NCBI GenBank assembly: GCA_037951105.1
Contig: JBAMJV010001300.1
Coordinates: forward strand, 186,001-250,000
Source: Echinarachnius parma
Lineage: Eukaryota; Echinodermata; Echinoidea; Clypeasteroida; Echinarachniidae
Length of the DNA stretch: 64,000 nucleotides
Reading direction: 5' to 3'
A model generated the notes under the pieces. It did no database searches, was not told the origin of the DNA, and was given only the letters and a program-made list of their open reading frames with translations. Made by a program: the position numbers and the translations under genes. Shown here in pieces: positions 1 through 64,000 of the stretch; position 1 is the first letter of the stretch, and every line of letters begins with the position of its first letter.

Positions 1-1458
1 GGGTTGGTAAAATGTGCATTTGGATGATCTGGTATATGTCCACTGAGTGGTCTGTGAAAACTATATGTTAAATGAATGTCATATGAAAAAGAATACGCGT
101 TAATGCAATGTGACATTTGCTAACTCATTGCATTAACTTTGTTTAGTTAAAATGTGTTAAATCCGAAAACATCCATTATAAATATCTTTATAATGATGCT
201 TCTATCGGTAGTACAAAATACAACCGGGTATGCGAGAATCGTTTGAGTTCTATACGTAATTTGTTTTAGGATTGTGCATGATTATGTTACTAGATTAGTT
301 GTATCTACATTGTTTGTCTATACGTTCGTGTATTGTTTTTTTCGTTTATTTGTTTATGTGTTTGTTTATATGTTTGTGTTTATGTGTTTGTTTATGTATT
401 TCGTCTTGTGTTTTTATTGGCTGTTTACGTTGCTTTGCTTTTTCCGCACTTGTGTTGCCCCATTTTCTCACTCTGTTCCAAGTCCTAAATCATCCAAACA
501 AAAAAGATTCAAATAATTACAGACTGAGCTTTGTTTTCTTTAGATAAATCCCTTGCCCATCCCCTCCCGTGCGTTCGCGTCCCGTTCTTAGCTGACCGCG
601 AAAAAGAGGTGTGTGTCCAAAATTGTTTTTGTCGAGTAAGTAACAAAAAACAAAATAGTCAAGTTTAGGAACGCTTTTAGTTAATTTTTCTTTAGCTAGC
701 TTCCATGTGTATTCATATTCATGTATAATGTCCATTTATGCATAGTGTACTTACATTCGCAGCATTAACATACTTATCATTGTTTTGCCGTTTTTCATAT
801 AACCAGCTTTTCATAAACATCATCATCGTGTTTATAGATTTTCATTATTAAAATTGTTTCATTATTGTGTGGCTCCCAGTTATATTTTAGATTAATTACC
901 GGTAATGTAAGTTTAGATAATATAAATCATTATTCATTATTCTTGAAACATTTTCACAAATCTTAAATTTAATGAATAAATACGTTGACCATTTTGACGA
1001 ATAAATGTAATAAGTAAGACCACAATATCAAACAACATTTATGATTTATTGCATCAAATAATTTAGCCATCGGCGTTGAAATTCTTCCTTGCGATGCACA
1101 TGGCCCGAATAACAACGACATACTTTTAAGGTAGAAACAATACAGCCTACGTTACTGTGAATATCAGTTGATTTCCTATACTTTGATACATTAAATATTG
1201 AGTCGACAAGTTCTTATGTTAATTTGATAATTATATAACTTGTTTTGTGTAGGCGAACTTCGAAAACACAATAACCATGATAACAAATGTGTACTTGTTT
1301 GTCATGCTAGTGTTAGGAGTATAATATATGTGAACTTAAGTGTTCAGGCTGACTGCTCTGTTATTTGTTTTATGTAACATTATTTGATACAAGTATACAT
1401 CTCACAATCGCATCAATCGTCGTGCCTTTCATCAAAACGATTTTCCTCACGTATATAG
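1..1458 (+). other. Intron of the left receptor gene (last intron)
   Basis: No exon could be supported here. The conserved 42-bp TM7 exon expected just before the tail exon at 1459 was searched for and not seen, so it lies left of the window. The stretch is AT-rich. Bases ~30-210 are a diverged copy of MITE family A, and 330-420 is a TTTGTTTATG-type simple repeat. Confidence 0.6.
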
Positions 1459-1941
1459 GTAAAAATGCAGATCAGACGCAAGTGGCTGGCGCACCAATGG
1501 TGGAGACGCGACAGTGACTTTCGCGGGAGATACGCGAACACGACGACGGTCACCGAAGCATGTACAGTCACACCGCCATCCGGTGGTCGACTCAGCGCGG
1601 CGGACCAGGGGTGTCCACTCCTCCGGAAATCCCCGAACTTTATCGGCAACGGTTCGGCGACGCCCGGAGACTACAACCACCGAAACCAGCAGCGCGGAAG
1701 CGGCGGTAGCGCCGGCAGCCTCGCGGTGAAATACCGGCCGGGGAGTGGCGCCAGCACGGTGTCGCGCACGCCGGAAATCGAGGAGATTCCCGAGGTCAAA
1801 GTTGAGAATTACTCTTTCAAGACGAATGGTGACGTCATCACGGAGACGGCCGCGGTGATCGAGGATGACGGTGCGGACACGGATGTCGGGTGTCCGCTCA
1901 TGGAGAGTGTGGATGTGAACACGAGAACGACCGAAGTATGA
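1459..1941 (+). CDS. Terminal coding exon (cytoplasmic tail) of a class B (secretin-family) GPCR
   Basis: The open frame continues into a splice acceptor (TATATAG before 1459) and ends in TGA at 1939-1941, giving 160 residues. It begins VKMQIRRKW, matching the start of helix 8 and tail in secretin-family receptors, where the preceding 42-bp exon ends in E and this exon begins in phase 0 with V. The tail exon of the minus-strand receptor has the same phase. The tail is basic at first, then Gly/Ser-rich, then acidic. It ends TTEV, which fits a class I PDZ-binding motif (S/T-x-hydrophobic). The rest of the receptor is outside the window. The first ATG at 1465 is internal and not a real start. 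Base composition is much more GC-rich than its surroundings, which supports coding. The receptor class is inferred mainly from the exon-start motif and phase. Confidence 0.75.
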   Translation, partial: VKMQIRRKWLAHQWWRRDSDFRGRYANTTTVTEACTVTPPSGGRLSAADQGCPLLRKSPNFIGNGSATPGDYNHRNQQRGSGGSAGSLAVKYRPGSGASTVSRTPEIEEIPEVKVENYSFKTNGDVITETAAVIEDDGADTDVGCPLMESVDVNTRTTEV

Positions 1942-1955
1942 CTCGGGATGTCGTG

Positions 1956-1961
1956 AATAAA
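1956..1961 (+). promoter_or_regulatory. Polyadenylation signal AATAAA
   Basis: A canonical AATAAA lies about 15 bases after the stop codon of the receptor tail exon, implying a very short 3' UTR if used. Confidence 0.5.
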
Positions 1962-2839
1962 ATTATATTAAACTGACAATGTATGTGTTATAGCATGTAT
2001 AGTGAGAACGTGACATGCGAACCAGATGATTGAAGTTCAACCTTACTATTACAAAAAAAAATCGCTTTGTCGTGGGATATTACACTTACGCTAGTGCGAA
2101 TTTGGAAATTGGACCTGTGAAATGAACATAAACGCGCTTCGACTTCATGCATGATCCATTCATCTGACACTAGTGTGAACGCGACGTGTTAACTGCTTCA
2201 ACGTGTAAATCAACCGTGTAATGTCGATACTGTAAACGCGACTTATTGAACAAACTAACATTTTGGCACCCGCTTGCGTGGGAAAATCAGACGTTAGGCT
2301 GAACGCGACATAACGACCTCTACGATATGTTTAAGGATGATCATAATGGTCATGGTAGGATAATTATTTGATCTGAGACGAGTAAATCACGGACTCCAAC
2401 ATGATGATATATTTTATTTGTACTAGTGTGAACGTGACATGCATATTGAACATTAAAGGGATGCATGATGACTACATTAAATGATGCTGTGCATCGATAT
2501 ACATGTTAGACTCGAATGTAGAGGATAATATATAAAACAAAAATAAAAAAAATAACGTATCAAAAGAGTCAACTGAACATTGTTACATGTGTATCTTTAT
2601 GAAGCTATGTTTTCTTGTGTAGGTTGTGTGCCTCCGTGGAATATCACTGAATGTTGGACTTTTATTCGGGATAATCTATCGGGAGAAGTCACGTATAAAT
2701 TACAATTATAACGTAAGCAAATACAATTGGGATTTGGTTGGTTGGTTGGTTGGTTATTTGGTTTTTGCAGACGCATTCAATCAATTTGATTATTTACGAC
2801 TGGGATCGCCTTCATCGGAGAGACGCAGCCAAGGTTCGA

Positions 2840-3022
2840 ACCGGGATCGAACACGGGCCAATTAGTGCAAAGAGCAGAGATCTGACCACTAGACCAAATC
2901 ACCAGTTCGCATTTGGTGGGTCTCATACTAGTCTAGATTCAGAACTGTATTCATTATATTCTGTTCTCCACATGGATAAGATTCGAACGCGCCACCTTCC
3001 AGATTGCTCGACCGGTGCTCTG
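2840..3022 (-). repeat. Two tRNA-like fragments (SINE/tRNA-pseudogene type)
   Basis: On the minus strand, 2825-2910 contains an A-box-like TCTAGTGGTCAG and a TTCGA B-box core. 2975-3022 contains a piece related to the tRNA-Ala-like repeat at 44.65/44.88 kb (GAGCACCGGTC, GAGCAAT, GTTCGAATC). Neither folds as a clean intact tRNA by eye. Confidence 0.4.
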
Positions 3023-3109
3023 CTACGTAGCTGCGAATAATTATGTCAAAATCCACACAACTTATTTAGAACACTATAGTGGTTCTCACATAATTATCGT
3101 TGAATTTAC

Positions 3110-3388
3110 GTTACCATTTTTCTGTATTACAAATTTCTCTTTCGGTGTTAAGATTTGTATGATTGAATCGTTCGGATCTAGTGTATCTAGTATCTAGTGG
3201 AGACTTTCAACTAAGTGTACAAAGTCAGTGCAATGAGTTAGCAAATATTACATAGCATTTTCGCTCATTACTAGGTCATGGCTTTCATTTTTATTCTATG
3301 GAAGCTTCATACAACAGTTAGTGGACATACTTATCAGATCCTAGACAAATATTTGCCCATGTAAACAAAAGTTATTACATCCCTTTAA
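3110..3388. repeat. MITE family A, diverged copy
   Basis: It shares the internal block around GTACAAAGT...AGTGCAATGAGTTAG and ATTTTCGCTCATTAC with the copies at 12560 and 24716, and ends in CCCTTTAA. Confidence 0.55.
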
Positions 3389-3432
3389 GTGGTGGTTTTC
3401 CCCCAAAGCTATGTCCAGTGTTCATGAAAGAC

Positions 3433-3521
3433 CACTACTTGTATTCGTATAGAACTCAGCCGTATAGAGCACCAGTCATGGTATCTGAAGGTCGTGGGTT
3501 CGAATCCCATCGCGGTCCAGT
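3433..3521 (+). repeat. tRNA-like sequence (SINE head or tRNA pseudogene)
   Basis: It contains GAACTCAGCCGTATAGAGCAC followed by GGTCGTGGGTTCGAATCCCA, an A-box-like and B-box arrangement resembling the tRNA-Ala-like repeats elsewhere in the window. The acceptor stem does not pair well. Confidence 0.4.
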
Positions 3522-4584
3522 TTTCTTTGTTCTCTATTTATGTATATTATGTTTTTTTGTTTCGTCTAGTCAGCTTTCGTTGTATTCATAATAAAATCAT
3601 GATATCGTTTGTTATAATGTTACCCTATTGAGGGCTGGGCCCGAGATATCCTGGCTTGGGCCTATATGATTTGTTTCAAATAATTTAGAACATAAATGAC
3701 CTTGCAACTTCTTTTGCTGTCGTTGATGAAAGTGATCCATTTTTTCATTAGGTGTTTTTTTCCCCGTAAGTGATATAGAAGACTTATATAATCATATACC
3801 AATATAATTAACAAATACTCTTCTGAATAATTATGTGATAGTTTAATTGAAAAGGAACACTGTTTATCTAGTGAGAAAAAAGGGTGTCTGAACATTTATG
3901 TAAGATTTTATCACCCAGTGTCCGATGGTTTTAACTACAATTATAAAACAAACCATCTGGAACACTTTTTAGATCAATCATATTAGTATCTACATACGTT
4001 TCAGAAGCTAAACGACAATATATAATACAATTCAGATTTATTAGTTAAAGGGGCATTATTGTTTTGAAGAATGCGTCTCTAAATTGTCTTTTGGCGATGA
4101 AGGTACTTTCAAAACTATGAAAGTTATAATTATTCAACATGTATTCATGGTCTGTATGAGTATATGTAAAGCCTTCAAGTTGATGATATTACATGCATAA
4201 TGTAATATAAATATAATGGTCGACAATAGTTCATGAATGTTTGGGATGTGTATACTATGGCTGCATATGAATATATCGATATAATAGTTTAATGTTGTAT
4301 ATTTATGTATTTCGTTTATGTCTTTCCTTTTGTTAAAATGTGCCGTCAATTAGCGTAGGGATATATTCCGACCATAATTATTGCATGATACGTGGTTATG
4401 TTGTTTTGTTCATTCGTTGCTTGCTAAATAATTTGTCAAATTGCGTTTGATTGAAAATATGAATCATGAAATATTACTATGATAATCGATAGTACAAACA
4501 AACCCTCACATTCCCCTACATTTATGGAATGGATCTCGTGGCAACCCACGAGAACGGCCAATTATCAAGTTTCACATGTTAGCC

Positions 4585-4901
4585 AGGGGGTGTTTCACAA
4601 AGATCCTAAGTTGAACTTTACTCTAAGTTGGACTTAAAAATTATGGAAGCCATTTGTAGCCTTGGAATGAAATATATTCAAAAGCAAAAATGCAATTATT
4701 TTAGACTTTTCATAAATTTTACATCCCAATCATTAAATCTCCTTGATAATATAAAATATGAATGATTTGAATCAACATGTTATGCCATTAAAAAGAAGTT
4801 TTATAGAAGAAAACAAATCAAAGAAACTAACGGCTTTCCATAATATTTAAGTCCAACGTATAGAGTTAAGTTCAACTAAGGATCTTTGTGAAACACCCCC
4901 C
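4585..4901. repeat. MITE family C (foldback, GGGGGTGTTTCACAAAGATC termini)
   Basis: The left end GGGGGTGTTTCACAAAGATC is mirrored at the right end by GATCTTTGTGAAACACCCCC. The inner inverted segments include AAGTTGGACTTA. A second copy lies at 50233-50517. There is no coding capacity. Confidence 0.75.
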
Positions 4902-5021
4902 AGCACTTGAACTTTATATACTCACTGTATATACCTTCACATGGATTTTAAAACCAGCCAAAACACTTACAAACAATCGGAACGAAACAGTGCTCTTGCT
5001 TACCTTTAATGTAGTTGTATG

Positions 5022-5453
5022 TATAGGTTTCCCGCTCAATTTGATACTTTTTTTTTCAATAAAATTCATTATGGGTCATTAAAATTCACTCATTGCAGCG
5101 TAATCGTTGGGTTCGGTCTTTCAAATTCCGAATAAGTGCAAGCGGATCCAAGCTTACGCGTTTAGCTTTCGTGAATATATTAGACACGGGAGTTCATTTT
5201 ATGGGCACTCGAATTCGCGAATGTGCGTACAATTTAACGCGTCATTCCTGATGAGCATGCGCACAAAGTTGATATTCGGCTGCGCATTCGCGAATACGAG
5301 TGGCCATAAATGAACTCCCGTGTCTATTCACGAAGGCTAATGCGTAAGCATATAATTCGCTTGCACCAACGGTTACGCGGCAATGCGTGAATTTGAATGA
5401 CCCTTAATGAATTTTATTGAAAAAAGTATCAAATTGAGCGGGAAAACCTATAT
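5022..5453. repeat. Foldback element with long inverted arms
   Basis: The left arm starting TATAGGTTT(T)CCCGCTCAAT is the reverse complement of the right arm ending ATTGAGCGGGAAAACCTATA. Pairing continues inward over roughly 200 bp, including GACACGGGAGTTCAT and its complement. Apparent ORFs here are parts of the palindrome. Confidence 0.8.
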
Positions 5454-5959
5454 CATCAGCACTCATGTATTCAGATTAATGAACTCTAATCAAATACATA
5501 ATAGTTGACCTACTGTAATGGCGTATAACTATACGCAATATATGTCTTCGTACAAAACGGTTCTTTCAGTATTTTATTTTCTATCATAATGGGTTTTTTA
5601 ATTATAATTTATTGTACTTCAACAAACAAAGTAACATAAAACAAAGCGGTTATGTATTCTGTTTGTTATATTATTGTTTGTTCTTCTTTTTGTGGACATC
5701 AATGTATTTTATACGCAATTTGTGTTCATGCCGTGAACTGCATGTAGACGAATATTAACAACATCATCTACAGTAACTGGATTTTGCAAATTAAAACAAA
5801 CAACCAAATTGTATGAAGTATTATTTTCATTGATTTATTTTGGTTGGATTGATTAATAATTGGATTGGTAATCAGAGAGCTGCATAACATTAACACTTTC
5901 AGTAGAAAACAACAATAAGAGACTGAACCGATGCTGAGCCAAACTTTATCGACAAGGGT

Positions 5960-6385
5960 CTTTGCCTGATGATGACGGTGATGATGACGAAGATGATGAT
6001 GGTAATGACAATGATGATGATGGTGATGGTTACGATGATGATGATGATTGTGGTGATGATGACGATAACGCTCATGATGAAGACGATTGTGGTGATGATG
6101 ATGACGGTGATGGTTATGATGATGGCATCTCCGGGAGGAGGGGTATCGGGGGTGGGGCGAAGCGGCACGTGCCCCAAATAATTTTAATACAAACACAACA
6201 AAACAACACAAAGGGGGAAATAATGTATCAAATAAAGAACAATGAATAGTGCTGCTACGCCATTTGATGATCACGATGATGACACACACATACACGCACA
6301 AACACAAACACACACACATACACACACACACACACACGCACAAAATAATACACATACACACACACACATCATACACATACAAACA
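5960..6385. repeat. Simple repeats: GATGAT-rich then (CA)n-rich tracts
   Basis: 5966-6125 is imperfect GAT/GATGGT repeat. 6277-6385 is ACACAC-rich. Poly-Asp, poly-Met and poly-His frames across it come from the repeat. Confidence 0.85.
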
Positions 6386-6977
6386 GACAATTGTGCTTAC
6401 ACGTACTTACTAAATTGATAATCGCACCTGCAATATACGAAAACACGTTTAAATGACGAATGTCAACAATCTGTCTTTTGTACATCGTATTTACTTAAAC
6501 AATATCAGCAGATAATTTATCAAATTATTCTTTATACAATATGAATAGTATGGTGGACAATTACTGCCCCGCAGGGCAGCATGGCATTACATTGCGCACT
6601 TTCCACGTCTTAAATCGAAAAATATCTTTGCCAATTTGAGTGGGGTTTTAGTTAAACAATCACAAAAAAAAACAAATACAAATATACAACGTAATACAAA
6701 TAATGTGTATATAAACAAATTATGTTGTGGTACGGAGAAGGATAAAAGATGCCACAAAAAGTGTTACCAAACGAATAACGATACACAATCTTTTGACACA
6801 TCGAAATACTAAGTCAGACTAGAAACATAACGTAATAAATCAAACAATCTATCATAATTAATCAACATTTCATTCACAATTATCTGAAGAAAAAAAAGAA
6901 AAGAACATACCATAATTACCAATTACCACGTACAAATCAAATAAATATTTTATCATACACAATTATTATATAACATA

Positions 6978-7818
6978 TTAAAGTGATCCATTAACTTTAT
7001 ATTTTCCCCCCAAAGTGGTATTTGAGATTCCAATCACAAATCAATATCTTTGTAACATTCTTGAGAAAGATATGTGAGATTTTCACAGAAAAGAAATAAT
7101 GTTTACCTAGTAAAAAAAGGGGTAAAGCGATGTACGATTTTATCCCGATCGTCCGAATTCGAATATAATATTCGGATACTCAACCATACATGTAGACTAC
7201 ACTACGGTCGGAAACCGTATATAGACCCCGGGGGGGGGGGGGTACTCACGTATATTGGGTATACGGGGATGTGCCGCTGGGAAGGGTGACTTTTTCAAGA
7301 AAGATCCTTAGACATGGGTCCCCTTTTCAAGAAAGATCCTTAGACATGGGTCCCCTTTTCATCAAAAAAATCCTTAGACATGGGTCCCTTTTTTCAGATT
7401 TCCCCTTTTTTATACGGGATTTTTGGATTTGCCGATGTAAAATTGCAAAATTTTTCAAGCTCGCTACGCTCGCTAACTTAAAACCGCAAAATTTGCGGGA
7501 AATACACCCAAAACATGCGCCGCAGGCGAAAAAAAATCCTTAGGCATGGGTCCATTTTTCGCAAAAAGACCCTTAGATGTGGGTATGGGTTTGGAGGTCT
7601 CAGCCGCACACCCCCGTCCGACTATAATCTGAGTACCCCCCCCGGGATATAGACGCTCTCAAATTCAATCTTAAATATAGCCATGAAACTGGAGACATTT
7701 GACAAAACAAAACCCATTTAATTATTCTGTTACCATAGGCCAAACAACAAGGTTAAAGAGTAGGGAAAAATCCCAGTGATATTGGTTGAAATTGTACTAA
7801 GTTAATGGATCACTTTAA
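6978..7818. repeat. MITE with 20-bp perfect TIRs, carrying a nested element
   Basis: The left end TTAAAGTGATCCATTAACTT and the right end AAGTTAATGGATCACTTTAA are exact reverse complements. The termini begin in TTAA like the other MITE families here. An unrelated element (7226-7646) sits inside. Confidence 0.8.
7226..7646. repeat. Nested element with CCCCGGGGG / GTACTCA termini and internal short repeats
   Basis: The ends are ATAGACCCCGGGGG...GGTACTCA and TGAGTACCCCCCCCGGG followed by ATATAGAC, forming inverted termini within a poly-G/poly-C run. Inside are four to five copies of a unit around CCTTAGACATGGGTCCC and a CTCGCTACGCTCGC palindrome. No credible protein is encoded. Confidence 0.75.
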
Positions 7819-8884
7819 GCATAAATGTATGCCTATATTCAAAGTGATGTGTACAGTACTATCCAATTAAATACTTTCATAATTACATGATCCGTCATCA
7901 ATTGCGATCACAATACTTTCCTCTTATTCAACATTTGAATGGGTATACGTAAATTAATCAGCGGAAAGTTATGTATACTTCAGAAGAAAACAAAATAATG
8001 GGATGGAAATACATTCAAAACTGAATAATACAATGAATATTAGCACCGAATACAAAAAAAACAAGCTATTGAAGAATTGTGGATAATTATTCTGATTTGG
8101 CACATACATTATTCCCCGATGATACCAAATAAACGCTATTAGTATCATTATCGGAACTATTGTTTTATTATTATAATTATTAATACTAATGTAATTGTAT
8201 ATTTATAACGTGCGCATGTCCGTCAGAAGACACTTGTGGCGCACAATCATGTGTAATGGAATTATAATGGCAGTTTTGCAGGAGATAGGATTATAATTAC
8301 TTTAGTGATTTCCAAAATAAATTAATTAATTACAATTGTTTTTAAATTTTGATCTGCGACTATCACTGCATGGGTACATATCGCAGAATCACTAATGCAC
8401 CAAAATAAAATGTCTTTGTGAGAATGTGAAATTGTATATTAAAGAACTTTTCTTTATTTTCGTTTGCGTTTTCTTACAACAACTGCGATATGTAATATAG
8501 CACACTGTACAATAAATACGAGTCAATAATAAAATTAGTTCCTCTTTTGTACAAAATGTACACGATAATATTCCTTTTCATGATCTAGCCTATGTTGATA
8601 CCAGCTGATACCAAAAAAAGAAGGATTTCCGACTCATGATACAATGATAAACATTATGTGTATCTCTAAAGTACAATAAATCGAGTAAAAAAATGAATAC
8701 GATAATACTTTTTTACAAATTTCATTACAATAAATAAGTGTATAAATACTGACACAGATATGTACAGACATAATGTATGACAATCACTTCACAATAACAA
8801 TAAGTTAAAACCACTTCGTCGTCGCGTCTGATGGCGCTTGTCAAAAAGCTAACCACAGAAATACAATTATATTGTTCACGGTGC

Positions 8885-9010
8885 GTAAATGCACACAAAC
8901 TGGCTTAGTGGTATGCAGTGCGCACAAACTAGCCTAGTTCAAAATGGCGACGCGCAGTACGTGTAGCATCACCACGCTTGGCGATCTTTAAAAACACACA
9001 CGCACTGCGC
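8885..9010. repeat. Dispersed repeat with CTAGCCTAGTTCAAAATGG core
   Basis: The core AACTAGCCTAGTTCAAAATG preceded by GTGCGCAC recurs at 11424-11480 (+), 59495-59535 (-) and 60705-60730 (-). It is usually flanked by TGCGCA-rich sequence. The element boundaries are not clear. Confidence 0.5.
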
Positions 9011-11423
9011 GCTGTGTAGCTTACGAATGCTGTATATTGCCCGAGGCATCGTCGATTTTCGTTTCCGCGTTGTCTGAACATCAACACTTGTGCATAAATA
9101 GTATGCGTGTGTTTACAAGACTCGTGTCATATGCATGTCACTGCATGACTGTGTTGAGTATAGTAAATGAGTTCAGGTGTGCTCATAAATAAATACATAA
9201 TTCTAAACAATGACTCATAATATGATTCTTCCAACAAGTTAACTGACAATTGTTGGAAATGGTAACCTGCAAGGTGGTGATTCTGATGATTGTTCAATAG
9301 TTGTTAAAGACACTACATTTTCCCCGTCAAAAGGCGCTCTTCAGAATGCTTACACTGGTTGGCGCCATGTAGCCCACTTCCTGGGCTGTCTTCAAAGTTG
9401 TCATTTTGCGTTCACTACGAACTGAATGCGTACACTATTAATACATACATTATTATACAAATAGTGCATGGTTTGGAGTTGAATATACCAGAATAGACAA
9501 CTATACATTTTTAATTTCTCGAGAGCACGAGATCAATTAAAAATGTAGATGTGTCTATTATGGAATATTTAACGACAGGAATCATGTACTATTTGTTATA
9601 TAAGATGATTATTTTGAGGAACTGATTTTGTTATCATGTTGATAAACCCAAATTGACCTTGCTAAAATTGTGAGTGTTCTCTCGTCGGCCCTGCGTACTT
9701 TGTACAAGGGCCAGCGCGTATTAAAAATAATTGCGCGCTATGCGCAATTTCCCCATTCAAGAACAAGCACACAAGCGCACATTACGCACACCAAGGCCAT
9801 CCCCTGCGCAGTTATAGTACATAATGCACTATAACTTTACCATTTACTATACCGGATTAAGCATCAGTAATCAACCAATAGGAATGTTCAATTTCCCTTA
9901 ATTATGACGTCATCATATTATATAATGAAATAACGCACGTAAGCTCGCAAATTCTATGCTACGCACTTTCGCCGGCGACAGATTCACATGGCAGGTCGCG
10001 CTCAACGACTGGCTATTGTTACTAGCGCGCGCTGATAGAGACATCTCACGCGGACGAGGGAGAATAAAGAGCAAAATATCGACTAGAATCAATGATAGTA
10101 GCTGCATGCAGCTAGTCTAGGCGCCGTGTTGTGCGTATGTCGCGCACGCGCACTGTAAGCGTTGCGTACTTACGCTAAAAATATGCGCGAGTGTCTCGCT
10201 CACGTATACGATTCCCCTGGTTCCCGAGACATGGCGCTGGTCATGTGCCTCTTCGGGATTGGACAACGCAGTCGCTTTAAACAACAATAATCAATTAGGC
10301 CTTACACGAAACAGGAATACAGTTGCCTTTCAATAGAACGCCGGAGGTAAATTCATTACTGTAAAATTCGGCAATAAAAATAGTATATATGTATCATAAT
10401 TATAAAATACGAATACTTTAATACAAATATCAACTCACTAACATTCTCTAAAAGCTGCTTTCGTGTTAAAAATTCTGCAATACGATTCTCTATACACCAT
10501 TCTGTATAATACAACATGCTACGATATACTATTTACAACATTATATATAATTCACAATATCTGTAGGTATAGTACAAGTAAAAAAAGCAAACGAAAACAT
10601 CAGTCAATTGTAATGGTGACAATCAAGTACAATCCATTGTGTTGCGCCCATAGAGATATAGGGAAACCCTATGATTGCGCCCTTCGAAATACGAATGCGC
10701 CTTTAAGTATGTTGCATTATTTTGTGTTAACATTATCTTTCGAAAGGTGGCGCTGTTGACGTATCATCGTATGCGTTATAGAGTTGATCTCGAATACTAA
10801 CAGCACCCACTTACACCGATGTTACACATAATTATAAGCACCACCCAATAAGCATCGTTATTCATTGACCAGCAATACCGCTACCTGCATGTGATGGGTT
10901 CATTTCGGTTGAGCACTGTTTAATGGACACTGCATATTCTGACAATTTTGATCAGTCCCTTGAATCGCGTCACTGTTAAATTTCAACAAAACGCGGAAGC
11001 AATGTACATAAAATAATGAAACACATCATCTCGAAACAGTGACGATTGTGATTTACCACAGACCTTTTCTCAATAAATACAAAATTAGGACCAATTTCCT
11101 TGTAATAAAGTACTTTTCTCCTTCGATTTTGGCACTGAATAATTTTAATACAAGCTGCAGCAACTGGGTTTTTTTTTTCTTCGTAAAAAGGTGGAACCGT
11201 CATGGTTCAAAACACCGGTGTAGATGGCGACATTCAAGAATAAAAAAAGGAATCCTTTCAGCGGCGCAGAGAAGAGCACCTTTGCACGATAGTGCGCACT
11301 CAATCTGGCTCATAGCATGGTTGGCACGATTTTCTATGATAAGTGTTATTAGGTCCTTCGGATGCGTAAATCAGACGCGCGGTTCCATCTTACGAACCCC
11401 TTGCGCACGGCGCGTGCTTTTTC

Positions 11424-11480
11424 TCAGTATTGGCTCAGTATTGTGCGGTGTGCACAAACCAGCCTAGTTCAAAATGGTGA
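11424..11480. repeat. Dispersed CTAGTTCAAAATGG repeat, second copy
   Basis: GTGCACAAACCAGCCTAGTT followed by CAAAATGG matches the 8.9-kb copy with one substitution. It lies directly below the last exon of the minus-strand receptor, possibly in its 3' UTR. Confidence 0.45.
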
Positions 11481-11537
11481 TCATCGGTGAAGAATCACTG
11501 CGCTTAATAATCTTTATCTTTCATAGTCGGTGTTGTT

Positions 11538-11810
11538 TCAGCTATCGGCATTTTCCGGCGTCTCCGGGCACGTGGTCGGGGACAGTGGCTTCATTTCCGT
11601 GCAGCACTGATCGTGCTGATCGTGTTCGGCAATTGTCGTGGAGTGATCGAGGTGGCTTCGGCTGCGGTACGAACTCGCCATGACCACTTCGGAAGTCGTC
11701 GGGACGCCGCACGAGCCATTGGTCGTGTGGTACTGGTTGCTCCGCCGGGGAGTCCGCTTCCCGTACTCGTCCAGACTCGCGAGGACCTTGCGCTTGACCA
11801 GCTTCCGAAC
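11538..11810 (-). CDS. Receptor exon 11: C-terminal tail and stop
   Basis: The acceptor TTCTGCAG ends at 11811. The exon starts in phase 0 with VRKLVKRKV, completing the conserved NAEV|R junction, and runs 90 residues to TGA at 11540-11538. The tail is basic then Ser/Thr-rich (RTPRRSNQ...SSYRSRS...TPENADS) with many potential phosphorylation sites, as expected for desensitisation. A CC pair (DQCCTE) could be palmitoylated. There is no PDZ-type end, unlike the neighbouring plus-strand receptor. Confidence 0.88.
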   Translation of the reverse strand, partial: VRKLVKRKVLASLDEYGKRTPRRSNQYHTTNGSCGVPTTSEVVMASSYRSRSHLDHSTTIAEHDQHDQCCTEMKPLSPTTCPETPENADS

Positions 11811-11940
11811 CTGCAGAAGGGAATTTGTATTTAATTTTTAAATATTCAAATGAAATGACGATATAAAAAACGATCAATATCCATTTATAGTTGGTGGAGG
11901 TTGAAAAGAACGAACGACTGTAAATCAAACACAAATATAT

Positions 11941-11995
11941 ACAATTATTGTTATTATTGTCATTATTATTAGGCTATCAATATTATTATTATTAT

Positions 11996-12039
<44 letters not shown>

Positions 12040-12098
12040 TTATTAGTATTATTATTACTATCATCGTCCGTAATATCATTAGTACTTATGTAATTATT

Positions 12099-12129
<31 letters not shown>

Positions 12130-12230
12130 TTTGTTTAATTATAATTATTATCATTTTACAATTATAACTTATTATCATAATCATTAAATTGGCATCTTAA
12201 TATTATTTTAACGATCAAAATAATATATAT
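11941..12230. repeat. Simple repeats (ATT)n and (TAG)n in the last intron
   Basis: ATTATT and TAGTAG trinucleotide tracts lie between receptor exons 10 and 11. Confidence 0.85.
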
Positions 12231-12242
12231 TTGACATCTCAC

Positions 12243-12284
12243 CTCAGCGTTCAGAAAGCAGTAGATGACCGCGACAAACACGCC
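12243..12284 (-). CDS. Receptor exon 10: TM7 (42-bp exon)
   Basis: It encodes GVFVAVIYCFLNAE between TATGCAG and GTGAGAT. Length (42 bp), phase 0/0 and motif match the TM7 exon conserved across secretin-family receptor genes (G.FVA..YCF.N.E). It is too short for ORF calling but unambiguous. Confidence 0.93.
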
Positions 12285-12559
12285 CTGCATACACAAAAAA
12301 CATATAATAATAACTTATAACATAACATGATATTGTTATGACAATATTGTGAAAAACATTTGTTATGTACATTACCAATTTCCTTATATTACCATCATTA
12401 GTTAATAGCACATCTTTCAAATAGCACGTATCGGCAATCTTAAATACTCAAGGCGTTGTACAAAACACGATACTTAGCACACAAATCACTCTCCGGAGAA
12501 ATGAACAACAATAATTCTAACATTAGTAACCATGGTAACTTTGAGTAGATAAGGGCGTT

Positions 12560-12923
12560 TTAAAGGGACTTAGTAACATTTTTCAAATCCTCAAAATAAA
12601 ATTTTAATTCTAGCGGTTCCATCATATCTTGTTGTATTCGTATTAACAATAAAATCATGGGACCGGTTTCGGTTTTTCAAATTTCCCTTTCGTTACAAAG
12701 ATATGTACGATTGAAGTATTCAGATAAGAAAAACTCCCCCGGAGTTTTTCTTACCGTGTACAAAGTGAGTGCAGTGAATATCACTTTGCATTTTCGCTCA
12801 TTACTTGGCCATGCAATGTCCATCACAATACCCTGTGGACAATTATGAGATAGCAACAATATACATTACATCAACCCTTCATCACTTTTTGCACATGTCA
12901 ACAAAGTTACTAGATCCCTTTAA
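12560..12923. repeat. MITE family A, full-length copy
   Basis: The ends TTAAAGGGACTTAGTAACAT and AAGTTACTAGATCCCTTTAA are imperfect inverted repeats starting at TTAA. The internal CATTTTCGCTCATTAC block is shared with the other copies. It is about 364 bp and non-coding. Confidence 0.8.
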
Positions 12924-13070
12924 CATTTTGGGAAAGGGTTTTCTAGGAATTTGATTTTGTTTTGGATGATACTTGACATCAGTTTTCATATTAAATCGTG
13001 GAATAAATGAAACAAATGTACCACTTTAATATAGCACTTTGAGCACCATTCATAAAGGCTAAGCGGCGCC

Positions 13071-13577
13071 TAAAGGTGTGGTACAGTTTTGGTAAGGCTG
13101 AGCTTTAGAAACCACAATCTGCACAATACCATGTTCAAAAGGTATACGCAATGACAAAGTAAAAAACCTGGTATCATCCAAAAAGAGCCATTAAAACACA
13201 AGAGGGCGCTCTCTAAAAAAACAACATTGGTTTTAACGATTTTTCATACAAAATTGTGATGTTTTGTTGAAATTATGTTTTAATAGAGAGATCATCAACA
13301 ACTATTTCAAAACCTATTTTGACATTTTAAAAAAATGTGTAAGCATTTTTTTAATAAAAACAAAATCATTGAATAAATCTGGGCCCCAGATTTATTCTGA
13401 TCGGATATATTTATTGATAATTATTTCAGCCGTTTCTGAACCGATTTTGATCAAATAAAGTTTATTCAGCCATTGAAATTGTATGCTCTTTCAAATTTGA
13501 CACCCAGTTTTTCATTATCTCACAAACAAATTATTTTGTGCAGCGCCCTCTATACTAAAACTGAACTACCCCTTTAA
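13071..13577. repeat. MITE family B, full-length copy
   Basis: The left end is TAAAGGTGTGGTACAGTTTT. The right end GCGCCCTCTA...AACTGAACTACCCCTTTAA is its inverted counterpart. It has the family's internal GAACCGATTTTGATCAAATA segment. It lies in the intron after receptor exon 9. Confidence 0.8.
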
Positions 13578-13814
13578 AGCACATTAAGGGATGTGGAGAA
13601 TAAACCGAATAATTCCAACAGCATAGACTATGTATATGTCCCAAATTCTTATGAGTGGTACAACTTTAGCCCGGGCTAAAAAGACATTATCAGTAACTGT
13701 TCATTTTTATATCATGTTGCACCTGTGAAATTTGAATAGCCCTTGCATTCACTACCTATGCGAATCCCTCTGCAAAGGCATCGAGAGAAGTACAGAAGTC
13801 GTTGTTATAACCTC

Positions 13815-14370
13815 GGATTCGTGAGACCAAGAATTATGACTCGGGACAACACGGAATAACTCGCCAAAGTCTCCAGAACTTATATATAACACATGTTTAT
13901 GTAAAGCTGTAATATTATAATACTGTACCTTCGATGATTGGAGAACGGCGTTGATGACGAGGAAAGCCTCATGCACATTCTCGTTATCACTCTCCGGATT
14001 CCAGAAGAAGATGAGATTCGAGTGACCAATAATTATGACTCGGGTAAAGTCGGAATAACTCGACACAATACTCGGAATAACTCGGCAAAGTCTCGACAAC
14101 TTATATATAACAAATGTTTATGTATAAGTGTAATATTATAATACTGTACCTATGTCGATTGGAGAACGGCGTTGATGACGAGGAAAGCCTCATGCACATT
14201 CTCGTTATCACACTCCGGATTCCAGAAGAAGATGAGATTCGAGTGACCAATAATTATGACTCGGGTAAAGTCGGAATAACTCGACACAATACTCGGAATA
14301 ACTCGGCAAAGTCTCGACAACTTATATATAACACATGTTTATGTATAAGTGTAATATTATAATACTGTAC
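13815..14370 (-). pseudogene. 221-bp tandem array with two broken partial copies of the TM6 exon
   Basis: Counting from the exon's splice donor, copies end at 13929, 14150 and the real exon at 14371, exactly 221 bp apart each time. Each extra unit holds the 3' ~100 bp of the TM6 exon (FFWNPESDNEN/K...AFLVINAVLQS) plus following intron. The 5' part including the acceptor is missing. The 14150 copy has TAG where the real exon has CAG; the 13929 copy ends TCGAAG. A further scrap (13815-13830) matches upstream exon bases. Near identity points to recent duplication. The copies cannot replace the real exon because they lack the start of TM6. Confidence 0.85.
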
Positions 14371-14509
14371 CTGTGTCGATTGGAGAACGGCGTTGATGAC
14401 GAGGAAAGCCTCGTGCACCTTCTCGTTATCGCTCTCGGGACTCCAAAAGAAGATGAGATTCGTGAGACCGAGAAGCGGGAACAGCACAGCCACTGCTTTC
14501 ACGGCTTTT
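14371..14509 (-). CDS. Receptor exon 9: TM6 and third extracellular loop
   Basis: Between acceptor CGAACAG and donor GTACAG it encodes (R)KAVKAVAVLFPLLGL, then TNLIFFWSPESDNEKV, then HEAFLVINAVLQSTQ. Its start phase takes AG from exon 8 to make the Arg of RKAVKA, a TM6 signature of secretin-family receptors. The acidic ECL3 (ESDNE) is typical of the family. Confidence 0.92.
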
Positions 14510-14595
14510 CTGTTCGTAGCAAATTATGAGAAACGTAATATTTAACAAGTTATTTTGAAGAAGAAAAAAAAAGGAACGAGTATGGTTATGATTAT

Positions 14596-15171
14596 GTGAA
14601 TTATTATTATTATTATTAAATGTATCAGTTTCATTATTATCATGTGTATTATTGTTATCATTATAACTTTCATAATCTGTATCATCGTATTTACCAATAT
14701 AATTATCGTATCATTATAATTATCATTTTAATTATCATTTTCAATATCATCGTCATTATCATTATCATTATCATCGTCATTATCATTATCATTATCAATA
14801 TCATTATCAATGTCATAACCACTATAATTATCGGTTTCATTGTTATTATCATTATCATTATCATTATCCATGTCATTATCATTATCATTTTCATTATCAT
14901 TTTTATTACCATCGTCATTATCATTTTTTTTTAAATGACACATTCTAGGCCTGAAGGTGCCATCTTAAAAGATACAAAGCGGCGTTAAATGCACATCACA
15001 AGTTAGTTAATCTTAACAAATTTAAAACACTTCACAACCCTTTAGAATTGGTTTAGCAGGTACAAATTCACTGCAGACCTAAATACATCTATGTTTGGAA
15101 CACTGGCAAATACAGTAGGCGGAAGAGAGTTCCAAAGGCGACTTGTCCTGGATATGAAGAAAGATGAAGGT
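14596..15171 (-). mobile_element. LINE 3' fragment with microsatellite tail
   Basis: At 15042-15171 the minus strand encodes the end of a non-LTR reverse transcriptase protein (SSFFISRTSRLWNSLPPTVF, then stop). 14943-15041 is 3' UTR. 14596-14935 is an (ATTATC)/(ATC)-type tail, in the usual LINE order on the minus strand. It is a severely 5'-truncated relic between receptor exons 8 and 9. Confidence 0.65.
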
Positions 15172-15248
15172 ATCATCGTCGTCATCATCATCATCATCAT
15201 CATTCTTATTATATCATTATCATTGTCATTGCCTCCCTTTATACATAC

Positions 15249-15334
15249 CTCATCTGGTTTGTCTCCATGGTGTGACTCGCCCGTAATTTTGTGATCAGAA
15301 TTCTGATTATATTGATGAGAAACAATGTGTTTAC
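15249..15334 (-). CDS. Receptor exon 8: end of TM5 and third intracellular loop
   Basis: An 86-bp exon between TTTGCCAG and GTATGTAT encodes VNTLFLINIIRILITKLR, then ASHTMETNQM plus AG. INIIRILITKLR is the hallmark of the TM5/ICL3 G-protein-coupling region in class B receptors. Phase 0 in and 2 out fits the neighbouring exons exactly. Confidence 0.93.
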
Positions 15335-15452
15335 CTGGCAAAGATAATAAAGAAAATGAAAAACAAAAATATGACACGTGTAATTTCCGGCAAATTTGTT
15401 TTAATTATTTATTTCTATAATCAGGACAAAATGACCAGGGGGGGGGGGGGGG

Positions 15453-15737
15453 CGTTGCATAAAACTCAAAGTTGCGTTTGATTTTGCGTTTGATCGAACG
15501 CAAAATCAAACGCAACTTTGCGTTTGATCGCTATTGACCGTTGCATAAACATCCGGATCAAACGCAACTTTGCGTCTGATCCACAACATAATTTGACTTG
15601 CGTTTGATATCAGACGCAAAGTTGCGTTTGATTTCAAGCTCAAGTCTTTATGCAACGGAGTTGCGTTTAAACGCAAAGTTGCGTTTGATTTTTGGTGACT
15701 TGCGTCGAAAATCAAACGCAACTTTGCGTTTTGAGTA
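15453..15737. repeat. Foldback element built of AACGCAAAGTTGCGTTTGAT palindromes
   Basis: Repeated inverted AACGCAA/TTGCGTT units are flanked by GTTGCATAAA-type ends, preceded by a 14-base poly-G run (~15439-15452). It can form a dense hairpin and is non-coding. Confidence 0.7.
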
Positions 15738-16549
15738 TACAAAATAAATAAAACGAAAACACGGCAGCGATTAATTTGCGTTCCCCTTCCTCCACGTTGT
15801 CCTCCGCTTCGATTGCACCCTTCTTCTTGGAAATCATTCCGTCCCAGGTAAAACAAAATATTCATAAAAACATACCCATCAAGTGTTTTGTTCTTATTTA
15901 ATTCTAAAATTCTATTGGAGGGGGGTAATTGAATCACGATGAAGGTCGACCGAAGCGCTGATGCGAAATGTAAATGAAATGGCCGGAGGCAAGAATAAAG
16001 AAAATAATGAATATATAAATACAAGTTTAAATAAATGGTTTGAAATGCAAAACACAAAATGCCAATACCTTTGGGACGACGCTTTTGATGTCGATTTCGA
16101 TCAAAGGCGTGATGTTTTATGGATCACATTTTGTACATTATATCCTCTTGTTTTCCCTCTTCCAATTTTGACAAGTCCCCAAAGGAAATCGAATAATATC
16201 TATTTTTTCTACCCTGTCTTTTTCGATAATAATATTTATTTCATTATAAACATCTTGACCTTGACTTTTGAATCAAACATTTCTCATTACACATTTTAAA
16301 TTTCCCCCATGTTATGCTTCTCTTTTTAGAACGCTAAAGGAGGTTGTCAAAGATGAACATCTCGGCGAAAAAAACGATTACATGGGTCGAGACAAGCTGT
16401 GACCTGATCCATTCTAAATCTCTATCTCTCTTTAAAATTCAACATCCATGTTTATTGAAGGCCTTCATTCTTCAACAATAGTTTGACAACAAACATTAGG
16501 TGTTTCAGACTACTCCTAAAACAACTGTCAAATTTAATTACCCCTTTCT

Positions 16550-16870
16550 CATTACATTACATTATAACATACATAGAAATCTGAAGAGAAAACAAAATGA
16601 AAACGAGCAACAAAATGGGGTTTGTCGAGAAAGAAATCATAATTATTATGAATAGTTATGGCTTTATGTCACGTTACGTTACATTACATTACATTGTGTT
16701 ACAGATATTAATGTCATGTTGCATTAATGACGTCATGCTACGTATGTTGCGTTATGTTTTAATGTTACATAACTTACGTTACATGAAACTATTTTATGTT
16801 TAATTCATATTACATAATGCACTATTATGTTACATTACATATTGCATTGTGTTACGTTTTGTCACGTTAT
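16550..16870. repeat. Degenerate TTACATTACATT / ACGTTACGTT minisatellite
   Basis: Short tandem 5-8-bp variants of TTACATTA and TTACGTTA lead into the donor side of receptor exon 7. Confidence 0.6.
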
Positions 16871-16879
16871 GTTACTTAC

Positions 16880-17010
16880 TAATATGACGGCCGTGAGCGG
16901 GGCGCGAAGGATCCAGATGTAGGCGAGTTCGAGGTGGTCGTGCCAGCACGGCATGTCACTGCGGTACGCCATCGTCACCGTCCACGGGATCACGAACAGC
17001 AGCGGTGAAG
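16880..17010 (-). CDS. Receptor exon 7: TM4, second extracellular loop, TM5
   Basis: 131 bp between ATCATGTAG and GTAAGTAA encode (A)SPLLFVIPWTVTMAYRS, then DMPCWHDHLELAYIW, then ILRAPLTAVIL. The ECL2 Cys followed by Trp is the conserved disulphide partner of the TM3 Cys. In vertebrate family members this span is normally two exons (about 61 and 70 bp). Here they are one, with the same total. Confidence 0.92.
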
Positions 17011-17019
17011 CTACATGAT

Positions 17020-18350
17020 AAAAAGGATTCACAGTCAGTAATCACACATTCACAACCGAGCAATACCTGATAATAGTATGTGTATTTTTGTTTGCCAAGA
17101 AGGTATTGATCAAGTTTGTTTTATTTTTATGTGTTTTTTTATTTATGGAATTATGAGCCACTCCTTTGACCAACATCCAATGATCTACCTATACTGGAAA
17201 GTACTCGTATCTTTATTATCGAAAGGTTATGATAAAACTTACTGTGAACACACTGGGATGGTTTGACATTTATTTCTATTATAGTACATAATATTGCGGT
17301 GCATAAACATTATACATATTCTATACATTTCAAACCATAATAATCATGACAAATTATGTACGTGATGTATCGTAAACTTCCTCCTCATACCGGTATATTT
17401 GATAATTTTGAAAATATATATTTGATATATTTTGATATTATTTGATATATTTGACAATTTGAAACAACTGGAAACAAAGACAGTCTGCACAAGTGCACAT
17501 CCTTGTATTTCTCATCAAGGAAAATAGCCAGCATATTTGCGATTTGGCAGTGTTACATTTGAGCAAGAATATAACAAGTTATATAAAGTGTAGGATGAGA
17601 AAGGGCATAATCATTTGAGTTACCTTCTTTCGGGTTGTTTTTATTATTGTTTTTATTATTGATCATTATTAATGCGTAGATCGCATGTATTTAAGAAAAT
17701 CCTGAAATTGGCAACGCATTAAAAAAAAAATTAATTAAATTTTGTTTCCAGTTTATTCAATCAAACATAAACAATATGTACAATATATACAAAGTTTAAA
17801 ATATAATTATACAGTTACAAAATTATGAATGATTCGGGCCTAAAGGAAGCAAAATGCTTATTGACAGGGCCCGCTTATACATGCAAAACATAAAATAATG
17901 TTCAATTCATATACCCTAAAGAAACGAACAAAATTCAAAAATAGAATATAAAAATACACATTGTGATATTTTCGAATCCCATTTTATCATTCATATTGTA
18001 AACTTCACAACAAGCAAATTAATGTTTTTCTTTAATTTCAATAAATACATATTTCCACCATCATGTCTATTTTGATGTCATAAAAGGGAAACAAAAAGTT
18101 GGAGTTGCAAATTTGTTGAGGGAAATACTCGTCCTGGATGGGTTACGGGTAGGGGTAATAAGGACGGGGTAATAATTTGTTGCTGGGGAGGGGGAGGGGT
18201 GGTCGGGTGGGGTGGGCTAGCAAGGGGCCTTGCTGTGGTGATGATATACCTGACCAATCGTTTTGGCCCATGTTATGATCAAAAACTGCGACGAAAGTAG
18301 GGAATGTGCGTTTGTGTAAAATGTTTGTGTATGATTGTTTTCTGTGTATG
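17020..18350. other. Intron sequence without recognised features
   Basis: AT-rich intron between receptor exons 7 and 6. Nothing beyond short A/T-rich repeats was seen. Confidence 0.5.
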
Positions 18351-18353
18351 CCA

Positions 18354-18681
18354 AGGGCGTCAATAGCTTCTCAAAAGTGTGTGTGTGTGTGGTGGGGGGG
18401 GGGGGGGGGGGGGGGGGGGGTGAGACATTGCGAGGAAGCGAAGCGACCGAGCAGGGGAGGGTGTGGGAGGGGTGTACCCCTCCCACTGTATATAGGGAGC
18501 TTGAAATGGTGCGATTTGGTGCATACCTCAGACAGAAATTTCACATAATATATAGTGCAAACTATGGAATAAAACATACACAATATATTCATATCTGAAA
18601 AAATGAGGGGGGCAATCCCCTCCACTTTCAAATGTGTGGGGGGGGGGGATGTCCCCCACGTCCCCCGTCTGTTGACGCCCA
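18354..18681. repeat. G-tract element with GGGCGTCAA inverted ends
   Basis: The ends GGGCGTCAATAG and GTTGACGCCC are inverted. Inside are (GT)n, a poly-G run of ~25 bases (~18395-18420), GAGGAAGCGAAGCGACCGAG and a GGGGG/CCCCC stem. It is a non-coding repeat of the MITE type. Confidence 0.65.
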
Positions 18682-19249
18682 TGGTGTTTGCTCGTAAGTT
18701 TGCGTGTGTGCTTATGTGCGTACATGTGGTGTATTTATTGTTGTTGTTGTAAAATAGGCATAAGTTGAACTTGGTTGATGCGAAATAATGAAGAGCCGTC
18801 GGCAAGATCGATGCTGTACCCTCCAGGAGGAGGGGGAAATAATCGGGCTTTGAATTATGCATGCACCCTCTGTTCCTCGGAGCGTCCCCGTTATTCGGTT
18901 GAATAAATCGCCGCAAATCACCTGGCAGGTGTCTGCGATAATCTCGACGATATATTTCAGAAAACACATAACTTCAACCCCTTTAGACACTAATAAATAC
19001 TAATGATGCCATCGATTTTACTTGAAATTGTTAGTTTGCGATATAGGTGGTGGTAAAGGAAGCGTGCTGTTGGCGTTTGTTATGAAATGGCTTGTCTTTC
19101 ACGTGACCCTATAATCGAAAGCGTGAAGGACGTTTTTGTTTCTAGAAAGATTTCCGAATTAAATCATCTTTGTTGGCAAACTGGTTCACTTGTGACAAAG
19201 AAAATAATTACGCTCCTCAAATCAAATCAATAAACAAACATACAGACAA

Positions 19250-19860
19250 ACAAACAAAGCCATACAACAACAACAACATACAAACAAACAAATAACCAAC
19301 AAGCAAAGCAAACAACAACAACAAAAACAAACAAAAAATAAACTAAAAACATACAAACAAAAACAAACGTGTGGACAGGGTAGGACATACGGAGGTAAAT
19401 ATTGCATTTGAGAACATTCGCATATTGTGTAATTTGTAAACAAAAAAGCAGAGCAATTCTACGAGAGAAAGAGGAGAGGGGAGGGGGAGGGGGGGGGGAG
19501 GGGGGAGAAGGACTGATGAGCGATGTTTATAGAAAGAGAGAGTCCAGCAAAGCTACAGATAAGAAAAGGGAAAGACGGGAAGAAATAAGAGGGACATGGG
19601 GGAGGGGGATGGGGGCGGAGTGAGCGGGAGGCGAGCGAAAAGGCACGACGGCAGTATCTTATTCCAGTTTAATTTGGTGCGTAATATAGGTCGTAGATCT
19701 CATTCCCCTAATCCCAGGGTCTGGCTACATGAACACCACTGGCATAGCCGGCTACATACCAAGTCGAGGAGTACCAAAAGAGGGGGCATGCTGTACCAAC
19801 AAATCGATGACAAGCAGGGGGCGGGATCGGGGGGGGGGGGGGGGGGGTCAGGCATTATAT
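19250..19860. repeat. (CAAA)n-like and G-rich low-complexity tracts
   Basis: 19222-19370 is ACAAACAA-rich. 19470-19620 is GGGGAGGGG-rich. 19830-19848 is a poly-G run. Confidence 0.7.
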
Positions 19861-20395
19861 ATTCATCCCCTTTTTGTACACTTTGAGTGCCAGGTATTGT
19901 AAAATGCTCTGTGGCATTTGTGTGTATTGTAACTCGAGATTGGCACTCAATAAGTACATCTAGAATATAGCTCAACATTATTTATACGCAATAAAATTAA
20001 CGACCCAAAACTCCCTAACACTCTGTTTTAATAACCACAACGTTATACGTTGTTGCCCCTATCCTTGGGCCCTTCTTTAATAAAGGTTTCGCCTCTGCAC
20101 CGTGGTTTACATACCTAATACCCAGCAAGGAATCTGAGTCGCTGTAGCAGCAGCTCTCGAATTTCGTTTTATCGGGAAAGAAAGACAGGCCAGAGAAGAA
20201 TATATACTTGAGGATTAGAAAGCTAGACCATGCAGGCAAAATGATAGACTTGAGCCGGAGGATGAGCGGATGCCGGACGGTGCTAGCTTAGGCTATCTAG
20301 GCCAACGGGTCAAGCAGTCGGGACATCGGTGGCGAGCGTGGCCGGACTAATTGGGGGAGGGGGTAGCATGCGACCTATTCGCTAATACTATAGTA

Positions 20396-20574
20396 GGGTC
20401 CCGTTGCAGATATAGTTGCAAATCGAGTGTAAAGTTGCAATCGATTGCAATTCAGATCACGATCACGTGACTGATTGCGCTAATCAAATTTGTTAATAAC
20501 ATTTGCATATATTTCGGACTTGTAATTAATTGCAACTTTACAATCAATTCCAACTGTTTCTGCAACGGGACTCT
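20396..20574. repeat. MITE family E (CCCGTTGCAGA termini)
   Basis: The ends GGGTCCCGTTGCAGA and TCTGCAACGGGACT are inverted, and inner TTGCAATCGATTGCAA is palindromic. Related copies are at 35914-36078 and 60991-61156. Confidence 0.75.
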
Positions 20575-20860
20575 TATGCATTTATTGATTAATACAAGAA
20601 AGAAAAAATTGTCCTCAAATGTTTTATGTTGGTATTGTTTCCGTCAAAATATTATGAGGCAGGTGGGGCCCCGTGCCTCCCCCCCCCCCCCCCCCCCCCG
20701 ACCCCTTCGTATCTCTTTCTGCAACTGGACCCTTATGCATTTATTTATTAATACAATAAAGAAGATTTTTTCCTAAATTTGTTGTTTTAATTGTTTACGT
20801 CAATATATATTGTGAGGCACGTGGCGCCCGTGCCCCCCCCCCCCCCATGTGTGGCTACGC
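20575..20860. repeat. Tandem duplication (about 160 bp) with two poly-C runs
   Basis: CTTATGCATTTAT...ATTAATACAA...GAGGCA.GTGG..CCCGTGCC is present twice (20574-20700 and 20730-20850), each ending in a long C run. Confidence 0.7.
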
Positions 20861-21254
20861 CCTTGTTGCGCCTTATTCAAATATAGGCCGATCAAGGGCG
20901 CACAAGGTTTTCCGCCCTCCGCTTCAGCCTGTAAGCATGACGTGATACAGTTACACATTATTATTGCATGTTTTGTTTCATCTCTTGTCCAGATCGTTTA
21001 TGTAATATGTAGAGCGGTGTGGTAGCGGAATCAGTCCGGCCGCCGCCGGGATAAGTCCGGTCAGACAAGATCCGCGCGCGGATTTTGTCCGACTTGCCGA
21101 TACATTTTTTTTGGTTGCTTACTTCAATTTTCAAAAATATGGTTGCGAACAAAACTAACCCTCTACCAAACCCTAAATATGGTGGTGGTTACATGTTGTA
21201 TTTGGTGGCTATGGATATATTTGGTGGATATGGGTTAGATTTAGTTAAACTCTG

Positions 21255-21530
21255 TACTTATATGTTCGTCTGTTGTCCAGATCATTTTATTTACCATTCT
21301 CTCTCACCCTCTCACCCTCTTTAATGCGTTATTGTCCATTCCCCTATCTCACCTGCATATATATATATATATCTTATGTTCGTTTTTATTTTGTTGAATC
21401 TGTTTTTTTATTTAATAAATACAGTTATACTCTGTATTTATGTGTTCGTCTGTAGTTGTCCTGATCATTGTATTTACACATATCAGTATCCCCCCTGCGT
21501 ATTATTCTCCCTCCCCTATCTCCCCTATGT
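21255..21530. repeat. Two-copy tandem repeat (~175-bp offset)
   Basis: TATGTTCGTCTG...GTCC.GATCATT recurs at ~21260 and ~21440, followed by CCCCTATCTC-type sequence in both. A (TA)n run lies between. Confidence 0.55.
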
Positions 21531-21659
21531 CTCTGTATGTTATGATGGTTTGTACTGTTGTTGTTATTATTGTTGTTGTTGTTGTTGTGTCAGTGAATTT
21601 GTAATCAGTACTTCGATTGACTCATATCATATTACACCATATCAACTATTAAAGTAATT

Positions 21660-22910
21660 ATGATTATGCTGACCGCGCTAGATGATACAAAAGTGAAATT
21701 ATATACATGTATGTTTTGCTACCTAAATATACGTTTTTAGTTGAGTGTATCACTTCGAAAATCATTTAGAAGGGTAGCCAAAAAGATAAATACATCCTAT
21801 TTAAGAACGCTCTTCTGGATAAAACCGAATAATTAACACACTAAAACGAAGCTGTATATATAATATATAATATCAAAAAAAATATAAAAAAATAAAAGAA
21901 AAAACGCGCGCAGAAGAAAACAAAACCACATGGACTCCAGGGTATTTCCAACCGGTCAAACCGAAGTCACGTGAGAAGGAACTCTTTTATTCCAGAGGGG
22001 GTGATCGATCATTTAACACTTCTCCGGATCGATGAGGATAGTTAGATAATTGAATCGATTACAAACGTTTTTGAGAAAAAGAAAACACAGAATAAAGCAA
22101 AACAAAAAGTTATATTATTTTATAAAACCTTCTTGTTAAATCTCCCGAAGCATTTTTTTTTTAAAGATAATGTACGTTGTTTAACCCGTTACCTACGGAA
22201 ATCTGGTAAGAACTATCATTCACTCTACTGTATTGGAATCACAATATCTGGTATAGAGTGTTTGTTAAATCGATAAGGATAGGTAAACAACATTGAAGGC
22301 TAGCACTTGTCTTGTAGAGGGAGTGAAGCCAAACTAGTATATTATACATATACATGATATCATATCAAGATATTGACATAGCATCCAACTCATTTCTTGG
22401 GGGTTTCCATCCAAATTGACAATGTTAAATGATAGCCGCTTACACTTTACAAACATTACCTCGTAACAATATGGGAGGGGTGTATTCAACTCACACTGGA
22501 AGTTTGAGTTTGTCTTGTTGGACGGCATGGCCAAGACGGATGATAACAAACAAAATATCGCAGATTAATGTTTTAAAACAAATTTGTCATTCCACCCAAT
22601 CCCCCTTCCTCGATCTCGCTGCCCAGGGGGCCGCCTACTCACTTCATTAACGAAACTAAATCGCACCAAATACATAATTCATCCGCTCGCGTTTTCCTAC
22701 TTTTAATTAGAGCTAAATCATTCATCATCCCTGCAGTGAGAGGCGGTTAATTGTTGGAACTGAAATTGGGCATTTCGGGTTGGCCCGATCCGCTGGTGGC
22801 GGTGGCGAATCCACGAGGAATGCGAAATGAGCATCACTTTTTAAGTCATAACGCAGTCTTCACACGTTTTAAACTTTGATAAACAACATGAACAAGATCA
22901 GACAAACATT
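21660..22910. other. Intron sequence without recognised features
   Basis: Nothing supportable on either strand; mildly AT-rich intron of the receptor gene. Confidence 0.5.
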
Positions 22911-22929
22911 ACAACAACACAAAATGCAT

Positions 22930-24281
22930 ACTGGGAGTGGAAAATGTTGCCGTATTGGAGGAAAAGAGGATGTGAAGATGAAGTAGAAGTAAGATTGGAC
23001 AGAGCGGAGGTGGAGATGATGATGTAGATGAGGAGAAGAGAGAGATGGGGGAAGAAATTAGAATAAGGGTAAGGATGGGTTGAGGAAGAGTAAAAGGAGT
23101 AATAAGAGATATTAGACGGGAGGAGATGAGGTGAATGATGTGGAACAGAATGACGATGATGTGAGGTGGAGGAGGTGGAGAAAAAGAAGGATTGGATGGG
23201 GGAGCATGATGGAGGAATGTTGAGGAGGAGGGTGAGGGGTAGGATGAGTAGAAGGATGGGGAGAAGAAGGATGAGGATAGGTCGAGGAAGAGTAAACGGA
23301 GTAAGAAGATATATATAGACGGATAGAGAAGAGGTGCATGAGGAGGATAATGGGGATGAGGAGGGGTAGTGGAGAAGGAGGACAAGGAAGATGATGAGGT
23401 GGAAGAGAGACGGGAGTTAAGAGGACTTGTGACGTAGATATAATGATCATGTTTAGGAGCATGGTGACGAGAATGATAAAGGGGAGAATGTAAGATTAGA
23501 ATAGGGGTAAGGAGATGGTGAGAAGGAGTAAGAAGAAGTAGGAGGGGAGGAAGATGAAACAAGGAGTAAGAGGGGATAATGTAGATATGGAGCCGAGGAG
23601 TACAGGATGAAAAGGATACAGATGCGGAGGAGAGGTTGGGGGAGGGGGAGAAGTGGGATGAGAAACACGAGGTACTGGAGAGGTGGAGAAGGGGAGCATG
23701 ATTAGGATAAGGCTGGGGAGGAGAATGAGGATGAGAAAGAGAAACGGGAGTAAGATGAGATAATGGAGAGCATGATGGAGATGAGGAGTATGATAAGAGG
23801 AAGGATGGCGAGGACATTGAAGGTAAATAAAGATGGAGAAGGAGAATGAGGTGTAAGAGGAGGACGAACACCAGGCCGCAAGATGAGTTGAAGACGAGTA
23901 GTAGGATGTTGGGAAGGAGTATGAGAATAATAAAGTATAAACAGAAGTAAGATTAGGTATCGGAGAGATGAATAAGAGGAGCAGGATAAGGATTGATTAA
24001 AATGATTGAAATGAGAATATGAATGACGATGAGGAGATTTGGTGGATAAGGAGGAAGGAGGGAAAGGAGAAGAAGATACAAAGGAGGAGGAGGAGTATGA
24101 AGGGAAACGTGGGTAAAAATGGGGGTATGAGAAGTGGGGATGAGGAGGAGGAGATAGATGGGGAGTATGAAGATGATGAGGAGGAGGAGGATGGGGATGG
24201 GGATTAGGTAGGAGAGGGAGATGATGATGATGATGATTGGGAGGAGGAGGATGGCGGTGATTAGGTAGGAGAGGGAGATGG

Positions 24282-24375
<94 letters not shown>

Positions 24376-24480
24376 AAGGAGGAGGATGGCGGGGATTAGG
24401 TAGGAGAGGGAGATGATGATGAGGAGGAGGAGGATGACGGGTTTTACGTAGGAGAGGGAGGAGAGGGAGGAGGAGACAGG
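22930..24480. repeat. ~1.5-kb strand-asymmetric purine (GA-rich) block with (GAT)n
   Basis: The plus strand is almost continuously purine-rich (GAGGAGGATG-type degenerate repeats) with an uninterrupted (GAT)n of about 100 bp at 24278-24376. Long minus-strand Ser/Pro/His/Leu-rich frames across it are composition artefacts. It ends about 40 bp before receptor exon 6's donor. Confidence 0.85.
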
Positions 24481-24520
24481 TAAGATAGTATAGCCGAAAC
24501 GTTAATCGTAAAGTACTTAC

Positions 24521-24677
24521 CCCATCCGATAGCGAGGTACACCTTGAAGTTAGACTCCGTGCTAAAAACGGCAATAGCGATCCGACTGGTCAGGTAGAGC
24601 CCCTCCACCAGCATCCAGAACATGTTGGACATGCTGAAATACTCGATTAGCACCAGGCTAAAGTGGCAGAAGGCCGT
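24521..24677 (-). CDS. Receptor exon 6: TM3 and start of TM4
   Basis: 157 bp between TTTATAG and GTAAGTAC encode [16 protein letters not shown], then [14 protein letters not shown], then [17 protein letters not shown] and [15 protein letters not shown] is the TM3 signature of secretin-family receptors and the Cys of AFC is the conserved disulphide partner. Start phase 0 and end phase 1 match exons 5 and 7. Confidence 0.95.
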
Positions 24678-24715
24678 CTATAAAATAATACAAGTATGAA
24701 ATCATTGTTTATATA

Positions 24716-25101
24716 TGAAAGGGATCTAGTAACTTTGTTGACATGTGCAAAGCGTGACGAGTGGTTGATGCAATGACTATTGTTGTTATCTGATATGTCC
24801 AATGGGTGTTGTATGAACATTTTAAGTTAAATGGACGTTATATGGCCGAGTAATGAGCAAAAATGCAAAGTGATATTCACTAACTCATTGCATACACTTT
24901 GTACACGGTTTTTGCGGTCCAGTGGATAATTTAACATCTGAACACTTCAATCGTAAATATCTTTTGAACGAAAGGGAAATTTGAAAAGCCGAAACCGGTC
25001 CCATGCATTTATTGTTAATACGAATACAACAAAGTATGGGGGAACCGCTATAATTCCAGTTGGATTTTGAGGATGTGGACAATGTTACTAAGTCCCTTTA
25101 A
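24716..25101. repeat. MITE family A, full-length copy
   Basis: The ends TGAAAGGGATCTAGTAACTT and AATGTTACTAAGTCCCTTTAA are inverted, with the shared internal segment. It sits ~40 bp upstream of receptor exon 6. Confidence 0.8.
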
Positions 25102-25941
25102 TACAAAGAAATAAACATGTCTAGTTTAACCAAAGTAAGTTAGGAGTTTTAATTTCAAAGACAAGACATGATTTTTAAAAATGTTTAGAGGCTGTCAAGA
25201 TGTATTAATTCTAGTGCTCGTCATTGTTTTCGGAATGCTTCTTTCTTCTGACAAATTAAAACTTATTGCTAAAGCTTTAATAGTTACATCCAACAGCAAA
25301 AACAACAAGTTGTGAAAACAAACTTCTTCTTTAAAAACTTTTGGGACTAGCGAAAGAGATTCACGATGAATTACCCTCTCTTTACTCTCGACAGGTGAAA
25401 TTACAATATTCACTCTGTTTTCTGTTATTTTCTCTTTTTTTTGCCCAGCCCTGGATTGAACGCGTGGGACTAAGTGACTATAAAGATATTGACGCCGTGT
25501 AGGTGGGGGGAAACCCATCAATCTTCACAGGTGTGCAAACGGAACAAAGTGAAAACATGGGGAGAAAGGGAGGTTGAACATTTTAGACACGGAAATCTCT
25601 AAGTCCCCAAGTCCCCGAATGAATTCGTATCATTCTCATTCCGCTTCTCGTTGCTATGGGCAAACGTTGCATGAGGGCGTTAACCCCGTTGCTAACGGGA
25701 ACCGTGTGTATATTGTGTATACGCTATAAGGGAATGAACACATCTGAGAGGCAGTGGGTTAAGACAGTAAATCTAAGTCTATACAAGTTTTGTTGTTATT
25801 GAGCACCCCGGCATGCTGAATTGATAAGTGTTAAAACGATCACTCTCATTCTGGTAAGCTGTAAAAGTTGAGATGAATATATAGCAACCGCAGTAATTAC
25901 TACTGGTATTATCAACACAACTTTGTCGCTTCTTGTACATG

Positions 25942-27637
25942 AATGAATAACTTTATTACCAATAAGATAACAATATAACAATCATACATGAATATAAGAA
26001 ATGTTGACAGACAAACAAACTGGTAAAAGGACCCTACAGAAATAGCAACTTTTGCTAGTGGGGCGTAGGACCCTATGTACATGAATAGACGATATGCTTA
26101 CATTTGACTAAGGCAAGATTAAATAACATTCTACACTATTTTCTACACTAAGTATTTACAATAGTGGACACACTAATAACTACTAAACTATAAGATTATA
26201 TAAAACATGTAAAATCTGTTCAAGAGAATAAAAATTGCTTTATGTTTGGTAGCAATTCACAAAACACTACAAGACATATTGACTAAATAAATATTTTTTT
26301 ACATTTATCTTAATAAGGTTGAGACTATCAAGTCTCCGTATCTCTAAAGGCATACTATTCCAAATATCTGATCCCTGAAACGAGATTGAAGTTTTTCCAT
26401 GCTCTGTTCTCACCCTAGGCTTAACCAAAATATTTCCATCCTTTTGTCTTGTACTATAAGAGTTTTCAAAAAAGGTATAATATTCAAACACTGAGTGTGG
26501 TAAGTGTTCATGAGTTAACTTAAAAATAAAAACTGTTACCAACAACTTATACAGTTTATACACATCCAATATACCTAATGAATAAAACAATGGAGATGAT
26601 GAGGCCATTCTATTATTGAAAGTAATTGCTCTCAAAGCCATTTTTTGTAATATCAAAATCTTATTCGTTAACATCAAAGGTGCACTTCCCCAAACTTCAA
26701 GGCCGTAAGATAAATGTGACTGACCAAACGAATAATATAATAATACAAGGACTCGTTTCGGAACAAAGTGTCGTAGTCTATACAAAATTCCAACTTTCCT
26801 ACGAAGTACAGAGCATAAATTATTTATATGTTCATTCCAACTCAAATGCCGATCAATATATATTCCAACAAAAAGAGATACTTGTACTTCATTCAATAAC
26901 TCATTCTTAATTTTTACAACTCCAACCATACGACACTCTTTTCTCTTTGGCTTAACAATCATAACATTAGTTTTCTTTATATTAATAGTAATCTTATTCG
27001 CATCACACCACTGATCAATGTGTTTTAGGTTATCAGTTATTTCCAATAAATTAATATCTGTTTGATTAGGTAAAAAAGAATGAAAGATATTAGAGTCATC
27101 AGCAAAGAGTCGAAAATTAAAGTAGTCTGATGATCTAGGTAAATCATTAATATAAATCAGAAAAAGTGTAGGACCTAGAACAGATCCCTGAGGCACACCA
27201 CATTTAATTAAAGACATGGGAGAAGTTGAACCATTATGATGCACAAACTGACGACGGTCACTCAAATAATCATGAAACCAATTCAATTGAGTTCCTCGAA
27301 CACCATAATTTTCTAACTTGCCTAAGAGTATATTATGATTTATTGTATCAAATGCTTTAGCAAAATCAACAAAGACACCTACAGTAACTCGACCTTCATC
27401 TTGAAACTGAATTAACTGATTTATTAAACTAATCAACGATAACTTTGTACTATGCTTTTCCCTAAATCCATACTGATGTTTATACAATAAATCATATTTT
27501 CCCATAAATTTACCTATACGAATATTCACTAACTTCTCAAAAACTTTACTTAAAATAGGCAAGACCGATATAGGCCTATAATTACATGGGTCAATTCTTG
27601 TACCTTTCTTATACACCGGACTGACTCTGGCTATCTG
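25942..27637 (-). mobile_element. 5'-truncated non-LTR retrotransposon (CR1/Jockey-like LINE) with reverse transcriptase
   Basis: The minus-strand frame ending at 26267 is open for about 460 residues within the element. It carries RT motifs in order: YKKGTRIDPCNYRPISVLP, VFVDFAKAFDTINHNIL (motif A), GVPQGSVLGPTLFLIYINDL (motif B), FADD (catalytic motif C) and a WNSMP C-terminal motif. The endonuclease and ORF1 are absent, so it is dead by truncation though the RT frame is intact. ACATG at 25937-25941 and 27638-27642 flank it as a candidate target-site duplication. It ends ATAAAGTTATTCATT with no poly(A). In the tandem-repeat array it splits one unit cleanly. Confidence 0.85.
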
Positions 27638-27754
27638 ACATGCATGCATCAAGCGAACACATTTTAACCACAGATAAAAACAAGTACACAATCATGTTTA
27701 TTAAAAAGGAAACATGAAACAAAAGAAATAATCACAACCCCATGATATATACCT

Positions 27755-28445
27755 CGCACAAAAAGTTCCGCAATCGAGGTTTGCACATTAATAACTTTTT
27801 TATTACGCTATTACCATTCATAAATCTGGTATCATTGGAAAGCGTGAATCCTCTTCTTTACATTGATATAACATTTGCTATGAATATTTTATCATGGAAT
27901 GTGCATTGCATCCAAATGTAGGGCAAAGTCAAAAGAGAAATGTTGCAAAATGCACTGATTTTGTCAACAGAGTGCCTTCCTTGGCTTGAATGGGGGTGAG
28001 GTGGTCATGCATTCAAGCCACGTTTTAATCTTCAAACAAAAGGAAGGCACACTGTTGACAAAATCAGTGCATTTTGCAACATTTCATTTTTTACTTTGCC
28101 CTACATTCGGATGTAATGCACATTCCATGATAAAATATCCATAGCAAATGTTATATCAATGTAAAGAGGAGGATTCACGCTTTCCAATGATACCAAATTC
28201 ATGAATGGTAATGACGTAATAGGCATTCAAGCCACATTTTAATCTTCAAACAAAAGGAAGGCCCTTTGTTGACAGAATCAGTGCATATTGCAACATTTCA
28301 CTTTTGACTTTGCCCTACATTTGGATGCAATGCACATTCCATGATGAAATACTCACGCTTTCCAATGATACCAAATTTATCAATGGTAATAACCTAATAG
28401 AAAAGTTATTAATGCGCAAACCTCAATTGCGGAACTTTTTGTGCG
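27755..28445. repeat. Foldback element with one left arm and two right arms
   Basis: The left arm (27755-~27995) starts CGCACAAAAAGTTCCGCAAT and is complementary to 28225-28445, which ends GCGGAACTTTTTGTGCG. An additional arm copy lies at ~28020-28215. Arms carry GGCAAAGTCAAAAG and its complements. Confidence 0.75.
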
Positions 28446-28879
28446 AAGTATATAAACCGCGTTACTACCGGTATTACCAACACAACTTTACCGCTACTTG
28501 AACATAGTACATCAAACAAGTTGTAACCACAGATAAAAAAAACAAACATGTACACATGTTTATTCAAAAGGAACATGAAACAAAAGAAACAATCACACCC
28601 CATTAGATATCAACCGCAGTTTTACTACCGATATTATTTAACAAAACTGTCGCTATACGTGGTAAATACATGCATCAACCTGACACATTTTAACCACAGG
28701 TTTATTCAAAGTTAACATTCATGAACTAAACAAAAAACAACCACACCCCCAGTCTTGATGGGCTTGTTCTAGACGATTAGTTTTCCTCGAGAATAGGTGG
28801 GGAAAAGAAACTGACAGTTCCTGGAAAATTAATTGCTACCTTGCTGACCGAACGATCATTTCGAAGACAATCATGGACA

Positions 28880-30830
28880 AAGATGGATATGAAATTATGT
28901 AGATACTAGACAGAAACAAAAAAGTTGAACGAGAGAGAATGAGGGAGGTGGAAAGAGGGGGGGCTTATTATATGATTGAAGAGGGTGTTGCAGAGCGAAA
29001 AGGGGTGTAAAGGAAGATGGAAAAGATAGACGATGGATGAAAAGAACGCGAATCAGAAAGGCAGATAAGGAACTGGTTTTAAGAGGAGGGGGCACTTGAA
29101 TTATCGAACAATGATTGGAGTGGACGAAAAGGTACAGGAATGCGACAATGAAACAAGAATATTAAGGGAATGAGATCAAGTTAGAGAGAGGAGAACGATA
29201 AGTACGAAGGGGGGGGGGGGGTAATAGGGGGGATGTGGGGATGGAACGTTGACTCTGAAAACAACGAAATGGAATATTACTAATGAGGCAGAGGAGGGCA
29301 GGATTAGAAGATGATGGGGCGATATAATGATCGAATTATTATGAGAGAGTATTATGGAGAGGTGCAGAAACACAGACTCGGCAATTATGAGAAACAGGAG
29401 ACATATGAATTAAGGAAGGAAGAGAAAGAAATATAACAGAGAGGGTGAGAGACGTAGGAAGGCGAGTAAAGGGAGGGAGGGGGAGGGAAAGGAAGCGAAG
29501 GTGGTGGGGATATGGACACCGGAGGAAAATGTACAGGAACTCAGCAATGCACCGAGCATGGTGGCTTAGCGGTTAGAGTGTCCGCCTCATGCACGGGAGG
29601 TCCCGGGTTCGAACCCAGACCGGGTCATACCAAAGACTTTAAAATGGTACCCTCTGCCTTCTAGCCAGGCACTCGGCATTTAAAGAATGGAGAAGGGAAA
29701 GTTAATCACACGAGTTACCAAAGGACTGGCCCCCTTCTGTAGCTTTCGCTACATTTAGTAGACGTGTGGCCTAGGGCTAATGAATCGGAGATAGGCTCCG
29801 CCTTATGTGCCAACATTGGCACGGGAAGGTCTTTAACTCTTTAACAGCAATGCATAGAAGTCTCAGCCATATGCGACAAGGAAACATAATTGAGTAAAGA
29901 AGAACAAGTAAAAGAGAGGGAAAAGAAAAGTAGGGAAGGGAGGAAAGGGGTGAAAGGGGTTGGGACAGGAATAGCGGAAACATAGGGATGTAAGGATGAA
30001 GAGAAAGTAAGAGAGAGGGAAAACAGGTACGAAGAGGAGGGAAGGGGAGTAAAGAGGGGAATGAAGGGGGCGGGGAGGGAAGGATATGGTGGGGTAGTGA
30101 AGTGGTGATGAGAGGCCAGGGGGTGTGGATATAGACAACAGGAACACAGGAATTGGTAGAGAAAATGAGAGTAAGAGAGAGGGAAAACCGGTGAGAAGAA
30201 GAGGGAAGGGGAGGAAATGAGAGGAACGGAGAGGAAAATGGAAGGACGGGGTCGGGGATATAGACAACACAAACATAGGTATTTAGGGAGAAAAGAAAGT
30301 AAGAGAGAGGGAAAACAGGTCAGAAGAGGAGGGAAGGGAGGAAAAGGAAAGGGAAGGAAGGGGGCGGGGAGGAAGGATATGGAAGGGTAGTGAAGGGGGG
30401 AGGGGAGGCCAGGGGGTTTGGATATAGACAATAGGAACATAGGAATAATTGGTGGGGGAAGGGAGAGCAAGAGAAGAAGTAAGAAGTGGAGGGAAGGGGA
30501 GGAAAGGGGGAGGGAAGTGGGAATGAGAGAATGATAGTGAAGGGGTGCGAAAGGGTATAGTGAAGGGGTGAGGGGAGGGAACGGAAGGAAAGGGGTAGGG
30601 CAGGGTATGTGCGCGCGGAGGGAAGGGGCAGGAAAGGAACGTGGAGCGAATGATAGTGAAGGGGTGAGGGGAGGGATGGGGAGGAAACGGGGGGGGGGGG
30701 GGGGGGGGTGAAGGGTAGTGAAGGAGCGAGGGGAGGAAAGGGGAGGAAAGTGGGAGAGCAGGATATGGACGCGGTGAGGGAAGGAGAAGGAAGGGTAGTG
30801 AAAGGGGAAGTGGTGGGGATATAGACAACG
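28880..30830. repeat. ~2-kb purine-rich block with a degenerate ~130-160-bp minisatellite
   Basis: The plus strand is GGGAAGGGGAGG-like throughout. From ~29490 a longer unit marked by GGATATAGACAACAGGAA recurs at ~29512, 30130, 30259, 30422 and 30818. A poly-G run is at ~30690-30708. A tRNA-derived SINE interrupts it at 29553. Pro/Ser/Phe-rich minus-strand frames are artefacts. Confidence 0.8.
29553..29845 (+). repeat. tRNA-derived SINE, complete head and body
   Basis: The head has TGGCTTAGCGGTTAGAGTGT (A box) and GGTTCGAACCC (B box), with a CTCATGC anticodon-loop-like segment. The body includes GTAGCTTTCGCTACATTTAG and TGCCAACATTGGCA hairpins. A minus-strand copy lies at 48375-48642 and a related element at 51770-51968, so this is a family and not a lone tRNA gene. 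Confidence 0.75.
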
Positions 30831-31466
30831 GATCCCCCCGAATCACACTCGGCGGGATCTTGGCCTACATTCAGCTCTGGGAAGGTATCGATCAGTATCG
30901 AGTGGTATTGACCAGGGATGCTATCAAATCGCTGACGCCGAAACCTGATTAGTGGTTTCGATTTGGTTAACACCTTGCTTGCTTGCCGATTGCTCGATGC
31001 ATGTATCTCTTTTTACATTACCAACCGTAAATGGGGGCGTTCGTACTCGTTGTAAGCCCACTCCCTCATGTCCAATGATACACATGATACAGTTCACTAC
31101 TTGCGAGTCATCATACACTTTTAAACGTAACGGTGTAATTATGTCTGTGCTTTTCAAGCAACAGCATGATTACGTGTGAATATGGTCACAGATATACAAA
31201 TTGTGATACGCCGAAACCTGATTAGTCATGTTGGTGGTTGCCATATGGTTAGCACCTTGCTTGCTTGCCGATTTCCCCATACATGTATCTCTATTGCAAT
31301 ATTAACACTAAATGGGGGTTCCTAAATCTGTTTAACCCCCTGCATGATACAGTATTCGAAACTTGCAAGTCATTATACAATTTTAAGATTAAAGATGCAA
31401 TTATGTGTGTGTTTTTCAAGCCCCACTAAAATGTGAAGATGGGTACAAATATAAATTGTGCTAAGA

Positions 31467-31833
31467 TGGGCTCTTATCTCAGTCGGCTAAGCGATTACCT
31501 GCCGGAAAGAACACACTCTTCCACAGTGTGAACACACTGTGTTTCACAGTGCGGACCACAATGTTAAATTCGAGCATTTTCACAGTGTGAAAGCCAACTC
31601 TCACTGTGAACACACTGTGAACACACTGTAAAATTGCTGAGATACACAGTGTGAGTGCACTTTTTAACACACTGTGAGTTGGCTTTCACACTGTGAAAAC
31701 GCTCAAATTTAACATTGTGGTCCACACTGTAAAACACAGTGTGTTCACACTGTGTTCACGCGGTGGACGAGTGTGTTCCTCAGTGGTCTAGCAATCCGAA
31801 GGTTTTGGGTTCGAATCCCGGAGAAACCCAATT
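31467..31833 (+). repeat. tRNA-like halves flanking a CACAGTGTG foldback
   Basis: 31470-31505 (CTTATCTCAGTCGGCTAAGC) and 31787-31833 (TCTAGCAATCCGAAGG...GGGTTCGAATCCCGG) resemble the 5' and 3' halves of the tRNA-Ala-like repeat at 44.88 kb. Between them (31509-31780) is an inverted repeat of CACAGTGTGAACACACTGTG-type sequence whose arms share GTGGTCCACACTGT / ACAGTGCGGACCAC. Confidence 0.6.
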
Positions 31834-32339
31834 TGTCATTGATATTATAGATGTCCGATCAGTTTCTCTCTTTCTTTGTAGTACATACAATATCATGACA
31901 ATATAAGAACTACTTATGCAGTCGCAGGAAATGTTCCTGGCAGAAAATCATCTCATTAAAAACAACAAACTTATTAAGTTTCTCCTAACATGTCTATAAT
32001 GCGGCGAACTAAACGACTTTACGAATGGGATGGTTGAATTGTCTTTTGTAATGTTCGTAAGTTTACAAGACGGATTTTTTTCCCACGACATCGTAATCGA
32101 TCGGCAACTCAAGACTATACTAAATAGGGATCTGCAAATGTGACATTTACAAACTATCCGTTTGGTGGAGGAGGGGCGTGAAACCCAGGCGTGGGCACAT
32201 TATTCGCCATGGTTTGGATTACTCGACGAATACAAAAAGGTCATGACCCACCCACTACGCGACTAAAGTCATGCATTTTTAAAAGAGGACAAACTCGTGC
32301 GAAAATGAGCCACTCGTTGTGTTGTATCTAGACTAAGTG

Positions 32340-32455
32340 GGCGGGCGGGGGGGGGGGGGGGGGGGGGGGGGGTGACATGGGGGAAAATTGCTCCCTCTCT
32401 GTTGTAAGTTGTAATTAGTGCAAACTTTGTGATCCCCCCCCCCCCCCCCCCCACC
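32340..32455. repeat. Opposed poly-G and poly-C runs
   Basis: A G run of ~27 bases (32346-32372) and a C run of ~19 bases (32433-32451), 60 bp apart, could pair as a hairpin. Confidence 0.8.
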
Positions 32456-32669
32456 CATGTTATCAGAGTACTGACAGAACATTGTGTCATCAGAAACCAT
32501 ATCGCATATCCAACCTTTAAGGAGCCTCCAACCCCTATATCCCCCATACCCCCGTTATCCATTATTTCACATGCACATGCAGTAGCTTGGCTAAATCAAT
32601 CACCGCTTGCGACGGGCAACATGTCCCTGTCTTACACCCATTGGGTCTAATCCCATGATCCCACGAAGT

Positions 32670-32925
32670 TTAACAAGTGTGAAAACACGATGTTTCACAG
32701 TGTGAAAAAAAGATGTTTTTACAGTGTGAAAAAACGATGTTTTTACAGTGTAAAAACACGATGTTTCACATTGTGAAAACAAGATGTTTCACAGTGTGAA
32801 AACACGATGGTTTACGGTGTGAAAACACGATGTTTCACATTGTGAAAACACGATGTTTCACAGTGTGAAAACACGATGGTTCACGGTGTGAAAACACAAT
32901 GTTTCACAGTGTGGACCACAGAGTG
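32670..32925. repeat. 23-24-bp satellite, about ten units (TTTCACAGTGTGAAAACACG)
   Basis: Each unit contains the palindrome TTTCACAGTGTGAAA followed by ACACGATG. Variants include AGATG, GGTTTAC and TTTTTAC. The last unit reads CACAGTGTGGACCACAG, the same junction found in the 31.5-kb foldback, so the two are related. Confidence 0.85.
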
Positions 32926-32967
32926 AAACAAAAAACAACTAGATGGATCTTCGATTGCGCGCAATCG

Positions 32968-33857
32968 AAAATTATGCCTCCGCTATCACATGATTTTTAA
33001 TATCAAGCCCAAATTAACATGCACTGAATTTTTTTTTTTTTAAATATTTCTCATATATTTTGAATCCTGTGACATTGACCATATGACCCAAACCTTTGAT
33101 GGCTACATTGGCTCCCTAAGAAACATTCAGGTACCAAGTTTGACTGAAATCTGCATTTGGTTCTTGAAATGTTGCCATTACAAGCTTTTTTGCATATATA
33201 ATGAGTCCTGTGAACTCAACCTCATGACCCCAACATTTTTTGGCTACGTTGACTCTTTATGATACATTCAGATACCAAGTTTGATTGAAATATGACATTC
33301 AGTTCTTGAAATTTTGCCATTCAGGCCTTTTTCGCATATATATCAAGTCCTGTGACCTTGACCTTTGACCTCATGACCCCCCAAGATCATTGCCACCCCG
33401 ACATGTACACTCATACCAAGTTTGAAATTGATCCGTCAACCGGTTCTTGAGATATCGCGAGAACGAAGCATTTTTGCACATATATTGAGTCCTGTGACCT
33501 TGACCTTTGACCTCATGAACCCCAAAATCTAATCAGATCATTGCCACCCCAATATGTACACTCATGCCAAGATTGAATTTGATCCGTCAACCGGTTCTTG
33601 AGATATCGCGAGAACGAGGCACTTTTGCACATATATCAAGTCCTGTGACCTTGACCTTTGACCTCATGAACCCCAAAATCTAATCAGATCATTGTCACCC
33701 CAATATGTACACTCACATCAAGTTTGAAATTGATCCGTCAACCGGTTCTTGAGATATCGCGAGAACGAAAACGGGACGTACGTACGGACGGACGGACGGA
33801 AGTACGGACAACCCGAAAACATAATGCCTCCGGCCACTTCGTTGGCGGAGGCATAAA
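32968..33857. repeat. Element with TATGCCTCCG inverted ends and five ~145-bp internal tandem units
   Basis: The ends TTATGCCTCCGCTAT and TTGGCGGAGGCATAA are inverted. Internal units start TCCTGTGACCTTGACCTTTG at about 33066 (diverged), 33205 (diverged), 33348, 33490 and 33641. Each has TGATCCGTCAACCGGTTCTTG and GATATCGCGAGAACGA. A (GGAC)n run precedes the right end. It is non-coding. Confidence 0.85.
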
Positions 33858-33864
33858 AACGTAA

Positions 33865-34063
33865 TGTGGGACTCACATTGATTTCTTAATTAGATGCATA
33901 CGGATAATTTCAGCTATTTCTTAACCGATTTTAATCAAACAAAATGTATTCTGTCTTTTTAAATTGTGTGCCTTATCAAATGTAACACTTGGTTTTCCAT
34001 TACCTCACAAAAAATAATAATTCTTGAAGCGCCAACTTAACTACAATTTTACTATCCCTTTAA
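33865..34063. repeat. MITE family B, partial copy
   Basis: It has the internal TTAACCGATTTTAATCAAAC segment and the right end TTTTACTATCCCTTTAA. The left half is missing. Confidence 0.65.
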
Positions 34064-34218
34064 GGTTGATTTGCATTACTCCAGTTGCAGGATTTCCCGC
34101 TTGTCGAGTTACTTAATCTGTTTAATCTAAGGGAAAACAGCGGTCAGTTTTACATTTGACATTTATTAATGTAGATGCCGAACCTGGACGAAAAACCGCC
34201 AAGGTTATGCTTAAAGGG

Positions 34219-34790
34219 CGGCCCTATTTTGGCAAAAGGGTGTATCTGAGAAAATATGACTTTTTCAGGTTTTTCCATTTGGGGGGTTTTTGAGGTCAAA
34301 AGTTTCATTTAGCAAAGTTTCAGAAGTGACTGAGCTTTAGTTTTCGAGATAAAAGGTGGTATCTGGAGTAATTTTACATTTTTTCAGCAATTTGTGTTGG
34401 CAAAAGGATGTATCTATAGATACACCCTTTGAATACACCCATTAAATGGGTAAGTCTGATGATTATTTTGGCATAAGGGTGTATCTCTAGTTAGATCCTT
34501 TTACCAAAATAACCATATCGGACTTACCATCAGATTTATTATGGCATAAGGGTGTATCTCTAGTTAGATCCTTTTACCAAAATAACCATATCGGACTTAC
34601 CATCAGATTTATTTTGGCATAAGGGTGTATCTCTAGTTAGATCCTTTTACCAAAATAACCATATCGGACTTACCATCAGATTTATTTTGGCATAAGGGTG
34701 TATCTCTAGTTAGATCCTTTTACCAAAATAACCATATCGGACTTACCATCAGATTTATTATGGCAGAAGGGTGTATCTCAGAGATCTGCG
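34219..34790. repeat. Left subterminal repeats: 73-bp tandem array
   Basis: GCATAAGGGTGTATCTCTAG recurs at 34471, 34544, 34617 and 34690, then as GCAGAAGGGTGTATCTCAG at 34763, exactly 73 bp apart. Each unit also has AGATCCTTTTACCAAAATAA, forming a hairpin with the GGGTGTATCT block. Looser copies are at 34231 and 34405-34440. Confidence 0.9.
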
Positions 34791-35913
34791 CGCACGTACT
34801 GTATGCAGCATGCACAATGCATACAGCGGCTTAACTGCAGAATACCCCACCACTCGACTATGATATGGCCGGGGGCCGGGGGTCGTGGGTTTGCCAACGC
34901 CACGCGCTTTATACTTGACAGCCAAAGACTGTAGAATATTTCCGCACCAAACTTTGTTTTGAGAAGACCAATATATCGCGGCTTTAACAGAATGACACCC
35001 GACATGACAGGACTTGCCATGAAAGTTTTTTTTCCAGAAATGGACGGATTTGGACGGGCAGCGCAAGTCAACATTCGAGAAGGATTGAATTGTGCCTTGC
35101 CCTTGATGCGGTAGACATGAACGTTGAGTAGTGCCAGTGCAGTCTGCCAGCAATGCTTTGAGCGGTGGTCTGAACGACTGCACAGCCGCCACCAGCCGCG
35201 TGGCTCGCGACCATCGAGCGCCTCAATGCTTCGCAGCCGCAGCGATCAATCAATCAAGACCAGAGTCTCAAGTCAAGAGCATGACACAGGGCCAGGCAAA
35301 CTAAATCGAAAGCAGCTTGATCCAATGAAACAGCAAAAAAGGTAATTTTTTTGTTAATTGGAATAATGTAAAGTCAAAATAATAAGATTAAGAAATAGAA
35401 TCTTAAGATAATTATCTCGAGTAGGCAGGTTATCGTATCAATTCTTTCACATCCATCGTCATGCTCATGAGTCATGGTCGTGATCGTCATGCATTGACAT
35501 TGTCATTGATCTTCTTTTTACATTGCTAATGTTATGTCATTGCACATTCATTGACATTGCATTGGAATTTGACTGACGAGTCTGTCTCGGTCTGAAAGTG
35601 ACTGAAAAAAAGCACTGAAACCGAGTGATAATTATTTATAATATAATGATAATTACGAACATGACTATATGTCCATGCATGGCCTGGAATGGATCATGAT
35701 TGATGATGAAGTTGAAGCCAAAGGTACAATAAACACGTTAACAATGTGATTGTGGGTATTTTACGTGACCGTAAATAAGCTATGTACCGTCTTTTTCTTG
35801 GCAATTTTTACGTGAGTTTTGGTAGCACTAACACAGTGACATGCGCATACCCGTCCTGTACTTCTGAGAAGCGTGAATGAGGCACAAAAAAGCATTGACC
35901 TTTGATTGACATT

Positions 35914-36078
35914 GGCCCCGTTGCAGAAAGAGATAAAATCGATCGTAAGTTGCAGTTAAGCGTAAGTCATATCACGTGTTCTAGATGCGCAAATCTGATT
36001 GGTTGAAACGCGTAAATTTTCTGACTTACGATCAATCGTAACTTACGATCGATTTGATCTCGTTCTGCAACGGGGCCA
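35914..36078. repeat. MITE family E copy
   Basis: The ends GGCCCCGTTGCAGAAAGAGA and TCTCGTTCTGCAACGGGGCC are inverted, with inner GATCGTAAGT/ACTTACGATC. Confidence 0.85.
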
Positions 36079-36749
36079 TTGTCTGATACGTTGCCAAGGT
36101 CGGGGTGTAACAAATCGGGGTTTTTTGCGTCTGAAGTGCTAGCCTACAGTCAAGCTTCTCGCCTATTTAATTTGTTAATTTTATCTCCCCGTGTACCCCA
36201 ACTGGGCCAGCAACCTACAAATCATGCAATGTATATGTCGGAGGAAAGATTAGTAGTATACATCGCTTGATTTGTTGGTTTGCCAGCCCAGTTGGGACGC
36301 GCGGGGAGATATAATAAACAAATACAAATACAAATAGGTGAGAAGCTCAACTAGACGTGCTACTGATTTAGCTTACTCGCCTCCCTTAGTTTGTGAATTG
36401 ACACAAAGTTCTTTTGTCTTATAAATGGGGATATAAATTCAATTGGTAAATGTTTGCTTTATTCCTTTAGAATCATTTAGGGTTAAGGCTGACGGCCATC
36501 CTAAATTTGGTGGCTAAGCAAAGTATATTTATAATTAGTCAAGTATGAGCATGCGCTACCCTACCGAAACTTACATGTACGTGCAAATATCAAAAGTACA
36601 TAGCTTTACGGTCACATAAAAATAGCAACAGTGAAAACTAAATTTAGCCATTTACACAAAGATGGTGCTAAACATGCACTCTCATACTTATTGTTATTTG
36701 CATCACCTCAAAGTTACTTTAAACTCAAGTAAATTGGTTTGTTTCACAC

Positions 36750-37137
36750 TTAAAGGGATCTAGTAACTTTGTTGACATGTTCAAAAAGTGATGAATGGTT
36801 GATCATGCAATGTATATTTTGTTATCTCATATGTCCACAGGGTATTGTGTGAAAATTTCAAGTCAAATGGACATTGCATGGCCAAGTAATGAGCGAAAAT
36901 GCAAAGTGATATTCAATAACTCACTGCACTCACTTTGTACACAGAAGAAAAACTCACCCGGAGTTTTTCTGATCTGAATACTTTGATCGTACATATCTTT
37001 GTAACGAAAGGGAAATTTGAAAAACCGAAACCTGTCCCATGATTTTATTGTTAATACGAATACAACAAGGTATGAGGGAACTTATAGAATGAACAATTTA
37101 TTTTGAGGATTTGGACAATGTTACCAAGTCCCTTTAA
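36750..37137. repeat. MITE family A, full-length copy
   Basis: The ends TTAAAGGGATCTAGTAACTT and AATGTTACCAAGTCCCTTTAA are inverted. It is nested inside the large element. Confidence 0.85.
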
Positions 37138-37979
37138 CATTTTCCTCATGTTCGAGTCAAAATTAACCCCTTGACTACACATGATTTTCTATTTTGATTT
37201 GTGTTAAACAAAACTAATCAATGCAATATTTTCAAAATGTTACAAACTTCAACCATCGACAACAATCTACATGTAGATAGACAAAAGAAAGAAATGCTAT
37301 TTCATAGGCCATTATCAGTTCGGATCAGGCAATTGTTGTTGTTCCTTCAGGCTTTACAAAACAGAACTGGAATTTTTTCTTTTCTTATTTCAACGTTGCG
37401 TTGCTGTGTCTGGTTGCACACATTTATTTTTGTCTTTTTTAAATCATTCTTTTTACAGCATATACATCCCAAGACGTCGCAACTGTTTAATGAGGCTGTA
37501 TACACCTACAACACCACGTTCTGACTGCAACAGAAATCAGAAATCACCTTGCCACCCAACCAAGACGCTCAGAAGGTACACATCAAAAGAGCCAACTACC
37601 AAGCAGGTGTGTTTTGAACTATTTTAGTAAGCTTAAATGGATTAACTAGGGCTCGACACTCACACTGGCCCGCTGGCCCGGGGCCAATGAAATATCATCT
37701 CGGGCCAGCTAAAAAGTGCAAATGGCATATTTTGGTGGCCCGATCGAGCAAGCATTGACACTAGTACAAATCTTGTTTTCTTCCATATCATGCTCCGATC
37801 TATTATCACATTTTTTATCAGAAAAGAGTGATATTTTGAAAAGTAAAAAAGTTTACTTGTGAAATAGAATTATGGGGCCAGTAATTGTTTTCTTTCAGGA
37901 CACCAGAAAAAGAGAAGAAATTCCTAATATCAATGGCACAATCAGGTCACTGACAAAACATGGAGTGTGAAGCCCTGGA

Positions 37980-38341
37980 CTTACTCTTAGTAACATTGTC
38001 CAAATCCTCAAAACTTACTTGGAACTCAGGTGGTTCTCTCATACCTTGTCATAGTCATAACATTAAAAGCACAGGACAGGTTTCTGTTTTTCAAATTTCC
38101 ATTTCGTTAAGAAGATATTTATGATTGAAGTGTTCAGATGTTTAATGGGCTATGGGATAGTTAAAGCTGTGTACAAAGTAATTGCAAAGAGGTTAGTGAA
38201 TATCACTTTGCTTCTCTGCTCATTTCTCAGCCAACAAACAACCCATTCATGTGAAGTGTTCACACAATGAAATCACACAAGTACACATTTAAATTAATGA
38301 CTCATCACTTGTAGCACTTGTCAAGAAAGTTAATATGTAGA
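37980..38341. repeat. MITE family A, decayed copy
   Basis: It has GTAACATTGTCCAAATCCTC at the left and the shared internal block, but the terminal CCCTTTAA is lost. Confidence 0.55.
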
Positions 38342-38939
38342 GTTCAACACTAATAATAAAGAACATCTATATAATTATAATGTCTTTGTGTATAATACAC
38401 TGTATCATGTTTACAAACAAAATCAATTTGCAATTATCTACAATGTTAATTTTAGTTAAGCGAGAGAGTATTGTAAAACAAATGATTGTACATGTGTAAT
38501 ACATATTTACTGAACTGTGTTTCATTTTAAAGCAGAGCTCATTATATATTTTCTTTTCCTCTTTTTCTGTATTTCCAGGTGTCTACTAAAGGAGTTTGAT
38601 TGCAGAGCCAGACATACAAGCCTTATATTCACATAGATGGAAGAGGAACAGCTAGCCATCAACTGAATGAATATTACTCTTGCCCTAGATACTACTCTAG
38701 GAAATACAAGAGGCATCAGTCTGAAAATAGAAAGGAAGGGTCAATTTTTACTGGACACAACCTCCATGAACTTCAGAAGCATCCAGCCTGTTGATTTTAC
38801 CTAGCTGACCCCTCCTTCTTTCAGAAATGTGTCATGTCAGGTGTTAGTGATGAACAGCGTCTACTGAGAAGAGAGTAATTGCCTAAGTTGCTTTTGAGAT
38901 GGTGAAAATAAATCTGACAGTCAGGGATAGTAGCATCAT

Positions 38940-39385
38940 TACCGAGCTGCCAAACTAATGCTGGGACTTTGAAGGAACATCTGGATGGGAACCGATTCGG
39001 AAAGGTTCAGACAAATTTTATCTGGTCTTCAGACCGGAACAGAACTTGGCCTGGTAGATCACAGAAAAATTCACGCAATCGTGAAAACATCAGCAAAAAT
39101 AGTGTTTTAGGCTGCTTGACCCAATTGAGTGAAACTTGATATCCTTTTAAAGCTAAGATATTTAATTATTAATAGTAAATATATTATCCATTGCGGATAT
39201 AGTAAATAAGTAGTAATAGTCAAATAGATTTACGTAATATGTAAATCATCATAATGCATTAGTGATTTTAAATTATTTTGTTGAATTGGATAACATTTGC
39301 TCCAAAGAATTTAAAATGTAAAACAAATTGGTGTTTCAATATTTCTTTTAAGAGTAAGCTCTCTTTTTTGCTCTTATGTCCCACG
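38940..39385. other. No recognised feature
   Basis: AT-rich; nothing supportable. Confidence 0.4.
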
Positions 39386-39388
39386 CCC

Positions 39389-39870
39389 TAAAGGGATAGT
39401 TGGTTTGGTAAAGGTGATGCTACACAAAGATAATACAACAAAAATGAGTGTCAAATTCAAAAGAGCATACAATTTAATGAGATAATAAATTTGGTTTGAT
39501 CAAAATAGGTTCAGAAATGGCTGAAATATCAATAAACATAACCATTTGTAATAATTGTTGGGCCCCACAATTATTCATTAGTTTTGAACCAGCACTCAAA
39601 ATTCTCATTTAAATGCTTCCTCTTTTCAGAAATTTACAGAAGAGGTTTTTAAATAGCTGTTGATTATCTCTCTATTTAATCACTATTTCAATAAAACATC
39701 ACATGCACAATATTTAATTTTAGTGTGTTTAGAGAGCACCCTCTTGAGTTGTAACGGCTCTTCTTTAATGATAACAGGCTTTTTACTTAGTCGTTTGTAA
39801 TTGTTGTATTCCTTTCGAGCATGGTGTAGTTATAACTATGAGTTCATAATCGTAATGTAATGGTGCATAG
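39389..39870. repeat. MITE family B, decayed copy
   Basis: It starts TAAAGGGATAGTTGGTTTGG and has the internal GGCTGAAATATCAATAAA, GGGCCCCA and ATGATAACAGGCTTTTTAC blocks. The right terminus is lost. Confidence 0.65.
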
Positions 39871-40108
39871 GAATTGTAGACACAAAAGTGAGTGATTTTG
39901 GGGCAGGCGTTCATTTACAGAAGGTCGATCACATGACTTGTTGCTGTGATACATGCAAAAGGTTGATGGGTGGGGGGTGAATTACTGAATTCACAGGTAG
40001 ACAAACCTGCACTGCCTCCAGTTAATCTCTTTTTTCATGTGTTCGCTGACTAGCGACCAAGTAAACATTACATGCCACTAGTAGCATAAACTTTCATTCA
40101 TTTATGTA

Positions 40109-40274
40109 CAGTGAAACCTCTTTATAACAAGTGTTGTTATAAAACAAGGTACCTGATATAGTCGGGTAACTTCACGAGTCCAGGGTCTATAGGTACTTTG
40201 TTGTTTTTAAGCCATGTAATACAACAAGGTAAATTCAATGGTCCCAACATTCTCATTATAAATAGGTTTCACTG
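40109..40274. repeat. pogo/Tigger-like MITE (CAGTGAAACCTCTTTATAAC)
   Basis: CAGTGAAACCTCTTTATAAC and GTTTCACTG ends are inverted. TATAACGAGGT-type ends are known from pogo-group mariner elements. TA borders fit. A second copy is at 41499-41662. Confidence 0.7.
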
Positions 40275-41290
40275 CTCTTAACTCCACACATGTAAGTTTT
40301 CTTACAATCATTCATACAACCATCAAGTCTTTCTTTTATTCTAAAGATGCTGTGTAGATATGGATTAGTTATAATTAGCTCTTTATTGAATCCTGAATGT
40401 CAGATTCTAAAACATGTATGCATACATGTAGTTAGCTAACTTCCATAATTCTATTGTATGTTTATAATTGTTAACAATTATATATCCAGGGTTTGGTTTT
40501 ATATGCAATATTTTCTTCACAGCTGACACATTGCAAAGTAAATGTGCACTTTGCTACTGGTACATTTGGCATAGGCACAACATGTTTTGATAATCACTAA
40601 CCACATTGTAAATGAATGTAGACAAAGCTTTTAAAAGTTTATTATTTGTTATTTTATTGCTGTTGAAATGTAGGCAGATGTTATCGTGAGTCCTGGGTAG
40701 TAAATACTCCCGAAATCAACAACACTACCTACAAGGTCCTCTCAGGGTATGACCATAAAACAGTATTGTATCATTAGTTGCCAGTTTGGTAAAAAACTTA
40801 CATTTATTTTGTAAATTATACACAGCTTGCTCGTGGTAGTGCATTTGCAAGTACCTTTTATATGTTTTTACAGAACCTCTATAATGCTTAAATTGCCATC
40901 AAATCAAAGCAATGACACATAAAAACAAAACAAAAACATGAGTATAAAAAACAATGCATCAAGATATAACTTACTAGTGTGTAAATAAATGTACGTAGTG
41001 TTTTGTGCCAAAAGTAAATTACTTGTATTATTGCCTCGTTACATCACATCAAAGTGACTGAAAAACAAATTAAGTATTACAAAAACGCATCTCATGTTTT
41101 ACTTGCAAGTTTGTACATGTTTATACTGTAATCAACTCTTTCTTATGCCTATGTGAATCAATTGTGTTGTGTGTAGAGGTCTCTGCTGCAGAAAGATTCA
41201 CAATCAATTTAAAGTGGCAATTCATTTTTAGTCAGAAAATGTGCATTTGAACAGATCAATTTTGCACATCTAGTCACATGATATGACTTG
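40275..41290. other. No recognised feature
   Basis: AT-rich interior of the large element; no credible ORF or repeat seen. Confidence 0.4.
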
Positions 41291-41291
41291 C

Positions 41292-41438
41292 AATAGACCG
41301 CTTCGGCAATGTATGCCAATAATATGTGTATGACGTCAGACTCCCCGTCGGCAAGCTTAACAAAAGTACTTTGCTTGACGACGGGGAGTCTGACGTCATG
41401 CGCATATTATTTGCATACATTACCGAAGCGGCCTATTA
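41292..41438. repeat. Foldback element, ~60-bp arms
   Basis: TAGACCGCTTCGGCAATGTA pairs with TACATTACCGAAGCGGCCTA, and inner GACGTCAGACTCCCCGTCG pairs with CGACGGGGAGTCTGACGTC. Confidence 0.85.
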
Positions 41439-41498
41439 GAAGCAACTGTACAATTAATTGTGTCTTTGAATATTTATTTGTCCTATTCTTGTATTACT

Positions 41499-41662
41499 CT
41501 AGTGGAGCCTATTTATAACGAGGTACTTGATATAGTGAGGTAATTTCACAGGTTCTGGTTCCATGTATTCTATTTTTAAGCCCTGATACAACACAATATC
41601 TGATATCACTTATCACGTAAATGAAATGGACCAAACATTCTCGTTATAACAAGGTTTCACTG
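41499..41662. repeat. pogo/Tigger-like MITE, second copy
   Basis: It resembles 40109-40274 throughout (TTTATAACGAGGTACTTGAT, right end AACAAGGTTTCACTG). The left terminus has decayed. Confidence 0.65.
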
Positions 41663-41758
41663 TACATTTTTGTATACAACTCAGTTCATGCATGCATTAT
41701 CTTAAGTCTGCTGCATGAACGCATATTGATTACTGAGTTTTAAAGTTACAGATATAAC

Positions 41759-42320
41759 TTAAAGGGATAGTTGAGTTTTGGTAGAGAGGGCGCTAGACTA
41801 CTTATTTTTTTGTGAGGTAATGAAAAACTGAGTGTAAAATTTGAAAGAGCATAATATTTAAATAATAAAATCATCTTTGTTTGATCAAAATCGGTTCAGA
41901 GACGGCTGAAATATCCATAAATATAACAATTTGTAATAAAGCTGGGGCCCCAGGTTTATAAGAGAATTTTAAACCAGCCGTTAAAAATTCAAAGAAATGC
42001 TTCCTCTTTTAAAAAAGTTACAAAATAGGTATTTAAATAGTTGTTGGTTATTTCTCTATCTAATCACTATTTCAACAAAGCATCACATGCAAAATATTTT
42101 ATTCAAAATGGTTGAAACCGATGAGTGTTTGGAGAGCGCCCTCTTACGTTTTAACGGCTCTTTTTGAATGATAACATGATCTTTACTACGTCATTTGTAA
42201 TTTTGTGTTCCTTTCTAGTTATAACTATTAGTTTGTAATGCAATGATGCAGGTTTTGGTTACTAAAATTCAGTTTCACCAAAAATGTACTCTCCTTACCA
42301 GAACTAAACTATCCCTTTAA
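41759..42320. repeat. MITE family B, full-length copy
   Basis: The ends TTAAAGGGATAGTTGAGTTT and GAACTAAACTATCCCTTTAA are inverted. This copy is the reference for the empty-site test of the large element. Confidence 0.85.
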
Positions 42321-42765
42321 TAATACAATATATATCATATGCTCCCCAGGGAGTGGACAATGTGCACTTTGTGTGCTGGATTGAGTGCAGTATGTATCCG
42401 ATGACCGGAACGTGCGCTATATAAGTAGCCACCATTATTATTATTATTATATTTATTATGTCACATGTCAGCATATTGCAATGCAACCAATGCCATGCAG
42501 TTGCCTAGAAGTTCACATATTATTATACCACTTCATAAATGCTTATAAATAAATTATATTGCACTGTTATTGCACAGTACCTAGAAGTATCAGAAAATGT
42601 TTGCTGGTTCTCACCAAACATACTGTTTTAGTCATTGTTTTATACTGTTCCTAAGAGATATGATAGTAAAGTGGCAAGCATTTCTTGTAATGACATCTGT
42701 TGAAAATTTGTTAGAAAACAACAAATAAATTGTCTTTCTATTTATATCATGCTTTAACATGGTCT

Positions 42766-43125
42766 TTATTTTAAATTCATGATGTGCATTTTGGGCAACA
42801 ATCTCTCTTCAATCGGCTGATCATCATCTTTATCTAGAATGTTTACACATACAAAATGACACCATTTGTGGCAGCAATCACAACAAATAGAATTGTCTTC
42901 AAATATACATCCATCGGGAAGTTGCAAGCACTCATTGTCACAAATGTTACACATGTATACAGATCGACTTTTCTGACGTGCCGACATCTTTCCATTTTTT
43001 CCCCTCTTTTTAGTGTCAGTGTCTTTTTGTTGTGTCTGATTCGATGTTGATCGAAGTGATGGCTTGTTCTGTTTGTTCTGTTGATGTCTGAGGACCAGTG
43101 TTTGTTGGTACTGCCTGTGCATCAA
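42766..43125 (-). pseudogene. PHD-like zinc-binding fragment inside the large element
   Basis: The open frame ends with CNICDNECLQLPDGC, then NSICCDCCHKWCHFVC, a Cys/His pattern like PHD/RING-type fingers with the hallmark W-C-H before a Cys. A further CPKC pair appears just after in the +1 frame, so a one-base shift probably broke the finger. Upstream, in another frame, QTSTEQT matches the 44.2-kb fragment, implying related or duplicated exons. PHD-like fingers occur in host chromatin proteins and in some transposon proteins; I cannot tell which. Confidence 0.45.
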
Positions 43126-43126
43126 T

Positions 43127-44170
43127 AGTTTACAATGGAAGTTTAGTAAAAACCAGAGTCGGGTTAATGTGGTGTGTGATAGATTGTATCAGACTTGCGT
43201 GTGTGTTGTTGTTGTTGTTGATGATGTCGACGACGACGGTGATTGATAAACACACACGGCAGACACCAGCACCCAATACTAGCTTACTAATTAAATATAT
43301 AGAAATACAAGCTTGACACGGGAATAAATGAATGTCCACGCAGTTGATATAAATTGGAATGACGTCATTATTAAGAAGATAAACAAATGTCCAAAAGGAT
43401 GTATTGCACTGCGATTAGTTAATTTGTATAGGCCTAGAAAGAGTAAGTGACAGTCCGCGGATGAAATGTATAGCGAGAATAGCGAGAGTTCGGAGAGATG
43501 ATGAAGAAGTAGAACGCGAGCGTGCGTGAAGAGATGACGATGTTGAATCCTGTTCGATCGATGGACTAGCGCGCATGATGTGTCAGAGATCGCAATCGAT
43601 GAACTCCGGCACGTGCCGTGGAGATCGAGAAGAAAAGCCTGGAAGCCTAACATGGTGCTAATAAAACATGTCCGTAAAGATGAAGACAAAATGATGAACA
43701 TCAAAGAAAAGATGGATGGAAGACCAAATGGTTCGGTGGATGAAGAGGTGGATGAAGATGAAGTTGAATGGCTGAAGTTTAACGCCCCATGATGTCAGTA
43801 TGCGGACTCTCCCTTGAAGTTGGTGAAATCAAGGAGTGGTTGACAACCATGTTAGTTGAATGGTAACTAACATGGCGATGATGAGGAGATGTTACTCCGA
43901 TGGAAGTTGGTGGAAGAGTGAAGATCTAGCTAAAATACCACGTGGCAGAGGAGAAACAAAGAGGTGATTATCTGACCAAAGATAAATTGACATGGATCAG
44001 ACAGGTCAGCCACTGGAGTCGAGCTGGATCAACATTAGTCTGGCCAGGCTATAAGTGAGCCATAATAAAATAGAATGTTATCCATGAGATGTCGGCTGCA
44101 GAAATTGTTTTTCAGCCTTGATCGTAGTTAGTCTGTTGTTCAGGCTATAAATGTAGAGTGAAGTGAGTCA
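43127..44170. other. Interior of large element, no gene recognised
   Basis: A 70-residue acidic plus-strand frame at 43580-43792 is not recognised and lacks support. The stretch otherwise has GATGAAG-rich sequence. Confidence 0.35.
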
Positions 44171-44365
44171 CTACAGAAGTGATGGCTTGGTTGACCTTCC
44201 TGAATGCTTTGATGAGATGACTTGAGAAGAGTCAATTGTCTGTTCTGTTGATGTCTGAAGATCAGCGGATGTTGATGGTGCCTGCGCACTTGCTGCTTCT
44301 GTTGTCCATTGTGAAATGAGCTCTCTCGTAAATTCTGCATCATCTTCTGATTCATCGGCCATAGT
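44171..44365 (-). CDS. Short acidic N-terminal exon/ORF of unknown function inside the large element
   Basis: Starting at an ATG it reads MADESEDDAEFTRELISQWT and continues for 64 residues to TAG. STSADLQTSTEQT resembles the sequence just upstream of the PHD-like fragment at 43.1 kb, suggesting two copies of one protein's N-terminus. An upstream acceptor-like TTTAACAG is present. It could be the first exon of a cargo or transposon gene. Function unknown. Confidence 0.35.
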   Translation of the reverse strand, partial: TMADESEDDAEFTRELISQWTTEAASAQAPSTSADLQTSTEQTIDSSQVISSKHSGRSTKPSLL

Positions 44366-44645
44366 GTTCGATGATGCTGAAACTGTTAAATAAATGTTTA
44401 AAAATAAAAGGAAGAAAGACAATCAAATTTAAGTTTGTGACCACATGACAAAGTCTAAGACTAAGACTAGAGGGCCTTGTTACTTCTTCAGACCATGTAG
44501 ATTATAGATGCTCAAGTTTAGCTTATCAGAGTATTATATCAAGATCCAGATTGACAAATCTATAATTTTTGTTGTTATTATCCAGCTAATTGGACCATGT
44601 AACTACTCTTTCTTTGAGATATGTACGAATAATATTATTAAAAAT

Positions 44646-44739
44646 GAGCAAAGAAAATGGGATTCCAACGGGATTCGAACCCGAGACCTCCGGATTGCTA
44701 GACCGGTGCTCTTACCGACTGAGCTATAGAAAACCCTAT
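44646..44739 (-). repeat. tRNA-Ala-like sequence (minus copy of inverted pair)
   Basis: On the minus strand it has TAGCTCAGTCGGTAAGAGCA (A box), loop CTAGCAA (anticodon AGC) and GGTTCGAATCCCG (B box). The acceptor stem pairs poorly. It is inverted relative to 44883-44970. Both share flanks such as GGGATT..AACGGGATTCGAAC and AAAATGAGCAAAGAAAATGG. Confidence 0.55.
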
Positions 44740-44882
44740 GACGGCATTCATCAGTTCGGTGATCCCTCGCAGATATCCCCAAGTTGATTTCTATCCTTCG
44801 GGTTTATGTCAGGTTTATAATAGCTTCTGACCTCACGAGCAATGAAAATTAAGGGGATTCTATGGGACGAATGCCGTCATAG

Positions 44883-44985
44883 GGACGGTTTTCTATAGCT
44901 CAGTCAGTAAGTCTAAGAGCACCGGTCTAGCAATCCGGAGGTCTCGGGTTCGAATCCCGTTGTAATCCCATTTTCTTTGCTCATT
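44883..44985 (+). repeat. tRNA-Ala-like sequence (plus copy of inverted pair)
   Basis: It shares with the minus copy TTTTCTATAGCTCAGTCAGT and CACCGGTCTAGCAATCCGG. A 4-base insertion in the D-arm region (GTAAGTCTAAGAGC) makes a functional tRNA unlikely. Confidence 0.55.
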
Positions 44986-45017
44986 TTTAATCACAATATA
45001 TTTCTGGTCAGTTTAAT

Positions 45018-45565
45018 TACCGTGGGTGCTAGAGAACCCGGCCAGTCACACACAGCACAGATTAGCACAGTGCGTCATTGACTTTGTACACGCACCGTGC
45101 GCGGTGGCCGGGTTCTCCTGCACTGCGATAAATTGAACCTTCGTGCATGAAATCGCGCCGTGCGGAAACCCGCTTTGCCGTTGAGCGATAATTTTTTATC
45201 AGCGAAGGCACCGCGATATTACGGTCCAATTGGTGTAAGTTTCTACCGAAATGAACTACTGAGCGTAGATTTACAAAAGCGAGAATAAAGATTATAAAAA
45301 TTGTAATCTCAAATTATCGTGAATAAAATAAAAAAATAACAAATTTCGGAGTTTAAAGACTGACTTTCAAGCGATTTTCTGGATAACCAGGAGGACTACA
45401 GAACAGCAATATACACGTATTTTATGAGCAATGTGCAGATAAATCGTTTGATATAAGTTTCGAGTCACATGTTCAGTGCATTCTCGGCAAATCTAATTTC
45501 AAAGGTAGCCCTGTCCATTTTTTGGCCGGGTTCTCCCCCGTCCGGGTTCTCTAGCCACTACGGTA
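45018..45565. repeat. MITE with TACCGT..GTGGCTAGAGAACC termini
   Basis: TACCGTGGGTGCTAGAGAAC and GTTCTCTAGCCACTACGGTA are inverted. GGCCGGGTTCTC recurs internally. No ORF. Confidence 0.8.
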
Positions 45566-45569
45566 TGTT

Positions 45570-46135
45570 TGAATTAAATAATATTAATTATCAACGTCTT
45601 CATCATTCATGGCCTCTTTTAAAGTTTTAGTTTTATATTTGATTAGAATCAATAACTGTCGGTCATTACAGTATTCCATTGTCAATTATGTTTATATTCA
45701 TACACCTGAGACATTTATTTGGTTAATTTCGACCTAAAACAAGAGTGTTTACTTATAGCAGGTGAACAAAGTTGAGTCACCAATACGGGCACACACACAT
45801 TTGCACAGATGGGCCTGGGCACGGCAGTCGAGATCCCACTCTTATTAGCCGACTTAACGTCGTATTATCAGGTTTATTTGTTTAAGGATCGTTATAAAAA
45901 TAAATTATCATAAACTTTGGTTTCTTACCTTACAAATAATACTTGAATACAAGAGAATCTCTGCCAAATATCGGATCCTGTGCACAAGAGTAATGTTGAT
46001 TCGAAGAACAGAATCCCGTACGTTCACCGTTTGTTAAATGTTGTCAGTGGATAAATTATCTTAATTGCGATCGCAACAATCTGCACATATTATTATGCAG
46101 CGCGCGCAGTCATAAACATGTTTGCCAAATAAATC
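45570..46135. other. No recognised feature
   Basis: AT-rich; nothing supportable. Confidence 0.4.
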
Positions 46136-46139
46136 AACA

Positions 46140-46601
46140 AATTAATTCACTCATTTATTTTGGTAAAAGGGTGTATCTCATCGATACACCCTTCTACCAA
46201 CAAAAAGTGACGGAATAATTCACTCATTTATTTTGGTAAAAGGGTGTATCTGAAGATACACCCTTTTGGCCAAATAAGTGAAGGAATAATCATGGTGTAT
46301 CTGCAGATACATACCTTTTACCAAAAAGAGACGTATTACGGCGTGTGTCAATTTTTATGGCAGAAGGGTGTATCTGGATAAAAATGAACCTTACTCTAAA
46401 TATAAGAAGTTTACAAAAATGAAAACTATATTAAAATAATATTTGAACGATACATTACATTTTAAAACAAACTCCAACATCATACAACCATTCCTAAGGC
46501 TTCTATAGCAAAACAAAATGCTCAAACTTCAAAGTCATTTTTCTCGGCTTTATGTACGCCGGTGTATATTCGAGATACACCCTTTTGCCATATTAGGGCC
46601 G
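46140..46601. repeat. Right subterminal hairpins of the large element
   Basis: GGTAAAAGGGTGTATCTCAT pairs with GATACACCCTTCTACC. A second hairpin pairs GGGTGTATCTG and AGATACACCC. Further GTGTATC motifs lie at ~46291 and 46362, and the terminal inverted repeat at 46571-46601. Confidence 0.85.
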
Positions 46602-47093
46602 AGGGATAGTTGAGTTTTGGTAAAGTGCAGTTTTGGTCAAACTGAATTTTAGTAACCAAAACCTTCACCATTACATTACAAAATAATAGTTATAACTCCA
46701 CCATGCTGGAAAGGAATACTAATTACAAATGACTAAGTAAAAAGCCTGTTATTATTTTTTTTAAAGTCTTTATAATTCAAGAGGGTGCTCTCTAAACACT
46801 AATCGGTTTCAACCATTTTAAATAAAATATTGTGCATGCGATATTTTGTTGAAATATTGATAAGATAGAGAGATAATCAACAATTATTTGAAAATCTCTT
46901 TTGTAAGTTCTTGAAAAGAGGAAGCATTTAAAACAAAATTTAACGTCATTTCTGAACCGATTTTGATCAAATAAAGTTTATTCTGTCATCAAAATTCTAT
47001 GCTCTTTTGAATTTGACACACAGATTTTCATTATCTCACCAAAAAAATATTTTGTGTAGCGCCCTCTATACCAAAACTCAACTATCCCTTTAA
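46602..47093. repeat. MITE family B copy split by the large element
   Basis: It begins AGGGATAGTTGAGTTTTGG, lacking only the first bases TTAA(A), which remain at 34211-34218 beyond the large element. The right end is CTCAACTATCCCTTTAA. Confidence 0.85.
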
Positions 47094-47658
47094 CGTCTTA
47101 CATGCAGTTCTGATAGGTTTCAGCACTAAAATATCTATACTATAGAATTCAATTATGGCAACCATTTCTTCATCGCTAATCAAAAATGTTTCGTTCATGT
47201 CATTTCGATTTGATATACCCACCCACAAAAGCTGTCGAAATGATTGTATTGGAAACAAAAACACAATAAAATGTTGTGGCATGGTCGGAAGGGTACGTGA
47301 TTTCTATTCGTGGGGTCTAGAGTTCGAAACCGATTGATGCCCCAGCATTTTGTTTGTTCAACAAGTAATGTAATCCCGGTTCCAGCTCTTTGACCTCAAA
47401 ACAAAATGTAAATAGTCGGACAGTTATAAATAGCAAACTAAAGTGGCGCTTTTTATAGCAATTTTGGTTAGGATGCTCCGTACAGAGTTGAGATTGTGCA
47501 TAATTATTAGGATTGTTTGGATTTTGAACTGGACTTACTGAAAATGACCATGCATGAGGAGTAATGCGCATTTCAATAATGCACCTAGTGTGCATATCAC
47601 CTTTACATCACGTTATTATCAGGCATTACATAACATCTACAATAACTACATTTCTTTG

Positions 47659-47760
47659 GTCATAGGGACTGTTCCCTCCGTCCGTCCTTCCCGGCATCCT
47701 TTGCGGTCACGTCAGTTGACCTCATGTAGTCGTCTGTGAGGGTGGGGTGTAGCCACGCGA
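47659..47760 (-). pseudogene. Decayed partial copy of receptor exon 5 (TM2/ECL1)
   Basis: [25 protein letters not shown]-type sequence repeats that at the end of the real exon, offset 163 bp. The donor GTAAGA has become CAAAGA, a 4-base CCGT insertion breaks the frame near the end, and the first half including TM2 is absent. Confidence 0.85.
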
Positions 47761-47821
47761 GTTTATGACATCTATAAACATTAAACATTACATAACATCT
47801 ACAATAACTACATTTTCTTAC

Positions 47822-47993
47822 GTCATAGGGACTGTTCCCTCCGTCCTTCCCGGCATCCTTTGCGGTCACGTCAATTGACCTCATGTAGTCGTCGGTGAGG
47901 GTGGGGTGGAGCCACACGATCATCGCGATATACTTGAATATGAAGGAGACGACCAGGTTCTTGTGGATGGCGATCCGCGTGCACTGGAGAGCC
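47822..47993 (-). CDS. Receptor exon 5: TM2 and first extracellular loop
   Basis: Between CTCACTAG and GTAAGA it encodes [35 protein letters not shown], then a charged loop [27 protein letters not shown] is the conserved TM2 start of the family. The downstream intron is 23.1 kb. Confidence 0.92.
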
Positions 47994-48002
47994 CTAGTGA
48001 GA

Positions 48003-48374
48003 GATGGAACGGATTTTTTTTTTTTTTAATAGGGTACGTTTAAATATTAATTATACAAAATATATTGTAGGTGTTAAACTAAACGAATTAAGGTGAGAAT
48101 GGAACGGAAACTACCTTTAGAAAGGGTACGTAGAAATGTAACTTTAATTTAATATGGCATTTGCGTGTACTTTTTGTTGCAAATATGCGACATTGCCAGT
48201 CAATGAGTTAAATAAACAAACGACCTACTTAAAGACACATACACATGACGTACAGGGACATTATGATCACAACCAAATATTCACATCGGATTCACAGCTT
48301 AAAAAAAACACACATAAAGACAAACAAAAACCCCCAAAACACGCAAACTGTCGACATACTTGAAGTTAGTTTAG
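48003..48374. other. Intron, no recognised feature
   Basis: AT-rich intron between exons 5 and 4, with short T and A runs. Confidence 0.45.
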
Positions 48375-48642
48375 TTAAACCACCTTCCCGATCCAATTTT
48401 GGCACATACTGCGGCGCCTATGTCCGATTCATCAACCCTATGCCACACGTCTACTAAATGTAGCGAAAGCTGCAGAAGGTGGCCAGTCCTCTGGTAACTC
48501 GTGGGATTAACTTTCCCTTCTCCATTTTATAATTGCCGAGCGCCTGGCTAGAAGGCAAAATGTACAATTTTTAAATATTTGTTATGACACAGGCTGGGTT
48601 CAAACCCGGGACCTCCCGTGCATGAGGCGGACACTCCAACCG
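48375..48642 (-). repeat. tRNA-derived SINE, minus copy
   Basis: Reverse complement of the 29553 SINE: GGTTCAAACCCGGGACCTCC region, then TAGCTTTCGCTACATTTAG-equivalent body. Its head abuts the decayed exon 4 copy. Confidence 0.75.
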
Positions 48643-48757
48643 CATACTTGAAGTACCAGAAGATTAATATGGTGATTAGAAACATATGATCCCGACCATA
48701 AACAAACGTAGCGAGGACCAAGCTCTAGTGCGGTGATCTCACCAAAACAAACAAATA
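48643..48757 (-). pseudogene. Decayed copy of receptor exon 4 (TM1)
   Basis: ALELGPRYVCL and WYFK-like ends match exon 4 (TLELGLRYVYL...FWYFK), but the middle is shortened and shifted. It is offset ~166 bp downstream of the real exon. A GT donor (AAGTATGC) survives; the acceptor does not. Confidence 0.8.
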
Positions 48758-48809
48758 AACAAACTAACAAACACACACACACAATTGAACAAACAGATAC
48801 AGAACTTAC

Positions 48810-48922
48810 TTGAAGTACCAGAAGATGAATAGGGTGATGAGAAGGAGGACGATGGAGAGCGTGATGCCGACCAGGTAGACGTAACGGAGACCCAGCTCTA
48901 GTGTGGGGATCTCGGGAGGGTC
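48810..48922 (-). CDS. Receptor exon 4: pre-TM1 and TM1
   Basis: Between ATAATAG and GTAAGT it encodes DPPEIPTLELGLRYVYL, then VGITLSIVLLLITLFIF, then WYF plus AA. It is a typical TM1 with preceding ectodomain linker. Phase 2 out makes Lys with exon 5. Confidence 0.92.
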
Positions 48923-49311
48923 CTATTATACCAAAACATTGTACAAAATCATATAGAATGATTAATATCGCTCGCATTCAGTAGCTCAACATATACAGCA
49001 TATAGAACATATAAAACTAAACGAATTCTCTAAATAGTTAATCAAATAGAATTGAACTTGCAAAAAGAAATGTGAACTTGTACCCAGTTTAGCCTTTTTA
49101 CAGTTTGGATGCTGTGATTTACAACCTTTATACTTCTGTTAATTCATGTATACATTTCGGTATTTTAAACAATACTAATAATACAAATGCCATTCTTTCC
49201 ATTCGATAGACGGGTAAATTTCGATTAAATGAACTAATTAAAACTATGCCAAAGGTTACAGGTATCTGAAACGAAAACATGTACATTCAATTCGAATCAC
49301 GTATTACCTAC

Positions 49312-49397
49312 CGGCAACTCCGGATCCCAGCAAGCGTCGTATCGCGTGTATGAAGCCCACTCCCCCGTCGCAAGGCAGATCCGCGTGGCTTGACCCG
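49312..49397 (-). CDS. Receptor exon 3: ectodomain (cysteines 5-6)
   Basis: 86 bp between ACTTGCAG and GTAGGTAA encode GQATRICLATGEWASYT, then RYDACWDPELP. The pattern R.C...G.W.......C is the conserved C-terminal half of the hormone-receptor domain. Confidence 0.92.
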
Positions 49398-49671
49398 CTG
49401 CAAGTACACACATACACATAATTATGAAGAGTTTAATTCCAAAAAGGCGCTAAATCCCATTTTCCAACTTTGGAGAAAAGAGGGGATTATTGTATTATTT
49501 GTATAAAATTATGCCTATGGGAATATAAAAATGGAATGTTCCATATTTTTATTTTTTTATTTTGATTGGGAAATTTATCTAAGTGTGTATTTCTAGATAG
49601 CTTCGTCAACTCAATATTTATGGAAAGTGGATTTAGCGCCTTTTCGAACTAAGTTCTATATATAAAATGCA

Positions 49672-50214
49672 TTAAAGGGGTAGTTTAGTTTTGGTAGAGA
49701 GGGCGCTGCACATCACAATTTGTTTGTGAGATAATGAAAAACTGAGTGTCGAATTTGAGAGAACATGCAATTTTAATGGCAGAATAAACTTAATTTGGTC
49801 AAAATCGGTCCAGAAACGGCTGAAATATCAATAAATATATTTGAACTCATAATTATTTGGGGCCCAAATAATTAGATGATTTTTTCAAAAAATTCAAAAA
49901 ATGCTTACACTTTTTCGAAAATTTTCAAAAGCGTTTTTTGAATAGTTGTTGATGATCTATCTACTTAATCATTATTTTAATAGAACATCACATGCATTAT
50001 TTTGTATGAAAAATGGTTGAAACCAATGCCTTTTTTGAAAGCGCCCTCTTGTGTTTTAATGGCTCTTTTTTAATGATAACAGGCTTTTTACTTAGTCGTT
50101 TGTAATTGTGTATACCTTTCGAGCATGGTGGAGTAATAACTATTAGTTTATAATGTTACTGTCCAGGTTTGGTTACTAAAGTTCAGCCTTACCAAAACTG
50201 TACTACCCCTTTAA
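49672..50214. repeat. MITE family B, full-length copy
   Basis: The ends TTAAAGGGGTAGTTTAGTTT and CTGTACTACCCCTTTAA are inverted. Confidence 0.85.
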
Positions 50215-50232
50215 CCAATTCATTACCGGATC

Positions 50233-50670
50233 AGGGGGTGTCTCACAAAGATTTTAAGTTGGACTTAAAAATTATGGTAAGCCATTTGTAGCATTGTATT
50301 CAAATGCCAAAAAAAAGAAGTATTTTATAATTTTCATAAATTTTACATGAACAACATGACATCTCCTTGATAATAGAAAAAAAGTTATGTTTTCAATCAA
50401 CATTTTATGCCTTTTAAAGGAAATTTTACAATCAATTTTCAAAGAAACTAACGGCTTTCCATAATTGTTATGTCCAACTTAGAGTTAAGTTCAACTTAGC
50501 ATCTTTGTGAAACACCTGGGGTGTTTCACAAAGAGTCAAACTTGAACTTTCATTGTATTTTAAACTTTTAAATGTGGACAATAAAAATAATAAAATCAAA
50601 CCAATCAAATCAACTTAAAGTTAGACTTACAATTATGGTAGACAACCTGTATAGTATTGGAATATTAAAA
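50233..50670. repeat. MITE family C copy followed by a partial second copy
   Basis: GGGGGTGTCTCACAAAGATT to CATCTTTGTGAAACACC forms the full element. GGGGTGTTTCACAAAGAGTC from 50518 starts another, truncated. Confidence 0.75.
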
Positions 50671-50948
50671 AACATATAATCATAAGCACCATTTCAAATA
50701 TTTAAGTATGCAGAAAAATAAATCAGTACAATTCTTGTACACAACTTGCTCGTCACAGTCTGCACCAAATCGTTGCCGAAAATTGCTTTCCATTAATTTC
50801 AAATTAACCTTCCCCTTAAATAGAAGAGTGTTTTTAAAATTTGTATCTGTGGTGAACAATTTTAAACGTACATATAATCAAGCTACCCGCTCTTTAATAC
50901 AGAATAAGAGATAGCGAAGTAATAATTACAGAATTGATTTACACTATA

Positions 50949-51494
50949 TTAAAGGGGTAGTTTAGTTTTGGTAGAGAGGGCGCTGTACATCACAATTTAT
51001 TTGTGAGGTAATGACAAACTGAGTGTTTAATTTGAGAGAACATGCAATTTTAATGACAGAATAAACTTTATTTGGTCAAAATCGACCCAGAAACGGTTGA
51101 AATATCAATAAATATATCTGATCTTATAATTATTTGGGGCCCAAATAATTAGACGATTTTTCAAGAAATTAAAAAAATGCTTGCACTTTTTCAAAAAATT
51201 TCAAAAGTGTTTTTTAAATAGTTGTTGATGATCTCTCTATTTAATCATTCATTATTTCAATAAAACATCACATGCATAATTTTGTATGAAAAATGGTTGA
51301 AACCAATGCCTTTTTCGAAAGCGCCCTCTTGTGTTTTAATGGCTCTTTTTGAATGATAACGGGCTTTTTACTTAGTCGTTTGTAATTTTGTATACCTTTC
51401 GAGCATGGTGGAGTTATAACTATTAGTTTATAATGTTACTGTCCAGGTTTGGTTACTTAAGTTCAGCCTTACCAAAATTGTACTACCCCTTTAA
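50949..51494. repeat. MITE family B, full-length copy
   Basis: Nearly identical to 49672-50214; both lie between receptor exons 3 and 2. Confidence 0.85.
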
Positions 51495-51596
51495 AGTACA
51501 ACATAATATATTAAATATGATGTTGCAAAAAATCGACAGTTTGTAAATGAAGGCGAGTAGACGTATATCAATGTTGATTTTCACTAACATACTCAC

Positions 51597-51692
51597 GCAA
51601 TGTATCAGGCGGGCAGTCTAGGCTGATGTTGCTGCCAGCTTCCGTTGGTGGCCAGCACAGGAACGGGTCGCGTGACGCGCCGCAAAATGGTA
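51597..51692 (-). CDS. Receptor exon 2: ectodomain (cysteines 2-4)
   Basis: 96 bp between TTTAACAG and GTGAGTAT encode (V)PFCGASRDPFLCWPPTEAG, then SNISLDCPPDTL. LCWPPT is the signature Cys-Trp-Pro of the secretin-receptor hormone-binding domain. NIS is a potential N-glycosylation site. Confidence 0.93.
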
Positions 51693-51769
51693 CTGTTAAA
51701 TATAAAAACAATAATGATAATACTTATAACAATTTTACTAATAATACAAGTGACGTTTTATTTATTCAA

Positions 51770-51968
51770 GGTAGCCACTTCAGTGAAGCACAATGCTCTT
51801 CCAGTGGGCATATTTACATTTACATTCTATGTAATTATATCGAGCACCTGGCAAAGAGAAATGCATTATAATACCACAGTTATAATGGTCGTTGGTATGA
51901 CCCGGCCGGGATTCGAACCCACAACCTCCTGGGCATGAGACAGACGCTCTACCGTACGGTTCTGCCAC
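51770..51968 (-). repeat. tRNA-derived SINE of a related family
   Basis: The minus strand has GGTAGAGCGTCTGTCTCATG (A-box side, CTCATGC loop) and GGGTTCGAATCCCGG (B box), then GCCAGGTGCTCG as in the 29553 family, and a different tail. Confidence 0.65.
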
Positions 51969-51969
51969 A

Positions 51970-52440
51970 ACACGTACTTTCCAAAATTAGAGATAACGAT
52001 GCACTGCATTTAAAAGCTTCAATCTCTTTTTCAGTATGACTTATTAATTACACAGTTGTGTATAATATATTCCAGTAGATAAAGATGAACAAGGATTGAT
52101 AAAGATCACTAAAAATGTGCTTCAAATGTCGTTTGGGTAACATGTTATACAAGGGCCTGTGAACATGGTATAAAAGTCTACTAGCGAAATCAGATTACAG
52201 AGGCTTAATATTTAAGAACAGAGACTACGACTATGGTATAATTAGGGCTGGAGTTAGGAGGGTTCGGGTTTGAAGTTGGGGACATTGAAGTTTCAAATAT
52301 GGCATCACTGATGTAGGCCTAATAGACAAAGTGATTATCAACCGTCCCTTAATTCAAACGTAGTAAATCCGGATTTTACAGAGATAATCCTCACAGGTTT
52401 TAGTCAGTTTTTAGTCACCGTTCTCCTGAATATATATATT
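51970..52440. other. Intron, no recognised feature
   Basis: Nothing supportable between exons 2 and 1. Confidence 0.45.
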
Positions 52441-52447
52441 TATTTAC

Positions 52448-52646
52448 CTCCAAGCTCCTTCATGGCAATGGTCTCGTTGGTGCGCTCGACTTCGCACATG
52501 AACTGGTTGAGGCCGGATAGCAGATCATCGTGGGATCCGCCCGCCGAGTCGGAGTTTGTGTCATTACTTTCATTATCCGGCGGTCCGGGGCTGGGCAGGG
52601 CTTGCAGAGTCCGCATCGTGGTTGGAACTACATCGGCTTTGGCATG
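52448..52646 (-). CDS. Receptor exon 1 (first found): N-terminal ectodomain with cysteine 1
   Basis: It ends in donor GTAAATA, phase 1. It encodes a Pro/Ser/Asp-rich linker (ALPSPGPPDNESNDTNSDSA) then LLSGLNQFMCEVERTNE, containing the first of the six ectodomain cysteines. NES, NDT and NET are glycosylation sequons. An acceptor TTTCCAATGCAG precedes 52646. An in-frame ATG overlaps it (52652), but no signal peptide follows, so a further upstream exon is expected. Confidence 0.8.
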
Positions 52647-52844
52647 CTGCATTGGAAATAAGACATAATGCAATATAACACATACACATTAATATAAAGA
52701 TAATGACAATTTACATCGGAAATTATATAATTGTGTATTGGTTTTGGATCCATCTTCCTAAATCCGGATTTGATACCGGCGTTTGGCGATCGAGGCCGGA
52801 TCTCGGGAAGCCAAGTCTGTCTGGTCATGTTGGTAGTTGAGTTA

Positions 52845-53058
52845 AGCCCAACGCACGCAGAGCCGACTCGACCCGATCCGATTGGTTTCAGTCGGATCGG
52901 GTCAATGTAGTATGTTGCCTCACGATTCAGATTATCCTAGTCGGGTCGAGTCGGTTCCAATTCAACATGTTGAATCGGCTCCGACTGATCGGGCCCGACT
53001 CTAGCTTGACTAAAAAAACAGTCGGATCGGGTCGAGTCGGCTCTGTCTGCGCCGGGTT
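52845..53058. repeat. MITE with GCAGAGCCGACTCGACC termini
   Basis: AGCCGACTCGACCCGATCCG and CGGATCGGGTCGAGTCGGCT are inverted, ends CGCACGCAG / CTGTCTGCGCCGGG. Inner GTCGGATCGGGTC hairpins repeat. A related copy is at 54165-54377. Confidence 0.85.
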
Positions 53059-53059
53059 T

Positions 53060-53640
53060 TACATTTGCTCTATCATAATGAGCTAACATGAGAAAATGCA
53101 TCATAATAAATGCAATGAACAACTGAATGTACAGTATTTATAGAAGAAATTGTAAATAGAGCAAGGAAATAATTCGTAAACAAAGTACAAACACATAAAT
53201 AGATATTAACGTATGTAAAATGTATACACAACGTACAATTCTTAAACTATTCTTCGATGACGGCATTGGTTTTCTAAAAATTGCCTTGTTTCTTATTGTA
53301 CATATTTTGAGTTTTTGTATCAACTATGTTACTTTGTGATATATTTCGTTTTGTTGGGTACATTATTTGTTATTATATTCCACATACTAAGAATCTTGCT
53401 CTACGATTGGTCAAAAGTTAATCACGTGATTAAATATAGTTTCGCCCATCGGTACACTCTGTAGATATCTTGGGTGAAAGTGCGTTGCACTCACTAGATA
53501 AAAAGTACTATCTACACTCCGCGGTTGCATTGAATTGAATACCAATAAGTGGCGCGATAACTCTATGCGCGCGAATTACAAATTTAATTGTATTCGTTGT
53601 GCATACGGTAGACGTAGTACACTGCATACGCTATGCACTG
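53060..53640. other. No recognised feature
   Basis: AT-rich; nothing supportable. Confidence 0.4.
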
Positions 53641-53647
53641 TACATCA

Positions 53648-53747
53648 GAGGCGTCGATCAGCTGTTCGGAAAACACAATGCATTGGCCGGGGCGAGCATT
53701 GTTTGTGAACAATTGCATTGTGTTTTCCGAACAGATCGACGCCCCTG
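53648..53747. repeat. Inverted repeat, ~35-bp arms
   Basis: GTTCGGAAAACACAATGCA and TGCATTGTGTTTTCCGAAC pair, with GAGGCGTCGATC / GATCGACGCCCC outside. Confidence 0.8.
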
Positions 53748-53800
53748 TTGTAGTATCGTACATATACTGTTTGCATGCTCGTTCTGTGTACTCTACTAAA

Positions 53801-54022
53801 ATGACGGCCACAAACAGAAGGTTTGAGCTTTTGGATGAGGATGAAATGGACACGTTTTTACTGGAGAGTGAAAGTAAAAATACAAAGCGACAACTTAAGT
53901 TCAGCCTGAAAGTGTTCCAAGATTATTGCGATGCTGGAAGCATACTTTTTAACGAATTGTCTGACGTGGACTTGAAAGCGCTAGACCAAGTGTTGGGGAG
54001 ACTCTATTTTCGCGTTTGTTGA
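53801..54022 (+). pseudogene. Fragment resembling the N-terminus of Crypton-type tyrosine recombinases (KIAA1958/ZMYM-like)
   Basis: 73 residues from ATG: a FELLDEDEMDTFLLE segment, then NTKRQLKFSLKVFQDYC, then ELSDVDLKALDQVLGRLYF and stop after RVC. The NTKR...V..F..(W/Y)...ELDxxLxRFY pattern resembles the core-binding start of Crypton-derived recombinases. The catalytic domain is absent, so this is a first exon or a truncated relic. Assignment is from pattern recall only. Confidence 0.45.
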
Positions 54023-54164
54023 CTTTTGAACTGTTTTTTTGGAGTTTACATTTCGCGTTTTAGCTTTTGGAATTACCCTGTTACCGAAATTGGAATAACA
54101 AGTCATTGTTGGTAAGTAGATCAAACGTAGTAGTAACAGTACTTAGACTTAGAAGTTAGACTTA

Positions 54165-54377
54165 AGCCCGGCGCAGACAGAGCCGACTCGACCAGATCCG
54201 ACTGGCTTTAATCAGGCTAGAGTTGGGCCTGGTCGGTCGGAGCAGATTTATCGTGTTGAATCGGCCCCAACTGGCATCCGACTGTCTCTCGACTGGCAAA
54301 ATGTGTGTCGCGAGGCACTGAAAACTGAGCCGATCGGAATGACAATCAGTCGAGTCGGCTCTGTCTGCGCCGGGCAT
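54165..54377. repeat. MITE with GCGCAGACAGAGCCGACTCG termini
   Basis: CCCGGCGCAGACAGAGCCGA and TCGGCTCTGTCTGCGCCGGG are perfect inverses. A detached right end recurs at 54483-54510 within the following tandem duplication. Confidence 0.9.
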
Positions 54378-54617
54378 TCTGAGTACTTAGAGTAGACTAG
54401 TCTAGGGGTAGGCCTGCTTAGACTACAGTACTAGTACAGTACTAGTAGTACTACTAGACTAGATCTAAGTTCGATGTGAACCAGTCGAGTCGGCTCTGTC
54501 TGCGCCGGGCATTAGAGTACTTAGAGTAGACTAGGGGTAGGCCTGCTTACACTACTACTACTAGTACTAGTAGTAGTAGTAGTACAGTATTAGTACTACT
54601 AGACTAGATCTAAGTTC
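54345..54617. repeat. 134-bp tandem duplication including a MITE end
   Basis: GAGTACTTAGAGTAGACTAG begins at 54381 and 54515. Each unit contains CTAG/ACTAGT-rich palindromic tracts and is preceded by the same MITE right end. Confidence 0.85.
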
Positions 54618-54632
54618 GATGTGGAATATAAA

Positions 54633-54800
54633 GCAAATAATCACCTTTTGGTTTCAGGCGATGGGACAATCTATCACTTCCTCGGCGATCTGAATGTATA
54701 CGCTATCTTTCCTCAGCTTCGCTTCGGAAAGATAGCTACATCCAGATCGCCTTGGAAGTGATAGATTGTCCCATCACCTTCACCAACGGTAATTATTTGC
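54633..54800. repeat. Near-perfect hairpin, ~75-bp arms
   Basis: GATGGGACAATCTATCACTT pairs with AAGTGATAGATTGTCCCATC; the tips GCAAATAATCACC / GGTAATTATTTGC also pair. Confidence 0.9.
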
Positions 54801-54940
54801 TTACTATATATGATTTGCATTAATGTTTTTCCCCCAAAAAATGCAACGGAAACATTATGTAATAACTGCAAACGGCGAATTATCCATCTATACCGGATAT
54901 GAGATCGCAAGCTGACGTCTCGATCCGACGTGACATACCC

Positions 54941-55454
54941 CGTGTTCACACACACAACATTCATCGTATAGCTAGTCGAGAGCTGACTAGCTAGTCAGCT
55001 CTCGACTAGCTATACAATGGAAATTGTGTGTATGAACGCTCACTAACGATACGTCGTATAAAGAATCATGATTAGCAAAACGGGGGTTTGAGCCTCGTTT
55101 CGAACTAGAGCTGACTAAAGAATCACGCTCGTTTTGTGTGTGAACGCTCGGCGACTCGGCGACTCCCAGGTTATGCGACAACGGTATAACTGGGCGGGGC
55201 TTAGCATGACCGCGTGTTACTTCACTCAGATTTGCGCTCGCTCACAGATTGACAGCAGACAGAAAAAAGACACCACACTGCGCAGTAGCAAACAGCGCAC
55301 CTATACGATGTTTCGTTGCAGCTGTTTTGGGATCTTGTGTTTGTGTGTGTGAACGCTCGTTAGTTTCGTTAATCATGATTCTTTATACGACGTTTCGTTT
55401 ATCATGATTCTTTATACGACGTTTCGGGATGAAAAATGTTTGTGTGTGAACACG
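54941..55454. repeat. Element with CGTGTTCACACACA termini and internal GAACGCTC repeats
   Basis: CGTGTTCACACACACAACAT and TGTTTGTGTGTGAACACG are inverted. Inside: GTGTGTGAACGCTCG three to four times, a GAGAGCTGACTAGCTAGTCA palindrome and a duplicated ATCATGATTCTTTATACGAC. Confidence 0.8.
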
Positions 55455-55459
55455 CTGAT

Positions 55460-56800
55460 AGTCAGATACCGTCTCATTATCAGTCAATGCCCGGAGTGAT
55501 CATCATTAACAAAACTCATCCAGCGCATACACCTAGTATAAAGCCACCACTAATTGTTTACAAAATAATTGTATTTCACATCATAACTTAATATTGTTGA
55601 AAGAAAAAGTCTAAAAAATGTATGAAACTTCGAACAAATCAATAATACTGCCTTGAGTTGAAGCGTAATCCCACTACAGATTTTAATTATCATACATGTT
55701 AGAATTGACCACATGATTGAAGTATTGTCATCCGGTGAAAAGGAACGATCACAGTCGAGCAGGCTCCTTCATATTGTTCGATTGTTTCCGAGACATTGGC
55801 AATCAAGTTTCGCTATTATCGTTATCATGGGTCATTCATCTGACCCACATCCAATAGTCTAATCATAGATGAATACTGGACAGCACTGGACAATTCATTA
55901 TCAAAGTCCACTTCTGATGTTGTTTTCCAAGTAACAGTTTGACCAAGTGTGTATCATAATGACGTATCACATTGTCACTGTTTTGTTTTTTGCTTATAAT
56001 TATAACCTGCCACAATTGTGTAGAGTATGTTTGTATTCATTTTGTTTATTAAGGCTACTAAATATTAAAGGTAATCAAACGTCTTTTCAGCCAGCGTCCA
56101 TTTTTTTTTTCAGACCAAGTTCACAAATACATACTGCACACACACATTATTAAACATATTACACGTTAATGTTTGAACACGATGTACATTTTTCACAACA
56201 AAATAATGTATGTCCCAACTTTCGCTCGCGTACGGAAATTAACTTGCCTCTTGATGAGGTTAGAATTGATTCGCCCGCTCCAACTATTACTGTTTGTACC
56301 ATATGAACGAACATACTATATATATAGAATCATGCTCAGAGATAGTACAGCCATTGCTTGGATGAAGACGAGTTGCCAGGGCAAAGTCAGAGGGAGCAAG
56401 CGGGGAACAACAAGGGAGCTCATGTGGGGGCAAAGTAAAAGCAGGAGGGGGGCAAAAAGAGGGTAAGGAGGGGTTATCAGGAAAGAGGTGGGGACGAAGA
56501 AGGGGCAAAGAGGGTGTTAAGAGGGGCAAAGGAAGGCAAAGAGGGAGTGAAGAGGGGGCAAAGAGGGGGAGGGGGGAAATACGACTATTTAGTAAAGATG
56601 AGGTAAGGAGGGGGCAACGCGGATAAAAGGTGGGGGCAATGTTTATAATGAGGGTGGTGTATGAGGTAGAAGTATGGTGAGGATAATGAAAGCATTATGT
56701 AATATTATATGACTTAGTAAAATGCAAGTCATTGATTGGCTCAACACAGTCACGTGATTGAAATAGTATGTGTTATATTACACGGCAGAGCCTACTCTTC
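55460..56800. other. No gene recognised; contains a GGGGCAAAGAGG-rich patch
   Basis: 56390-56640 is a purine-rich degenerate repeat (GGGGCAAAGAGGG). The rest is AT-rich and featureless. Confidence 0.5.
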
Positions 56801-56814
56801 ACAGTTAACATCTG

Positions 56815-57020
56815 TATATTATGTAATATGTACAAAATAAGTGCAATGAGTTAGTGAATATCACTTTGCATTTTTGCTCATTACTCGGCCATATAAGGTC
56901 CATTTAACTTGAAATGTTCACACAACACCCAGTGGAAATATCAGATAACAACAATATACATTGTATCAACCACTCATCACTTTTTGCACATGGCAACAAA
57001 GTTACTAGATCACTTTAATC
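56815..57020. repeat. MITE family A, partial copy
   Basis: GCAATGAGTTAGTGAATATC to AAAGTTACTAGATCACTTTAA. The left part is missing. Confidence 0.75.
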
Positions 57021-57474
57021 ATAAAACGAAAATTCGTTCTTGTATCATAAAATGCCGAGTAAGACTTTAAAATGCTGACACGAAATTGACTAATTAGAAG
57101 AAGAAAAAAAGATTGATGACCTTCGTGGGTTATTACTCTTTAACGGGATATAGCTATATAAAGTTTCCGAATGAGTTGACGTTTTTTAGACAAAAGTGTC
57201 TACAGAATATGAAAATATGAAAATAATTACGACATAAAACCACGCTATTAACAGCTAAAGTATCACATGATCGGTGCTTATCATCGTCATTTGCTTAATG
57301 GTTTGTAGTTAATGACAAGGGTGTTTACACGATATCTCTGACAAAATGATAAGCGATACACGTTGGCAAACATTGCCTGTGGCGTAGCCATCAGCTAGTG
57401 TATAAACACCGTGCACAAGACGTTCCGAAGATGACACCACGCGTCAGTTTAAAACGAATCCGAAGTAAAATTTA

Positions 57475-57631
57475 AAGGGATCTAGTATTTTTGCTGACAG
57501 TCATGTGCACAAACTGTTCAAGGGTTAATCAAATCGTATAATCGTATAATATATATCCACTGAGTGATGTGTGAACATTTAATGGTAAATTCAAGTCTTA
57601 TGACCGAGTAATGAACAAAAATGCCAAGTTC
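57475..57631. repeat. MITE family A, left part, interrupted by a foldback
   Basis: It starts TTTAAAGGGATCTAGTATTT and stops at AAATGCCAAGTTCTGCC where the 57632 palindrome begins. Confidence 0.7.
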
Positions 57632-58176
57632 TGCCTATACAGGGTGGCCCAGAAATAACGGAACGGGGCACTTCCCAAAATAAAGTAACGAAATGACTGG
57701 GTCCATCGGATAGTGTGTCTTTTCACATGAAAATTGATACCAATAACATTAATTTTGGTCATGTAGTTTTTGTTTTAGAGCGCTGTGAGTGACACTATGT
57801 CAGGGTTCATTTTTCTTCAATTTTGACTGACCTATTGGCTAAAGAATGACCCGAACGGCTCGGCATAGAATTACGGTGCTGTGGCTATTCAGTCGAATGC
57901 ACACTAACAAAGGTGTCCGCATCATTGTGCATTGTAATTCTATGACGAGCCGTTCGGGTCATTCTTTAGCCAATAGGTGAGTCAAAATTGAAGAAAAATG
58001 AACCCTGACATGGTGTCACTCACAGCGCTCTAAAACAAAAACTACACGACCAAAATTAATGTTCTTGGTAGCAATTTTCATTTGAAAAGACACACTATCC
58101 GATGGACCCAGTCATTTCGTTACTTTATTTTGGGAAGTGCCCCGTTCCGTTATTTCTGGGCCACCCTGTATAGGCA
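57632..58176. repeat. Long perfect-type foldback, TACAGGGTGGCCCAGAAATA termini
   Basis: Arms of ~235 bp are nearly identical inverses, from TGCCTATACAGGGTGGCCC to GGGCCACCCTGTATAGGCA. TATA at both edges is consistent with a TA target. The terminus style resembles mariner-type elements. No transposase is present. Confidence 0.9.
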
Positions 58177-58179
58177 TCA

Positions 58180-59230
58180 GGACAATGGGCCGCTTGAAAT
58201 TCAAACCATAGTATAGTCGGTTATCAGCAAACCTGCGTCCTGGATCATCCAGGACATTGTATTACTGGTGACCGGTTATACTATTACTGAAATAGCAAGC
58301 AGCCCTTTGTCATAATTCCTAAGCAGAGCTATAGGGATGGACTGGATAATGAAAGGACACATTTCGAATATATATGGTGGTGAATGGCAACAAACAATGG
58401 GTTTGCAGGTGCAAAATGGGGGTAACTGGTTACCGGTTGTCGTGTAAAGTTGAGTCACTGATGAGAATTCGGGCAATAGTTTTCACTCACAAAAAATGTA
58501 ATGTCGGGAAGAAAAAAAGGTTGGAGTTACGCCAAGACGAGAACTCGTGAAGCTTCATGAAATTGCATCAACAAAATCATGGTAATGATTAGCACAAATG
58601 AGGCGCATTATGACGCAGACATGCAGTATACCTATCAACGAATTGAGCTCGTACGTGTTATCATTCTATAGTTATCATCCTCTGATGCTATCAAGAACAT
58701 TATACGTTTTAATGCAGGATTACGTCTATACACACAAACCAGAAAATGAGGTTGATAGTAAATGTGTATGAATGATAGAGTCGATGTGCCTCATGTCATG
58801 CATGTAAAGTGATGTTAAGCAAAAGCATCCGAAAAAAAAAAACGATGAAGAGTTCGAATACAAGAGGCATGACTGTATGACTGTCATAACGAAAACTGAA
58901 GCAAGTGTTTCCATGCAAAAACAACAACGAAGGGGGACACGGTTGGGCGTATGACAGAGACTGTTGGTAAGCTGTGAGTGGGGGAAAGGAAAGGAGGTTA
59001 ATTTCGACCAGAGGGAAATATAAATACCCCCCTCCCCTTCTTTCCCACTGTCCCACCCAATTTTTCCTAAATTAACACAATCGTTTGGGTAACGTGTCCC
59101 CTATTTGAACCCACACCCTCCTCCATTTTCGCCCCGGCCTTGCCACTGGGCAGTGGCGAGTTACTTCATGAACGTAAATCTAATGGTACATCGTGATCGA
59201 AACAGCCAGTAGGCAATAGCGCGGCAACAC
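58180..59230. other. No recognised feature
   Basis: Nothing supportable; short poly-C stretch at 59029-59050. Confidence 0.4.
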
Positions 59231-59257
59231 GGCGGATACACGTTGTCCCCACTCCAT

Positions 59258-59278
59258 CCCCCCCCCCCCCCCCCCCCC
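59258..59278. repeat. Poly-C run
   Basis: About 20 consecutive C bases. Confidence 0.9.
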
Positions 59279-59494
59279 TGTGATCTCCCGGGGCAAGATC
59301 TATCGATCTCCGCTGCGTAGCACGGGAGGGACGCATTGATCGATTGTATTACGGCAGAACGACCTCGGGGACTTCGCGCACACACCCGTGATGGAGTGCG
59401 TGAACGCCCTGGAACAAGGATATAAAATCTCGGTGAAATTGAAGATTGTCATGAGTGACTGTGTGATAATGCGTGGCTACACCCGTCCGCGGGT

Positions 59495-59670
59495 CGCCAT
59501 TTTGAACTAGGCTAGTTTGCGCGCACAGCATAACACCGCTGAGTCAGTAGTCGTGTCCACACGGTAAAAGCTAATTCTCGAGAGTTGCAATTCTTAAGAA
59601 TTGCAACTCTCGATAATTGCAAAATGTGTGTCCAAACGATGCGTACTACTCTCGAGAGTTGCAACACAAG
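59495..59670. repeat. Dispersed AACTAGGCTAGTTTG repeat followed by GAGAGTTGCAA hairpin
   Basis: TTTTGAACTAGGCTAGTTTG is the complement of the 8.9-kb repeat. 59573-59617 is a hairpin of CTCGAGAGTTGCAATTCTTA and its inverse. Confidence 0.55.
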
Positions 59671-60096
59671 AATTAAAACCGGAAGTAGTGTGCGCGCCTT
59701 TCTAATTCTAGGTGACTTTTTAATTACGTTGGTTCGTTTTCGTATTTTATGCATTCTGCCGCGTTGCATAGGGCGGATACAGACAATATCATTTCATAAA
59801 TCAAGTTGTTCAAATTCATCTTCATTGTTTGTTGTAGTTACTAATAGTAATATAAGTCACTTCGTCGCTAAATTCATGAATGGTCACATAATCAATGGAC
59901 AGCGGCGCCATGTGTTCATGCATGGGAAATCACATGGGAAATTGCGCATGCGTGTTACATATCTCTAACACGACTCTCTTTCGTAATCTACAGAGCGCGC
60001 TTCGTGAGCCCCTTCTTGAAGTGACCACTTTTTAAAAGCGCCATTGGACGTGACGAGGTGGTAGTAACCTACATTAAATATATCGGAATATTTATT

Positions 60097-60468
60097 TTAA
60101 AGAGGTAGAACAGTGTTGGTAAGGCTGAGCTTTAGTAACCAAAACCTGCACAATAATAACATAACAAACTAACAGTTATAACTCCACCATGCTCGAAAGG
60201 TAGAGCAAACTACAAACGACTAAGTAAAAGGCCTGTTATCATTCAAGAAGAGCCATTCATTTTTTATTTTTTTAATAAAAAAAAAATCACCGAATAAATC
60301 TGGGCCCCAGATTTATACAGATCGGATATATTTATTTCAGCCGTTTCTGAACCGATTTTGATCAAATAAAGTGTATTCTTTCATTACAATTGTATGCTCC
60401 TTCAAATTTTACAATCAGTTTTTCATTATATCACCACAAAATATACCAAAACTGAACTACCCTTTTAA
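60097..60468. repeat. MITE family B copy, internally deleted
   Basis: It starts TTAAAGAGGTAGAACAGTGT and ends ACTGAACTACCCTTTTAA. It lacks the central ~130 bp present in other copies. Confidence 0.75.
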
Positions 60469-60990
60469 TAGCGCACAAATTTAAATTAATCAAAACACGC
60501 TTTTGTAAGAAGAAAGAAGGGAGTTTGACCTAGTTGCATAACGTTTCCAGTAGAAAGGGCTCTTCTTGCCTATATTTAGCTGCCTTGAGGGTCATCATTA
60601 TGTATGGGGAGATCCCTGCTCGGCTAACGAACGTGACGTGACCAAATTACTAATCAAAGATTAGCAAGTGTGGGGATGCAGGCAGCAGCTACACTGCGCG
60701 TCACCGTTCAGAACTAGGCTAGTTTGTGCATGCGCACTGCATAACACTGATCCGAGTATGTGCATGCGCACTGCATAACACTGATCCGAGTATGCATTGC
60801 GCGCCATACGCAAGGCGTTCGCAAGATGGCACCGCGAATCTGATTTACGAATCCGAATCACCTTTATTTCGTCCTGTGTCTATTTCAAACTTACAGTCAA
60901 TCACGTGTTCAATACATCACAGTTGATACCTTTGTCATTCGTAAAATAAATATCAGATACTCCCATTGGTTAGGCTCGTGTGTTACTATA

Positions 60991-61156
60991 GGGCCCCGTT
61001 GCAGCAAGAGATACAATCGATTGAACTTACAATCGATTGTAAGTCAGATTATGTGTTCGAAATGCGCGAATCTGATTGGTTGAAAGGCGCAAAGTGTCTG
61101 ACTTACAATTAATTGGAATTACTTACAATCATTGTATCTCTTTCTGCAACATGGCC
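60991..61156. repeat. MITE family E copy
   Basis: GGGCCCCGTTGCAGCAAGAG and CTCTTTCTGCAACATGGCC are inverted, with ACAATCGATTGTAAG inside. Confidence 0.85.
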
Positions 61157-61159
61157 AAG

Positions 61160-62085
61160 GTGAACACCATTTTCATCCATAAAAAAAAAAAAAGACTAAT
61201 CACCACTTTTCATTCGTCATTGCAAGCACAGTATTTTGGCATCATTTTTTGTTATCTACTATGCAAATTTAAGGCGATTTGAGAGGGTTTCAAATTTCCG
61301 AAATGCCCTTTAAAATAGAACATGTCACATAGATTTATAGTCATAGTGGCAGTATCGTGTCTATTGTGTTCATTGCTGTACAGCGGTAATGCATGTCGAG
61401 TTCATTAACCTTAATCTGAACACGAACCCTTAACTATTTGTGAAAAGATGTCATGTTTTGAGAATAGCTTTTCAATTTCCTCTGTAGAAATAGTGTAATC
61501 TTAGATCATTATCTTTCACGAACTCGAAAAGAAATAATGATCAGAGCGGCGTAAGTCTTATCTCTAATATAGAAAAGGGTATATATTTGTGGTGACAGGT
61601 AGCCCTGAAAAAAAACATCTGCTTAAAATAATGTGATTTTGTACCTTCGGGTGTCGTGTGCTTCACACGTATTATATTGGCAAATTATTTATGGATTAAG
61701 CAAAATCATAGTTGGGTATTAAAGCTATCCAACAGTTTTGGGGAAATCCCTATAAAAGGAAAGCTGTACAATTTTCGTTTTTTTCTCTCTGAAAAGATTA
61801 TTTCATAACTAGTAATATGTTGCCATATATATTTTTTCTCATGCAGACTAGTTCAACAATACTAATAAAATACCTTGCGTAAACTTTCCCAAGGCTGCTG
61901 TTATTTAGCTCGAACAGAACATTTCAGGAAGTCCAATTCATCGATAGTAAAAATTAAGAGGAGTTCCTCACTCAGTCCCATCAAGTCTATCTCATGGTCG
62001 CTTCCTGACCATGAACTCTGCTGGAAACGTGAAACGCTGCATTATTTGAAACTTACCACCGACCGAGGACACTACCCTTTCTTCG
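61160..62085. other. No recognised gene
   Basis: An 81-residue plus-strand frame at 61875-62120 has no recognisable motif. Nothing else supportable. Confidence 0.4.
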
Positions 62086-62089
62086 TAGT

Positions 62090-63040
62090 GAAACTTATGA
62101 TACGAAATGTGAAATGTTAGGCGTGACTTATTATACTAAACAGACGTTTCTCTGAGGAATATACGGATGTATGTTTAATGTGATTACATGCCTTCGGCGG
62201 TAATACGTGTTTCTCACGTGTTTTTCCCCCAAGTAGAAATGGATGAATACAATATTTTGATTATAAGCATAAAGATATTGCCAGGGCTGCCAATATCTTT
62301 TTTGTTGTCTCGTATTTATTATCTGACCACTAATCAGCAGCGAACTTCCGTACGGACACTGACCTTTGTCATGTCATTGTAAAAGAAATTAATATGAAAT
62401 GTAAAATGCAGCACGTTTTTTGTTCACACAAAGTCATTTCCCTAAGTAGAAATGGATGAATGCATCTTTTGATTAACAAAAAAAGGTTGCCAGGTTTGTC
62501 AGGTTTAGCTTTCTCATTATCCAATGTATATTATCTGATCACATTCATCGCATAATTCCTTTCATTGTAACGGGAATTGATATGAAATGTGAAATGCAGT
62601 AGGTTTTTTCACACGTTTTCCCGAAGTACGCATGGATGAATACATCTTTTGATTATACTCATACTGTAATAATAATGTCAGGTTTGCCGAGCTTCCCGTA
62701 TTAGCTTCGTTCTTAATTCATGTTTATTATCTGCCCACGATAATAATCACAAGGGAATTGATATGAAATGTGAAATGCAGTACGTTTTTCACACGTTTTC
62801 CCTAATTATATAGACATAGATAAAAAAAAAATTAAAAAAACATGTTTTGATTACTGTACGAGTGTTGTAAGGTTTGCCGAGCTTCCCGGATTAGCTTTTT
62901 CACCACTGATACAGATCATGTCATTTTGTCGTTAAGGGAATTGATGTGAAATGCGGTACGAGTTTCACACGTTTTTTCCAACGCAGTAATGAATGAATAC
63001 ATATTTTGATTTACATTAACACGAATAAGATGTTGTTAGG
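62090..63040. repeat. Diverged tandem repeat, about five units of 180-290 bp
   Basis: TATGAAATGTGAAATGCAGT followed by TTTTCACACGTTTTCCC recurs at ~62100, 62390, 62577, 62760 and 62945. AGGTTTGCCGAGCTTCCCG and GAATACATCTTTTGATTA lie between them. Confidence 0.8.
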
Positions 63041-63062
63041 GCAGTGAGGACTTTCGTTACCC

Positions 63063-63494
63063 TTAAAGGGTACCACCACCCAAAAATAATATTTTTATTA
63101 TAGAAAGGTAACATCTTTAGTATTCCATTCCTTCAACAAGTTCACAAAAATATGATTAAACCAAATAATTGGAAAACGCATCACCGTTCTCAACCATGCG
63201 TTTATGCGGTCTGAATTGCGTAGACTATAGTTATGCAGAGCCCGAACGCTCTGTGCAGAGCGAACGAATCATCCGGGATTCTATTGACGTACGCGTGAAT
63301 ATCATTGGCGCACTCGCAAATGATTGGCCCGTATGGAACCAGGGAATAGCAGTGGTTCCGTAAGTGGTGGAAATGAATTGCTTTGTTTATGAATTGCACA
63401 GCCCTTTGCAAAATGTTGGGTATCTTTTTGATATCACAAAACAGTACCAAAACATATAATAATGTGTTGTCCTTTGCCTGGTGGTCCCCTTTAA
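63063..63494. repeat. MITE with TTAAAGGGTACCACCACC termini
   Basis: TTAAAGGGTACCACC and GGTGGTCCCCTTTAA are inverted and begin in TTAA, like families A and B. Confidence 0.7.
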
Positions 63495-64000
63495 CTCCTA
63501 ACGTGCCAAGCTCGCATTTTTGCGAGTTACAATTCACACAAATGCCATAGAGCATTAAAATCCCTGGCACGTTAAAAGAAGACTTTATTGACGAATTTTA
63601 GAAAAATATGTTGTTCTGTATACCCTCAAAGGTTGATCTCCACAAACATTTCAAATGTATAACCTCCAATAAAGTCTGCATTTGTTTTTCAAAAGTACCT
63701 GTTTTTGTGTTTACATATGCTAATGAACTCATCTGATCGGATGTCGTGACGTCATTGAAGCCAAACTATGATTGTGTGCTCGCTTTACGTACGGGCATGA
63801 CCTTTGTACGCTGTTGTTCGCGCACAATTACCCTTTGTGAACTGCTGTACCGTATCGATCGTGAATACGCCAAAGCTCGGACAAGCATGACAAGGATGTA
63901 TTCGAAAAATTCGATTTATTGGCCCTTACAAACTGATCCTTTTTTTTTAAAGTAAACAAATCTCGTTTGTTAGGTTAATTGATTAACTAAGAATTGCGAA
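63495..64000. other. Small inverted repeat, then no recognised feature
   Basis: CTAACGTGCCAAG / CTGGCACGTTAA (63496-63575) pair. Beyond it nothing is supportable. Confidence 0.45.

Follow-up and report, generated by a model that had tools for sequence, protein, structure and literature searches.

Within a 64,000-nucleotide stretch of an Echinarachnius parma contig (JBAMJV010001300.1; hereafter the window), two inverted termini enclose more than 12 kb of DNA. Does this interval move as a unit, and which transposase would move it? The analysis below points to a young, unusually long (~12 kb), non-autonomous family of terminal inverted repeat (TIR) DNA transposons that is quite likely moved in trans.

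Ends and target site of the element

The element, a TIR DNA transposon of what we call subfamily A, spans positions 34219–46601 (12,383 bp). Its left TIR (34219–34247, + strand; CGGCCCTATTTTGGCAAAAGGGTGTATCT) is 29 bp long and matches the inverted right TIR (46573–46601, − strand) at 27 of 29 positions, one base pair more than the 28 bp with two mismatches first reported. By comparison, when 20 windows with shuffled bases were searched on one strand, their closest matches to the left TIR reached 17–19 of 29. TIR identity ends exactly at the flanking AGGG (34215–34218 and 46602–46605), the 4-bp target site duplication (TSD) that the initial annotation had noticed on either side. The termini are CGGCC, or CGG..CCG when the two are taken together, giving C..G ends.

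Subterminal repeats with GGGTGTATC cores lie internal to the TIRs. On the left they occupy 34390–34779, including a 73-bp tandem array at 34463–34779; on the right, where a similar repeat occurs near the end, palindromic cores occupy 46127–46375. Subterminal hairpins had been described at both ends, and the distribution of cores agrees: 15 of the window's 16 AGGGTGTATC matches (≤1 mismatch) fall within two end blocks that make up 1.6% of its length.

The insertion point lies 4 bp into a MITE of the MITE-B family that is flanked by TTAA, and the left AGGG of the element doubles as the first four bases of that MITE. The remainder of the target copy follows at 46606–47089 (− strand). When the flanks are joined and one AGGG is removed, the product is more than the MITE-B terminus originally recognized: it is a complete MITE-B flanked on each side by TTAA (34211–34214 and 47090–47093). 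An uninterrupted version is found on another contig, C5718, which matches the joined flanks end to end at 98% (409/417 identical on the left, 988/1007 on the right) and has a single copy of the 4-bp target. Because of this match, an empty allele, or a close paralogue, is present in the same assembly. The insertion into MITE-B is demonstrated, as the initial annotation had held, and the window appears to hold a heterozygous example.

Long and short members of a dispersed family

Genome-wide, the TIR has 118 sites at no more than one mismatch, and the reversed control has none. Pairing the 100 listed sites among these, together with added end matches, produced 32 convergent pairs and left 54 ends single. 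Twenty-four of the pairs are long (10.3–43.8 kb), and every one contains the interior marker, an 81-aa open stretch discussed below; the other eight are short (0.6–1.2 kb) and lack it. A long pair without the marker was not seen among the pairs made from these 100 of 118 sites and end matches, with 54 ends single. Three short derivatives (599, 770 and 770 bp) align to the two element ends only. The initial annotation had proposed one transposon-like unit and had named ends that never occur as a pair as evidence against it; the ends pair in 23 further long copies, and the proposal stands.

Dozens of recent copies are spread through the 1.2-Gb genome. Ten long copies fall into two subfamilies, A and B, and pairwise identity within subfamily A is 98.8–99.94% (10 pairs). 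Thirteen copies were read at both ends. Eight have perfect 4-bp TSDs (AGGG, AGCG, ATCA, AATG, CGCT, CTGG, CTCT and TACT), two agree at three of the four bases (C14002 and L069), and three have no TSD (C10976, C423 and C9887).

Could these copies be artefacts of the assembly or products of segmental duplication and not of transposition? Copies C10976 and C423 have their right flank in common, which shows that the assembly does contain duplicated haplotypes or rearrangements. Flanks differ among the other copies that were read. Moreover, the exact empty site and the perfect TSDs (8/13) already contradict such an origin, and we regard it as extremely improbable.

The longer copies contain extra DNA. 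C3186 holds an ORF of 1,186 aa and C14002 holds ORFs of 687 and 467 aa, all of which we read by eye as retroelement insertions. C5513 carries two inserts, of 1.2 and 4.9 kb, with 3-bp and 5-bp overlaps at their borders; their ORFs do not exceed 126 aa. In C7255 and C2654, foreign stretches lie beside the right end, and inspection by eye found nothing transposase-like in them.

Interior contents and the search for a transposase

The interior holds two further MITE-B copies. The younger (41759–42316, + strand, limits including both TTAA) has an empty site in all five subfamily B copies read; the older (39389–39867, + strand) is degenerate, and its stretch also aligns in subfamily B copies. An inverted pair of tRNA-Ala-like sequences lies at 44629–44999, with arms (44629–44714 and 44914–44999) that are 95% complementary.

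A PHD-like protein had been proposed as cargo, a claim that we do not uphold. The stretch in question (42769–42996, − strand; 54 genome matches) is the end of an ORF at 42769–43188 and amounts to half a PHD finger, with a Pfam E value of 0.082, below threshold. Between the window copy and subfamily B copies it has 4 variable sites in 228 bases, all on one phase other than the third codon position, with no sign of coding constraint, and the B copy C9887 has a 2-bp indel. We therefore reject a working PHD cargo. Overall, the interior looks like non-coding ballast, made up of nested MITEs, tRNA-like repeats and gene relics, that travels along. The surroundings had been read as a receptor intron; a search for the host gene in the few pieces scanned gave no result, and that claim is not confirmed there.

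The initial annotation had seen no transposase it knew and suggested that the element might be non-autonomous. Pfam recognized no transposase in the six frames of the whole element (stops as X), in the 30 of 70 unmasked ORFs of at least 46 aa that were tested singly, or in 10 of the 12 frame pieces that represent the left part of one subfamily B copy. No match reached the curated cut-off; several weak matches, the best of them at E 0.015, were to unrelated families and were discarded. These searches have limited sensitivity, as the weak PHD match went unlisted when whole frames were the query, and they could overlook small exons or a protein family not yet known. The longest stop-to-stop ORF of the element is 167 aa. 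Its best codon-usage score is 6.7, compared with 56.1 for a reverse transcriptase ORF in the same window that was itself in the training set. Because no known transposase was seen, non-autonomous status fits the element.

A challenge to this interpretation comes from the marker (43547–43789, + strand; 89 genome matches). Its presence in 24/24 of the long pairs made would also fit an element with its own unrecognized transposase, scattered over small exons or diverged beyond the reach of Pfam, with the PHD-like and 81-aa stretches as its pieces. Between the window and five B copies, the 81-aa stretch shows only 3-bp and 6-bp indels (in three of the five); it remains open in most near-identical copies and also in a diverged relative, C6412 (72%). 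Several features argue the other way. Nine substitutions in the stretch are spread evenly over the codon positions (2, 4 and 3), many of the relatives that have diverged further, though not every one, contain stops, and the PHD stretch carries its 2-bp indel. Together with the short ORFs, the Pfam results and the non-coding-like codon usage, these make autonomy unlikely in our view. In C6412, where the marker is free of stops, 9 kb were read without a TIR core and no transposase was seen by eye.

Relation to known transposons

We favor a non-autonomous element for which a transposase made elsewhere would recognize the 29-bp TIR and the subterminal GGGTGTATC palindromes, its putative binding sites. 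The enzyme would excise or copy the element, presumably by a DDE-type cut-and-paste reaction, and insert it through a 4-bp staggered cut with little sequence preference. Against this stands the fact that no autonomous partner was found among the pairs made from 100 of the 118 sites and the end matches, where 54 ends were single. In its TIRs, its fixed-length TSD, the lack of a recognized transposase and the short, end-only derivatives beside long copies, the family resembles other non-autonomous TIR transposons and MITEs; it differs in its typical length of ~12 kb and its recent, high-identity copies.

Which superfamily would supply the enzyme? It may be a described one with 3–4-bp duplications, whose autonomous copy either has diverged at its ends or is missing in this assembly. 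AcademX, of the Academ superfamily, and Sola are the best remaining candidates, and we rate this assignment as less likely than not. AcademX shares the TSD length, 4 bp lying within the 3 or 4 bp given in PMC10045372. Sola2 likewise has a 4-bp TSD and short TIRs, but its TSDs are AT-rich in the families of the one paper that we cite for it, in the portion describing them (PMC3627910), whereas most of those found here, such as AGGG, AGCG, CGCT and CTGG, are not. The protein of neither group was recognized in the element, Academ transposase and nuclease included. An AcademX or Sola source is compatible with the non-autonomous reading and competes with it on name only. We consider it improbable that the family represents an undescribed eukaryotic superfamily, with CGGCCC termini, an unspecific 4-bp TSD and long palindromic subterminal arrays, whose 12-kb copies bear a transposase that no present model recognizes.

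Other candidates were set aside. Ginger1 and Ginger2 have a 4-bp TSD, and a PHD finger is present in some transposases of Ginger1; PMC2836005 gives TGTNR for the ends of Ginger elements and CCGG or CCGT as the target of Ginger1, whereas our element has CGGCC termini and mixed targets. Chapaev (CMC) shares a 3–4-bp TSD but ends in CAC..GTG rather than CGG..CCG, according to the passage on its termini in PMC4079192. KDZ (Kyakuja-Dileera-Zisupton) was dropped: none of 32 genome matches to PF18758 falls on a contig with the TIR, in a check that covered the contigs of the 100 listed TIR sites and added end matches at the mismatch limits used.

As a kind, the element is ordinary, and its specialist interest lies in its size and superfamily placement. 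It is a clear case of a 12-kb element, poor in coding sequence, whose recent spread has reached dozens of genomic locations. It also makes two questions testable: which transposase moves so long a passenger, and whether arrays of palindromic end sites enable it to compete with short MITEs whose ends match its own. For population studies, clean markers are provided by the empty allele and by the nested MITEs, whose empty sites are exact.

Kolobok was rejected for the 12-kb element, whose varied 4-bp TSDs are not TTAA and whose C..G termini are not RR..YY. The Kolobok features given in the section concerned of PMC9587614 are a TTAA duplication and RR..YY termini, AG..CT among them. By that description, the TTAA duplications and AG..CT termini of MITE-B resemble Kolobok.

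Ends and insertion site of the element

The element occupies 34219-46601 of the window (12,383 bp) and is bounded by a terminal inverted repeat (TIR) of 29 bp, with 27 identities between the two ends. In base-shuffled windows (n = 20, one strand), the left TIR finds a best match of 17-19 of 29 positions. AGGG adjoins the TIR on the outside at either end, and the symmetry stops there. A palindromic motif based on GGGTGTATC is repeated at either end: the left-hand repeats have a period of 73 bp, and a comparable repeat lies on the right. This subterminal core is concentrated in two end blocks covering 1.6% of the window, which hold 15 of its 16 window matches (≤1 mismatch).

Once the element and one AGGG are removed, the flanks join into a complete copy of MITE-B, a TTAA-flanked MITE family, with TTAA at 34211-34214 on the left and 47090-47093 on the right. 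The MITE-B copies at 41759, 49672 and 50949 are likewise TTAA-flanked at both ends. So the MITE is the older of the two, and the element inserted 4 bp inside it. The initial annotation, which had described a 12.4-kb unit with inverted ends, AGGG on both flanks and an insertion within a MITE terminus, was correct and well seen. In its TTAA duplication and AG..CT termini, MITE-B resembles Kolobok, to which one paper ascribes TTAA and RR..YY termini (PMC9587614). Besides the interrupted copy, this Kolobok-like, AG..CT-ended repeat of about 0.5 kb has seven full or partial copies in the window (41759-42316, 49672-50204, 50949-51484, 13081-13577, 39389-39867, 60107-60443 and 33868-34073), and a flank-plus-terminus query returned 2121 first-look candidates genome-wide.

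Among the best 40 of 2121 candidates that were scored, the 282-nt sequence of the joined flanks aligns over its full length, at 98%, with contig C5718 of the same assembly. The window's own contig matches as two halves only, and the remaining matches are restricted to the MITE part. Over a 1.5-kb stretch, C5718 shares 409/417 identities with the left flank and 988/1007 with the right, and its 4-bp target is single (AGCG, versus AGGG in the window). The simplest reading is that C5718 comes from the second haplotype of a heterozygous individual; it may instead be a close paralogue, the comparison covering 1.5 kb.

A family of paired ends

We searched the assembly (1.2 Gb, 14,790 contigs) for both ends. 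The first 82 bases gave at least 40 scored matches among 101 candidates, six of them full-length and identical, and the last 100 bases at least 40 among 119, 15 of them identical (window included in each case). The TIR pattern (≤1 mismatch) occurs at 118 places, compared with none for a reversed control. Pairing 100 of these 118 places together with the end matches formed 32 convergent pairs and left 54 ends single. All 24 long pairs (10,348-43,821 bp) contain an interior marker, an 81-aa open stretch at 43547-43789 (+), which is found in none of the eight short pairs (599-1,213 bp). Three short pairs that were read (599, 770 and 770 bp) align at about 69-82% with the two termini of the window copy. 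Nested insertions may have lengthened the longest pairs, or their two ends may belong to different elements. One long pair (G000:C1273:159200-171331) may carry two left ends, since the left-end query matches it at either terminus (96% and 98%). At about position 1600 of L017 (G000:C2830), the right end of one copy is directly followed by sequence like the left-part interior of a subfamily B copy (defined below), which suggests nesting of family members within one another.

Both ends were read in 13 copies (10 long, 3 short). Eight have a perfect 4-bp target duplication (AGGG, AGCG, ATCA, AATG, CGCT, CTGG, CTCT and TACT), two match at three of four bases (C14002 and L069), and a duplication is absent from the other three, C10976, C423 and C9887; no common target sequence is present among the 13. 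C10976 and C423 have a common right flank and different left flanks, and one of them lacks 2 bp at its left end. Movement, target duplication and pairing of the ends are demonstrated.

By ungapped identity over BLAST pieces of at least 300 bases, the ten long copies form two subfamilies: A (window, C5513, C666, C10976 and C423; 98.8-99.94% over 10 pairs) and B (C3480, C9887, C3526, C3186 and C14002; 98.3-99.65% over 10 pairs). The window copy is 96.5-97.0% identical to the five B copies across 7.4-8.0 kb, mostly on the right; on the left, the sequences are 75-85% similar or different. The MITE-B copy at 41759-42316 is absent from all five B copies, each with an exact one-TTAA empty site, so subfamily A most likely gained it after the split and then carried it along. 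The family is recently active and unusually long.

Coding content and source of the transposase

The longest stop-to-stop ORF in the element is 167 aa. Pfam searches found no transposase in its six frames or in the 30 ORFs searched among its 70 unmasked ones of at least 46 aa; a few sub-threshold matches to unrelated families turned up. The sensitivity of this negative is limited, given that a PHD match (E 0.082 in a 140-aa query) went unlisted with whole minus frames. With three retroelement ORFs as training set, the codon-usage score peaks at 6.7 in the element; a reverse transcriptase ORF of the window that belongs to that set reaches 56.1. A transposase hidden inside the element, which would make it autonomous, is a less likely alternative, kept alive because every long pair made holds the same interior marker. 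Most likely, a transposase from elsewhere would bind each end at its TIR and subterminal palindromes, join the two ends and insert the element with a 4-bp stagger; we infer the supply in trans, a DDE-type reaction and the function of the palindromes as binding sites.

The PHD-like piece (42769-42996, minus) comprises only the first half of the finger, and its best solved relative is a Pygopus PHD (E 0.016). It has 54 genome matches, with stops in several of the more diverged ones, and its version in C9887 differs by an indel of 2 bp. For the 81-aa marker, the genome gives 89 matches with identity down to 42%; some diverged ones are open and many have stops. Between the window copy and B copies, it differs by indels of 3 and 6 bp and by nine substitutions spread evenly over the three codon positions. 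We read both stretches as probable relics of older coding sequence rather than working cargo. The cargo proposed initially is unsupported, as is, in the few pieces scanned, the placement within a receptor intron.

The interior also holds a tRNA-Ala-like inverted pair (44629-44714 and 44914-44999; 95%, 199 nt apart), possibly a tRNA-derived repeat; similar pieces lie at 2980-3021, 3441-3550 and 31785-31841.

Relation to known superfamilies

Three superfamilies were rejected on the features tested: Ginger (TGTNR termini, and CCGG-type targets for Ginger1; PMC2836005), Chapaev (CAC..GTG termini; PMC4079192) and Kolobok (TTAA, RR..YY; PMC9587614). Target duplication length fits AcademX (PMC10045372) and Sola2, but the AT-richness that one paper gives for Sola2 does not (PMC3627910), a mismatch that is not decisive. 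KDZ transposase genes have 32 matches in the genome, none on contigs bearing the TIR sites (100 of 118) or end matches used. As far as checked, with Repbase and Dfam not compared, the family is a new one of a known kind, the TIR DNA transposons. Equal-score KDZ matches on seven contigs (G000:C987, C1292, C1601, C2190, C3376, C6016 and C7305) suggest a multi-exon KDZ family with recent activity.

Elsewhere in the window, a reverse transcriptase ORF of 474 aa lies on the minus strand at 26270-27691 (RVT_1, E 2.2e-32). A 134-aa ORF (53618-54019) has no Pfam match; it may resemble the beginning of a Crypton-derived protein. A second repeat family has copies 66-86% alike in both orientations (36738-37137, 12560-12923, 24705-25101, 56829-57030 and 3119-3391).
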